Of a stretch of DNA of 64,000 nucleotides, positions 1-64,000 are shown piece after piece. The translations under genes and the position numbers were made by a program. How positions within the stretch are numbered: position 1 is the stretch's first letter; each line of letters starts with the position of its first letter. The notes under the pieces are model-generated. The model was not told the origin of the DNA, ran no database searches, and was given only the letters and a program-made list of their open reading frames with translations. The stretch comes from Acholoe squamosa (lineage: Eukaryota; Annelida; Polychaeta; Phyllodocida; Polynoidae). The DNA lies in the NCBI GenBank assembly GCA_949317995.1, contig OX439038.1, positions 36,213,113 through 36,277,112 on the forward strand, read 5' to 3'.

Positions 1-8
1 CCCCCTGT

Positions 9-662
9 TTAGGTAAGCCTGTTCTTCGTTCGTTTAAATTTGTTATGATGTTGAGTGTAAAGCGAGCTGATTGTGGTGAAAACAGTGAGTAAGGGAGATA
101 AGCTGGGTGCACCACATAGCCAGATAAAACCTTTTTCTTTCTCCTCTGCACTGAAACGATCCAGGGACGATGATGGGATGTGAAATATGGGGCAGGAGGA
201 AAACAAAGTTTTGGTTTCTAAGCACTCAGCTAGAAGTTCCAAAATAGACATGAAGAAATGAAGACGCTGGTTAAGTAGGCGGGGATTTTCTTTGGCGTGA
301 TGCTCTTCTGCCGCTTTCAATGCTTCCAAATGGAAGGGGTTTTTCAGTGGGCCCTTTCCCTTTCTTCCATGCTTCAGGGCATAACCCAAGGTTTCCACCG
401 CTGAAAATTTCAACAAGTTATGACTCAAAACCATTTTCCTCAAGGTTTTTCTGTCTTTGGATGTAAAACTTGATTCAACTGAAGAAAAAACTAAGTATAA
501 TTTTTTCCGGTGAAGAACACATTCTTTCAAGTATTTGCACACGTACCTGAAACAAATTGAAGAGCAACATATAATTTCATTTCTTTCCCTCACGTACGTC
601 AGAACTTGAGTGTGGTCGGGGTGACGTTGTTCTAATACACGCTGCAGGGAGTAACGCGACAT
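9..662 (-). CDS. Unrecognised Polinton gene A (217 residues)
   Basis: I do not recognise this protein. It starts MSRYSLQRVLEQ and has a basic, helix-rich middle with several HHAKEN/KGKGPL-type stretches, a few Cys, and no signal peptide or obvious membrane segment. A second copy lies at 42037-42659. Conservation of the start codon and of a TATA box about 55 bp upstream (714-723) in both copies supports a real gene. It is read away from the polymerase, in the same direction as gene B at 898-1554, so the two may form one transcription block. Confidence 0.6.
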   Translation of the reverse strand: MSRYSLQRVLEQRHPDHTQVLTYVRERNEIICCSSICFRYVCKYLKECVLHRKKLYLVFSSVESSFTSKDRKTLRKMVLSHNLLKFSAVETLGYALKHGRKGKGPLKNPFHLEALKAAEEHHAKENPRLLNQRLHFFMSILELLAECLETKTLFSSCPIFHIPSSSLDRFSAEEKEKGFIWLCGAPSLSPLLTVFTTISSLYTQHHNKFKRTKNRLT

Positions 663-713
663 GGTAGGGCGAAGGTCGTTGTGTCAAATAATGATGGTTT
701 AGTCCCCGTTTAA

Positions 714-723
714 CCTTTATAGG
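714..723 (-). promoter_or_regulatory. TATA box of gene A
   Basis: The minus strand reads CCTATAAAGG about 52 bp before the gene A start at 662. The same decamer lies at 41979-41988 before the other copy of the gene. Confidence 0.5.
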
Positions 724-897
724 AAACCTGTCAGTCTTTCCTTATCGCACTTTCCTGAAATGATTTATTGCTCAAGGACGAAACAAACGTCAGGGTCAGT
801 GCCTGAGCGTTTTGAAAAGAGGGGAAAACATGTGGAAGGGTGGGTTTAGCCCAGGGGCCTTACCCGGAGGATCATCGTTTATTTTTGTTCAGTTTTA

Positions 898-1554
898 TTA
901 GGAGGACCAAAAATTAGATACGGGGTAGGCTGTTACCACCTTCAGCTGACCTTTTTCATGGGAGGTAGTTATTTCAGTTATAACTCTCACAACATGACAG
1001 CACCCATGGTAATTGTGTCCAATCTCTGTCCTGAATCCTCTTTCATAGAAAATTTTTGAACCTAAAGAGTGTGTAATTTTGTCTGGGTGAAGTAAAGTGG
1101 CTTTAATTAAAGCCTTCACCATAGTAGAATCGATGAAAACTGAATTACCAGGCCCTCCCCCCAAAGGTTGATCCCTTAGAAAAAAGGGTTTTTGTCTGTC
1201 TGAGATGAATTTTTTTGAACTTCCAGAGGAAATGGAATGTCTCGACATCAAGTGTACCATGGCACCATGTCCCAAAAGAACACCTGAAAAAAAACTTTCC
1301 CCATTTTCTGAGATAAGTTTTTTCACAGAGGGTCCACTAGGAACCAATGCAGTGGTTTGGTTGTGCAAGAAGCATTGTTTGAAGTTACAGTTAGGAGGGA
1401 TGTAAAGATCCCTGTTCAAATTTTCAGCACAGAATTTCCACACAGCCCACACCTTACCTTCTTCTACGCCCCTCCTGATGTCTGAAATAAACACCTCCTG
1501 ACGCCTTTTGTGACCTACGGTCAAAGACAAAGGCAAAGGACAAAAGTTAGCCAT
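898..1554 (-). CDS. Unrecognised Polinton gene B (MANFCPLPLSL...)
   Basis: A protein of about 218 residues, read away from the polymerase. I chose the ATG at 1554 (MANFCPL) over the further-upstream non-ATG start because it is the first ATG and is kept in the other copy (41172). It has no signal peptide or membrane segment. Notable stretches are GHKRRQEVFISDIRRG near the N-terminus, a Gly/Ser-rich middle and a C-terminal GHNYHGCCHVVRVITEIT segment ending in a VVTAYPV strand. The stop codon is part of TAATAAA, so translation stop and polyadenylation signal overlap. No family recognised. Confidence 0.62.
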   Translation of the reverse strand: MANFCPLPLSLTVGHKRRQEVFISDIRRGVEEGKVWAVWKFCAENLNRDLYIPPNCNFKQCFLHNQTTALVPSGPSVKKLISENGESFFSGVLLGHGAMVHLMSRHSISSGSSKKFISDRQKPFFLRDQPLGGGPGNSVFIDSTMVKALIKATLLHPDKITHSLGSKIFYERGFRTEIGHNYHGCCHVVRVITEITTSHEKGQLKVVTAYPVSNFWSS

Positions 1555-1953
1555 GTCTGCTTGAGAGAAGCTAGTTCTTATAAATGACGAATGGTCTGCG
1601 TTAATCACAGAATGGTAACAACAAGATTCGTTTTACAAGCCTCACCCTGAACGTTGACTGAGCGTTATCACGTTTTTTTTATTTGAGTTAAGCTTTTTAC
1701 TTTTTTCCAAAACAACACTGTCTAAGTGTAAAACATACTATGAATGGAAAAGCACGGTTATCCACGACTCATGGACGTGGTTGTAGGTTATCTGAACGAC
1801 AAGGGAACATCCCAGCATCGTATCAGGATAGTTACTATAAAGAAGGCTTGAGCTGCTCGATCTTCATCAAACCTTTTCTGACGTTTGTCTGCTGTTCGCC
1901 GTCCTGCTCCTGCACCTTCCAGCCCTGCCACCCTTTCATCTTCAAGGAGAACA
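1555..1953. promoter_or_regulatory. Divergent promoter region between gene B and the SUMO-motif gene
   Basis: About 400 bp separate two genes that start back to back. A TATA box (TATAAAG, 1836-1842) lies about 115 bp before the rightward start at 1954 and is kept in the right copy (antisense, near 40885-40892). The block also has an imperfect palindromic AACGTTGACTGAGCGTTATCACG stretch, kept in the right copy. No coding sequence is evident. Confidence 0.45.
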
Positions 1954-3356
1954 ATGCCTGGTCGCATGAAGACGGGACTTAGTGTCAGGAGAGGAGGAGC
2001 TAAAAAACTGGCTCCACTGACTTTTACTACTTCTAAACAGACAGTGGAAAAGACGTCGGGCATCGCCCCTCCTCCTACCTCTCCAGCCTCAGCTGATAAA
2101 CCACCTGCAACTCCTGCTCGGCTTCCAACTGAAGTGCCTGATGCAGGAGAACAGGAAGCCGCTCTTGCAGCTCTTCATGGCGAAATCACTGATTTCCTGG
2201 ATCGCGTCCGGGATCGCTCTCCTCAGGAAGCTGGCGATGGCGATTTTGACATCAGGGAATACATCAATCCCCCGGCACCTTTGAACTACCAACCCCCCAC
2301 TGAAGCACCTACGTCCGCCTCTTACTCGCCCGTGACTCCGGAGGAACCTTCTCCCCAGGTCAGTCCAATAAAGGTCATAGAACTTACAACCTCATCACCG
2401 GCAGTCAACCCATAGAAGTGGTGGACTTAACACAAGAAACACCTTCACCTGCTCACCGCGGGGGGTATTCACAGGTAGAGGTTATAGATCTGACCGGCCC
2501 TTCTCCTCTGTACTCTCTCCCGGTTCCGGTAGAGGAGCTGCTTCTTAAAAGCCCGCCGGAAAAAAGAAACTGTTCCGGTGAGAGAGAAGGGGAGCCTAAG
2601 AAAAAAAGACAGAAGCGCGCCTACCACAAGAAAACCCCTGTCTCTACCCCTGCTTCAGTTTCCTCAGCGACTTCATCCTATGGTGCCGAGCCAATTGGTT
2701 CTGTCCCAGGTGTTCCTTCTTCTAAAGACAAGTCACACAGGCAAAAGTTTGGGGAGGGCACTGCCCCCAGTTCTTCCAGCAAGCTTGTGGGCTTTAGGTC
2801 AGTGCCTTTGGTGGCAAAAAAATGGCCTGCTCGATTTGGTTTCCAAGAAAAGTCACCTGCCCCCGACCAAGTTTTTTATCCGGAAGGGGATAACAACGCC
2901 TGCATAGAAATATACAGGGAACCTAGCATCAGAGGAGTATGCTTGAGGACCTACCTGGACAAACCTTACGAGCGGTGCTTAAACCTAGAGGCGCGTGAGT
3001 TCAGGAACTTAGTGGACCAGATAGAGTGCATCCTTGGAAAGTACAAGGAGTTACACCGCCTAGCTGCCCTTGGAGAGAGGAAGGTGGATAATCTTTTGTT
3101 GTCCTTGAACCAAGACTGCACCGACCCCAGTGGAGGCTGGGCTATAATCCTGGTAAACTTGTACAAGGGAACTCCTAAAGTTCACATAGGAACAACCAGC
3201 TACGTGGAGGAGATGAACGCCTCGGTGTCTTCCAGCTTCAGGATGCCCCCCTCAGCCACACACTGTGGACACACTGTGTCCCCCTTCATTCTGGAGGACA
3301 TAAAATCACGAGTTGGTCCCTTCCTAGACGAGACGACCGATTTCTACTCTGGGTAA
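1954..3356 (+). pseudogene. Polinton nuclear protein with three SUMO-interaction-like motifs and a possible PC4-like domain (left copy)
   Basis: The N-terminal half is Pro/Ser/Thr-rich and looks disordered. It carries three hydrophobic-acidic motifs of the VIDLT type (near 2370-2386, 2415-2435 and 2479-2496), the usual form of SUMO-interacting motifs, followed by a basic PKKKRQKR stretch that fits a nuclear localisation signal. The C-terminal third is folded-looking: a strand-rich CIEIYREPSIRGVCLRTYL segment followed by a CLNLEAREFRNLVDQIE helix, an order like the PC4/SUB1 single-strand DNA-binding fold. It lies just upstream of the polymerase in the same direction, which fits a replication or host-control role. 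This copy is broken (about one break). The motif assignments are by eye. Confidence 0.6.
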
Positions 3357-3586
3357 GTGGTCAACTTTGTATAGTGTCTGGTCAACAGCTCCTTGTTTAG
3401 TGCTTTTACATTATCATGTATATCAGCTAATTTGTAGTTAGATTTAAATGTACTCCGTCTTTAGTCAACATAGCCCAGCGTAGGTTTAAGTTCTATATGT
3501 ACTCCATGTATACTTAGGTTAGGTTTTAGTTATAAGTTTGTATATTGAACATAAAGTGAAACAAGAAAAAGAAACCTTAAAAAAAA

Positions 3587-6500
3587 ATGCCGCCCAAAAA
3601 GGTAAAACAACTTTACACCGTCAACTGTCCAATGTGTAACACCCCTAGACCTCCACGTTTGGTCACTGTAGAAAACAGTGGAAAAACTCTATGTAACTCA
3701 GATTCTTGTAAAAGAGAAACTTTTTCCGACAGCTTAGAACTTCCAAAAGAAATAGAAAAAAATTCTTTGCATAAAAGCAGTTACCGTGACAACTTCAAGT
3801 CCATAGCTTCAGGTTTGGCTGTGCTTGGTAAGCTTCAGTCCATTTTCAACGTCAGAATGACAAGTTTTAACAAAGACTTGGTAGCCAAACAGGTAATAGA
3901 GGCGCTTTAGACCTCTATTCATAGAAATCAAGTTATGGCTTACAAAGTGGCTGTCTCTTTTGGAAGGTTGTTGTCTTCCTCTAAGGAGGAAGAAGAAGAA
4001 AAAGCCATGTACTTTCATGCTTCTGCCAACAACTCGTCTTTGTTCTATGACAGTGAAAGTCATAGAGACCCTTACATTTTTATAAGGGACGACAAAGACT
4101 TTGCAGAGTGTTTAGATTTAATAGAAAACAACATTAAAGAAGACACTCAAAGACCCTCTACTAAATGGAGTGTAATAGGCAACGTGAACGCCAACATCAC
4201 ACTCATAAGGGCTACGGGAGGAGAATATCTTTTAGGTAAAATGAAAACTGTTCCACCAGGTTTAAGACAAAGAGGAATGCAACACTTTCACAGAGACCCT
4301 AAAACCAAAAGGGCATACAAGGACAACTTGTGTTTCTTTAGATGTCTGTCTTTCTTCCTGTATGAATCTTTAGAAAAAACTCAAGAGCTTTTCCTTGAAG
4401 CCTATCCAGGGGTGAACAAGGAGACTTTTGAGGGTGTTGACATAAAAGATTTAGACAGGTTAGAAAAAATGTTTGAAGTTAACATAAGAATTTTTTACCT
4501 TCCCTCTTTTGGTAAAAGAAAGGGGCGACCTAAAATTATAAGGTCAAACATGTGTTCATCCAAAAAAATCATGAACTTGAACTTACACAGAAACCATGTA
4601 AGTTTAATAACTAACATGGGACTGTATGGTAAAATGTACCCCTGTGAAAAGTGTTATAAAGTTTTCACTCGTAGCTTCCTTTTGAAACAACACAATGGGG
4701 TGAAAAAAGATTGCACCAAAGTCAGCTTCAGGTACAAAGGTGGAGCTTACAATCCATCCAAAACAGTTTTTCAAGTTTTAGAGGAACTGGGAATAGTTTG
4801 TTCACCTGAGAAAAAAATATACCCCTATAAAATTGTTTTTGACTTTGAAAGCTATTTCGTCCAACCTGAAAATTCGTCCCCAGAAAATGCTAACACTGTG
4901 ATAGAAAAAACTCACATACCCCTTTCTGCCAGTGTAGCTTCTGATTTTCCTGGGCATACAGAACCAGTGTGTTTTGTCAGAAATTCCAACAGGGACGACG
5001 ATCCTTTGTTTAAAAATGTGTTGGAACACATAAACAACTTGGGGCAGTTGATAGGAGAACAGGTGAAAGAGAATTTTAGAGATGTTTTAGACGAACTAGA
5101 CTCTCTAGAAGAAAAACAAAAGGAACTAGAACATAAAGCTAGCAAAGTTTTTCCAGCAAAGAACAAAAAAAAATCCAAAAAAAAAACTCCCATGTTCTTG
5201 AAGTGAAGGAAAAACTTCTTACCTACATAGAAAGAGTCCCTGTTCTAGGTTTCAACTCTGGAAAGTATGACATTAATTTGATAAAAAAGGAATTTCATTC
5301 TTTTTTTATAGACACAGACAAGACAGAAATGAAAACCATAAAAAAATGCAACAAGTACATAGCAGTGTACACAGACCATCTTCTTTTCCTTGACATGTTC
5401 AACTATTTGGCACCAGGTTATTCCTATGCAAACTACCTGAAAGCCTTTCTGAAAGGGAAAGCTGAAAAAGGTTTTTTTCCCTACGAGTGGATGGACAACA
5501 TAAGAAAACTGAACAACAAAGCTCTTCCTCCACGCCACTGCTTCTACAGTTCTTTGTCGGGTGGTGGAATAAGCAAAGAAGATTATCTTGAATGTAAAAA
5601 GGTCTGGACAGAAAACAAAATGAAAACTATGAAGGACTACTTGATATATTACAACAACCTGGACTTTAAACCCTTTGTTTTAGCGATAAACGAGCACACA
5701 AAATTTTTTATAGACCGTGGGGTAGACATGTTCAAAGACGGTTTAACTTTGCCAGGTCTGACCTTGAAGTTTCTTTTCAACAACACTGCACCTAATGCCA
5801 CACCTTACATTCTTTTTGGTGAGAAAGAAAAGGATGTTCACTCCTTGCTCAGACGCAACTTAGTAGGGGGTCCCTCTATTATATTTCACAGACATCACAA
5901 AAGTGGAGAAACAAGAATAAGACAAAAAAAATACGGGCCACAAAGCAAAGTATGCAGACACATAGTAGGGGTAGATGCTAACAGCTTGTACCTCAAGTGC
6001 ATGGGTGAAGAACACTGCACAGGTTATTATGTGGTGCGCAGGAAAGAAAACGATTTTCAAGCTGTCTGCAGTCAACAGATTAGCTACTCAGCCACAGAAT
6101 GGTTGCGATACAAAACTGTGACAGACAAAGTGAAGATATTACACCAATACAACTACGGGGAAGTAGTATTGGGTTCAAGGAAAATAAAAGTGGACGGCTA
6201 TGATCCAGCTTCAAAAAAAGTATACCAGTTTCACGGGTGCTACTGGCATGGTCACATATGTCACCTCACTAAATCAGTTTTGAGAGACCCCAATGGAAAG
6301 GCATGGTTAGAAGAAAAAAACCAAAATACCATTTTGACTACCCTATATCTTCAGTCGTTAGGTTACCAAGTAGAGGAAAAGTATGAGTGTATGTGGCTGA
6401 AAGAAAAAACTGAAAACTCGTGCAGAAAAACAAAAAGTGAATGGGAAATTAAAAGACCTTTGTGCCAAGGCAGAAAAAGTCAGGATGAAATACTGAGAGG

Positions 6501-7728
6501 GGTTTCTAGAGGAACAACTTTTGGACTTATCCAGGTAGACATAGAAACACCTGAATCTTTGAAAGAAAAATTCAGTGAAATGACACCTATTTTCAAAAAC
6601 TGTTTAGTAGGAAAAAATGACGTAGGTGAACATATGAAACGTTACCTGGAAGCAGCAGGTAAGCTGAAACAACCGCAACGCCAACTTATAGGCAGCTACC
6701 ACGCAGAGGGAATTTTGTTGGGAACTCCTCTCTTGAAGTGGTACCTGGAGAAAGGTTTGGTAGTTACGACAGTACACCTTCTCATAGAATACACACCAGA
6801 ACAGACTTTTTTACCCTTCATGGACGAAGTGACCAAAGCTAGGAGGAAGGGAGATGAAAACATAGACTGTAAGATTCTGTCAGATCTGTACAAACTTTTG
6901 GGAAATGGTTCATACGGAAAAACCATATGCAACAAACAAAACTTTGTTCAAACAAAGTATCTTCACCCCTCTAAGGCAAGACGTTTGGCCATGCACTGGT
7001 CAGTGCAAGATGTGCAAGACATAAGTGACAACACGGTAGAACTGTCCTGTTTGCCCACCTCCATCACCTACGACCTCCCAGTTCAAATAGGGTTCATGGT
7101 ATACCAATATGCCAAACTTAAAATGTTGGCTTTCTATTACGACTTTCTCCTTGAATACATAGACGAGAAAGATTTTGAAATGTGTGAAATGGACACTGAC
7201 AGTTTTTACTTTGCTTTAAGTGCAGAGAACATAGAAGACGTAATTATTCCTGAAAAACGTGAAGCTTTCTTCAGAGAACGTCACAAATGGTTGCCCTCTG
7301 AATCATGTGACAACAGTCACCACAGAGAGACCTATGTTCAGACCAAAGTTTTGGGTGAGCTGTGGCTGCCTCAACCATGCTGTAAGAGCCGTCTGGCGTT
7401 TGACAAGAGAACCCCCGGGTTATTCAAAGTGGAGTGGGAAGGTGATGAAATGACTGCCTTGAACTCCAAATGTTACATAGGCACAGGAGTGAATGTGCCC
7501 GTTAAAATGAGTTGCAAAGGTGTAATTCAAAAACAAAACCCCCTGACCACTGACAAGTACAAAGAAGTACTGGACAGTGAAAATGTTGTCACGGTAGTCA
7601 ACAAAGGATTTAAAGTAGTTAACCACAGCGTTACGACTTACTCTCAAAGGAAACAAGGTCTAACCTATCAGTACATAAAGAGACAAGTATGTGAAGACGG
7701 TGTAAGCACCCTACCCCTTTCTATATAA
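3587..7728 (+). pseudogene. Protein-primed family B DNA polymerase, Polinton type (left copy)
   Basis: The N-terminal region has a CPMC...C zinc-finger-like pair, a DNLCFFRCLSFFL segment typical of Polinton polymerase N-termini, and a second finger starting YPCEKC. Then follow an exonuclease block (FDFES near 4838-4852, GFNSGKYD near 5248-5271), polymerase motif A (GVDANSLYL, near 5967-5993), the endonuclease-like insert with VDGYDP and FHGCYWHGH (6190-6255), motif B (LLGNGSYGKT, near 6900) and motif C (DTDS, 7192-7203). This order is that of the Polinton/adintovirus replicative polymerase, which copies a linear genome primed by a terminal protein. The copy is broken, with about two breaks, and is otherwise well preserved. 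Confidence 0.93.
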
Positions 7729-7794
7729 AAAAATGGTTTCTTTTTCTAGTTTCACTTCCAGTTGTACATTTCGTTGAAAGAAAAAATTTTAAAC

Positions 7795-8280
7795 AAATTG
7801 TTCAAATGAACATTTTTCTTCATAGAAAACAGTGTTAAAATGAAAAATGTTCATTTAAACAATTGTTCAAACGAACATTTGTTTAAATGAACATTTTTCC
7901 CCATAGAAAACAGTGTTAAAATGAAAAATGTTCATTTGAACAATTGTTCAAACGAACAATTGTTCAAATGAACATTTTTCCCCATAGAAAACAGTGTTAA
8001 ACTGAAAAATGTTCATTTGAACAATTTTTCAAACGAACATTTGTTCAAATGAACATTTTTCCCCATAGAAAACAGTGTTAAAATGGAAAATGTTCATTTG
8101 AACAATTGTTCAAACGAACATTTGTTCAAATGAACATTTTTTCCCATAGAAAACAGTGTTAAAATGGAAAATGTTCATTTGAACAATTGTTCAAACGAAC
8201 ATTTGTTCAAATGATTTTTTTTCCATAGAAAACAGTGTTAAACTGGAAAATATTTTTTGTTCAAATGAACATTTTTCAAT
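7795..8280. repeat. Six-unit, 81-bp tandem repeat made of inverted repeats
   Basis: The marker CATAGAAAACAGTGTTAAA recurs at about 7821, 7902, 7983, 8064, 8145 and 8224, a period of 81 bp. Each unit holds GTTCAAATGAACATTT-like palindromes and the reverse AAATGTTCATTTGAAC, so each unit can fold into a stem. The right copy keeps essentially one unit (about 34975-35060), so the array has changed length. It lies right behind the polymerase gene; an origin or transcription-end role is only a guess. Confidence 0.85.
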
Positions 8281-8541
8281 TAAAAAACAAAGGAAAAAAC
8301 TGTGTACTGTATCATGAAAAAAAAACTGACAAAAAAGTAAAAAAAGTGAACTGTATCACCCAAAAAATAAAAAAACTTTTCACAAAAGTGAATGCTGTAC
8401 ATGTTCACGACAAAAATAAAAAAATCCGGCGCTGAAGAAATTAAGTTGGAACAGAAAAAAAGTGGTACCAGATTTCTTGACTCATAGCGTCACGTTCACC
8501 AGATTATTAGTATCTGGTTAGATTTAAGCAACCATTTTAAC

Positions 8542-9414
8542 ATGGAAAGTTTAAAAGCTATGCTTGTGGAGCAAACCACAGAAACTCCACCTTATGACTA
8601 TTACATGCGTCCAGTTTTACAAAGTGTTGCTTCATATAATCAAGCTTCTTCTATAACACCTGACAATGATATAAGTTCTGTAGCATGTGGATGTTCAGAG
8701 AATTTCTTTTGGGAAATAATACCTGCAGAAAACATTGGTTATTTTAGAGGAGCTGAACCAGACACTGTTGACCACTGTATAACTAGTGTTAAAATGTACA
8801 AATATTTCTCTTCAGCTTTTTGGGACGCCTACAGAAACTGCATGTACTATTGTCGAGTGAAAAAAGTTAACTTGATAATGCATGATTGGTGTATAGGAGT
8901 ATATCAATTGCACACTGAACCTGGCTGCCCAAGACATTACACAAGGTACACTTTAGGAAGTGTAAGAAAGTTTGCTCTTACTCTCCAAGAGTTAGAATGT
9001 AATCCCATAGTAGGAGTGTTTTGTCAGTGTAATTGTAAACTGGAAGTATCTGCTATTGCTAAAACTATTTGTTTCACATGTCTGCAGGTCTCACTGGAAC
9101 TTCATGCCTTAAGTATACCTGGAGTGAAAAATCATTTCTCCTTCGAGGTAAACTTTAAGGATGGTTTTTTATCTGGTCTTTTACCTGGACCCAAAAACAG
9201 TCAAACTTACTTCCTGGCCCAGGCTTTGTTCGAGCATGCTATATCTAACATAGCCAAACTTAACAGTTATTGTTTCCACAACACATGGAAAACTAGTCTC
9301 ACTGGTCAAAGCTGGTATCAAGCAAGTAAATTCACACACAACAAATGTTTCTGTAGTATATGTGCACGCCCCGGAAATGGCAAATCTTTCTTCATCTGTA
9401 AATATTGTGTCTAA
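8542..9414 (+). CDS. Cys-rich Polinton gene X with C-terminal CxCxxC...CxxC (left copy)
   Basis: A 290-residue protein, open throughout, starting MESLKAMLVEQ. It has many cysteines (CGCSEN, CQCNCK, ICFTCL) and ends with CFCSIC followed after 13 residues by CKYC, a zinc-ribbon-like tail holding a CxCxxC core. No signal peptide or membrane helix. It lies between the repeat array and the terminus and reads toward the terminus. The stop codon overlaps the polyadenylation signal (TAATAAA at 9412-9418). The other copy at 33842-34714 is nearly identical, which argues for recent coding function. I do not recognise a named family; CxCxxC motifs occur in regulatory proteins of small DNA tumour viruses, so a host-interaction role is possible. 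Confidence 0.7.
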   Translation: MESLKAMLVEQTTETPPYDYYMRPVLQSVASYNQASSITPDNDISSVACGCSENFFWEIIPAENIGYFRGAEPDTVDHCITSVKMYKYFSSAFWDAYRNCMYYCRVKKVNLIMHDWCIGVYQLHTEPGCPRHYTRYTLGSVRKFALTLQELECNPIVGVFCQCNCKLEVSAIAKTICFTCLQVSLELHALSIPGVKNHFSFEVNFKDGFLSGLLPGPKNSQTYFLAQALFEHAISNIAKLNSYCFHNTWKTSLTGQSWYQASKFTHNKCFCSICARPGNGKSFFICKYCV

Positions 9415-9852
9415 TAAAAATATAATCTGTTATGTGAAATAAATGAGTTGTGTTTTATTTTAATGCATGAAATGAAGAGACATAACAAAATGAGTCATAA
9501 GTATTGCGTAAATCCATAAAAGTATTGCATCAGAACATTGTGTAAATTCTTACAAGCATTGCGCAATGCACCCTCATACGTAGGTCATACGTTTTTGCAA
9601 GTAGGTTAGTAGGTCACTTCCGGTTTGCAAGTAGGTCAGCTCTAGGTATTGCACAATTCTTTTAATTTATGCAACTAGGTCAGGTCACTAGGTCAAATGG
9701 AATCCAGCTCTCTGATTGGTCGAAAAAAACTAGGTCATGACCTTATGACGTCACTTCCTGTCAAATCCAGCCCTCTGATTGGCTGAAACTAGGTCACTTC
9801 CGGTCTACCAGTAGGTCATGACCTAGTTAGTAGCTGAAGCATTGCGCTCAGT
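9415..9852. promoter_or_regulatory. Polinton subterminal region packed with transcription-factor-like sites
   Basis: Between 9580 and 9830 the half-site AGGTCA occurs nine times and TGACCT twice. Two copies form the perfect palindrome AGGTCATGACCT (9732-9743 and 9813-9824), the classic nuclear-receptor inverted repeat without spacer. The block also has ATTGCGCAAT (9558-9567, C/EBP palindrome), CACTTCCGGT (ETS-like, twice), TGACGTCA (near 9746-9753, CRE) and two inverted CCAAT boxes (CTGATTGG). The same kinds of site occur inverted at 33400-33700. No coding sequence is seen. Confidence 0.55.
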
Positions 9853-9870
9853 TTGCATGTATATACTACT
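9853..9870. repeat. Polinton terminus
   Basis: Read inward, the tip is AGTAGTATATACATGC, starting AGT as Polinton termini usually do. The identical tip is at 33382-33399. Sequence on the far side differs completely between the two copies (gag of E1 here, integrase of B there), which fixes the boundary. The opposite end of neither copy is visible, so a target duplication cannot be tested. Confidence 0.75.
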
Positions 9871-11880
9871 ACCCCAGACAAATACGTAGAAGCCGCACAA
9901 TTGACTATAGGAACTATAGATCCAACTGTGGTCTCTACAATGTTGGCGAAATCATCCCAAGATGCAACTCCAATCAGATATAACCCATTCGTCGTCGATG
10001 GGGCTGATAAGAATATAACATCCGGTATCTATAAGAAACTGGATAACACCGCAGCTAGCGGAACGAGTGTCCAAATTAGTAATTGCCCCCAGGGAACTAC
10101 TGATAAAGGATCAACAGGTAATGTACCTACACCTACAGCTCCTAGACTTGATACCGTAGGTCCGGCACCCCCTATACCAGATTTGAGTCATAAAATTAGA
10201 GCGACTCACGTCAACGCGACTAGTGCATGTAATAACACAACAGTAGCACAACCGAAAGCACCGGGACCACCGAGACATATGTTAACCCCCCCTTCATATT
10301 TCTCTCAACCCGGTCATAGTACACCAGCAGGCTCAAGATTGCCGAACCCGCCTTCAGGTCAATTCAATGATCCTAATGGTGGACGTTTTCCCAGACCGAT
10401 TCCACCACAACCTAATGTTACCGGTGGTACGTACCAACCAAGAACAACTTCCTATGGATATAGGCATAATTATAATCCGGCAGGAAGTAGTAATTACCAA
10501 AATGGTAATAACTACAATCAGGGATGGAATCATTCCTATCCCAGGTATACATCTTCCAGAACATCTGGAAATGTAAATTATGGAGGCGGATACCCTGGCG
10601 GTGCTTCTGGGAACTACCCTAGTGGTGGTCCCCCTGGAGGTGATCCCCCGGGTGGCCCTGGTGGATCCGGATCCGGAGGATCAGGATCGGGAGGAGATGG
10701 CAGGAAGCCAAATAGGAGAACTTCCATGCCTGCAGGGATGCAAACCATCTTTGAGGGAAGCCAATGTATCCAAAATCTTGGCATTGACTGCTACCGGAAG
10801 GGAGCAGACGGCATGGAAGTGATGAACTGGAGCATGCGAGAAGCAGATAGACTACGCGGATGTAATAATCCGGCACGTAGACAGGCACGGATACCCCCTC
10901 CATACGATTCTAATGATCCTTGGAAGGATAGGTATCAAGCTTTTGTCGATGAAGTCAACTGTAGTGGTTGGACAAAAGAAGAAGCTCTGCCTTATTTGAT
11001 CTGTTGGCTGAATAAAGGTGGAAAAGTAGCCCTCAACCAATGGAGAGCAGCATATGGAATAAGCGGCACCTATGACCAACTGGTCGAATGTGCCGCATAC
11101 CTATTCGGTTCTATCGTTAGAGAGGATCCATGGGTAAGCTTTAAGAAAAGGACTCAGAAACCTAAAGAATCTCATAAGGTCTTTGGTTTGGAGCTACAGG
11201 ACTTGCTATCAAAAGCACGTGCAAATTGGGCTCATGACGATGACTGCTATCTGCAAGAATTGTTTACACAATTCTACAGTGGATTGCGGGATCCGGATCA
11301 CAAACAAGTAGTTTGGGATTCTTGGAAGGATGATAAATCCTTCAGTGACCTATTCATATCTATCGATGGACATGATATGAAGAAGAGATTGGTGGGTCTA
11401 GGACCCAACCCGGTACGAGCAGCTCCATTGCAACATGGAGGTTCACCTGCTCAGGTATATGAAACTTCTCAATTAGCCCCGGTTGACTTGCAGGAGGCTG
11501 ATCAGGAAGACGAATATGTCTCCGATGAAAATGGAGAGTATATTGGATCAGTCCAGGTCGCTGGAAAGTATTACCGACAGAAACGGTAAAGGAAGGTACA
11601 TCCGAAAGGAAGGGGAGGGGGCGTTGCTAGTGAAATAGCTTCCGGACCAACCCAATCTGGTAATGTGACCTCTACGGCCAAGCCAACCGTGGCAGCCGCT
11701 GTTGCTCCGACTAATATGATGGAAACATTAATAGCCTGATTAACAGAAGCTCTGAAAAGACCGAGAGTTGATAAATCTCAAAGGAGATGCTTCAGATGCC
11801 ATTACGCTCCCGAATGTATGGCTGAGAAACCTGTCCCTCGTAGACAGGAAGGTGTCTCTGGAATAAACACAGAGGAAAAC
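9871..11880 (+). pseudogene. E1 gag (capsid and remnant of CCHC knuckle)
   Basis: The N-terminal part aligns by eye with the end of the coiled-coil domain seen in E3 (KYVEAAQLTIGTIDP compared with KYVKAAQKSIGKIDP). A long Pro/Gly/Asn-rich linker follows, then a folded capsid region with CIQNLGIDCYRKGADGMEVM, WTKEEALPYLICWLNKGG and a major-homology-like stretch near FKKRTQKPKESHKVFGLELQ. A Cys-rich RCFRC stretch near 11790 is the remnant of the nucleocapsid knuckle. The apparent first residues come from Polinton terminal sequence. This is the structural protein of an LTR retroelement particle. Fossil. Confidence 0.82.
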
Positions 11881-11959
11881 TGAGGAGGGGTCCCCCGATG
11901 GGCAAAGAAGGGGATCCCAGTGACAAATCTTGCCATGATATCACCATCCGTGATGATAG

Positions 11960-13435
11960 TTCGCATGTAGTAGATCTGCCGAATTTCTTATGGATACGGG
12001 TGCTAGCCACTCCTGTATCTCCAAGAAGTTCTATGATCTTATACCGGATGAACACGATACTCTCAAATCGGGAGGAAGTGCTCAAACGGCCGACAGCAGT
12101 ACCTTGCAAATGTATGGAAGAACTTGTGTGAAGCTGCAATTGGATGGAATACATGACTATGTCATGAGCGCCACCGTTGCGGATATAGCAGATGAGGGGA
12201 TACTGGGGTTGGATTTCGCATCCCTGTATGGAGTGGTGTTAGAGCCCCAATCAGGAGTGTTGAGTGTGAAATACCCGTATCCTGTAAAGGTTAGGTGTGT
12301 ACTGAGACAAGTGAGCAGTATGGCTAGTGTAGCACACACTGTGCAGATCCCTCCGGGAGTAGCCTGTGATGTGCTTGTAAGAAGTGATCCTGCAATGCGT
12401 AATAAGCCTGCAGTGGTAGAACCGGATGTAGTTACTCTGTCAAGCATCGGATTAATATCTGTAGACACTATAGTAGCAAATGCATCCTGGTCGGTAGTAC
12501 CTGTCTCCAATACTGGAAACACTACTATCTACCTGAAAAAGGGACAAGTTTTTGGTAACGTGACCCTTTCGGAAACTGTAACGGATAGTAAGTTAAACTT
12601 ACAGAAGGTAACAGGAAATGATGAAATTTCGGATGACTTACTCAAGTTGTATGAAGAAACTTCATTAGAGAATCCGGAACACCGGAAAGAATTTTATGAT
12701 ATGCTCTGTCAGTATAAGACTGCCTTTGCCAAACCTGGTGAAAAACTAGGTACGACAAATAAGGTAGTACACAAAATAGATACTGGAGATGCGGAACCCT
12801 TTAAGATACCGTATAGAGGGTTACCTTTAGCGAAAAAGAGAGTAGCTGAAGAGGAAATAAACAAGATGTTGGAACAGGATGTAATAGTCCCTTCCAATAG
12901 TCCATGGAGCAGTCCTGTGTGTATGGTAACAAAAAAAGACGGTACTATCCGCTTTTGCATAGACTACAGGAAGCTAAATGGAGTAACGAAAAAGAATTCG
13001 TATCCATTACCGAGAATAGACGAAACCATTGACTCCTTAGGAGGAAACAGTTGGTTTTGTACCCTAGACTTGCAATCAGGATATTGGCAAGTGGGAATGA
13101 ATCCATCGGATATGGAAAAGACTGCATTTTCGAGTCATATTGGACTATTCCAATATAACGTAATGCCGTTTGGTTTGTGCAATGCACCAGCAACATTTGA
13201 AGCAATGATGGAAACTATTCTAAGTGACTTATTGTGGAAAAGATGTCTTGTATACCTTGACGATGTTATAGTCTTCGGAAAAACATTCGAAGAGTGTTCT
13301 AATAACCTTAAAATGGTATTAAAACGCATTATTTCCAATGGTCTCCAATTGAAACCTAAGAAATGTCACATGTTCAGAGTTAAGCATTTCGGATCACTCC
13401 TCTTTAAGATGGCTACTGAACTTCCGAGATGCTGA
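11960..13435 (+). pseudogene. E1 protease and reverse transcriptase
   Basis: The aspartic protease shows the DTGASHSC active-site motif and a GILGLDFASLYG flap/second-half motif. The RT shows the Ty3/gypsy landmarks: PSNSPWSSPVCMVTKKDG, FCIDYRKLN, LDLQSGYWQV, FGLCNAPATFE and the catalytic YLDD near 13251-13264. Order and sequence fit a Ty3/gypsy pol polyprotein. Little of RNase H is recognisable before the integrase. Broken fossil. Confidence 0.88.
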
Positions 13436-13601
13436 AGGGATGTTAGGCCGATGGCTAGCCCATTTATCCGAATATGGGCTTGAACATCACTAAATTCAGC
13501 ATAGACCCGGAGTTAAGCATTTAAATGCTGATGCTTTATCTCAAATACCAATTCGGAAATGTGATAATCCGGATTGTACTGATTGTGGAGCTCATAAGGC
13601 A

Positions 13602-15272
13602 GTGTTAGCAGGGATTCGAAGACCATTCGAACCCCTAGTTGCCAGTATACTGGATTGGTCTATGGATCACATACGACGTTTCCAGGAAGCTGACTCGATA
13701 ACTGCACAGTTACTGCAATTAGTACCAAAGGGTATACGTCCAGTTAGACCAGAAGTCTCTCTGGAAAATCGAGAAATGAGAAGGTTTCTTGCTCAATGGA
13801 CCGAGCTTGAAGTCCGGAAAGGCCTGTTGTACCGTTGGAAGCCATGTAATAATGGTGAGAAAATCATGCAAGTGGTGGTACCACATGCAATGAGACATGA
13901 CATTATGTATTTCTGTCATGGGCACCGGACCAGTGGTCATTTCGGAAGGAAGCGCTCATTAGCACGACTTTCCAAGAAATACTATTGGCCTGGCATGTCA
14001 AGAGACTTGCAAAGATGGGTAACCACTTGTCCGGATTGTTGTAAGAACAAACCCGGACCCGGGATGGGCAAGCTCCCACTATCCCAAGAACTTTACGGAG
14101 TTAGATTCGCAAGAATCGGGGTGGATATCATTAGTGGATTGAATACAACCGCTAGTGAGAATACCTGTATGATGGTAGTGTGTGATTATTATACGAAATA
14201 CACTAAAGTATTTCCACTACCAGACCACAAAGCAGTTACTTGTGCCGAAGCCTTTGTAAAAGGTTGGGTACTAAGTTTCGGTGTACCATTGATGTTACAG
14301 AGTGACCAAGGCAGAGAATTCGAATCAAATCTCTGGCAAGGCATGTGCAAATACCTAGCTATCTGCAAAACTAGAACCAATCCGTATAGGCCACAAAGCG
14401 ACGGATTGGTAGAAAGGTTCAACAGAACCCTTATCCAGGTCCTAAAGTCACTTGTTAATGAACACATGGATGATTGGGACGAGCAATGTCATTTTGTGAC
14501 ACATGCTTACAACAGTACGGTACATTCAAGTACTAACTGTACTCCGAATCTACTAGTTTTCGGAGAGGACCTAATAATGCCTGCAGACCTAGTATTTGGA
14601 GTTGTAGGAATGGACCCGGAACTACCATGTCATGTGGTTTTCGTCGAATGTTTAAGAGACAGGTTCAGAAAAGCATACGAGTCTGTCCGAATTGATTTGG
14701 AGAAAAGTGCCAAATGGCAGAAGGTTGGATATGATACTGATCTAAAACATCGGAAATTCCAATCCGGAGACAGAGTTATAAGACTACATGAACCACTTAG
14801 ACACATAAAATTAGCGTCTAATTGGGACGGTCCTTTTACTGTAACACAAGTTATTAGTGATTGTACCGTAATTATCAAATCAGACCTTGGTCGACTCTAT
14901 AAGTAAAATGTGGCTAGACTGAGGAAGTGGTGTGGGAGGGAGACCTCCACAGAAATGTATGGTGAAGGATTAGAAAAGATCCGGAACCAGAATCGTATAC
15001 TAGACCAGGTAAAAAGCACTACAGTGAAGCGAGGCCGGGGTAGGCCTAAGAAGTGTTCCGAATCAGTACCACCCATGCCAACACTGATTAAGCGTGGGGG
15101 AGTTAAAAAAGTCTCGGCAGGTGAAGACAAAAAGAAGAGGAAAGGTGTTTCTAAGGCCAAGAAACGCCCAGAAAAGGCTCTTCAGACTGTCAGGTCCGAT
15201 AAGGAACTATCCAAGAAGGGGATATACGTTTGCCGCAGCCCTCGATTTGCCCAGAGGACTGCAGTGACCTAA
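13602..15272 (+). pseudogene. E1 integrase with AT-hook tail
   Basis: The zinc-binding HHCC region (H...H in CHGHRTSGHFG, then CPDCC) is followed by the DDE core: GVDIISG, QSDQGREFE and DGLVERFNRT. The core ends near 14906. A basic tail follows to about 15272, related to the continuous tail in element B (32804-33313), and contains KRGRGRPKK near 15026-15052, an AT-hook core of the GRP type. Integrase joins the cDNA to chromosomal DNA, and the tail may steer it to AT-rich DNA. Broken, about one or two breaks. Confidence 0.88.
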
Positions 15273-15280
15273 CCTGTATA

Positions 15281-15782
15281 CACAACGAGTGTAATGTTTA
15301 CATTTAGAGGAACGGATGACAACCGACCTGAAAGGCTTATTTGTCGCTGCCGTATGATGTACCAATGGGCAGTGGACGGATAATCCGGTGGATTTGCTTA
15401 AGCTTTCCATAATCTCCACTTAAATCCCCAGACGAGTCATCGGCGTGAGCGATAATTACCTAAAAACAATCAGTTTGTTGATGTTCCGCTTGTAGCACGT
15501 GCGTTTCCGCATGACGTCACCGCGTCCAGTCTCGACTGACCTCTCGTGACCCCGCGGACTCGCGGGGAAATGACGTCACGAAAGCTGGCTTGTCGCCATA
15601 TTGTTTTTCGGTAAGGTTCGAGGCGGACGAGCGTGCTCCCCTCCTTGGATTTTTGCCGTCTAGCAAACCCCTGGTGTATCCTCAGAGTCTGTCTCTTAGT
15701 AGGCAGGCTCCGCTTGTGTCGGCCCCGGCACCGTAAAAGCCGGAAAAAGGAGTATCTTGACTCCCGTGTTGATTCCCCAGTC
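15281..15782 (+). promoter_or_regulatory. Conserved non-coding spacer before the third gene (possible internal promoter or splice region)
   Basis: This stretch is kept in E2 (50345-50800), though it is non-coding in both. Shared items are an E-box CACGTG (15496-15501), two TGACGTCA sites 59 bp apart (15512-15519 and 15571-15578), a GCCATATTG block, and a GTAAGG donor-like site at 15611. The third gene starts 172 bp after it. An internal promoter or a splice donor for a separate mRNA is plausible. Confidence 0.5.
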
Positions 15783-18133
15783 ATGGCTGAGGAATCCGTA
15801 GCTGCAGCCAAGCTATCCGGTGACCCGGATAAGCTGACTCCGTCCGCAGAAGCTTTTCCGGAAGCTTTGTCACCTGTGACACAGGAAGAGAGCGAGATGA
15901 TGGATGTGGAGGAACCCACGGATCGCTCGTTCGAGGAGAAGTTGGCCTCATTCTCACTGAATGAGCCCGAAAAGCTGTTGTCACCACTTCCACCCGAGGG
16001 ATCTGGAGACGCTGCTAACCCTGAACCCGCAGCAACTGGGTCCGAGACTACACAAGTCGACGGCCCGAAGGATCAGTGGAAGCCAGCAGTGGCTGACCCG
16101 TTCCCTGCAGAGTACGACGGTCGGTACCTGTACGTCCATCCGGAGCTACAGGCACAGGTGACCTACGCGGACGGTACACCGGTTAGGTTGGACCCGAAGG
16201 TTAGAATAGCTATCGAGGGCATCACAGCTCCCGAACAGCTGGACAGGATGCCACCCGAATGGCTCCGAGACTGGGCGTGGTTCCAACGGTGACTCATGGT
16301 GGACTCATGGTGTACGAGGCAAACAGAGCCTTCCTGCTCGGAGCGTATCCGAAGTCAGACAGGTCTCTGTGGAATGTTAAGCAGACCAACATTGATTGGG
16401 TAGGCTGCGTCTCGGAACCCGAGGGGCAAACCTACCCACGTCCTTGTGCCACCCGGCCCCAGCGTCGGACCATGAAGGAGTACCGTGAAGCCACTAGCAA
16501 CTTCAAGCAGTGGGACGATGGTTATTATATAACCGAAGCGGAGTTAGTCGACGTGCAGAACAAGTCACTAACGGGTATGGACAGGAGTGCAGCCCTTCGG
16601 ACGATTCTCGTCCGTCGTATGACTGCAGAGCAGGAGGCCCTGGAAAAGGCTAAGAGGGAAGCGGAAGTACCCGCACCTCCTATCCCAGACCTGAAGCTTG
16701 CCACCAGAAGCGCAGCCGGTTCTGCTACAGCCACCGGCAGTACTACCGAGTCAACCACGGTAGAAGCATCAACCTCCAGTGAGTCCGGAACCAAGGACCC
16801 GGAAGACTGGAAGGTAAGCAAGAACAGGAGGTCCGCTGCGTGGAAGCTCAAGAATCTTCCGGATTCTGCTAGAGCCGAACCGCAAGCCAGCACCTCAGCC
16901 ACTGGTAGTACTGCCATGGAGGTTGTTTCCTCGGACGAGGAATCAGTGCATGAGTCCTCGGTTGAGTATGATGAGAAGGCCACTCCATCAACTCAAACCG
17001 AGGCAGAACGATGGGCCAACGCCAAATCCCGATTTAAAACCCGGATTCCGTCGTGCTTCTCCGACTGCGCCTACGGAGTAAAGAAGGACGGCTCCACCCT
17101 GTACGCCTGCCCGGACTCTGTTAATAAGAACAACGAGTCGGATGACGAAGATTGGATGCGTCTCTTGGACGAGGACCCCAATCTGAGCAAAGCATATCGA
17201 AAGATGTGGCTTATGCTCAATCATACCGAAGGGTATTATACTTATACCCAGAGGCGCAAGTTGAGATGGGCACTTGAGAAGTGGTACGGTGACGACCAAA
17301 AGTCCTGCCCCTTCTCCATCTGCCAGGATGCGAGTGATGTTTCGGTCCGGACCTGGAGTACTCCAGCCCGGTTCCAGAGGCATCTAGTGGAAGCCCATTT
17401 TCACCATCACCCGGTTTACATTTGTGATCCGAGTTATGGTAAGAAGGGCAAGAAATGCACTACGAAGGTTCAATATAACCAACGTAGCGATCTGGCTAGA
17501 CACCAGAAGAAGTGCCACGCAGAGGGATTAGATGGAGCTCGTAAACGTATTATGGAGCTCCATCAGGAACTCATGAAGGAGTTTGATAGCTTGAGTGAAG
17601 ATGCTTGGTCGAAGATCCGACCAGGGGACCAAGTCCTCTGCGAAGTTCCGAAGACCAAGGATTCGAAACTCCGCGCTGAGATCGTCCTGACTCCCGGAAA
17701 AGGAAAACTGGACATGCACGAGTCCCTCTGGCAGAAATGTGAGGAATCCGGAAAGGAGGGAAAGAGAGCTCGTGAGAGGAGCAGAAGAGACCAGAACCGT
17801 GGTGGTAACGGTAATGGTCAGACCACCACAGCTGCTAAAGCCAACGATACCCTGTTATGTATGAAGGAGGTAGCAGATGCCGAAAAACAGCGCCTCGAGA
17901 CTCTCATTCGGGACGATGTAAAGGCCCAGGAGAATGAAGCCTTAGCTGCCAAAGAACAGGCAGCTATGGACGTACACGTTCTGGAGAAGCGTGTTAAGGA
18001 GGAGATTACCCGGAATACCAACTTAAACACTAAGTTTATGAGGGTATTCGGAGTCGATATCGACGAGTGGGACGGCACTCCCGAATCGGCTCTAGATCTT
18101 CTTAAGAAGAAGCATGCTAAGAAGTCCACCTAA
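15783..18133 (+). pseudogene. E1 third gene: MAEE zinc-finger/coiled-coil protein
   Basis: The gene starts MAEESVAAAKLS and is Ser/Thr/Glu-rich for its first half. A conserved block follows (KMWLMLNHTEGYYTYTQRRK), then two C2H2-like fingers (CPFSIC...FQRHLVEAHFH; YICDPSYGKKGKKC...LARHQKKCHAEG), a KGKLDMHESLWQKCEES segment, a long coiled coil, and the C-terminal block NTKFMRVFGVDIDEWDGTP. No signal peptide or membrane helix is present, so it is not an envelope gene. Homologues are at 50801-53742 (E2) and 28663-32357 (B). Function unknown; nucleic-acid binding is likely from the fingers. This copy is broken, about one break. Confidence 0.75.
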
Positions 18134-19628
18134 GCATGCTACAGGTTATTTCTCTACACACATATTATTTTCTTCTAATAACCAGATTTAGTCTTTGCGG
18201 AACTATACTTCTGCGAATGTCTTCTATTAGAATAATGAACACCTGCTCTTTGTGTTCCGGGTTCCATTTATAACCAGCTATTTGTGTATATTCAGGACAT
18301 ACACCATTATTATATCCTGAAATGTCTATTCGGATTAGGATCTCAACTTACAACAAATCCGATAGTAGAGTTGATGCTGCTATACGTATCCGGATGCTGG
18401 TTCCTGATTCCTGCTGTTACCTGTTGCTGACCACTACATAAGGATGGACTATACGATTTTGTGCTACCTCTACTCCCGAATGGATTAAAACTACATACTA
18501 CTACTTCCGGACCAACCTACTTTGGACTCATACTTATGTCAACTATACTTAAATGGATTACGTTTCTACTTGTTGACAAAACCGGACTATTATTCTACAC
18601 CATTCGGATATACCTATGAACAATAGCACTTCTAGAGGATTGTGGGTAGCTGCCCCAAACTCATCTACCGTGTTCACATTTATTAACTTGGATCAAAAAG
18701 ACTTTAGCACGTCCATCCCGTGGTTAGCTGACCACCATACCTACCTTCCAGCATCCAACAGACTGCAGCACGAGACTCCAGCAGCATTTATCATTTTATT
18801 ATGTATATAATGTCATATAACTATTTTTCTAATATCATTTGTATGTCTATAGTCACACTGTGGTGATAAATTACTCCATATCTTGATACGGGTATATGCA
18901 TTTCTATTAATACGGATCTCTGATTAATGTTCATATCTATTTAATAAGATCCACTAAACCTCACCAGATCATTCATATTATTGTCCTGCGCGGCATATTG
19001 TATTATAAATATATTCATCTGGTGCTATAAAGGTTATTTGGTACATGGTGGTATCACATATATTGTCATATACATTAATCCACCGTAATTTTTTCTTTTT
19101 CAAGTGTATAATTGATAACGGTTCTATACCTAATAACTCACGAAATCCTTAACGGATTCATTTGGTCATAATATATAAAATGTCATTAGATAGCATGGTT
19201 ACTTTAAAAGTCTTTCTCAAGACTATCTAATCATTCATAATATTATTAATTACAAACACATATGGATGTTATCATGTGATTTATTCGATATTTGACAGTT
19301 CCGTTACATTATCACATATATACGAATTATGGTACTTATCCTAATACTTATACCGTAAACATAGATTGTTACTATATGGTATAAAAAGTTAATTAACAGT
19401 TCCGCTACACATAACTGTTACTCATTCAACTAATTCGTATCATATTACAACATCCGGTTTGTTATTCTGTAACTATATACACTATCAAATTTGTAAAATT
19501 GACATTCGAATCATACTTAACATGGTGTTAACGTTATATCTATGGTTGTACCTCTATTACTAAGGGTTTAGACATATAGTAATGTTATCCCTGTAATAAC
19601 AATATAACTATAACTCCTTCCTAAATGT
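18134..19628 (+). other. E1 AT-rich 3' non-coding region
   Basis: About 1.5 kb with no supported gene. Short blocks are shared with the same place in E2, for example CTAGAGGATTGTGGGTAGCT near 18631 and near 56170, and CCGGGTTC repeats just after the third gene. The rest is very AT-rich. Confidence 0.6.
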
Positions 19629-19640
19629 CTGGGGGAGTGG
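19629..19640 (+). other. Polypurine tract of E1
   Basis: CTGGGGGAGTGG sits directly before the LTR start TGTAGAGG, where plus-strand DNA synthesis is primed. The same tract is at 57016-57027. Confidence 0.7.
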
Positions 19641-19937
19641 TGTAGAGGTACGTATTGTATAACCATAGTGTTGGGTACCGTCTGACGTGGTGGGTGAGTC
19701 GAGTCGTCGGACGTTCCTCAGGTTCCGGATAGGTGGCAGCACCGATCCGGGTCTGTGGGGACATCTGACGACGAACACCTGGATCCTTATATAAAGCCCA
19801 GGGCTCAGCCGCTACGTCAGAGGCCCTTCTGGCCTCCAAGTATGTAAGACCATCTTTAACATTTATTAGCTGCCCTATCAATAACTACCGGGTAGCCGTG
19901 AGTGTGTATTTTGATAAAGACTATCCGTTGGCATACA
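19641..19937 (+). repeat. LTR shared by E1 (3') and E2 (5')
   Basis: A 297-bp LTR from TGTAGAGG to GGCATACA, with a TATA box (TATATAAA, 19788-19795) and a conserved CTCAGCCGCTACGTCAGAGGCCCT block after it. It matches the LTR at 57028-57308. Lying between the 3' region of E1 and the gag of E2, it serves both, as in unequal-recombination tandems. Confidence 0.75.
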
Positions 19938-20039
19938 CTTGAAACACCGTCTTACTCTTTCTTTCCCGAATCGTAAGACCCGAACCCCCTAGGTCCGTAA
20001 GACCTCAAACCATTACACTCGTATCCAAACATACATAGA

Positions 20040-22165
20040 TACGAATGATCAGCTATGTCGTGACAAGGTCAGTTATGAAACTGATATAAGTCACTATCAA
20101 AGTGAATTAGAGAAATTGAAACTTCAGTGTAACAAACAAGCTGAAGACAATGAGACAATCCAGACGGGTATTATAGCATATAATAAACAACTGGAAGAAA
20201 ATAGACAGAAACTCACTAACTAGCTTCAGGATTTGCAAAACACTGCACTGACTTAACTGACTATAGGCAATATAGATCTGAATGTGGTGTCTACAATGTT
20301 GGCAAATACGAACCAAACCGTAACGCCCACCAGATACAATCCATTTGTAACTGATGGGGCAGATAAGAATGTAAATTCTGGTATCTATAAGAAACCAGAT
20401 CATTCTGCATCTGGGGGAGTGGTTGATCCGAACAGTAAAACTGTACAAATTGGCTCAAACCAAAATTCAGCAAGTAGTGCGCCTACACCCCATATTTCGA
20501 AACATGACTCCGGAGTAGACCCTACACCACCGATCCCTGATCTGAGTCATAAAATTAATCCGACTCAGGTCAACACAGTGGTAAATACTCCGCCACCCCA
20601 ACCTTGTGTACCGGGCCCGATAAGAAATCTGTTAACCCCACCTTCTTATTTCGCCCAACCCAGACATAGCACTCCAGCAGGACCAAGGTTGCCTAACCCC
20701 AATCCTGGTCCCAGTAATATACCGACAACTGGACAAGCTTCCAGTTCAGCATCATCTCAACCTAATGTGGTAGGGGGTGCTTACGTACCTAGGCCACCTC
20801 CTAGGATATAGATATAATAATTATTATTCTGGAGGAGGAGGGTATTTCTATTCGGGGAATTCTAACAACCAGGGAGGGAATCAAAATAATTCCTACCCTA
20901 GGAATGCGCCTTCCGGTTCAGCCGGAAACACAGGCAACAGTGGTGGTTACTCTAGTGGTTACTCTGGAGGTCATCCGATTAGCAGACCCCCAGGAGGTAA
21001 CCCTGGAGGTGGCCCTGGTGGACCTGGATCAGGAGGATCTGGATCGGGTGGAGATGGCAGGAAACCGAATTGGAGAACATCCATGCCGGCAGGAATGCAG
21101 AGCAGCTTTGATAGGAGCCAATGCATCCAAAATTTGGGCATTGACTGCTACCGGAAGGGAGCAGATGGCATGGAAGTCATGGACTGGAGCATGCGAGAAG
21201 ATGATAGGCTACGAGGATGTAATAATCCAGCTCGTAGACAGGCAAGGATACCCCCTCCCTATGATTCGAATGATCCATGGAAGGATAGGTATCAGGCTTT
21301 TGTCGATGAAGTCAACTGTAGTGGTTGGACGAAAGAAGAAGCTCTGCCTTACCCGATCTATTGGTTAAACAAGGGCGGAAAAGTAGCTCTAAACCAATGG
21401 AGGGCAGCGTATGGAATATACGGTACTTACGAACAATTAGTCGAATGTGCCGCGTACCTATTTGGTTCTATCGTAAGAGAAGATCCATGCTATCGAAAGC
21501 ACGTCCGAATTAGGCTCATGATGATGATTGCTATCTGCAGGAATTGTTCACACAATTCTATAGCGGATTGCGAAATCCGGATCACAAACAGGTGATCTGG
21601 GATTCCTGGAAAGATGAAACGATCTTTTCATAGCCATTGATGGTTATGATATGAAGAAAAGGCTGGTGGGTCTGGCACCTAACCCGCTGCGAGCTGCTCC
21701 ATTACAATACGGAGCAGCACCCGCTCAAATACCTGAGACATTCCAATTGGCTCCAGTTGACCTACAGGAAGTTAATTAGGAAGATGAATATATTTCCGAT
21801 GACAACAGAGAGTATATTTGGTCCGTCCATGTAGCCGGAAAATATTACTGTTTCGTATGGAAAAGGAAATCCGAAAGGAAAAGGGGGACCTTTTGTAAAT
21901 AAAACAACATCCGGGCCAGCCCAGGCAAGTAATATTACAGCTACAAACATCCCTACCATAGCAGCTGCTGCTGCACCTACCGATTTGGTAGAGACACTAG
22001 TAGCACGATTAACAGACGCTCTGACAAGGCCCCGAGTAGATAAATCTCAGAGAAGGTGTTTCAGATGTCAAAAACTAGGACACTATGCAGCCGAATGTAC
22101 GGCTGATAAACCTGTCCCGAGGGGACAGGGAGGTATCTCTGGAATAACCACAGAGGAAAACTAAG
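20040..22165 (+). pseudogene. E2 gag
   Basis: The remnant starts with coiled-coil sequence related to that of E3 (QCNKQAEDN-like), continues through a Pro/Gly-rich linker, and reaches the capsid region with CIQNLGIDCYRKGADGMEVMDW. It ends with a clear CCHC knuckle (CFRCQKLGHYAAEC, near 22060-22100), the nucleic-acid-binding part of gag. Broken at several places. Confidence 0.8.
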
Positions 22166-22249
22166 GAGGGTCCTGATGACAAATCTTGCCATGATATCAC
22201 CATCCGTGATGATAGTTCGCATGTAGTAACAAATTCGCCTAACACCGGA

Positions 22250-23072
22250 GTGGTTGTAGACACCCGGAAGGTTGGGGAAGCCAATACAACAGGTACCCAG
22301 GGAGCACAGGGGAAACCCAGTACCGGTAACGAGGTAGGCGGTTATTTTTTAGGCAGGGTTGGTAGTGCCCACCTACCCCCGGGTCATCCTTGTCTGGAAT
22401 TCCTTAAAGGATGTGGATTGACTCCAGGTGTGAACAATGACGTTCCGATTGTCACGGACACGCCCTCCTTACTAAATGGAAGGCGGTGGTATGTTTGCCT
22501 CACTGTTAACGGAAGATCCGCTGAATTTCTCGTTGATACGGGTGCTAGCCACTCCTGTTTTTCCAAGAGGTTCTATGATCTTATACCGAATGAACATGAT
22601 ACTCTCATATCGGGAGGAGCATTCGTCAACAGTCTGCGGCACAGCGTCTGGGTGAGGCAGCACGATAAAGAGGGGCCTTGAGCCACGAGCAGTGTCTCAC
22701 TGCTACGAGCCATGTCCCACTGCTACAAGCAGACTCCCAAACACACGCACGCGCACACTCACATTCACACGCACACACACGCGCAAATTAAGTTTGAGAA
22801 AAGAATGGACTAAATGTCTGATAACCAATGAGGCAGTCCCATGAGGCCTACGGCCTTAGGACGTTAAACAAATCAATCAATCAATCAATCATATCGGGAG
22901 GAAATGCTCAGATGGCCGATGGCAGTACTATGCAAACGTATGGTAGAACTTGTGTGCAATTGCAATTGGATGGAATGCATGACTATGTCATGAGTGCCAC
23001 CGTTGCGGATATATCAGATGAGGGGATACTCGGGTTGGATTTCGCATCCCTGTATGGGGTGGTGTTAGAGCC
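22250..23072 (+). pseudogene. E2 protease region
   Basis: The aspartic protease motif LVDTGASHSC is near 22530-22560 and the GILGLDFASLYG motif near 23020-23055. Between them sits a LINE insertion with a clear target duplication. The region corresponds to 11960-12250 of E1. Fossil. Confidence 0.8.
22607..22902 (+). mobile_element. LINE copy 1 (5'-truncated 3' end) with 12-bp target duplication
   Basis: Only the 3' untranslated end is present (about 22619-22890). It contains CACTGCTAC-type hairpin repeats, a CA-rich stretch, the sequence CCTACGGCCTTAGGACGTTAA and an (AATC)n tail. ATATCGGGAGGA flanks it on both sides (22607-22618 and 22891-22902), a clean target-site duplication from target-primed reverse transcription. 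It splits the protease part of E2. Confidence 0.9.
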
Positions 23073-23132
23073 ACCCTCACACTGCACGGGAACGCACTAA
23101 AGGTAGAAAAGGAGGTCAAATTCTTTGGACTC

Positions 23133-24437
23133 GTGTTTGATAGCATTCTTGCTTTCAAACCCCATATCGAATACCTCCGGAAAAAATGCCAGAAGGCCAT
23201 GAACCTCCTGAAGATGCTTTCCCACTCAGACTGGGGAGCGGACCGGGAGATTCTGCTGACTCTCTATCGGACGTATATCCTGTCTCGCCTGGACTATGGA
23301 TCAGTGGTGTATGCATCAGCTGCAAGGTCCTACTTGGATTGGCTAAAACCTATCCAAAACCAGGGCCTACGGCTCTGCATGGGAGCATTCAGATCATCAC
23401 CGGCAAGTAGTCTCTGCGTTGAGGCAGGGGTTCCACCACTGGATCTGCGATGGAGCAAGCTGTCCCTGCAATACGCCATCAGAATCAAGGCAAATGAGAG
23501 AAACCCCACCCACGATACCATCTTCTACGAGGACCACAGCGTCTTTCGTAGAAACAAGAACGTGGCAAAGCCTTTCTCAGTAAGGGTGAGAACCCTGATC
23601 AGAGAGGCCCGAATTCCCATCACAAAGGTCATGAAGGAAGGACCTGCCAAGTCCCCTCCTTGGGAACAGGCAGAAGCCAAGATCCTTTTTGACCTGAGCA
23701 AACACAAGAAAAGCGAAACTGAAAACAAGGTGTACTTGGAGAAATTGGCAGAAGTCTGCCATTGCCATCAAATGTATACTGAGGTGTACACTGATGGCTC
23801 CAAGGACGGAAACTGAGTAGGCTTTGCGGCTTGTACACCCTTCGGAGTCCGCAAAGGAGCACTACATGGAAGGAGCAGCATCTTCACTGCAGAAGCGCAT
23901 GCCCTCCTAAGTGCACTGGAGTGGATGAAGGTGTCTACGTGCAATGCCTTCATCATATTCTCTGACTCGAAGTCATGCCTGCAAACTCTATGCCAGCATG
24001 ACCCACGAAACCCAGTGGTGCAGCAGATGAAACAATCTATCTCGCACCTGACTCAAGCCCAGAAAGAGGTCACCCTCTGTTGGCTCCCCAGCCACATTGG
24101 GATAGAGGAGAACGAAGCTGCAGACCATGCAGCTAAGAAAGCCCTGAGGCAGGAACCCGGCTTGGCTCCCATCCCCTCTTCAGATCTGCTCCCTATGGCC
24201 AAGGAGTTCATAAAGAAAGAGTGGCAGAAAAGATGGAGTTCTGACCACAACAACAAGCTCAGAGCCATCGAACCTTCGATTGGCAAAGAGCATGACCACA
24301 CTGGCCTGACCAGGAGGGAATCGACAAGACTGACCCGTCTTCGGATAGGTCACTCACTGCTGACTCACGGACACCTCATGAAGGGTGAAAAACTTCTGAC
24401 CTTCCTCAGGGAAGTGAAGATGTTCGAGAAGCTCTGA
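23133..24437 (+). pseudogene. LINE copy 2 reverse transcriptase C-terminus and RNase H
   Basis: The reading frame starts within the RT thumb (FFGLVFDS, TYILSRLDYGSVVYASA, CVEAGVPPLDLRW) and passes into RNase H (VYTDGSKDGN, FTAEAHALLSALEWM, FSDSKSCLQTL, WLPSHIGIEENEAADHAAKKAL). It shows the catalytic Asp, Glu, Asp and the SHIG...NEAAD block. A TGA stop interrupts the RNase H at about 23814-23816, just after DGSKDGN, and the same frame continues after it. The C-terminal RLRIGHSLLTHGHLM block is typical of I-type LINEs. The copy is dead: 5'-truncated and with this stop. Confidence 0.85.
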
Positions 24438-24639
24438 AGCGGGGGGGAAACACCTCCCCTCAATTATCGGTCAGGTGGGCTGGGGGAATGATCCTCCGGC
24501 CCAGCTGGAAGAGTAATCTTGCAGCTAGGTTGGAAAGTGGCTCTCTATACTCGTCAGTCCGTGGTAAGCTGGCCCGATTGGTATAGAACCACGACTGTCC
24601 GGCCGGTGTCAGGATGATGGACCTGTCAGATGATGTGTC

Positions 24640-24777
24640 AACAGTCTGCGGCACAGCGTCTGGGTGAGGCAGCACGATAAAGAGGGGCCTTGAGCCACGA
24701 GCAGTGTCTCACTGCTACAAGCAGTGTCTCACTGCTACGAGCCGTGTCCCACTGCTACAAGCAGACTCCCAAACACA
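24640..24777 (+). repeat. Hairpin repeats in LINE 3' region
   Basis: Tandem units of about 20-25 bp of the form AGCAGTGTCTCACTGCTAC(A/G)AGC occur here. AGCAGTG and CACTGCT pair around a 3-nt loop. The same block is in copy 1 (22680-22740) and copy 3 (55405-55460), with different unit numbers. Confidence 0.75.
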
Positions 24778-25062
24778 TCTCATGCTACATTGTCAGGCAA
24801 CCAAGAGAAGCAGGAAGAAATTCCTGAAAAATCCAACGACAATGAACAGTGTTTTCCACAGCACTGGAAACAAGGAGATTCTTGATTTCCTGCGGGAAGC
24901 CAAGCTCTTTGACAAAATATGAAAAACAAGGAAGCCTGATCCTATCAGGCAATGCCCTATAAGTAAATAGGGAAAAACAGAAAAGAAATGAAACATAGTC
25001 TCTCTGCTAAATTTTAACTACTATTAGCGGAGGTTAAATCAACCAAACCAAACCAAACCAAA
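24778..25062 (+). mobile_element. Second LINE subfamily, 3' end nested in LINE copy 2
   Basis: This fragment encodes the last residues of a related ORF2 (CQATKRSRKKF, MNSVFHSTGNKEILDFLREAKLF), then a different 3' untranslated region ending in an (AACCA)n-type tail. It interrupts the CA-rich stretch of LINE copy 2; short CACAT-like sequence occurs on both sides. It must be younger than copy 2. Confidence 0.75.
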
Positions 25063-25214
25063 TCCCACATGCACATGCACGCGCACACACACATTCACAC
25101 GCACACACACATGCAAATTAAGTTTGAGAAAAGAATGGACTAAATGTCTGATAACCAATGAGGCAGTCCCATGAGGCCTACGGCCTTAGGATGTTAAACA
25201 AATCAATCAATCAA

Positions 25215-26532
25215 CAATCAGGAGTGTTGAGTGTGAAATACCCATATCCTGTAAAAGTTAGATGTGTATTGAAACAAGTAAGTAGTATGGCTAGTGTGGC
25301 ACACACTGTCCGAATTCCCGCAGGTGTAGCCTGTGATGTGCTCTTAAGGAGCGATCCTGTGATGCGCAATAAGCCTGCAGTGATAGAACCGGATGTAGTT
25401 ACTTTGTCGAGTATCGGATTAACTTCCGTAGATACAATGGTAGCAAATGCATCCTGGGCAGTAGTACCGGTCTCCAACACGGGGAACGCTACTATCTACT
25501 TGAAAAAGGAAGCTACATGGGGTAGCGGATAACGATGATATCTCGGATGACTTACTAAAGTTGTATGAAGAAACTTCATTAGAGAATCCGGAACATCTGA
25601 AAGAGTTTTATGATTTGCTCCATCAGTATAGAACTGCCTTTGCCAAACCCAGTGAAAAATTGGGTATGACAACTAAGGTAGTACATAAAATAGATACTGG
25701 AGAAGCAGAACCGTTTAAAATATGTTATAGATGGTTACCTTTAGTGAAGAAGAGAGTAGCTGAAGAAGAAATAAATAAGATGTTGGAACAAGACGTAATA
25801 GTCCCATCCAATAGTCCATAGAGTAGTCCTGTGTGCATGGTAACCAAAAAAGATGGTACTATCCGATTCTGTATAGATTACAGAAAGTTAAATGGAGTAA
25901 CGAAAAAGAATTCCTATCCATTCCTGAGAATAGATGAAACCATTGACTCTTTAGGAGGCAATAGTTGGTTTTGTACCCTAGATTTACAATCAGAATATTG
26001 GCAAGTGGGAATGAAACCAGCCGATATGGAGAAAACAGCATTTTCGAGTCATATTGGATTATTCCAATATAACGTAATGCCTTTTGGCTTGTGCAATGCA
26101 CCAGCTACATTTGAAGCAATGATGGAAACTCTCCTGAGTGACCTATTGTGGAAAAAGTGTCTTGTTGTATATCTTGACGATGTAATAGTCTTCGGAAAGA
26201 CATTCGAAGAATGTTCTAATAATCTTAAAATGGTATTAGAACAAGTTATTTCTAATGGTCTCAAACTGAAACCTAAGAAATGTAATATGTTCAGGAAGTC
26301 CATAAATTATTTGGGCCGTATCATTTCAGATGAAGGAATAAAAGCTGATCCGGAGAAAATAGAATCAGTTACGAATTGGAGTAGACCTAACTCACCTAAA
26401 GAAGTGAGATCATTCTTAGGCTTCTGTTCCTATTACCAGGAATTCATCCCTAATTATTCTAGAGTCAGTTACCCTTTACAAATATTAGCTAATTGGACTC
26501 CAGGATGTACCAAGGATAAATTTCCTTGGACG
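25215..26532 (+). pseudogene. E2 protease end and reverse transcriptase
   Basis: Sequence after LINE copy 2 continues with the protease-RT connection (AHTVRIPAGVACDVLLRSDP) and the RT: MCMVTKKDGTIRFCIDYRKLN, LDLQSEYWQVGM, FGLCNAPATFE, VYLDDVIVFGK (near 26167-26199), and the thumb region INYLGRIISDEGI and VRSFLGFCSYYQEFIP. It closely matches E1. Element B is inserted just after the thumb. Broken, several breaks. Confidence 0.88.
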
Positions 26533-26630
26533 TGTAGTGGTTCGTCTCGTTAAGTTAGATTAAGTAATCATAATGAAGAGAGAGAAAGTTTCCGGGTAGG
26601 CAACCAAACTTTTATTTCATAGCTTATGTT
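26533..26630 (-). repeat. Partial LTR of element B (outer edge)
   Basis: This is the end part of the B LTR, matching 26924-27021. On the minus strand it ends in ACCACTACA and abuts the GACG target duplication. Confidence 0.75.
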
Positions 26631-26923
26631 GACCAAATTGAGCGGGTCTTTTGTGCATAGGTGCAGGTTTCAAAGTACCTCCTGGCATGAATAAGGAATC
26701 TCCAAATTCTTCCAGTTCATCGTGTAAGTTTTTTCTTACATCCGCTAACCCATCAGGGTAGTGTTCCTGTGGATCTCTCCACTCCGTACCTTGGGATGGT
26801 GACTTGATTTCACCATCTTCCATCGGGGAATTTAGCTCATGATTTGGGCCATTTCCCCTAACTGGGCTCAGCTCAGTCATTTCTGACTGCGTTTACCCGA
26901 AGACCAACTGGTCACGGCACCAG
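26631..26923 (-). pseudogene. B gag N-terminal piece and primer-binding site
   Basis: On the minus strand a short coding piece starts MTELSPVRGNGPNHELNS and resembles the corresponding region near 48350-48560. The sequence TGGTGCCGTGACC (minus strand, 26910-26922), one base from the LTR, is the primer-binding site, pairing with the CCA end of some tRNA that I cannot name. Fossil fragment. Confidence 0.65.
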
Positions 26924-27336
26924 TGTAGTGGTTTGTCGCGTTAAGTTAGATTAAGTAAACGAAGAGAGAGAAAGTTTCCGGGTAGGCAACCGAGCTTTTA
27001 TTTCATAGCTTATGTTACATACGATCACGGCCTCAGAGGACTACATGCTGCTAGGGCATTCGGTTACCCTTTCGGGTAACGACCTGGTTGAGCAGTGGGT
27101 AAAACCACTACTGGAGAAATTGGGGTAGAACCAGCCTTATATAGGGGAAAAGCCCGCGAAACTCAGACCGGCCACGTGACGTGTGGCGGACGAGTGGTAG
27201 GCCCCCTGGTGTAATGGATACGAACCCAGAGGCAGGTGCTGCCACCTGCCATCCGGATTCCCCCACTACACCCGAAGACCTAGGTCTGAGTTCCACGGGT
27301 ACATGAACGTATAAGTGTAAATACCATACCCCTACA
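26924..27336 (-). repeat. LTR of element B (413 bp)
   Basis: On the minus strand it runs from TGTAGGGGTATGG to ACCACTACA, with a TATA box (TATATAAGG, plus-strand 27135-27143) and an AATAAA signal further on. It is preceded by the polypurine tract AAGGGGGGCAG (27337-27347, minus). It matches 48614-49032. Confidence 0.85.
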
Positions 27337-28662
27337 CTGCCCCCCTTAGACAATAACTTGGGGGTAATTAAACCACAGTGTATAAATAACCTAGTAAGTG
27401 ATTGTTTACAATACTAAAAAGGGGTATTAATTACACTTGCTCGATGTGAAATAGGCTATAGTATGAGACTATCCTATTTCTGAAAAATTATACAATAATA
27501 GCATTGAGTATCGTTCATTTCATTTCCACCAGTAACCATAACAACCACATATGATAAATATAAATATCACAGATTATATTAACATTTGACAACAGTAGAG
27601 TCCTGAAAAGGACCGGTGGTTGTAATTATTAATCGTATGACAGTTATTAAACCCTGAAAAAAAAAATTTCGACTTTTTAAATTAACAACTTTGTCCACTT
27701 TTAAAGTGAACTTAACAATAACGATCAGATATGAATAATCATTCTGATTCCATATGAACACAATAAGGTATTAACCTGAGTAATATAATACTAAGTTTAG
27801 AGAAATCCGTTGGACCTTCTCTATTTTATAGAAAAATATTTATATATTTGAGACGTAGCTCAATTTATACCTTAGTGTTTGATATTTACAAAGTACAGAA
27901 GAAGTATAGTCTCTTAAATATGTTGAGACCAGGAATGACCTATCTAGACAGTTATAGGTCTAGTCCTACCTTAAATAACCTTTAGGATACGCAGATCCAG
28001 TATGTTTATAGGTAAGTACCTTTATATAATAATATACCTTTATAAAAGATATTAGAGTTATAAATACAGTTTTACATGCAATACAATACTATTAACAAAG
28101 GTCTGTGTTTCTTGGTAGGAGAACATAAGTGGAGCCGGATGCTGCTGATGTCTTGGTATGGGCGAGCTGAACCCTGATGCCTGAAGTGCTATGTTTAGTC
28201 CAGGAATTTGTAGATTTTGGGCAAGCTGAACCCTGATGCCTGAAGTGCTATAGAAGAATATGTTGATGGGCGTAGCTAAACCCTGTTGCCTGTAGTGCTA
28301 GCTAACTGGAAGTAGTAGTAGATTCAGTTGTAGACTATTGATGGACTTTATGGGCGCAGATAAACCTGGATGCCTGTAGTGCTAGCTGACAAGTAGTAGT
28401 AGTAGTGTAGTAGTAAATCTGGTTGTAGTTTAGAGTCCATATTAACATATTCCGGTATTAAAGGTCCATAGTTCAATAATAGGCAGTCATTATGTAATAG
28501 CACAGCACAATTATAATATTGACAGCATTCGTACTCCTTCTCCAAGGTGACTTGTTTTTTTCTGCTTCCAGTTTCCGGATAAGGGTACAGTTTTATACCC
28601 GAATCGATGCAGGTTGGATAAAAAAATAAATTCTCATCCAACAATACATAGGTAATAACACC
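27337..28662 (-). other. B AT-rich 3' non-coding region
   Basis: About 1.3 kb between the third gene and the LTR. It is AT-rich with no supported coding sequence. It contains the polypurine tract at its LTR edge and a four-unit dispersed repeat at 28155-28390. Confidence 0.6.
28155..28390. repeat. Four-unit degenerate repeat in the B 3' region
   Basis: Units of the form GGGCGAGCTGAACCCTGATG followed by CCTGAAGTGCTA start near 28159, 28218, 28267 and 28351. They differ by a few bases and are separated by 15-50 bp of unrelated sequence. Confidence 0.75.
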
Positions 28663-31600
28663 TCAGGACACACAACTATGTCCGACCTTCATGCAACAGT
28701 TTTCACTGTTCCATGTTCTCCTCGGGTGGCTGGTTTGTGGCTGTGGCTGAACAAGAGCTACACCAGCTCCATCCGTAGGTACAGCCAATGCAGGGACAGG
28801 TGGTGTTAATTTCACCTTCTGGCATGCTTCGAACAAGGTCAAAGCATGTCCAGGTGTGCCGTCCCAGTTATCCATGATAACTCCAAAAACCTTGAAGAAC
28901 TTTTGTTGGTTCTTCATGTTCGTTGCTCGTTCCAGGTCGAGCATCTGAGAAGCTGTTTCCTTCTCGGATAAGGCCTCTTGCCGCAGATTAGCAGCTTCCT
29001 GCTTCTCTTTGGCAACATCAGCCTTTATCTGAGTAGAGATTCGGTTGATCTCTGACTTCTGGATCGCATCTATGCACTGGAGAGTGCTTGACACGGTCCG
29101 ACGGTACATGTCCAAATGGAGGTTTTCCAAGTGGTGCTGCAACATCTCAAATTGCTTGGTTTGAATGGTACAAGACAATTTGTTCTCCTTCTTGAATAAG
29201 GTCTCCACAGTCTGGATCATCTTAGGCCGATGAACCACAGCACCAGGTCGGGGTACCTGACCCTGAGGCTTTGGCTGCGAACCAGACCCACTCGCAGTGA
29301 CAGCTACTTGCGTATGCGAAGAAGCAATCGCAGTAGTAGCCACACTCGCGGTGGTCGTAGGAGGGCCTTGGTTTGGTAGTCCCTGGGCTAGGGGCAACCA
29401 CGACAATTCCCTTCTAAGGTCTGTAACCGTCAACAATGGTGCGGGTGGACGTTGTCTCACCATAGCACTCATTGTAGGTCGTGGAGCTTGACCTCCTCCT
29501 GCGGGCAGTTCCTGCTTGACCCTCCCGTACTGATCAAAGATTTGCATCTGTGGTCCGGGTGGGCCCATAGCAGGGTACTGCTTCAGGTCTCTGACATTCA
29601 AAGGCGCATGTGTTCGGGAGGGTTGACCACCCACTGACACCAAAGAATGTCGGGTTCTTTGCACCACCTTGTGGGGCTGGTGCTCATCCATAGTTGGAAG
29701 GAGTTCCAGTAGGAGAAGGAAGATGTGGCTTCTTCCGTCCCCCATTTGTCTGTTTCTCTAGCGCTTCCAGTGGTGACCTGGATTGGCTAGGAGATCCGGA
29801 CGCCTGTCTCTTCCTATCTGCCACCGAGGGTCCCTGACGGTAATCCCTGCAGCTTCGGATTTGTTCTCCGGATGGAGTTACATAAGCCCCACCTCGGCGG
29901 CGGGCCTTATTACTCCTCCATTCATTCAACAAATCGTACTCCTCCTGAGCATATTCCAATTTGCCAGACCCGGGAGTCTGGGCAAACCGAGCCTTCAGCT
30001 TCTGGTTAGTACCAGGAACCGTTGGCGCAAACTGCTTCGTACTCGGTGTGAGAGAAGCAAGTTTCTCGGCATTGAGGCTCTTAAGGTTGCCAGAGCTCAG
30101 AGTGAATTTTCATCACTCTATCTATGGCTGCCTCCAGACCCTCTCCATGCGAAGTCACATAGTGCCGGACAATGTCTCCACGTCGGGGAGTGACACATCC
30201 TGTGCATTTAGCACATTTCTTGCCAACTTCTCGATCGCAGACATATTCTGGCCTCTGGTGCATGTGAACCTCCACGAGATGACGAAGGAACTCGTCTTTC
30301 TCGATGAAGAATTCAACCTCACCTTCACTCTGAGTACAACGTTGAAAGGGACAATCCTTGCGATCCTCCCCATAGTACTCGTCCAGAGCAAACTTTAGTT
30401 TACCCTTCTGGTCATAGTTGTACAGGCCATTGGGTGAATTCTTAATGAATTCCCAATAAATCCAGTACATATTGGCCGGTTTCCTGTCAGAGAGCTTCTT
30501 GCGAAGCCACTCCTCCATATCCTCACGCCTCTCACAGGTGATCCGAGGGGGTAGCCTCCATACAGATTTGCTCCCCTTCAGGTGTCCCCTGTGTAGAGGA
30601 ATGAAGTCTGCAAAGTTGCTATTGGCATTCTCCCAGATAGCAGCCTCTTGCTCGTCGGTCGGAGTGACATCCACAACTGGGTCAACCGGCTCCTCTCCCT
30701 CAGGGTCAGATGGTACATCCACAGGTTGCACAACAGGTTGTTGACCTGTGAGAACCTGGGCTGCGGCATCTTGAGCGTCTCCACTCAAATCGGCCATTAC
30801 GTCGTGTAGTTTGACGATTGGCACACCGAGCTCAACCTTTACGGTTGAGACAGCCTGTTCAACTTCCGGAGTTTCGGGTTGAACGTCTACCTCGATAGGT
30901 TCAGGTTTACGTTGGTTAACCTTCTTCTTATTCCGTCTGCGGAATCTGCCATTAGTAGAGGTGCCAGGCTCGGATGCATCCGTCTCGTTGCCGGAGACAT
31001 CCGAAGCCTTAGCTCCCTTCTTATTGGACGAGCGTGGGGACACCCGACGGGTTTGGGTACTGTCGGCCACACTCGTGCTGGTAGAGGGTTCGGTTCCCGA
31101 CCGCTTCCCTTTACCTTTATTCTTATTCCTTTTACCCTTTCCACTAGCTGTTTTCCCTGTCTTCTGTTCAGTCTTCGTAGGGGTAGACTGAGCAGTTTTA
31201 GGGGAACCATCTGCACCAGGTGGAGCCTCCTCAGGCACTTCTGCTGTATCTCCCAAAGTAGGAGTTTCAGCAGAAGACATGAGACGCTCCATCCGATCAG
31301 CCATTTTGGCCGTTACCTGCACGGGTGCTGGCCCGGGGACAAGCTCTGGGTGCGCCAGTGCATACTGCCTCTCCAATAGACATACTACGAGGTCTTGTAT
31401 CACCCCGAGTCTGTCTAGTGGAGACACACCAATCCGGGCCTCCTCTGCCTCAATGGTTTGAGACGTAATGGGGACCCCTGGACAGTAATCCACAACAGTG
31501 TTACCTGCTGCTTCATACTCTTCCGCTGTTCCTAGCATTAGGATCTGGTCTCTATCTATGTACCTAGAGACCTCATCAGCCTTGACACCGGTGTAACCCG

Positions 31601-32357
31601 TTTTGTCAGACACATAGGAAGGCCTATAGAAGATTTTCCTTCGGAAAGCCATTTCTGCGTCCCAGACGGCTTTACGGAACCATAAATGGACTACCAGTCC
31701 TTTGGCCATCTGATGGTAATCCACCAGCCAGGCTTCCGGAAAGGTATTAGCCCATTGCGGATGAGCACATTCCCAGATTGCGTTGACAACACGCTCGTCA
31801 ACTTCTCTGGGCATCCCATAACAGGTGGGTATCAGCATTTCCTCAGAAATAGCTAACATCCGTCCGTCATAGAGACCGGCTACATCATGCCACTCAGGAC
31901 TGTCTGGTAGGGGTAGCTCTAGGTACATTGGCCTGTCAACCGGAGAAGCAGGTCCCAAAGCACTGGATGAGGTACTCCCACCCAGACGAGGCGGTAGTTG
32001 AGGGGGAGGTGGCATTAGAGCCCTGTCGTGAGACTGAACTCCTGCCAGCTCTCCACTCAAACTTTCGGATGGAGGGGCTACATAAGGCTCACCTACATCA
32101 ATTGATTGCTGAACACTACGGCGTTCAGGACTCACTTGCCTGGAGTTATCGGATGCGTCATAGAACGATTCTATGTTGCTATCGTCTACTCCAGAGAAGT
32201 ACTGATCAACATTCATTTGTTGATCCAATTGGTCACAATCAGCATCGTATTGCTGATCGTCGTATGTATAAGTGGGACTCTTGGGAGAACCACTTCCATA
32301 CTCCGGCAGGGTGCTAGCACCGGCACCACCGCCAAGGCGGACGGCCTCTTCTGCCAT
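28663..32357 (-). pseudogene. B third gene: MAEE zinc-finger/coiled-coil protein
   Basis: The gene starts MAEEAVRLGGG at 32357. The first part is acidic and Ser-rich; then come a conserved block around FPEAWLVDYHQMAKGLVVHLWFR, a Lys/Gly-rich basic stretch (GKGKRNKNKGKGKR), and the paired fingers (CPFQRC...FLRHLVEVHMH; YVCDREVGKKCAKC...IVRHYVTSHGEG). Further down are a Pro/Gln-rich region, a coiled coil and the C-terminal KFFKVFGVIMDNWDGTP, which matches MRVFGVDIDEWDGTP of E1 and E2. The protein is much diverged from E1/E2, so the shared blocks mark constrained parts. No membrane segments. Broken, about two breaks. Confidence 0.75.
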
Positions 32358-32803
32358 CGGCAGAAGTGGCTATTCGGGGATATAATATCCCAATCCACCG
32401 GATAAGCAGTTATGACTGCTTACCCAGTGAAAGGCGGGTGCCTTTTAATGAGGGCACACCTCGAAACACGGCTGTCACAGGCTATCAAACTCCCAAAAGA
32501 GTAAGACCACCCTCGGCCACATCTTCTTCCTTTGCAGGAATAAGACAATATGGCAGGATACTCGAACTTGAAACGCTGCACATGATCAAACCGGCGCCTC
32601 ACGTGACCATTCGAAAATGGGTCAACAACTTTCCCATGTGCCCTTAATTAGGTCACCCGTTCTTACATAAGGACAATACAATACCCGATCGGTCTTCTGT
32701 CTGTACTCATGTCTCAACCATGACAACTCGCTAGGTATTATGGAGTTTATGGATAGCATTGGCATATCCACTGGATTATCCGTCCAAAACCATAGGTACA
32801 TTG
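32358..32803 (-). other. B spacer between integrase and third gene
   Basis: A non-coding interval at the place of the E1/E2 spacer. I see no clear CRE pair here, and similarity to E1/E2 is weak. No gene is supported. Confidence 0.4.
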
Positions 32804-33381
32804 TCATTTTCCAGAAACTCGTGACCGGCTCAAATATACATTGAACAAGGTTACAACATATAACAGTACACAGTACAGGACAACACACTCTTTTATTGAC
32901 CTGGTATCCATAAGAGCCTTTTCCAAGGTCTTCTTAGCCTTAGAAGGACCTTTCCTCTTATTTTTACCTGCGCCTGCCGAGACTTTTTGTATCTTCCCCT
33001 GTTTTCCGGATGTTACGACAGGGGGCACCTCTTCAGGTCTGCAACCTTCCGTGGCCGGGTCCTCGCTTTCGGGTCGGTACCACTTCGAGTTGCTTAACAC
33101 ATGTTCCATTACTTCCAATAGACCATCGCCGTACATTTCGGTGGAGATATCCCTCCCCCTCCATGGGTGTAGTCTCGCTACATTTGACTTGTAACATTTA
33201 CCAAGCTGTGATTTAATAATCACTGTACAATCACTAATAACCTGAGTTATAGTGAAGGGTCCATCCCAATTGCTGGCTAATTTCAGGTTGGCTAGAGGTT
33301 GGTGTAGACGCAAAACTCTATCCCCTAGATTAAAAAATCTAGCTTTTAGACCTGTGTCATAACCAACTTTCTGCCAATGTG
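32804..33381 (-). pseudogene. B integrase C-terminal part
   Basis: The minus strand encodes the last part of integrase: LASNWDGPFTITQVISDCTVIIKS, close to LASNWDGPFTVTQVISDCTVIIKS of E1, then a basic Lys-rich tail (GKNKRKGPSKAKKTLEKAL). The AT-hook of E1 is not obvious here. The Polinton terminus at 33382 abuts it upstream. Fossil part. Confidence 0.82.
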
Positions 33382-33841
33382 AGTAGTATATACATGCAAA
33401 GTCAGCGCAATGCTTCAGCTACTAACTAGGTCATGACCTACTGGTAGACCGGAAGTGACCTAATTTCAACCAATCAGAGGGCTGGATTTGACAGGAAGTG
33501 ACATCATAAGGTCATGACCTAGTTTTTTCGACCAATCAGAGAGCTGGATTCCGTTTGACCTAGTGACCTGACCTAGTTGCATAAATTAAGAGAATTGCGC
33601 AATACCTAGGGTTGACCTACTTGCAAACCGGAAGTGACCTACTAACCTACTTGCAAAAACGTATGCCCTACGTATGAGGGTGTATTGCGCAATGCTTGAA
33701 AGAATTTACACAATACCCATGACTCATGTTCTGATGCAATATTTCTATGCATAGTTATGACTCATTTTTGTTATCTCTCTTCATTTCATACATTAAAATA
33801 AAACACAACTCATTCATTTCACATAACAGATTATATTTTTA
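33382..33841. promoter_or_regulatory. Subterminal site-rich region, right copy
   Basis: This is the inverted counterpart of 9415-9870. It keeps two perfect AGGTCATGACCT palindromes (33428-33439 and 33509-33520), further TGACCT half-sites, two ATTGCGCAAT palindromes (33594-33603 and 33684-33693), ETS-like ACCGGAAGTG and CCAAT boxes. Confidence 0.55.
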
Positions 33842-34714
33842 TTAGACACAATATTTACAGATGAAGACAGATTTTCCATTTCCGGGGCGTGCACATATAC
33901 AACAGAAACATTTGTTGTGTGTGAATTTACTTGCTTGATACCAGCTTTGACCAGTGAGACTAGTTTTCCATGTGTTGTGGAAACAATAACTGTTAAGTTT
34001 GGCTATGTTAGATATAGCATGCTCGAACAAAGCCTGGGCCAGGAAGTAAGTTTGACTGTTTTTGGGTCCAGGTAAAAGACCAGATAAAAAGCCATCCTTA
34101 AAGTTTACCTCGAAAGAGAAATGATTTCTCACTCCAGGTATACTTAAGGCGTGAAGTTCCAGTGAGACCTGCAGACATGTGAAACAAATAGTTTTAGCAA
34201 TAGCAGATACTTCCAGTTTACAGTTACACTGACAAAACACTCCTACTATGGGATTACATTCTAACTCTTGGAGAGTAACAGCAAACTTTCTTACACTTCC
34301 TAAAGTGTACCTTGTGTAGTGTCTTGGGCAGCCAGGTTCAGTGTGCAATTGATATACTCCTATACACCAATCATGCGATATCAAGTTAACTTTTTTCACT
34401 CGACAATAGTACATGCAGTTTCTGTAGGCGTCCCAAAAAGCTGAAGAGAAATATTTGTACATTTTAACACTAGTTATACAGTGGTCAACAGTGTCTGGTT
34501 CAGCTCCTCTAAAATAACCAATGTTTTCTGCAGGTATTATTTCCCAAAACAAATTCTCTGAACATCCACATGCTACAGAACTTATATCATTGTCAGGTGT
34601 TATAGAAGAAGCTTGATTATATGAAGCAACACTTTGTAAAACTGGACGCATGTAATAGTCATAAGGTGGAGTTTCTGTGGTTTGCTCCACAAGCATAGCT
34701 TCTAAACTTTCCAT
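33842..34714 (-). CDS. Cys-rich Polinton gene X, right copy
   Basis: A whole copy of the 290-residue protein at 8542-9414, starting MESLEAMLVEQ. I chose the ATG at 34714 because it matches the left copy; upstream in-frame sequence is the non-coding leader. The CxCxxC tail reads CFCCIC here, followed by CKYC. Only a handful of residues differ between copies, which suggests coding constraint or recent origin. The stop codon again overlaps AATAAA. Confidence 0.7.
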   Translation of the reverse strand: MESLEAMLVEQTTETPPYDYYMRPVLQSVASYNQASSITPDNDISSVACGCSENLFWEIIPAENIGYFRGAEPDTVDHCITSVKMYKYFSSAFWDAYRNCMYYCRVKKVNLISHDWCIGVYQLHTEPGCPRHYTRYTLGSVRKFAVTLQELECNPIVGVFCQCNCKLEVSAIAKTICFTCLQVSLELHALSIPGVRNHFSFEVNFKDGFLSGLLPGPKNSQTYFLAQALFEHAISNIAKLNSYCFHNTWKTSLTGQSWYQASKFTHNKCFCCICARPGNGKSVFICKYCV

Positions 34715-35124
34715 GTTAAATGGTCGCTTAAATCTAACCAGATACTGATAATCTGGTGAACGTGACGCTATGAGAAAAGAAATCTGGTACCACTTTTTTC
34801 TGTTCCAAGTTAATTTCTTTAGCGCCGGATTTTTATTTTTTGTGGTGAACATGTACAGCGTTCACTTTTGTGAAAATTTTTTTTGGATTTTTTTGGGTGA
34901 TACAGTTCACTTTTTTTTACTTTTGTCAGTTTTTTTTCATGATACAGTACACATTTTTTTACCTTTGTTGTTTATTTGAAAAAATGTTCATTTGAACAAA
35001 AAACATTTTCCAGTTTAACACTGTTTTCTATGGGGAAAAATGTTCATTTGAACAATTTGTTTAAATTTGTTTCTTTCAACAAAATGTACAACTGGAAGTG
35101 AAACTAGAAAAAGAAACCATTTTT
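34715..35124. repeat. Spacer with one palindromic repeat unit
   Basis: An A/T-rich, T-run-rich spacer with essentially one of the 81-bp units (about 34975-35060: GTTCATTTGAAC and GTTTTCTATGGGG). It corresponds to the six-unit array at 7795-8280. Confidence 0.7.
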
Positions 35125-38100
35125 TTATATAGAAAGGGGTAGGGTGCTTACACCGTCTTCACATACTTGTCTCTTTATGTACTGATAGGTTAGACCTTGT
35201 TTCCTTTGAGAGTAAGTGGTAATGCTGTGGTTAACTACTCTAAATCCTTTGTTGACTACCGTGACAACATTTTCACTGTCCAGTACTTCTTTGTACTTGT
35301 CAGTGGTTAGGGGGTTTTGTTTTTGAATTACACCTTTGCAACTCATTTTAACGGGCACATTCACTCCTGTGCCTATGTAACATTTGGAGTTCAAGGCAGT
35401 CATTTCATCACCTTCCCACTCCACTTTGAACAACCCGGGGGTTCTCTTGTCAAACGCCAGACGGCTCTTACAGCATGGTTGAGGCAGCCACAGCACACCC
35501 AACACTTTGGTCTGAACATAGGTCTCTCTGTGGTGACTGTTGTCACATGATTCAGAGGGCAACCATTTGTGACGTTCTCTGAAGAAAGCTTCACGTTTCT
35601 CAGGAATAATGACGTCTTCTATGTTCTCTGCACTTAAAGCAAAGTAAAAACTGTCAGTGTCCATTTCACACATTTCAAAATCTTTCTCATCTATGTATTC
35701 AAGGAGAAAGTCGTAATAGAAGGCCAACATTTTAAGTTTGGCGTATTGGTATACCATGAAACCTATTTGAACTGGGAGGTCGTAGGTGATGGAGGTGGGG
35801 AAACAGGACAGTTCTACCGTGTTGTCGCTTATGTCTTGCACATCTTGCACTGACCAGTGCATGGCCAAACGTCTTGCCTTAGAGGGGTGAAGATACTTTG
35901 TTTGAACAAAGTTTTGTTTGTTGCATATGGTTTTCCCGTATGAACCATTTCCCAAAAGTTTGTACAGATCTGACAGAATCTTACAGTCTATGTTTTCGTC
36001 ACCCTTCCTCCTAGCTTTGGTGACTTCGTCCATGAAGGGTAAAAAAGTCTGTTCTGGTGTGTATTCTATCAGAAGGTGTACTGTCGTAACTACCAAACCT
36101 TTTTCCAGGTACCACTTCAAGAGAGGAGTTCCCAACAAAATTCCCTCTGCGTGGTAGCTGCCTATAAGTTGGCGTTGTGGTTGCTTCAGCTTACCTGCTG
36201 CTTCCAAGTAACGTTTCATATGTTCACCTACGTCATTTTTTCCTACTAAACAGTTTTTGAATATAGGTGTCATTTCGCTGAATTTTTCTTTCAAAGATTC
36301 AGGTGTTTCTATGTCTACCTGGATAAGTCCAAAAGTTGTTCCTCTTGAAACCCCTCTCAGTATTTCATCCTGACTTTTTCTGCATTGGCACGATGGCCTT
36401 TTAATTTCCCATTCACTTTTTGTTTTTCTACACGAGCTTTCAGTTTTTTCTTTCATCCACATACACTCATACTTTTCCTCTACTTGGTAACCCAACGACT
36501 GAAGATATAGGGTAGTCAAAATCGTATTTTGGTTTTTTTTCTTCTAACCATGCCTTTCCATTGGGTTCTTTCAAAACTGATTTAGTGAGGTGACATATGT
36601 GACCATGCCAGTAGCACCCGTGAAACTGGTATACTTTTTTTGAAGCTGGATCATAGCCGTCCACTTTTATTTTCCTTGAACCTAATACAACTTCCCCGTA
36701 GTTGTATTGGTGTAATATTTTCACTTTGTCTGTCACAGTTTTGTAGCGCAACCATTCTGTGGCTGAGTAGCTTATCTGTTGACTGCAGACAGCTTGAAAA
36801 TCGTTTTCTTTCCTGCGCACCACATAATAACCTGTGCAGTGTTCTTCACCCATGCACTTGAGGTACAAGCTGTTAGCATCTACCCCTACTATGTGTCTGC
36901 ATACTTTGCTTTGTGGCCCGTATTTTTTTTTGTCTTATTCTTGTTTCTCCACTTTTGTGATGTCTGTGAAATATAATAGAGGGACCCCCTACTAAGTTGC
37001 GTCTGAGCAAGGAGTGAACATCCTTTTCTTTCTCACCAAAAAGAATGTAAGGTGTGGCATTAGGTGCAGTGTTGTTGAAAAGAAACTTCAAGGTTAGACC
37101 GTCTTTGAACATGTCTACCCCACGGTCTATAAAAAATTTTGTGTGCTAAAACAAAGGGTTTATGGCTAAAACAAAGGGTTTAACGTCCAGGTTGTTGTAA
37201 TATATCAAGTAGTCTTTCATAGTTTTCATTTTGTTTTCTGCCCAGACCTTTTTACATTCAAGATAATCTTTGCTTATTCCACCACCTGACAAAGAACTGT
37301 AGAAGCAGTGGCGTGGAGGAAGAGCTTTGTTGTTCAGTTTTCTTATGTTGTCCATCCACTCGTAGGGAAAAAACCCTTTTTCAGCTTTCCCTTTAAGAAA
37401 GGCTTTCAGGTAGTTTGCGTAGGAATAACCTGGTGCCAAATAGTTGAACATGTCAAGGAAAAGAAGATGGTCTGTGTACACTGCTATGTACTTGTTGCAT
37501 TTTTTTATGGTTTTCATTTCTGTCTTGTCTGTGTCTATAAAAAAAGAATGAAATTCCTTTTTTATCAAATTAATGTCATACTTTCCAGAGTTGAAACCTA
37601 GGACAGGGACTCTTTCTATGTAGGTAAGAAGTTTTTCCTTCACTTCAAGAACATGGGAGATTTTTTTTGGATTTTTTTTGTTCTTCGCTGGAAAAACTTT
37701 GCTAGCTTTATGTTCTAATTCCTTTTGTTTTTCTTCTAAAGAGTCTAGTTCGTCTAAAACATCTCTAAAATTCTCTTTCACCTGTTATCCTATCAGCTGC
37801 CCCAAGTTGTTTATGTTTTCCAACACATTTTTTACCAAAGGATCGTCGTCCCTGTTGGAATTTCTGACAAAACACACTGGTTCTGTATGCCCAGGAAAAT
37901 TAGAAGCTACACTGGCAGAAAGGGGTATGTGAGTTTTTTCTATCACAGTGTTAGCATTTTCTGGGGATGGATTTTCAGGTTGGACGAAGTAGCTTTCAAA
38001 GTCAAATACAATTTTATAGGGATATATTTTTTTCTCAGGTGGACACACTATTCCCAATTCCTCTAAAACTTGAAAAACTATTTTGGATGGATTGTAAGCT

Positions 38101-39235
38101 CCACCTTTGTACCTGAAGCTGACTTTGGTGCAATCTTTTTTCACCCCATTGTGTTGTTTTAAAAGGAAACTACGAGTGAAAACTTTATGACACTTTTCAC
38201 AGGGGTACATTTTACCATACAGTCCCATGTTAGTTATTAAACTTACATGGTTCCTGTGTAAGTTCAAGTTCATGATTTTTTTGGATGAACACATATTTGA
38301 CCTTATAATTTTAGGTCGCCCCTTTTTTTTACCAAAAGAGGGAAGGTAAAAAATTCTTATGTTAACTTCAAACACCTTTTCTAACCTGTCTAAATCTTTT
38401 ATGTCAATGCCCTCAAAAGTCTCCTTGTTCACCCCTGGATAGGCTTCAAGGAAAAGAGTTTTTTCTAAAGATCCATACAGGAAGAAAGACAGACATCTAA
38501 AGAAACACAAGTTGTCCTTGTATCCCCTTTTGGTTTTAGGGTCTCTGTGAAAGTGCTGCATTCCTCTTTGCCTTAAACCTGGTGGAACAGTGTTCATTTT
38601 ACCTAAGAGATATTCTCCTCCCGTAGCCCTTATGAGGGTAATGTTGGCGTTCACGTTGCCTATTACACTCCATTTAGTAGAGGGTCTTTGAGTGTCTTCT
38701 TTTATGTTGTTTTCAATTAAATCTAAACAATCTGCAAAGTCTTTGTCGTCCCTTATGAAAATGTAAGGGTCTCTATGACTTTCACTGTCATAGAACAAAG
38801 ACGAATTGTTGGCAGAAGCATGGAAGTACATAACTTTCTCTTCTTCTTCCTCCTTAGAGGAAGACAACAACCTTCCAAAAGAGACAGCCACTTTGTAAGC
38901 CATAACTTGATTTCTATGAATAGAGGTAAGAGCTTCTATTACCTGTTTGGCTCCCAAGTCTTTGTTAAAACTTGTCATTCTGACGTTGAAAATGGACTAA
39001 AGCTTACCAAGCACAGCCAAACCTGAAGCTATGGACTTGAAGTTGTCACGGTAACTGCTTTTATGCAAATAATTTATTTCTATTTCTTTTGGAATTTCTA
39101 AGCTGTCGGAAAAAGTTTCTCTCTTACAAGAAACTGAGTTACATAGAGTTTTACCACTGTTTTCTACAGTAACCAAACGTGGAGGTCTAGGGGTGTTACA
39201 CATTGGACAGTTGACGGTGTAAAGTTGTTTTACCT
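35125..39235 (-). pseudogene. Protein-primed family B DNA polymerase, Polinton type (right copy)
   Basis: It has the same domain order as the left copy: N-terminal fingers, CFFRCLSFFL segment, FDFES exonuclease block, motif A, the FHGCYWHGH endonuclease-like insert, motif B and the DTDS motif C (near 35650-35662). Most stretches differ from the left copy at only a few residues. Broken, with about five or six breaks, so more decayed than the left copy. Confidence 0.92.
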
Positions 39236-39397
39236 TTTTTTACATTTAGGTTTGACTTAAGAACTTAAACCTATGCTGGGCTATGTCGACTGAACATGGA
39301 GTACATTTAAATCTAACTATGAATCAGCTAATATACATGATTATGTGAAAGCACTGAATAAGGAGCTCTTGACCAGACACTATACAAAGTTGACCAC

Positions 39398-40773
39398 TTA
39401 CCCAGAGTAGAAATCGGTCGTCTCGTCTAGGAACGGACCAACACATGATTTAATGTCCTCCAGAATGAAGGGGGACACAGTGTGTCCACAGTGTGTGGCT
39501 GAGGGGGGCATCCTGTAGCTGGAAGACACCGAGGCGTTCATCTCCTCGACATAGCTGGTTGTTCCTTTATGAACTTTAGGAGTTCCCTTGTACAAGTTCA
39601 CCAAAATCATAGCCCGTCCACCACGGGGGTCGGTGCAGTCTTGTTTCAAGGACAACAAAAGATTGTCTACCTTCCTCTCTCCAAGGGCAGCTCGGCGGTG
39701 TAGCTCCTTGTACTTTCCAAGGATGCACTCTGTCTGGTCCACTAAGTTCCTGAACTCACGCGCCTCTAGGTTTAAGCACCGCTCGTAAGGTTTGTCCAGG
39801 TACGTCCTCAAGCATACTCCCCTAATACTAGGTTCCCTGTATATTTCTATGCAGGCGTTTTTATCCCCTTCCGGATAAAAAACTTGGTCGGGGGCAGGTG
39901 ACTTCTCTTGAAAACCATGTCTTTGCCACCAAAGGCACTGACCTGAAGCCCACAAGCTTGCTGGAAGTACTGGGGGCAGTGCCCTCCCCAAACTTTTGCC
40001 TGTGTGACTTGTCTTTAGAAGAAGGAATACCTGGGGCAGAACCAATTGGCTCGGCGCCATAGGAAGAAGTTGCTGAGGAAACTGAAGCAGGGGCAGAGAC
40101 AGGGGTTTTCTTGTTGTAGGCGCGTTTCTGTCTTTTCTTCTTAGGCTCCCCTTCACTCTCACCGGGACAGGTTCTTTTCTCCGGCGGGGTTTTAAGCAGC
40201 TCCTCTACCGGAACCGGGAGAGAGTATTGGGGAGAAGGGCCAGTCAGATCTATGACCTCTACCTGTGAATACCCCCCTCGGTGAGCAGGTAAAGGTGTCC
40301 CTTGTGTTAAATCCACCACTTCTATGGGGTTGACTGCTGGTGATGACGATGTGAGGTCTATGACCTCTATTGGACTGACCTGGGGAGAAGGTTCCTCCGG
40401 AGTTACTGGCGAGTAAGTGGCGGACGTAGGTGCTTCAGTGGGGGGCTGGTGCCGGGGGATTGATGAATTCCCTGATGTCAAAATCGCCGTCGCCATCTTC
40501 CTGAGGAGTGCGATCCCGGACGCGATCCAGGAAATCAGTGATTTCGCCATGAAGAGCTGCAAGAGCGGCTTCTTGTTCTCCTGCATCAGGCACTTCAGTT
40601 GGAAGCCGAGCAGGAGTTGCAGGTGGTTTATCAGCTGAGGCTGGAGAGGTGGGAGGAGGGGCGACGCCCGACGTCTTTTCCACTGTCTGTTTAGGTGTGG
40701 GAACAGTCAGTGGAGCCAGTTTTTTAGCTGCTACTCTCCTGACACTAAGTCCCATCTTCATGCGACCAGGCAT
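39398..40773 (-). pseudogene. SUMO-motif/PC4-like Polinton protein (right copy)
   Basis: This is the counterpart of 1954-3356, starting MPGRMKMGLSVRR at 40773. Its three motifs read VIDLT, VVDLT and VIDLT (near 40375-40349, 40332-40303 and 40265-40235), cleaner than in the left copy, where one is VIELT. The basic PKKKRQKR and the C-terminal CIEIYREPS...CLNLEAREFRNLVDQ domain are kept. Broken, about two breaks. Confidence 0.6.
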
Positions 40774-41171
40774 TGTTCTCCTTCAAGATGAAAGGGTGGC
40801 AGGGCTGGAAGGTGCAGGAGCAGGACGGCGAACAGCAGACAAACGTCAGAAAAGGTTTGATGAAGATCGAGCAGCTCAAGCCTTCTTTATAGTAACTATC
40901 CTGATACGATCCTGGGACGTTCCCTTGTCGTTCAGATAACATACAACCATGTCCATGAGTCGTAGATAACCGTGCTTTTCCATTCATAGTATGATTTACG
41001 CTCAGACAACGTTGTTTTGGAAAAAAGTAAAAAGCTTAACTCAAATAAAAAACCGTGATAACGCTCAGTCAACGTTCAGGGTTAGGCGTGTAAGACGAAT
41101 CTCGTTGTAACCGTTTTGTGATTAACGCAGACCATTCGTCATTTTTCAAAACGAGCTTCTCTCAAGCAGAC
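40774..41171. promoter_or_regulatory. Divergent promoter region, right copy
   Basis: Inverted counterpart of 1555-1953, with the TATA-like CTTTATAG near 40884-40892 for the leftward gene. Nothing coding is supported. Confidence 0.4.
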
Positions 41172-41804
41172 ATGGCTAACTTTTGTCCTTTGCCTTTGTC
41201 TTTGATCATAGGTCACAAAAGGCGTCAGGAGGTGTTTATTTCAGACATCAGGAGGGGCGTAGAAGAAGGTAAGGTGTGGGCTGTGTGGAAATTCTGTCCT
41301 GAAAATTTCAACAGGGATCTTTACATCCCTCCTAACTGTAACTTCAAACAATGCTTCTTGCACAACCAAACCACTGCATTGGTTCCTAGTGGACCCTCTG
41401 TGAAAAAACTTATCTCAGAAAATGGGGAAAGTTTTTTTTCAGGTGTTCTTTTGGGACATGGTGCCATGGTACACTTGATGTCGAGGCATTCCATTTCCTC
41501 TGGAAGTTCAAAAAAATTTTTTCTCAGGGATCAACCTTTGGGGGGAGGACCTGGTAATTCAGTTTTCATCGATTCTACTATGGTGAAGGCTTTAATTAAA
41601 GCCACTTTACTTCACCCAGACAAAATTACACACTCTCTAGGTTCAAAAATTTTCTATGAAAGAGGATTCAGGACAGAGATTGGACACAATTACCGTGGGT
41701 GCTGTCATGTTGTGAGAGTTATAACTGAAATAACTGCCTCCCATGAAAAAGGTCAGCTCAAGGTCGTAACAGCCTACCCCGTATCTCATTTTTGGTCCTC
41801 CTAA
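41172..41804 (+). CDS. Unrecognised Polinton gene B, right copy
   Basis: A 210-residue protein starting MANFCPLPLSLIIGHKRRQ and ending in KVVTAYPVSHFWSS. It is close to gene B at 898-1554 apart from a short length difference in the Ser-rich middle. The stop codon is again part of TAATAAA. The frame is open throughout. Function unknown. Confidence 0.62.
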   Translation: MANFCPLPLSLIIGHKRRQEVFISDIRRGVEEGKVWAVWKFCPENFNRDLYIPPNCNFKQCFLHNQTTALVPSGPSVKKLISENGESFFSGVLLGHGAMVHLMSRHSISSGSSKKFFLRDQPLGGGPGNSVFIDSTMVKALIKATLLHPDKITHSLGSKIFYERGFRTEIGHNYRGCCHVVRVITEITASHEKGQLKVVTAYPVSHFWSS

Positions 41805-41978
41805 TAAAACTGAAAAGAAATAAACGATGATCCTCCGGGTAAGGCCCCTGGGCTAAACCCACCCTTCCACATGTTTTCCCCTCTTTTCAACATGCTCAGG
41901 CACTGACCCTGACGTTTGTTTCGTCCTTGAGCAATAAATCATTTCAGAAAAGTGCAATAAGGAAAGACTGACAGGTTT

Positions 41979-41988
41979 CCTATAAAGG
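41979..41988 (+). promoter_or_regulatory. TATA box of gene A, right copy
   Basis: CCTATAAAGG lies about 50 bp before the gene A start at 42037, as in the left copy. Confidence 0.5.
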
Positions 41989-42036
41989 GTAAACGGGGAC
42001 TAAACCATCATTTGACACAACAACCTTCGCCCTACC

Positions 42037-42659
42037 ATGTCGGGTTACTCCCTGCAGCGTGTACTAGAACAACGTCACCCCGACGACACTCAAGTTCTGA
42101 CGTACGTTAGGGAAAGAAAGGAAATTATATGTTGCTCTTCAAGCTGTTTCAGTTATGTGTGCAATACTTGAAAGAAACTGTTCTTCACCGGAAAAAATTA
42201 AACTTAGTTTTTTCTTCAGTTGAATCAAGTTTTACATCCAAAGACAGAAAAACCTTGAGGAAAATGGTTTTGAGACATAACTTGTCAAAATTTTCAGCGG
42301 TGGAAACCTTGGGTTATGCCCTGAAACATGGAGGAAAGGGAAAGGGCCCACTGAAAAACCCCTTCCATTTGGAAGCATTGAAAGCGGCAGAAGAGCATCA
42401 CGCCAAAGAAAATACCCGCCAACTTAACCAGCGTCTTGATTTCTTCATGTCTATTTTGGACCTTCTAGCTCAGTGCTTAGAAACCAAAACTTTGTTTTCC
42501 TCCTGCCCCATATTTCACATCCCATCATCGTCCCTGGATCGTTTCAGTGTGGAGGAGAAAAAAAAAGTGTGGTTTTATCTGGCTATGTGGTGCACCCAGC
42601 TTATCTCCCTTACTCACTGTTTTCACCACAATCAGCTCGCTTTACACTCAATATCATAA
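42037..42659 (+). pseudogene. Unrecognised Polinton gene A, right copy
   Basis: Counterpart of 9-662. The start MSGYSLQRVLEQRHPD is kept, as is the long middle ending in HFHHNQLALHS-like sequence. Broken, about one or two breaks. Confidence 0.55.
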
Positions 42660-42714
42660 CAAATTTAAACGAATGAAGAACGATGTTACAGGCTGACCTA
42701 AAGAGGGGGAACGT

Positions 42715-43015
42715 TATGGTAGAGTAAGATAGGACAGGGTAGAATAGGGTAGGATAATATAGGGTAGGGGTAGGGTAGGGTAGGGTAGGGTAGGGTAGGG
42801 TAGGAATGGGTTGGGGTGGGCTTAAAAAACTATGGGGTGGGGGGTGGGGGCACCCCTCAAGTATGGGGGGTTTGGGGCTTGTTGGCCCGGGCTGGCCGCC
42901 CAAATAACCCGCCTAACCCACCCACCCACCTAAACTACCCACCCACCTACCCTACCCTACCCTACCCTATATAAGTTTACTGTATGCTTCCTAGCCTGTC
43001 ATAACCTACCTACCT
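42715..43015. repeat. GGGTA pentamer array and its C-rich inverted partner
   Basis: The plus strand is strongly G-rich at 42715-42870, with (GGGTA)n near 42760-42805 and G-runs such as GGTGGGGGGTGGGGG. It then turns C-rich at 42895-43015, with (CCCTA)n near 42948-42970 and (CCTA)n further on. The two arms can pair as a long imperfect hairpin, and the G-rich arm fits a G-quadruplex. It lies between gene A and the death-domain gene. Confidence 0.8.
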
Positions 43016-43051
43016 ACCTACCTAACTTCCTAAATACCTTTTTTGGCTGCT

Positions 43052-43681
43052 ATGGAGTTTCACCTTTCGGACGAGTTGTTATTCAAGATCAGTGAAAAAA
43101 TATCAAAAAAAGACTACCCTCGATTAGGGGTTTATCTAGGACTCAGACTAAGTTTGATGGATTACATGGAAAAAACACCATCTCTTCGTTCTATGGGGAG
43201 AGAAATGCTTATATCATGGAACAGAAAGAATGTGCGTTGCAAGTGGATGGTATTAAGACATGCGTTAAGTGACATAGGTCGTTACGATCTCTCTGAATAT
43301 TGCAGATGGTACATGCAGTATTACGACGTAGTGGACCATTGTGAAATACCTCCAGAAGAGTGGAAAGTTGATACTTTGTTCGTGAACCTGGCAGACAAGT
43401 TAAAGATGCTTGACTGGAGAAAACTGGGAAGACAACTGGGGTTAACCGAGCATGAACTTGATGTGATTACCTCCCCTGTTCCAGGGAGAAAAGGTGTCAC
43501 AAATCCTGTTTTCGAAGTCCTGATGGTGTGGAAGCATAGAGAAATATCTCATCCAAGTTGTCTTATAGCAAGTTTGAACAACATGGGGCTTTTTGACGTA
43601 GCTCTTAACGTGGAAGGATTACGAGAGGGCTCTTCTCACTTAAAAGAGGCTGAGGTGGATCCTTTGGTCACTTTGGTTTAA
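43052..43681 (+). CDS. Tandem death-domain protein of the Polinton
   Basis: A protein of about 209 residues with two successive death-domain-like six-helix repeats. Repeat one (about residues 5-85) shows DELLFKISEKI, DYPRLGVYLGL, LRSMGREMLISW and LRHALSDIGRYDLSEYC. Repeat two (about 110-190) shows LFVNLADKL, DWRKLGRQLGLTEHELD, VFEVLMVWKH and LIASLNNMGLFDVA. There is no kinase, caspase or membrane part, so it could act as an adaptor or decoy in host death or innate-immune signalling. I chose the ATG at 43052; an upstream TTG is unlikely. It sits 13 bp before the ATPase gene, in the same direction. A host-captured gene is the simplest origin. The frame is open. Confidence 0.7.
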   Translation: MEFHLSDELLFKISEKISKKDYPRLGVYLGLRLSLMDYMEKTPSLRSMGREMLISWNRKNVRCKWMVLRHALSDIGRYDLSEYCRWYMQYYDVVDHCEIPPEEWKVDTLFVNLADKLKMLDWRKLGRQLGLTEHELDVITSPVPGRKGVTNPVFEVLMVWKHREISHPSCLIASLNNMGLFDVALNVEGLREGSSHLKEAEVDPLVTLV

Positions 43682-43694
43682 GATTTCATCCAAC

Positions 43695-44384
43695 ATGGAT
43701 CACAAGGAAAAGGAGATCATTTTTGACCCACGTCTACAAAGCCCCTTCACTATGATCATAGCTGGACCTACTTCTTGTGGAAAAAGTCAACTTGTTTTCA
43801 AGTTGATTAAAGGTGTAGACGAGCTTGTAACTCCAAAAATACACGACATATACTACTGCTACAGTAAATGGCAAGATGGATTCGATGAAATGGTAAAGTT
43901 GGGGGTTAAGTTTAACAAAGGTCTTCTTTCAGAAGACTTTTTGTTTGAGGATAAAAGAGACGTGACTAAACATGGACTGGTCATAATAGACGACCTTATG
44001 GATCCCGAGTACGTTCCCACCATAATGAAGCTTTTCACTGTGGGCTCTCACCATCGCAGTTTAAGTGTAATTTTTATTACACAAAACCTGTTTTTTAACA
44101 ATCCTGCCTTCAGAATGTTGAGCTTAAATGCACACTACCTAGTTGTTTTTAAAAACCCTAGAGACATGAGTCAAATAGGACACATCAGCAAACAGGCCTT
44201 TCCTGGACAGAAATCCTTTTTGACGGAGGTATATAACTCAGAAACCAAAGAGAAGCATTCATACATCCTATTGGACTTTAAGCAGAGCACACCTAACGAG
44301 CTCAGGGTAAGGAACAGTATAACAACTCCTTGGAATACCTTGGTTTTCATTCCTCAAGCTTCAGCTTCGAAAAGAAAAAGATAG
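43695..44384 (+). CDS. Polinton genome-packaging ATPase (FtsK/HerA-type, A32-like)
   Basis: A 229-residue protein with Walker A AGPTSCGKS (about residues 18-26), Walker B LVIIDDLMD (about 94-102) and the sensor-like segment SLSVIFITQN (about 121-130). This is the pattern of Polinton/adintovirus/A32-like ATPases that pump DNA into capsids. The length is normal for the family and the frame looks whole. It stops one base before the next gene. Confidence 0.9.
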   Translation: MDHKEKEIIFDPRLQSPFTMIIAGPTSCGKSQLVFKLIKGVDELVTPKIHDIYYCYSKWQDGFDEMVKLGVKFNKGLLSEDFLFEDKRDVTKHGLVIIDDLMDPEYVPTIMKLFTVGSHHRSLSVIFITQNLFFNNPAFRMLSLNAHYLVVFKNPRDMSQIGHISKQAFPGQKSFLTEVYNSETKEKHSYILLDFKQSTPNELRVRNSITTPWNTLVFIPQASASKRKR

Positions 44385-44385
44385 A

Positions 44386-44751
44386 ATGGTGACCAAAAGA
44401 TCTGCTTCTGGAGGAAAATTTAAAATTTTAAGGAAACATTTCCACTTGTTGAAACACATATCCAAGTGTTCCTCGGCAGAGTGTTCCCACATAATTAAAG
44501 GTCTCAGCGATGAGGTCATCAGGTTGATGAGTCAAATTTGTGTCAACGTGATGAACAAAAACCTGTTGCGTAACGAATCAGACGCAGTTAAACGTTTATC
44601 ACCCTACAAGAAAGAACTGAAGACAGTCACAAGGCACAAGGCTACCGTAAAGCAGAAGAGGAAAACCTTTGAGCAAAAGGGTGGATTCTTGGGAACCATT
44701 TTGGGTCTAGCCTTACCCCTGATAACAGGTCTCATAGGAGCACGTCGATAA
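44386..44751 (+). CDS. Polinton small virion-type protein with hydrophobic tail (pX-like)
   Basis: A 121-residue, Lys/Arg-rich protein whose last 25 residues form a Gly-rich hydrophobic segment (GGFLGTILGLALPLITGLIG) before a final ARR. This layout recurs in Polinton and adintovirus proteins compared with adenoviral core or membrane-active minor proteins. It starts directly after the ATPase stop. The frame looks whole. Confidence 0.65.
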   Translation: MVTKRSASGGKFKILRKHFHLLKHISKCSSAECSHIIKGLSDEVIRLMSQICVNVMNKNLLRNESDAVKRLSPYKKELKTVTRHKATVKQKRKTFEQKGGFLGTILGLALPLITGLIGARR

Positions 44752-44757
44752 GAATCA

Positions 44758-45477
44758 TGTCTTATTCAAGGATGGCCCTCATAAGGGCGGATCTTGTTCC
44801 CCGAGAAAAAAAACCCTTCTCCTGTTACTCCTACCTCTCCTCCCCAGCCTGGACCTAGTGTTCAAGACCAGTACTACAGCACTCAACTTTTAAGAGAAGG
44901 TTTAACTCCTGATTCCAGCCTGGTTCAAGTCCTAAACCACCTTCAAAGTAAAGCACACGAGGTGCTCAACTCTCCTAACCTCAAACTGAAGGAAAAGTTA
45001 AGACAGTACAATCAACTTATGATAAAGTCGGGAATTTTAACTAAAAAAGCCAAGGCCTTAGGACAACGTAGGGAAGGGCCCTATCCTGGTCGAGCAGTAG
45101 GACAAAGATCTGCAGCAGCAGCAGCTAGGGGTATGAACAATACTTTAGAAGACACCGACGACGGCGACGACGACACTTTCACAGAGACTAGAGACGTTCC
45201 ACAACTTCCTGACGATTCAGACGGAGAGAGTGTAGACGAAGTCAAAGGGGGGGAAGTACCTGGACCTTGTGCAAGAGACAACACAGTGGGTATGGACGCC
45301 AACATAAAAGAAAGAATACCCGCAACTTACAGAACGACTGCTAAAAATCTCTACAGAGAATTATCTCGTCAGATATTGAATTGGAACAGAGACGGAGAAA
45401 TATATGTCAACGGGGAACGTGTGCCTGGAACTGACATAACAGATTTGTTAGCTTTGCTGCCAGACCAAAGTCGTTGA
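44758..45477 (+). pseudogene. Conserved Polinton protein of unknown role
   Basis: Landmarks are SSLVQVLNHLQSKAHEVLNS, LKEKLRQYNQLMIKSG and a C-terminal GEIYVNGERVPGTDITDLLALL. The pairing of a short helical coil with a VNG/PGT...DLL tail is common to a Polinton protein family next to the integrase. The middle is acidic and Ala-rich. The start is uncertain; about one break near the N-terminus. Function unknown, possibly virion-associated. Confidence 0.6.
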
Positions 45478-45686
45478 AAAAGGACCAACCTAAAGGAAGC
45501 CAGGTCTTCATAAGAGCAGTTAAAAGGTTGAACCCCACCTTAAAATTTGTCAAAAACAAGTCGGCTTTTGCAGGACACAGTCCTTCTTTTGCTGCCAGTC
45601 CCTTGAAGAGAGCATCCCCTATAAAGAAGAGGAAAGTAAGTCAAAAAGGAACTGGACGTAAGTTTATATGGCACACAAGGCTTTGA
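45474..45686 (+). other. Basic peptide region (possible core-like protein)
   Basis: About 70 very basic residues with FAGHSPSFAASPLKRA and PIKKRKVSQKGTGRK. It overlaps the end of the preceding gene and the start of integrase, and no ATG is evident at its beginning. It might be a small DNA-binding protein or an N-terminal extension. Weakly supported. Confidence 0.35.
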
Positions 45687-46623
45687 AGAAAGATGTCCTC
45701 AGGTTTTACACAGATCCTGAACAACCTGGAAGTTTTACCAGTGTATCTAAACTTCAACGTCATCACTTCAAGAAAACAAAGAAAAAAAACATAGAACAAG
45801 CTTTGGAAGATGTAGACGCATACACCAGACACAAACCTTACAAGAGAAGATTTCCTAGAAGAAAAACACAAACATGGGGCATAGACAAACAGTGGCAACT
45901 TGATCTCATAGACATGCGAGAATTTTCAAAGGAAAACAAAGGATACCAGTACATTCTAGCGGGAATAGATGTGTTTTCAAGGTATGGTTTTGGACAACCT
46001 GTGAAAAGTAAGAGAGCTGATGACGTCACAGAGGCTTTCAAAAAAATGAGCAAAGAAAGAAAACCTCAACAAATTCAAACTGACAAGGGCAAAGAGTTCG
46101 TTAACAAATTTTAAAAAAAAAACTGTGAAAATCAAAACATCAATTTTTTCACAGGAGAAAACGACGATGTGAAGTGTGCCTTAGCCGAAAGGTTTAACTG
46201 TACTATACAAGGAAAAATGTGGAGATGTTTCTCTCATTTCAATAACTACAAATGGGTTGACTTGCTGCCCGACTTGGTTAAGTCCTACAATCTAACTTAC
46301 CACAAAACCTTAGGAGCTGCCCCTTCAGCTCTTGTTTTACAGGTTGTACGATCAACCTCAAAAGAAAAAAGTTCCTGTCCTTCAGTTGAAGAGAAAAAAA
46401 TCAAGTGCGAATGTTGAAAACAAAGAAAACATTCAACAGAGGGTACGAACCTAACTGGACTGAGGAAACATACACAGTGGACGATATTTCACCCAAAGGG
46501 TACCACCTCAAAGATCTCCTTGGAGAAGAGATAAAAGGAAGCTTCTACGAACCTAAAGTTCAGAAGGTGCAAGTCCGTCACGGAAGACGCTACAACATAG
46601 AAAAAATAGTAAAACTATTTTAA
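45668..46623 (+). pseudogene. Polinton DDE integrase
   Basis: Starts MAHKALKKDVLRFYTDP. The region RRKTQTWGIDKQWQLDLIDM holds the first catalytic Asp, IQTDKGKEF the second, and ALAERFNCTIQGKMWRCF the Glu. A C-terminal chromo/SH3-like part follows (YTVDDISPKGYHLKDLLGEE). This is the retrovirus-like integrase that marks Polintons. Broken, about two or three breaks. Confidence 0.9.
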
Positions 46624-46653
46624 CTCTTGGGAACCTGTCAAGAACATAGACAA

Positions 46654-47160
46654 ATGGCGTTTACCTTAACTTTACCTAGTAACTCGTCTATGAACGTGTT
46701 TCCTGACAACACTTTAACTAGTTACAACACAATTTTGGCAGAATACATTAACTCTCCTACTCAGTTAGAGTGTGCTCTTCAAGAAATAACCTGTCCTACC
46801 ACGTGGTACAACGTCAAAGAAGAAGCCATTCTCTTGGCAGAGGGAGAAAACGACCTGAAAAACAACCTCCGCACTGTAGTAGCTTTATTAAACAAACGCA
46901 GAAGAGAATTTTTTCCTCTGGGAAAACCAGGAGCCCATAGTGTCTTCAGTAGATCGTCAAGCTCTACGTCGAATCTATCAGCCCAATCTGCTTTGAAAAG
47001 AGGAGTAAAAATAACAAAAAACCTACGTCATGTCGACCCTGTGGGACCGACTGAAACCATTCCTCCTGCTGGTCCTGAAAGTGAAAGTCCACAAACTCCT
47101 GCTGCTGCGACTGAGACGCCATCTGGAGGATTCACCCTAAATCAGGTTACTTCTGGGTAG
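46654..47160 (+). pseudogene. Polinton virion-type protein, N-terminal part
   Basis: It starts MAFTLTLPSNSSMNVFPDNT, continues LECALQEITCPTTWYNV, and ends in a Pro-rich stretch. The SNSSMNVFPDNTL...QEI.CP.TWYNV pattern opens a family of large Polinton/adintovirus proteins, probably virion components. Only the first part is present, after which Polinton sequence is not recognised. Confidence 0.55.
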
Positions 47161-47580
47161 AATGGTAAAAGTCCTGCACTAAATACAGTCAAATTTTCAC
47201 TTCTAGGGCTATAAAATGGGTTCTAAACAGGTTGTCTATGTATATATTGGCATTAAAATTATCCTGGAGGCTTGGAGAATATTTTTAAAAAAAGATTGGA
47301 AAAGAATGAAAATAATTTAGATCATTTACTGCGGACCAAAGGGACCTATGATAGATGTGTAGTGACTCAGGTGGCAGACCACAAAATCACATCGGTGGTT
47401 TCCATGGCGATTTGCGAAAAATCTGATTGCACTTTGTTATGACAGACCTAGTGTATGATTTTTGCCATTTCAAAAGCTACAATCTGGTATATTTGGCTTA
47501 GTTCTGAGGAAATTTTAAGTATTTGAAATATTTTGTCAAGTGTCAGCGATAGTGGATTTTTTCGGGTCGCAGCGCATATT
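47161..47580. other. Unassigned 420 bp between Polinton and B gag
   Basis: I recognise no gene or repeat family here. It lies between the last Polinton sequence and the gag of element B and shares nothing obvious with other parts of the window. It could be the scar of a rearrangement or a bit of another element. Confidence 0.35.
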
Positions 47581-47639
47581 TAGGGTGGTACCACCCTAAC
47601 CAACCGACGGCAGAAAAGGAAGAGAAGGAAGAGGAGGAG

Positions 47640-48590
47640 GATAAGGGGGAAGGTGGCACGGCAGGCAGAGAGAAGAGAGTTCATCTGGTTACACGTCGTG
47701 TTTAGGGCAATTCCTGAAACAGTGAAGTCTGGTTCAAGAGTGCCTACTGCACGACCAGTATCCGCTAGATACTTTGACATCTGGATAGCTTTAGCTTCCA
47801 GTTTGGAATAATCATCCAGCATTTTTGTCTGCTTAGCAGTCAAGTTTGTGGATTCACGTATCCATTGACCTCTGAGTTTTTCATGCTCTTCGGTTTGTTT
47901 ATGATATGTACTTTGTGCATCTTTGAAGGCTGATTCTATTTTCTTCAGCTCTTCTTGATACTTGCCATGGGCCAATTGAGTTGAATTTAACTCTTGTTTA
48001 GTTTTATTCAACTCTGCCGTGTATAGTGCATCAAGATACTGTTCGTGCTGGAGTTGGAAATCTTGTTTTTCCTTCTCGATTCGATCCAACAACAGTTGTT
48101 GTTGGCGTCTACAACTCTGATCGTAATCAAGACGTTCTGACATCAACTGTTTGTTTTCAGTCAGAATTCTGTCTCGAGTCCCGGTCAGTGTAATAAGATC
48201 CTTTTGGATCTTCGCGTATTCAGCTCTCATGTCTTCAAGCTCGTCCATTTTGTTCTTTTCGAATCCACATTTCTGGTGTTTAATTCGAGAACTATATGGA
48301 GTTTCAAACATACCTGCACTAGGCTTCGGTACCTCAAATGGTAGATGACCAAATTGAGCGGTACTTTTGTGCATAGGTGCAGGTTTCAAAGTACCTCCTG
48401 GCATGAATAAGGAATCTCCAAATTCTTCCAGTTCGTCATGTAAGTTTTTTCTTACATCCGCTAACCCATCAGGGTAGTGTTCCTGTGGATCTCTTCACTC
48501 CGTACCTTGGGATGGTGACTTTTAGCTCATGATTTGGGCCATTTCCCCTAACTGGGCTCAGCTCAGTAATTTCTGACTGCGCTTACCCGA
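47640..48590 (-). pseudogene. B gag, N-terminal coiled-coil part
   Basis: Read on the minus strand, the visible part starts near MPGGTLKPAPMHKSTAQFG and runs into a long coiled coil (KNKMDELEDMRAEYAKIQKDL, RIEKEKQDFQLQHEQYLD, KLRGQWIRESTNL). It ends in ALNTTCNQMN, near where element sequence stops. The coiled coil matches in type that of E3 (57310-57800). The Leu-rich run beyond about 47650 is low-complexity sequence, not a supported membrane segment. Fossil part. Confidence 0.75.
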
Positions 48591-48599
48591 AGACCAACT

Positions 48600-48612
48600 G
48601 GTCACGGCACCA
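48600..48612 (-). other. Primer-binding site of element B
   Basis: The minus strand reads TGGTGCCGTGACC one base after the LTR end, as expected for a tRNA primer site. The same site is at 26910-26922. The tRNA is not identified. Confidence 0.65.
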
Positions 48613-48613
48613 G

Positions 48614-49032
48614 TGTAGTGGTTCGTCTCGTTAAGTTAGATTAAGTAATCATAACGAAGAGAGAGAAAGTTTTCGGGTAGGCAACCGAGCTTTTATTCCA
48701 TAGCTTATGTTACATACGATCACGGCCTCAGAGGACTACATGCTGCTAGGGCATTGGGTTACCCTTTCGGGTAACGACCTGGTTGAGCAGTGGGTAAAAC
48801 CACTACTGGAGAACATGGGGGTAGAACCACCCTTATATAGGGGAAAATCCCGCAAAACTCAGACCGGCCACGTGACGTGTGGCGGACGAGTGGTAGGCCC
48901 CCTGGTGTAATGGATACGAACCCAGAGGCAGGTGCTGCCACCTGCCATCCGGATTCCCCCACTACACCCGAAGACCTAGGTCTGAGTCCCACGGGTACAT
49001 GAACGTATAAGTGTAAATACCATACCCCTACA
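48614..49032 (-). repeat. LTR of element B (419 bp, 5' LTR on the minus strand)
   Basis: On the minus strand it runs from TGTAGGGGTATGG to ACCACTACA, with a TATA box (plus-strand 48831-48839). It is very similar to 26924-27336. Its outer edge abuts the GACG duplication at 49033-49036. Confidence 0.87.
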
Positions 49033-49036
49033 GACG

Positions 49037-50380
49037 CATGAACAGGAATCTGCTATTCTAAAGCTAAAGGATCTGTTCACGAGTACTCCCGTATTGCAAT
49101 ATCTGAATGAGACGGATCATTTCATACTGGATATGGATGCTAGTAATGATAGCATTGGCGCTGCCCTTTCGCAAGCAACCTATTGCTTTTGCTAGCAATA
49201 CACTGAGTAAAACTACTGCACGACTAAACGAGAACTGTTAGCAGTAGTAGTATATACAAAGAAGTTCAAACACTTCTTATGGGGGACTGACTTTACTTTA
49301 CCTACGGATCATTCCTCTTTAAGATGGTTATTGAACTTCAGAGATGCTGAAGGAATGTTGGGTCGATGGCTAGCCCATCTGTCCGAATATGGGCTAGAAC
49401 ATCGCCAAATTCAGCATAGACCCGGAGTGAAGCATTTAAATGCTGATGCCTTGTCTCGAATACCAATTCAGAAATGTGATAATCCGGATTGTACCGACTG
49501 TGGGGCTCACAGCAGTTTTAGCAGGGATTCGTAGACCTTTCGAACCCCTAGTTGCCAGCATACTGGAATGGTCTATGGATCACCAACGACGGTTCCAGGG
49601 AGCTGACTCGATAACTGCACAGCTACTGCAATTGGTACCTAAGGGTATACGTCCAGTTTGACCTGAGGTCTCCCTGGAAAATCGAGAAATGAGAAGGTTT
49701 CTTCCTCAATGGACAGAGCTTGAAGTCCGGAAAGGTGTGTTATACCGTTGGAAGCCATGTAATAATGGTGAGAGACTCATACAAGTGGTTATACCACATG
49801 CAATGAGGCATGACATCATGTATTATTGTCATGGCCATCAGACCAGTGGTCATTTTGGAAGGAAACGCTCATTAGCACGACTTTCTAAAAAATACTATTT
49901 GCCCGGCATGTCGCGAGATTTGCAAAGATGAGTAACCACCTGTCCGGACTGTTGTAAAAACAAACCCGGACCCGGGATGGGCAAGCTTCCCCTATCTCAG
50001 GAACTTTTCGGAGTGAGATTCGCGAGAATTGGAGTAGATATCATTAGTGGGTTCAACACAACCGCTAATGATAATACCTGTATGATGGTAGTGTGTGATT
50101 ACTATACGAAGTATACTAAAGTTCTCCCACTACCGGATCACAAAGCAGTCACTTGTGCCGAAGCCTTTGTAAAAGGTTGGGTACTGACCTTTGGTGTACC
50201 ACTTATGCTACACAGTAACCAAGGTAGAGAAATCGAATCTCTGGCAAGGAATGTGCGAATACTTAGCTATTTGCAAAACTAGAACCAACCCATACAGACC
50301 TCAGAGTGATGGATTGAGTGATGGATTGGTTGAAAGAATAACAACTGACTCGAAAGGTCTGATTGTTGTCGCTGTATGAT
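49037..50380 (+). pseudogene. E2 RNase H and integrase
   Basis: RNase H shows sequence corresponding to FILDMDASNDSIGAALSQ and the end block LSEYGLEHRQIQHRPGVKHLNADALSR. Integrase shows CHGHQTSGHFGRKR, GMGKLPLSQELFGVRFARIG and YRPQSDGL. It closely matches E1. Broken, several breaks, and the C-terminal part is not seen before the spacer. Confidence 0.85.
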
Positions 50381-50800
50381 GTACCAGTGGGTAGTGGACG
50401 GATAATCCAGTGGATTTGCTTAAGCTTTCCATAAACTCCACTTAAATTCCTAGATGAGTCGACAGCATGAGCGATAATTAACTAAAAACATTCAGTTTAT
50501 GTTCCGTCCGTAGCACGTGCGTTGCCGCATGACGTCACCGCGTCCAGTCTTGACTGACCTCTCATGACCCCGCTCGCAAGCGTGGAAATGACGTCACGGA
50601 AGCTGGCGTGTCGCCATATTGTTTTTTGGTAAGGATCAAGGCGGACAAGCGATCGTCCATCTGCAGGTTTCTACCTCTAAACAGTTTGCCCCCCCACCAA
50701 CAGAGTCGATTCTTAGGAAGGCGGCTCCGATCTGTGTCGACCCCTGACGCCGTTAAGTCAGGAAAAGGAGTGTTGGACTCCCGTGTAGATTCCTTCAGTC
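50381..50800 (+). promoter_or_regulatory. E2 spacer before the third gene (two CREs, E-box, donor-like site)
   Basis: Counterpart of 15281-15782: CACGTG at 50514-50519, TGACGTCA at 50530-50537 and 50589-50596 (again 59 bp apart), GCCATATTG, and GTAAGG at 50629. The third gene starts 172 bp after the donor-like site, as in E1. Confidence 0.5.
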
Positions 50801-53742
50801 ATGGCTGAGGAATCCGTAACCGTAGCCAAGCTATCCAGTGACCCGGATAAGTTGACTCCGTCTGCAGATGCTTTTCCAGAAGCATTATCACCTGTAACAC
50901 AGGCAGATAATGACCTGATGGAGGTGGATGAATCTGCTGATAGGTCATTTGAGGACAAGCTAGCTTCATTTTCTTTGAATGAGCCAGAAAAGCCAGTTTC
51001 ACCACTTCCTGCCGAGGGATCTAGAGACGCTTCTAAGTCAGTAGAAGTACAGCTAGGTGCAACCGGATCCGAAACTACCCAGGTAGACGGATCCAAAGAC
51101 CAAGTAAGGGAGACGGAACCGATCCAGGATAACCCGTTCCCAGCATTCTACGATGGAAGGTACCTGTACGTCCATCCGGAGCTACAGGCACAGACAGTGC
51201 ACTCTGATGGATCTCCAGTTAAAATGGATCCGAGATGCTATCGAGGATGTGATGCACCTGCTCCAACTCGAGAGGACGCCACTGGAGTGGCTTACGGACT
51301 GGACTGGTTCCAGCGAGGACTCATGGTAGATATTTCCTTCCGAGAGTCGGTTCACGAAGCGAACAGAACCTTCGAGCTGGGAGCCTATCCCAAGCCTGAT
51401 AGGTCTCAGTGGCATGTAACACGTGAAAATGTTAACTGGGTGGGTTGTGTTTCTGATTCCCAAGGCCAAACTTACCCCCACCCTAGAACTATCCAGCATG
51501 ACCTTCATACTATGAGGGAGTTCAGAGAAGCCGCTTCTTCATTCAAAAAGTGGGACGACGGTTACTATATAGTAGAAGCCGAAGTTACCCAGGTCAGGAA
51601 CTCCTCCCTCCTAGAACTGGACCGTTACGCAGCTCTCCATATGATTATCCAACGTCGTATGGCAGCTGAGGATGAGGCTCGCAATAAAGCACGAATTGAG
51701 GAGAAGGTAGTAAAGGTAACCGCTCCCCCGATTCCCGATTTGAAACTAGATGCTAGAGGCTTGGATACTCCTAAATCCGCCTCTAGTGGCTCTACCGGAA
51801 AACCTGTGGATCTGGAAACCCCAAGCACCTCGGGTAAGGTTTCTCCTGCTGGAAAGGCCGAACCTGGAGCCAAGGATTCGGATCCGGAAGATTGGCAAGT
51901 GTCAAAGAACAGGAGGTCTGCCTCACGTCGGCTTAAGAATCTACCCAATTCTGTTAAAGCCGAACAGAAGCCAAGTACCTCAGGTGCCTGCAGTTCGAGT
52001 GCCGCCATGGAGGTGGACTCGTCGGATGAGGATTCTTTAGACGAATCCTCAGTAGAGTATGATGAGAAAAGTGTCCCATCTACTCAGATAGAAGCAGAGC
52101 ATTGGTCTAAAGCCAAGTCTGGTTTTAAGACCTGGATACCCACCTGCTTCCAAGACTGTGCATATGGAGTAAAGAAAGACGGCTCCACTTTGTATGCCTG
52201 CCCCGATCCCGTTAATAAGAATGGGGAATCAGATGACGAAGATTGGATGCGTCTTACGGACGAGGATCCCAATCCAAGCAAGGCCTATCTCAAGATGTGG
52301 CTGATGCTGAACCATACAGACGGGTATTATACCTATACCCAGAGGCGAAAGCTACGTTGGGCACTTGAGAAGTGGTACCGTGACGATCAAAAGTACTGTC
52401 CCTTCTCCATCTGCCAGGATGCGAGTGATGTTTCGGTCCGGACCTGGAGTACTTCAGCCCGGTTCCAGAGACATCTAGTAGAGGCCCACTTCCACCATCA
52501 CCCGGTCTACATCTGTGACCCGAGTTATGGTAAGAAGGGGAAGAAATGCACTACGAAGGTCACTTACAACCGGCGTAGCGATCTGGCAAGACACCAGAAG
52601 AAGGGACATGCTGAAGGTCTCGATACAGCTTGTAAACGGATCATGGAGCTGCATCAGGAACTCAGGAAAGAGTTCGATAGTTTAAGCTCGGATGCTTGGA
52701 CAAAGATCCGACCAGGGGACCAAGTCCTCTGTGAGGTTCCAAAATCCAAGGATTCGAAAACTACGAGCTGAGATTGTCCTGACTCCAGGTAAGGGCAAAC
52801 TGGATATGCATGAGAGTATTTGGCAGAGATGCGAAGAGTCCGGGAAGGATGGTAAGCGCGAGATAGAATCAGGAGAGACCAGAGCTGGGGTGGACCCGGT
52901 AATTGTCAGAGTAAACCTAGTACCCAGTCCAGGGCGGATAATCGTTCCAGATCCCCCCTGGCACGTCACCCACACGAACAGAGCCAGAGTACTCCTGTAT
53001 TCAAGAAACCTGGCCCTGCCGGCTACGCTTGGGCAGCAGCTAAACTGGGGAAGCTGGATAAAGACAGTTTCCCGTCAATGTCACAAGGTCCTGGACCCGA
53101 AAGCCAGACCTTGGTCATCGGGAAAGGGGGTCGCCTTGTACCCAAAAAGGCCCCAGCACCTGCAGTCGCCGGAGCTCCAGGTGTCGTGTCTCCTGAGCAG
53201 GTACAGTTGTACATGCAGATGGGGTTGAAACAGAACCCTCCACCCGGTTACTGTGTCCCTATGGCACCTACGGGAACGTCCGGAAGCCCAACATCCAGAA
53301 ATACTGCTCCTGTAGTGACAACACCCCCCAAGAGTGTTGCAATACCCGTCAAACCGAAGGATGCGATTACCATTAAAACCGGTAACGCTGAAATCTGGTT
53401 TGAGAAGTCAAGCCAAGGGGAGGCTGATGTGCAGAAGGCCATCTACACCCATTGGGAGAAATGTGTCAAGGAGAGAGCTACAGAATTCCATCAGGGTCTT
53501 CTGAATGACACTCTCATGTGTATGAAGGAAGTAGGCAATGCTGAGAAGGAACGCCTAGAATCCGTAATCCGAGACGAAGTAAAAGCTCGTGAGGAGGAAG
53601 CTATAGCTGCAAAAGAACAGGCAGCTATGGATGTGCACGTTCTAGAAAAGCGTGTAAAGGAGGAGATCACCCGAAACACCAATCTGAACACTAAGTTCAT
53701 GAGGGTGTTCGGGGTCGACATTGACGAATGGGACGGCACTCC
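50801..53742 (+). pseudogene. E2 third gene: MAEE zinc-finger/coiled-coil protein
   Basis: Starts MAEESVTVAKLSSDPDK, parallel to E1 (MAEESVAAAKLSGDPDK). The middle is Ser/Thr-rich and acidic (SSDEDSLDESSVEYDEK). The paired fingers read CPFSIC...FQRHLVEAHFH and YICDPSYGKKGKKC...LARHQKKGHAEG; the last position differs from E1. A Pro-rich linker and a coiled coil follow, then NTKFMRVFGVDIDEWDGTP, where LINE copy 3 is inserted. Broken, about two breaks. Function unknown. Confidence 0.75.
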
Positions 53743-53744
53743 TC

Positions 53745-53806
53745 AGAGCCGGATTCTGCAGGCTCCACCGTCTTCCACCGAGGTGGAGCCTGCAGAATCC
53801 GGCTCT
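53745..53806. repeat. Perfect 25-bp inverted repeat at the LINE copy 3 5' edge
   Basis: AGAGCCGGATTCTGCAGGCT plus five bases (53745-53769) is the exact reverse complement of 53782-53806, with a 12-base loop. It lies right at the 5' junction of the LINE. Confidence 0.92.
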
Positions 53807-53997
53807 GAGGGTGAGGAAGAACCCCGTTCTCCTGACAAGGAAGCGGAATCTTCACCTTCTACTTCCACCGTGGGGGTGGTGGATACTCCGGCCTCCCAGA
53901 GAGATGCACTGGAGGATGAGATGGGGAATAACACCAGGCAAGGGTCAAAAGCTGTGCTATGGCCTCTGATAGACACACCTAACCCCAATATGGCGAA

Positions 53998-54688
53998 CGT
54001 TAGGTGTAATATAATCCAATGGAACTGTAGAGGAATCAGAGCAAACAGAGCAGAACTGCCCATCTTGGTGGCAGACCTCAACCCAGTTGCTCTGAGCCTC
54101 CAGGAGTTGAAAGTGACCATACCAGGTCAAATACCTAGACTTGCAAATTACAAGAGCTACAACAAAATCCCAGATCCCAACCAGGCATCAGGAGGAGAAG
54201 CTCTCATGATAAACAAGTCATACCCCCAAACCGAAATAAGACTAAATACGGATCTACAGGCAGTTGCAGCCCGAGTGACGATCAACACCTCTGTCACACT
54301 GTGCTCTCTCTATCTACCACCTAATGAGAGAGTCATGTACGAGCAACTAACATTGCTGGTGGAACAACTGCCTCCCCCATACATTCTGCTTGGTGACTTC
54401 AATGCTCACAGCACAATTTGGGGTTCACACCGCACAAACAGAAGAGGTCGGACTATTGAGAATCTTCTCGATAAAAAGTCACTATGTTTACTCAACACAG
54501 GGACTCCAACCTTTCTCTGTAGATCAGGCAGAAAATCAGCCTTAGACCTTACAATCTGTCATCCAGATATCGATGGTGACTATAACTGGAGAGTGCATCC
54601 AGACCCCCTGCAAAGCGACCACTTTCCGGTGATACTCAGCACCATCAAGGTAAACTCTCATGAAGACCAACCAGCCACATTGGGATAG
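53998..54688 (+). pseudogene. LINE copy 3 APE-type endonuclease
   Basis: The domain starts MANVRCNIIQWNCRGIRANR and shows the usual endonuclease blocks: LSLQELKV (metal-binding Glu), YILLGDFNAHSTIWG (Asp/Asn), SALDLTICHP and QSDHFPVILS (catalytic Asp-His). This is the enzyme that nicks the target DNA to start LINE insertion. The frame runs in from the preceding third gene of E2, giving a chance chimeric reading frame from 53078. It ends soon after the endonuclease, where the RT has been lost. Confidence 0.88.
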
Positions 54689-54767
54689 AGGGGAACGAAG
54701 CTGCAGACCATGCAGCTAAGAAAGCCCTGAGCCGGGAACCCGGCTTGGCTCCCATCCCCTGCTCCCT

Positions 54768-55150
54768 ATGGCCAAGGAGTTCATAAAGAAAGAGTGGCAG
54801 AAAAGATGGAGTTCTGACCACAACAACAAGCTCAGAGCCATTGAACCTTCGATTGGCAAAGAGCATGACCACACTGGCCTGACCAGGAGGGAATCAACAA
54901 GACTGACCCGTCTTCAGATAGGTCACTCACTGCTGACTCATGGACACCTCATGAAGGGTAAAAACCAACCCGCATGTCAGCGATGTCAAGTACCTCTGAC
55001 AATGGAACACCTGGTGCCCTCATGTCAGGCAACAAAGAGGAGTAGGGACAAGCACCTTCATGGTTTGTCCATGAACAGTGTGTTTACCAGCACTGGTAAG
55101 AAAGAACTTCTGACCTTCCTCAGAGAAGTGAAGATGTTCGAGAAGCTCTC
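54768..55150 (+). pseudogene. LINE copy 3 RNase H tail and C-terminal CCHC finger
   Basis: Encodes KEWQKRWSSDHNNKLRAIEPS, RLQIGHSLLTHGHLMKG and a CCHC finger CQRCQVPLTMEHLVPSC, then the C-terminal FLREVKMFEKL. The finger is missing from copy 2, where that stretch is shorter. Confidence 0.8.
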
Positions 55151-55614
55151 AAGTGGGGGGGAAACACCTCCCCTCAAGTATCGGTCAGGTGGGCTGGGGG
55201 AATGGTCCTCCAGCCCGGCTGGAAGAGTAATCTTGCAGGTAGGTTGGAAAGTGGCTCTCTATACTCATCAGTCCGTGGTAAGCTGGCCCGATTGGTATAG
55301 AACCACGACTGTCCGGCCGGTGTCAGGATAATGGACTGGTCAGGTGATGTGTCAACAGTCTGCAGCACAGCATCTGGGTGAGGCAGCACGATAAAGATGG
55401 GCCTTGAGCCACGAGCAGTGTCTCACTGCTATGAGCCGTGTCCCACTGCTACAAGTAGACTCCCAAACACACGCACGCGCACGCGCACACTCACACACAC
55501 ACACACGTGCAAATTAAGTTTGAGAAAAGAATGGACTAAATGTCTGATAACCAATGAGGCAGTCCCATGAGGCCTACGGCCTTAGGACGTTAAACAATCA
55601 ATCAATCAATCAAT

Positions 55615-57015
55615 CCCGAGTCGGCCCTAGACCTTCTAAGGAAGAAACACACTTAGAAATCCACTTAGTGTGTTCCGGGTTTCCCTCATAATTTTTTTTC
55701 TTCTCTACTGTCTCATTTTACAACCAGACTTAGTGTTTGCAGAAGGTAGAATATCTACCTTCTGATGTTCCTATACAAATAACACTTAAGTCTATTCTAT
55801 GTGTTCCGGGTTCTTTTATAACCACAGTTAGCCTTATCAGGATATAGCATGACACCTATCTCCTGATGTTTCTGTTTTGGATTATGAATTCCCTACGGAT
55901 CCGAATAGTAGTTGTGCTGCTAGGAATACTGCCGGATGTGGATATGTACCTGTTACCTGATGCCTGATGTTACCTGTTCCTGTTTTACTTACCGGATGGA
56001 CTTACTACTGTTACCTGTTCCTGTTTTACTTACCGGATGGACTTACTACTGTTACCTATCTACTTCCGGATCTACTTTTTGGACTATCACTTTGTCAATT
56101 ACACCAAAAAGGACTACTATTACTACATATTAACAACATTCAGATTATTTCAACGAACAATAGCACACCTAGAGGATTGTGGGTAGCTGCCCCTAATCAA
56201 CTACCGTGTATTTATATATCTCTATATCTAGGATCCAATAGACAATAGCACTTCCACCCCGTGGTTAGCTGACCACACTTCCTTCTGCACACCACACCGG
56301 ACATACTCCTAGACTACGCACAACAATATACTTATATTTTGTATAAATGTTCTCATGCGAATTGTGTTTATCACTATTCAAATGTTCATATAACTATCAT
56401 TTTATACCTGTACTAATGTACCATTATAATTGTCTTACGGGTTTATAAAATAACCGGATCTATCTTCACTTATAATATTTGATATGATCCGATATAGGTT
56501 ATAATACACCAGATTGTCATAATTATCTATCTATGACATATCATTATCTGGTGCTGGTGATAGTAATTTAGATGCATGAGATTGTAAAATAATTGTAATT
56601 TTTCAAGTGTATAAAACTAAAATGGTATCGTGTCGAATATTTCTACTATAGAAATATAATCTAACTAAAAGTATCATTAGATATTATGGTTACGTTTAAA
56701 GTCTTTATCAAGACTAAATACATATCATGTTTGTTATAAGAACAAACTCATTAGTGTATTAATATGTGGTTTATTCAACACTTAAACAGATCCGTTTCAT
56801 ATATCTGTTATTATCCACATTGTCGAATTGTATCAACCTTCCTAATCATTATTCGTAACTATTAATACTATCGAGTATGTTAAATATTTCTCATATGATA
56901 CTTTTAAAATGTTGTTGTTATATCTATGGTTATACCTCTATTATTAAGGTAAGACATAATGTAATGTTATCCCTATATAATATATACTATGATAGTTATA
57001 ACTCCTGTCTAATGT
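55615..57015 (+). other. E2 AT-rich 3' non-coding region
   Basis: It corresponds to 18134-19628 of E1 and shares GTGTTCCGGGTT blocks and CTAGAGGATTGTGGGTAGCT. It contains a 41-bp tandem duplication at 55968-56055 (unit TGTTACCTGTTCCTGTTTTA and so on, about two copies). No gene is supported. Confidence 0.6.
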
Positions 57016-57027
57016 CTGGGGGAGTAG
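57016..57027 (+). other. Polypurine tract of E2
   Basis: CTGGGGGAGTAG lies directly before the LTR start, as in E1. Confidence 0.7.
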
Positions 57028-57308
57028 TGTAGAGGTATTATACTATAATATACATGTAGGTGCCGTCTGGCGTTGCAGGTGAGTTGCTGGGTGTTCCTAA
57101 GGTTCCGGGTAGGTGGCAGCACCTATCCGGGCCTATGGGACATCTGGCAACAAACACCAGGGTCCATATATAAAGACCGGGACTCAGCCGCTACGTCAGA
57201 GGCCCTCCAGGCCTCCGAGCTCATAGATGTACTGTAATCAAGATTAGCTGCCCCACCACCACCTTCCGGGTAGCCGTAGAGTATCCTGAATTAAACCGTT
57301 GGCATACA
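57028..57308 (+). repeat. LTR shared by E2 (3') and E3 (5')
   Basis: A 281-bp LTR from TGTAGAGG to GGCATACA, with TATATAAA at 57167-57174. It is similar to but clearly diverged from 19641-19937, so the array is not recent. Confidence 0.75.
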
Positions 57309-57309
57309 C

Positions 57310-59870
57310 TTGAATCACTGCCTTACTTCTTCTTTCCTAATCCGTAAGGCCCGAACCACCGAATTAGTCAAACAAAAACCATTACAAGAGCAACTAGAAG
57401 AGGATCTTTTTGGGTTACAGAAAGAATTCGAACACAAGAAGACAGAGTACCTGAAGAACTTCAGGATGAGAATGCGAAGCTCCAAGAAATGAGGAAATCA
57501 TTTAATCAGGAGTATGATACTCGTCAAACTCGTATCCAAGAGAACATAGATGTGAATGATCAGCTTTGTTGTGAAAAGGTTAATAGTGAAGCTGTACATT
57601 ATCATACTGAGTTAGAAAACCTGAAACAGCAATGTAACAAGCAAGCTCAGGATAATGAGGCTAACCAGTTGGGTATTATAACTTATAATCAACAACTGGA
57701 ACAAGATAGAGAAGGTATGATAAAAGAAATACAAGATATGCAGGAAACTGCATTGACCTTAGACAAGTATGTGAAAGCGGCACAAAAGTCTATTGGAAAG
57801 ATAGACCCGAATGTCGTTTCTCAAATGCTTGACGATTGTGACCATACCGTTGTGACTCCCTCTAAACCTCAGGTCACTGCACCAGTCAGATGCAATCCTT
57901 TTGTAAATGATGGTGCCGATAGAAATGTTAGCTCCAGTGTATATTCTAAACCGGATGATACTCTTTCTGGGGGATTGGTAGGATCTGATGGTTTGACTAC
58001 AACAGTCAGTGCTATGCAAACACCTATTAGTAGTATGCCTCCACTAGCGAATCCGAGACATGATCCGCAGGGGGACAAGCACCACCAATCCCTGATCTGA
58101 GTCATAAGATGAATCCACCTCAGACCAGTGCTTCTGTAACTACACAGAATGTAGTCCCACCACCTGTATCTCAGGCAGCAGGACCGGTAAGAGGTTTGCT
58201 GACGCCTCCCTCTTATTATTCTCAACCTGGACATAGTACTCCAGTGGGCCCAAGGTTACCTCAGCCTTACCTGGGTCCAAATACTGTGCAGGCATCAGCA
58301 CCTAATCCTGGTGCAATACCGTCCCAACCAATGACATCTCAACCTGTGGCTTTGTCCCAGAGGGAACGTAGCTCAAAATACTTATGTTCTGGTATCTGCA
58401 TCCGGTGGAACAGGAGTATCTGAAGTTCTGATGGAACTAATTCCGGATATGGCCAGGGTAATTACTATCCAGGAACGCAATATGGAAGATCCCAATCTAG
58501 TGGAGGTGGATTCTCCTATTTTGGGAATGGTTACAACCAGGGACAAAACCAAAATGGTTATACAGGAAACTAGTCCTATAACCAGGGGTCCCCAGGTTAC
58601 TCTGGAGGTTCGGGTAGTCCTGCAGGAGGCTCTCCTGGAGCTGGAGGAAATGGACCTCCTGGAGGAAATCCAGGTGGACCAGGATCCGGTGGCTCCAGAG
58701 CTGGAGGAGACGGTAGAAAACCTAACCGTCGGACCTCTATGCCTGCAGCAATACAGAGTATCTTTGATAGGAGCCAGTGCATCCAAAATTTGGGCATTGG
58801 CTGCTACCGAAAGGGTGCCGATGGCATGGAAATCATGAATTGGAGCATGCGAGAAGCAGATAGGTTTGAGGATGTGCTAATCCTGCACAGAGAATGGCGC
58901 AGATTCCCCCTCCATATGATCCAAATGATCCATGGAACGATAGGTATCAAGCCTTTGTAGATGAAGTCAACTGTAGTGGTTGGACCAAGGAGGAAGCCTT
59001 ACCTTACCTAATTTGCTAGTTGAGTAAAGGCAGTAAAGTGGCTGTAAATCAATGGAGAGCTGTGTATGGGTGATACGTTACTTATGACCAATTGGTTGAA
59101 TGTGCTGCATACCTATTTGGTTCTATTGTAAGAGAAGACCCATGGGTTACCTTTAAAAAGAGAACCCAGAAACTGAAAGAATCTCACAAAGTCTTCGGTT
59201 TAGAATTACAAGACCTATTGTCAAAAGCCCGTCCGATTGCTATCTGCAAGAGTTGTTTACGCAATTCTATGGAGGATTGCGGGATGATGATCACAGACAG
59301 GTAGTCTGGGACTCATGGAAGGATGAAACTTTGTTCAGTGACCTCTTCATAACCATAGATAATAATGACAAAAAGAAGAGATTAGTAGGTCTAGCTCACA
59401 ACCCTTTATGGGCTGCGCCTATGCAGTATGCGGAAGCATCTGCTATGATTCCAGGATCTTTCCAGATAGCTCCTGTAGAACTACAGGATGTTAATTTTGA
59501 TGATGAATATGTCACCGATGAGAATGGAGAACATATTGGTGCAGTTCGGATCGCCGGGAAGTATTACCATTAGAAATGGTATCGAAAGATAGGTCCAAGA
59601 GACGAAAGCAAACTAGGTATTACCAAACCTGTTGTTTGCCGACCATCTGTAACCAAAACAATAAACCCTCCTACAGTGGTGGCTTCTGCTGCCCCTACGG
59701 ATCTGGTGGAAACCTTGGTTACATGGTTAACTGGAGCTTTAAGATGCCCTCGGGTAGATAAGTCTCAGAGATGTTTTTGATGTCAAACTCTTGGTCATTA
59801 TGCTGCCGAATGCATGGCAGAGAAACCTGTGCCTAGATCACAGGAAATTTTTCTAGTGTAAATACCAAGG
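57310..59870 (+). pseudogene. E3 gag
   Basis: This is the best view of the N-terminal domain: a long coiled coil (EQLEEDLFGLQKEFEHKKTEY, HTELENLKQQCNKQ, DREGMIKEIQDMQETAL). A Pro-rich linker, a Gly-rich stretch and the capsid region (ECAAYLFGSIVREDPWVTFKK) follow, then a remnant of the nucleocapsid knuckle near 59770-59815. Such a coiled coil is unusual for Ty3/gypsy gag and is shared with element B. Broken at several places. Confidence 0.8.
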
Positions 59871-60146
59871 AAAACTGAAGAGGGGTCTCCTGAAGGGCAA
59901 ACAAGGGGATCCCTGTGACATTATTTGCCATATCACCAGCCGTAATACAGATTTGCATGTAGTAACAGATTCGCCGGTGAGGATTGTAAAATCCGGAAGG
60001 TTAGGGAGCCCGATATATCAAGTGCCCAGGGTGCACAGGGGAAACCCAATATCTGTGAAGAGGTAGGCAGCTATGAGATAGCCAGGGTTGGTAGTACCCA
60101 CCTACCCCCGGGTCATCCTTGTCTGGAATTCCTAAAAGGATGTGGA

Positions 60147-61421
60147 TTGACTCCTGGTGTGAACAATGAAATTCCTGTTGTTACGGATACGCCTTCCCTA
60201 TTAAATGGAAGGCGGTGGTATGTATGTCTTACTGTTAACGGAAGGTCTGCTGAGTTTCTGGTTGATATGGGTGCTAGCCACTCCTGTATTTCCAGGAAAT
60301 TCTACGACCTTATCCCGGATGTGCATGATACTCTCCTATCGGGAGGTAGTGCTCAGACGGCCGATGGCAGTAAAATGCAAATGTATGGTAGAACCTGTGT
60401 GAAGTTGCAAATGGATAGTATACATGACTTTGTCATGAGTGCAGCCATTGTGGATATATCAGATGAAGGGATACTCGGGTTAGATTTCGCATCATTATAT
60501 GGAGTGATGTTGGAACCACAGTCTTGGGTGCTGAGTGCGAAATACCCGTATCCTGTGAAAGTAAGGTGTGTATTAATACAAGAGAGCAGTATGGCCTCAG
60601 TGGCTCATACTGTAAGGATTCCTGCAGGAGTAGCCTGTGATGTACTTCTAAGAAGTGATCCGGCTATTAGGAATGAGACAGCCGTGATAGAACCAGATGT
60701 AGTTGCCCTGTCTAGTATCTGATTGACTTCCGTAGACACAATGGTAGCTAATGCATCTTGGACAGTAGTATCAGTTTCAAACCTGAGTACTAGACCCATC
60801 TATTTGAAGAAGGGACATGTTTTTGGAAGCATAACTCTTTCAGAAACGGTTACGGACAGCAACTTTAAGTTGCCGGAAGTAACTGATCCGGGGGATATGT
60901 CAGATGACTTGAGAAAGTTATATGAGGAAACACCGTTAGAAGATCCTGATCATAAAAAGGAACTGTTTGAATTGCTGGAGCAATACAAGAATGCATTTGC
61001 TAAGGTATTAAAGCTGATCCAGATAAAATCGAATCAGTTAAGAAATAAGGTCCTTCTTAGGATTCTGTTCCTATTACCGGGATTTCATTCCAAATTACTC
61101 TAGAGTCAGTTATCCTTTACAAATTTTGGTTAATTGGACTCCAGGAAGTGCCAAGGAAAAATTTCCTTGGGGAAACGAATAAGATTGAGCTTTTCAGAAG
61201 CTAAAGGATCTGTTCACGAGTACTCCAGTATTACAATATCCGAATGAAACGGATCATTTCATACTGGATACGAATGCTAGCAATGATAGCATTGGTGCTG
61301 CTCTATCACAGGTCCAAAATGGAGTAGAAGTACCAATAGCATTTGCTAGTAACACTTTGAGTCGAACTCAACGTAACTATTGCACAACTAAACGAGAGTT
61401 GTTAGCAGTAATAGTGTATAC
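60147..61421 (+). pseudogene. E3 protease and RNase H remnants
   Basis: The protease shows FLVDMGASHSCISRKFYDLIP, where E1 and E2 have DTG, and GILGLDFASLYG. After the protease-RT connection little RT is seen. RNase H sequence runs from about 61180 (CTAAAGGATCTGTTCACGAG) to the point where element D begins. Fossil. Confidence 0.78.
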
Positions 61422-61590
61422 TGTAGGGGCACGGTTTTAGGATGGTTTCGGTACGAGTTGGTCAGTTCCTGAGCGGGGTGGACACTCAGGTCTAAGGTCG
61501 GCTACGCCGGGCGAGTGGTGGCAGCACTGCTCCCCGGACTTCTTGGCCTGGACTCGAGAGGTCGCCATCCAACCCCTGTGACCTTGTATA

Positions 61591-61840
61591 TGTAGGGGTT
61601 CGTTCCCCCGTCGGGTGCGCAGAGCCTTCAGAGGGACTGTTCACTTGGTTGTGTCACTCCCCCTATGTATACCATACCGATTCAGGGTAGTTGGAAGGTG
61701 GAAATGTCAGTGGGGCCGTGTTGGTGACAGGGTATGTCAGGCCAGGGGATGTAGCTCAGCGGTAGAGCACTCGACTTGCAAGCGAGAGACCCGGGTTCGA
61801 ATCCCGGTGTCTCCAAAAGACGTTTTCACTGACCACTACA
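61591..61840 (+). repeat. TRIM 5' LTR (250 bp)
   Basis: Runs TGTAGGGG...CCACTACA with a tRNA-Ala gene at positions 155-225 of the LTR, followed by a T4 run. The tips match those of the element B LTR (TGTAGGGGT and ACCACTACA). Confidence 0.88.
61745..61815 (+). tRNA. tRNA-Ala (anticodon TGC), in TRIM 5' LTR
   Basis: A 71-nt tRNA folds completely: acceptor GGGGATG with TGTCTCC, D arm GCTC/GAGC, an anticodon stem with one A-G mismatch next to the loop, loop CTTGCAA with anticodon TGC at 61777-61779, and T arm CCGGG/CCCGG with loop TTCGAAT and discriminator A. The internal pol III promoter is intact: box A TAGCTCAGCGG (61752-61762) and a perfect box B GGTTCGAATCC (61794-61804). A TTTT terminator follows at 61823-61826. 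No CCA is encoded, as in eukaryotic nuclear genes. Confidence 0.93.
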
Positions 61841-61841
61841 G

Positions 61842-61855
61842 TGGTGGAGACACCG
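61842..61855 (+). other. TRIM primer-binding site, complementary to tRNA-Ala
   Basis: TGGTGGAGACACCG begins one base after the 5' LTR. It is the exact reverse complement of the last 11 bases of the tRNA-Ala in the LTR (CGGTGTCTCCA) plus the added CCA, 14 of 14 positions. Confidence 0.9.
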
Positions 61856-62041
61856 AGTGGTCCTGCCTCGCATGGGGGACCTTTAGAGAGCTCGGTACCT
61901 GGGCCGGTATGGTATAGACAACCGCTTCAACTTGCTAGTGCTCAGGGACTTGGAAACAGATGGGCTGTGTGTGACTCAGTACTGGTACCGTTCAGACTGG
62001 ACTGGAGGACCGGTTCTGGCGGGATACGGTTGAAGCTGGTT

Positions 62042-62049
62042 GGGAGGAG
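62042..62049 (+). other. TRIM polypurine tract
   Basis: GGGAGGAG directly precedes the 3' LTR, where plus-strand priming is expected. Confidence 0.75.
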
Positions 62050-62299
62050 TGTAGGGGTTCGTTCCCCCGTCGGGTGCGCAGAGCCTTCAGAGGGACTGTT
62101 CACTTGGTTGTGTCACTCCCCCTATGTATACCATACCGATTCAGGGTAGTTTGAAGGTGGAAATGTCAGTGGGGCCGTGTTGGTGACAGGGTATGTCAGG
62201 CCAGGGGATGTAGCTCAGCGGTAGAGCACTCGACTTGCAAGCGAGAGACCCGGGTTCGAATCCCGGTGTCTCCAGAAGACGTTTTCACTGACCACTACA
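62050..62299 (+). repeat. TRIM 3' LTR (250 bp)
   Basis: Same length as the 5' LTR, with two base differences seen. It carries the second tRNA-Ala gene. Confidence 0.88.
62204..62274 (+). tRNA. tRNA-Ala (anticodon TGC), in TRIM 3' LTR
   Basis: Identical over 71 nt to the copy at 61745-61815, with anticodon at 62236-62238 and a TTTT terminator at 62282-62285. Both copies being identical and fully paired, apart from the shared mismatch, fits either recent insertion or selection on the tRNA shape. Confidence 0.93.
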
Positions 62300-62302
62300 T
62301 AT

Positions 62303-62709
62303 TGTAATAAACATTGGCTGGCGGCTCGGCGGCGGCCACCGAGGCTCGGTGGCCGGTTCCCGCGGTGACTGCTAGGTGGCGCGTCGGCGGTGACGTCACA
62401 GCCTTGTGATGTCACCGTCGGCGGCCGGGGGCTATAAAACGCGGTGTCCGGTGGTTTTATGGCAGACGCGATCAGACACTCAGGTGGCCTATGTGTAAGC
62501 TATCTTAAGGGAGTTCGGTGGCTAGTCCTAGTTCACGAACAGAGTGGCGTCTCTAAGCAAAGAATCAGTATAAGTACAAGTATCAGTATAAGCAAGTAAC
62601 TGATGACCAGTGACTGTTAGTCCTTAAGGCTCCTAAGAAATAAAACAACAACAACGGCTGTAACTTTATATTCCATTCTTTATACACGGTGTCGACTCTG
62701 GTTATTACA
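62303..62709 (+). repeat. Solo LTR of another family (407 bp)
   Basis: Ends are inverted (TGTAATAA ... TTATTACA). It contains TATAAAA at 62433-62439, GC-rich sequence upstream of it, and an AATAAAA signal near 62639. ATAT flanks it on both sides (62299-62302 and 62710-62713), fitting a 4-bp target duplication. No internal sequence or second LTR of this family is present, so it looks like a solo LTR left by recombination. Confidence 0.82.
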
Positions 62710-62713
62710 ATAT

Positions 62714-63000
62714 ATAAGGCCGGTTCGGCGGAAACCGGGACTCCCCACTAGATATGAAAAGTATGATGGAGAATATGATGAAACCTTTTAGGGAGGAGAT
62801 TGAGAATCATCGGTGGAATAGGCCCCGGTTTGATAAATCCAGGGTCAGATGCTATAGATGTCAAAAGATGGGACATATTGCGTATGATTGTCGGGCTCCT
62901 GAAGCGGTAGCTCAGAATGTATCTGGTGTTGAGGAGGTAGATGAGAATTCGGAAAATTAGAGAGGGTTGGGATTATGGTGAAAGACTCAACCCATAGAAT
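62714..63000 (+). pseudogene. Element D LTR remainder and gag CCHC knuckle
   Basis: After the solo LTR the D LTR goes on (TAAGGCCGGTTCGG). Next is a gag end with a clear CCHC knuckle, CYRCQKMGHIAYDC, preceded by a Met-rich MKSMMENMMKPFREEI stretch. Most of gag is not present. Fossil. Confidence 0.72.
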
Positions 63001-63285
63001 TAATGTAAGCCACAGTACTGTCCACAGTAAATCGTCTGAAGAATCCGAGATGAGTACGTCTGGCAGAGTAGGTAGGGAGGCTGATCACCTCTCTCTTCTC
63101 GGGGCCACAGACCCTAGTGAATCAGTTGATAAAGAGATTGAGAACGTACCAGTTACCACTAGGGAAGAGGAAGGGCCGTCGGTTCAGGAACTCGCACATG
63201 CATGTGTGGCACACCATCCCCCGGATCACCCCTGTTTGAAGCACATACAACAACGAGGGTTGGATCTCGGCATTTCGGAAGATTT

Positions 63286-64000
63286 TGATTAGTTTACTGG
63301 GAACTCCTCCCCACTCGGATGTCGGACTGGAGAATTCTTGGTAGACACGGGAGCTAGGCACTCATTGGTCTCCAAGCGATTCCTCAGCCACTTGCCTGAC
63401 AAGACTGAGAACCTCATAACGGAGGTAAGGGCTTGTACGGCCGATGGGTCAGATATGCAGGTGGTTGGTAAGACATTTATGAAGGCGGAGATCGGGCTAT
63501 GTCCTATGTCCGATAATAGCTGAGGTGAAGGATGATGGTATACTCGGATTGGACTTCGCGAGTCTTTTTGAAGCTGAGTTGAACCCGAGTCAGGGCATTT
63601 TGAGTATTAAGAAACCGTATGATATTCAAGTTGTATGTTTGCTCCGTCAGATCAGTTCAGTAGCCAGCGTAGTGGACACAGTTAAGATCCCTCCGGGTGT
63701 TACCTGTGATGTGCTATGTACTACTGACAGGTCTCTGAAAGGTCAGGAAAGTCTGTTTGAACCGGATCCTGTCCACCTGGCCAGTATCGGATTGGAATTG
63801 ATGGATACCCTAGTGGGGAATCCATTTTGGAATGTGCTCCCAGTCATGAATCGGGGGATGGACACCATCTATCTCATGAAAGGTTCGGAAATTGGGGCAA
63901 TGACACTGGTAAATATGGTTGCCCAGTCGGCTAACAAACCGGAAAAGGAAGTGGTTCTACCGGGAAAGGTGAAACTGAATGAGCAATTCGATAAGATCAT
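63286..64000 (+). pseudogene. Element D protease and start of RT region
   Basis: The protease shows LVDTGARHSLVSKRF, then GILGLDFASLFEAELNP and the connection AKIPPGVTCDV-like sequence (VDTVKIPPGVTCDVL) that E1-E3 also have. The window ends before RT motifs. Broken fossil, about one or two breaks. Confidence 0.75.

Follow-up and report, generated by a model that had tools for sequence, protein, structure and literature searches.

A TRIM family of Acholoe squamosa carries in its LTRs a tRNA-Ala gene that matches its own primer-binding site

Introduction

To begin reverse transcription, LTR retroelements and retroviruses generally rely on a tRNA taken from the host. A short element in the genome of the polychaete Acholoe squamosa raises the question of whether such an element could encode that primer itself. 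The element lies near the end of a 64,000-nucleotide stretch of contig OX439038.1, which we analysed as a whole and hereafter call the window. It has a tRNA-Ala gene in each long terminal repeat (LTR) and a primer-binding site (PBS) that pairs with the 3' end of the same tRNA.

TRIMs with tRNA-like LTRs have been described under the name Helenus (TRIMp3) by Kojima in 2024 (PMC10886601). According to section 3.6 of that paper, no complementarity was found between LTR tRNA and PBS, and the LTR tRNA is given no part in initiation; in many Helenus families the isotypes disagree (PMC10886601). Here we ask which tRNA the PBS of the A. squamosa element fits best, and which explanations of that fit survive.

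Results

Architecture of the element

The element is a TRIM of 709 bp (window 61591–62299), short and non-coding, with two LTRs, a PBS and a polypurine tract. Its features and those of its flanks are:

61587–61590, no strand: 5' target-site duplication (TSD), TATA; the 3' copy is 62300–62302 plus 62714, split by a nested solo LTR
61591–61840, + strand: 5' LTR, TGTAG...CTACA, 250 bp
61745–61815, + strand: tRNA-Ala(UGC) in the 5' LTR (ARAGORN, Rfam)
61752–61762, + strand: box A, TAGCTCAGCGG, fits the consensus
61794–61804, + strand: box B, GGTTCGAATCC, fits the consensus
61823–61826, + strand: TTTT, Pol III terminator-like, 5' LTR
61842–61855, + strand: PBS, TGGTGGAGACACCG, complementary at 14 of 14 positions to the 3' end of the LTR tRNA plus CCA
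61898–61916, + strand: internal stretch complementary to U3 (partner in the 3' LTR, 62127–62145; 12 nt exact)
62042–62049, + strand: polypurine tract, GGGAGGAG, adjoining the 3' LTR
62050–62299, + strand: 3' LTR, 250 bp
62204–62274, + strand: tRNA-Ala(UGC) in the 3' LTR, identical in sequence to the 5' LTR copy (ARAGORN, Rfam)
62282–62285, + strand: TTTT, second copy, 3' LTR
62299–62302 and 62710–62713: ATAT, TSD of the solo LTR
62303–62709, no strand: later solo LTR, 407 bp, TGTAATAA...TTATTACA, outside the TRIM, with its own TSD ATAT

The original prediction of 250-bp LTRs with a polypurine tract holds: the two repeats differ at 2 positions (99.2% identity) and the tract abuts the second. 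The PBS begins 1 nt past the 5' LTR, and recomputing its complementarity to the CCA end of tRNA-Ala(UGC) returned the 14 of 14 that had been claimed. No second copy of the exact PBS was found in the window, where the best prefix of the tRNA-end complement on either strand, beyond the PBS itself, is its first 7 nt. No open reading frame of 200 or more amino acids overlaps 61591–62299. We sought relatives in viral contig and genome contig collections and found none there; in a phage search, tRNA genes were the sole matches, and a search with one open reading frame gave no match.

Each LTR does carry the predicted tRNA-Ala gene, including its box A, box B and T4 stop, on the evidence of ARAGORN, Rfam (score 67.2 bits, cut-off 29), the box consensus matches and one TTTT per LTR. 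The predicted tRNA keeps the alanine anticodon. Its base pairs, judged by eye, include the retained G3:U70 and, at 6:67 and 7:66, G.U pairs, with a mismatch at A31.G39; it folds no better than shuffled sequences (z −0.97). The CCA that the PBS letters TGG pair with is not encoded in the LTR. The TTTT sits 8 to 11 nt past each tRNA and is absent from the rest of the element, a scarcity that is unremarkable because a random model expects only about 1.2 in the tRNA-to-tRNA stretch.

The internal stretch and U3 could possibly pair as a 5'–3' RNA contact: an exact match of at least 12 nt arose in 7 of 2,000 shuffles, and the duplex energy is ordinary (653 of 1,000 shuffles were equally low or lower).

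The direct flanks of the TRIM, TATA and TATT, form an imperfect TSD. The solo LTR begins 3 bp 3' of the TRIM and splits off its 3' TSD, so that the flanks become TATA and TATA once this later insertion is accounted for. The nested solo LTR thereby rules out an absent TSD as an argument against transposition of this copy.

Left of the TRIM lies a Gypsy-like fragment with an aspartyl protease (59946–60722), which resembles another copy in the window, the similarity reaching 61421; to the right is a sequence with a CCHC-like motif (translation read by eye). The closest long Gypsy integrase matches are P0001–P0007 (63–74%), and the best organism-named match is from Pinctada imbricata (40%); a LINE endonuclease has organism-named matches from Callosobruchus, Trichonephila and Plakobranchus. 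A long inverted repeat (21–9870 and 33382–42681, mostly 92–99% alike) contains reading frames that, judged by eye, resemble Polinton/adintovirus genes, among them a DNA polymerase B-like one at 5143–7728 with a mirror copy; an ATPase-like reading frame (43644–44384) lies outside the repeat. Three of the inverted-repeat reading frames gave no Pfam match above the cut-off. A tandem repeat of 81-bp units occupies 7717–8305.

A dispersed family

We searched the source genome (1.48 Gb, 63 contigs). At least 42 matches at 97–100% identity (L001–L042) were returned and all were inspected; the number is a lower bound because 40 of 3,327 first-look candidates were scored. L022/L029 and L027/L042 are overlapping views of two tandem LTR-internal-LTR-internal-LTR arrays, each seen twice, so the 42 rows represent 40 separate sites. 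The TRIM is thus confirmed as a dispersed family with many copies on many contigs. Exact 4-bp TSDs flank 33 of the 42 rows, and the window copy falls among the nine misses because of the nested solo LTR. At five sites (L011, L015, L016, L031 and L032) the flanks agree in three bases, the fourth being G on the 5' side only.

With the arrays counted twice, the 42 rows contain the LTR tRNA 3' end CGGTGTCTCCA in 83 of 87 cases and an undamaged 14-nt PBS at 43 of 45 LTR/internal junctions. ARAGORN reports 63 tRNAs in L001–L030 (61 Ala-UGC, 1 Ala-CGC and 1 Cys), and two tRNA positions have common variants among the 42 rows. Across 30 aligned copies all 420 cells at the 14 PBS positions are unchanged, whereas elsewhere 7 to 23 per 1,000 vary, a conservation flattered by the fact that these are the best-scoring copies. 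The tRNA part varies at 14–16 per 1,000 and is no more conserved than its surroundings. The copies anticipated in the original prediction, with 4-bp duplications and retained tRNAs, are therefore present; moreover, every full insertion carries two LTR tRNA genes, as expected if insertions add tRNA genes to the genome.

The PBS sides with the LTR tRNA

Which tRNA-Ala does the PBS match? A pattern for ordinary tRNA-Ala genes (GTAGAGCGCTCGCTTNGCATG) matched 166 genome places, with none for the reversed-pattern control; it takes one anticodon-arm type, and other isodecoders could exist. We inspected 29 of the 166, comprising 7 UGC and 22 AGC genes. All 7 UGC genes end in CCCCGGCATCTCCA and 21 of the 22 AGC genes in ACCCGGGTTCTCCA, the remaining one being altered; the LTR-type end occurs in none of the 29. 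Many of the pattern matches listed fall on contig C12, where at about 51.451–51.479 Mb we observed a dense tRNA-Ala(AGC) array with common spacings of about 290, 390 and 515 bp.

A first comparison used the mammalian tRNA-Ala ends given in two papers (PMC12025293, PMC7330628) and was repeated with the host's own. The PBS pairs with the LTR tRNA at −27.5 kcal/mol, against 12 of 14 in register for ordinary UGC (−19.4 kcal/mol) and for ordinary AGC (−20.5 kcal/mol), and it agrees with the LTR tRNA at both of the differing positions. The comparison with ordinary genes that the original prediction had proposed thus favours the LTR tRNA, and by sequence the PBS fits the element's tRNA better than it fits the ordinary tRNA-Ala genes inspected (29 of 166).

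An ordinary Helenus element could nevertheless show this arrangement if the LTR tRNA were a Pol III promoter only, the host tRNA-Ala pool did the priming and the isotype match were coincidental. The promoter role is the view published for Helenus (PMC10886601), ordinary tRNA-Ala genes are plentiful, as the 166 pattern matches show, and pairing at 12 of 14 is perhaps enough for some priming. Against it stand the two positions above, four of 18 in the copy described below, and the absence of the LTR-type end from the ordinary genes inspected. We consider this explanation unlikely, although it is the strongest of the alternatives; it predicts primer–cDNA junctions with CATCTCCA or GTTCTCCA ends.

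A copy with an 18-nucleotide match

One copy, L026, has a PBS (TGGTGGAGACACCGGGAT) that pairs with the LTR tRNA at 18 of 18 positions and is followed by normal internal sequence. The same PBS pairs at 14 of 18 with ordinary UGC and 14 of 18 with ordinary AGC tRNA, and it agrees with the LTR tRNA at each of the four positions that distinguish this tRNA from ordinary Ala-UGC. The two LTRs of L026 show no differences. Its nearest relative among the other 29 aligned copies, L013, differs from it at 4 positions, 2 of which are the PBS changes; the other copies among the 30 retain AG-T at PBS positions 15–17.

HIV-1 plus-strand synthesis is described as copying 18 nt of the primer tRNA and halting before m1A58 (PMC13191261). 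We read the 18-nt PBS of L026 in the same way, as a probable trace of primer copying. A clean copy of this kind is rare, since the 16-mer ATCCCGGTGTCTCCAC occurs at only five places among the pattern matches listed (L026, L073, L075, L084 and L082). At three of these, the TRIM-derived loci L073, L075 and L084, the LTR tRNA runs through CCA into antisense PBS/LTR sequence; such fusions may have arisen by over-extended copying of the primer or by recombination between the 11-bp inverted repeats.

That second origin leads to another explanation of the whole pattern, in which the complementarity serves RNA structure or is maintained by recombination, with L026 and the longer fusions having arisen through recombination. 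An 11-bp inverted repeat does link the acceptor strand of the tRNA to the PBS, its hairpin alone reaching −18.7 kcal/mol, and the three fusions join the LTR tRNA to antisense PBS/LTR sequence. However, the PBS extends to TGG, the complement of a CCA that the DNA does not encode, and it lies 1 nt after the LTR, the normal place of a PBS; and in L026 the match stops at exactly 18 nt. Recombination keeps a small residual chance as the origin of the L026 PBS, and as an account of the family we regard it as improbable, more so than priming by the host pool.

LTR-type tRNA ends elsewhere in the genome

A primer with the same end might also come from a gene outside the LTRs. We searched the genome with ATCCCGGTGTCTCCAN{0,3}Y, which requires a pyrimidine within +1 to +4 of the 15-mer ATCCCGGTGTCTCCA and skips intact LTRs. 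In all, 24 places matched, 16 of them forward and 8 reverse; for the reversed-pattern control the corresponding figures were 8 and 0. TRIM sequence aligns with 23 of the 24 loci, several at only 71–91%, which are therefore probably older. At the other, L082, neither a TRIM match nor tRNA context was seen in the stretch inspected. L085 and L086 are one site, which L084 adjoins, and L081 is L026 again.

Seven of the loci (L072, L074, L083, L088, L089, L091 and L092) are diverged TRIM relatives, 71–91% alike and some of them partial. All seven retain tRNA-like sequence with the 15-mer end, and L072 (83% over its length) has TGGTGGAGACAC 3' of its LTR tRNA.

No ordinary source of the 18-nt PBS match was found genome-wide with the 15-nt end pattern, through which alone non-Ala isotypes were covered. 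Unread sequence could still contain a tRNA gene that lies outside the LTRs, shares the LTR-type 3' end, supplies the primer and is ancestral to the LTR gene, because the pattern misses genes that share only the last 11 nt or have only purines at +1 to +4. This is offset by the TRIM-related context of nearly all matches, by the lack of tRNA context at the remaining one, and by the pyrimidine rule itself, which 27 of the 28 normally ending ordinary Ala genes would pass when their trailers are judged by eye. We judge such a gene a slightly poorer prospect still than recombination. The idea that a tRNA locus was tandemly duplicated by chance, with no mobile element involved, has nothing in its favour that we found and is ruled out for practical purposes by dispersed copies with TSDs and a PBS.

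Discussion

The best reading of this locus, and in our judgement a likely one, is a Helenus-type TRIM that encodes its own primer tRNA. With rather less assurance we favour a fuller version, in which the family encodes a dedicated primer tRNA unlike the host's ordinary isodecoders and one and the same LTR provides both primer and template, the two being kept matched because the primer is copied into the PBS.

On this self-priming reading, Pol III would start at the LTR tRNA and mostly end at TTTT, giving a pre-tRNA-Ala that would be trimmed and receive its CCA. The template RNA, from 5' LTR to 3' LTR, would come from read-through of the TTTT in the 5' LTR or from a Pol II transcript. The element's tRNA isodecoder would then anneal to the PBS, which starts 27 nt 3' of its own coding sequence, and prime; we infer this use from the specificity of the PBS and from L026. 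The enzymes of reverse transcription would come from another element, for which the 4-bp TSDs make Ty3/Gypsy the probable candidate. Each full insertion, as seen in the copies, brings in the primer gene twice.

Two features complicate this scheme. Because the TTTT separates the tRNA from the PBS, a template RNA made by Pol III would need read-through; and efficient maturation of the LTR tRNA would mean that RNase P and Z cut the template too. With its A31.G39 mismatch and additional G.U pairs, the tRNA might be processed less efficiently.

How does the family compare with known systems? As in Helenus, each LTR holds tRNA-derived sequence with box A and box B, and PBS and polypurine tract are present; its 709 bp fall within the reported 311–1263 bp, and its 4-bp TSDs are those of animal members (PMC10886601). 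The differences from the Helenus report (PMC10886601) lie in the PBS, which matches the LTR tRNA here at 14 of 14 positions and in L026 at 18 of 18, and in the predicted tRNA, which retains its Ala anticodon and G3:U70. Cassandra of plants and Ajax of nemerteans are likewise TRIMs with LTR sequence derived from a Pol III gene, but that sequence is derived from 5S rRNA and is therefore unable to supply a tRNA primer (PMC10886601). Like the Tf1-type self-priming LTR retrotransposons, the family would not depend on an ordinary host tRNA as primer; those elements are described as having no conventional tRNA PBS (PMC6934838), whereas here there is one and a distinct tRNA encoded by the element would serve as primer. 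The biv-TRIM of bivalves is also an animal TRIM with terminal direct repeats, but its canonical PBS is reported as not found and its description in that account mentions no LTR tRNA (PMC6934838).

The self-priming design first proposed for this locus therefore stands in part. The LTR tRNA does fit its own PBS; TRIMs with tRNA-like LTRs, however, already bear the name Helenus, so the novelty lies in the primer match. Among the titles and abstracts listed for openly licensed PMC papers, none describes an LTR tRNA that matches the PBS of its own element.

The TRIM spreads tRNA-like genes throughout the genome, which bears on tRNA gene counts. If the self-priming reading is correct, it would give the intact tRNA genes in the LTRs of these TRIMs a function, and a primer of its own would uncouple the provision of primer from the translation pool and hold primer and template together.
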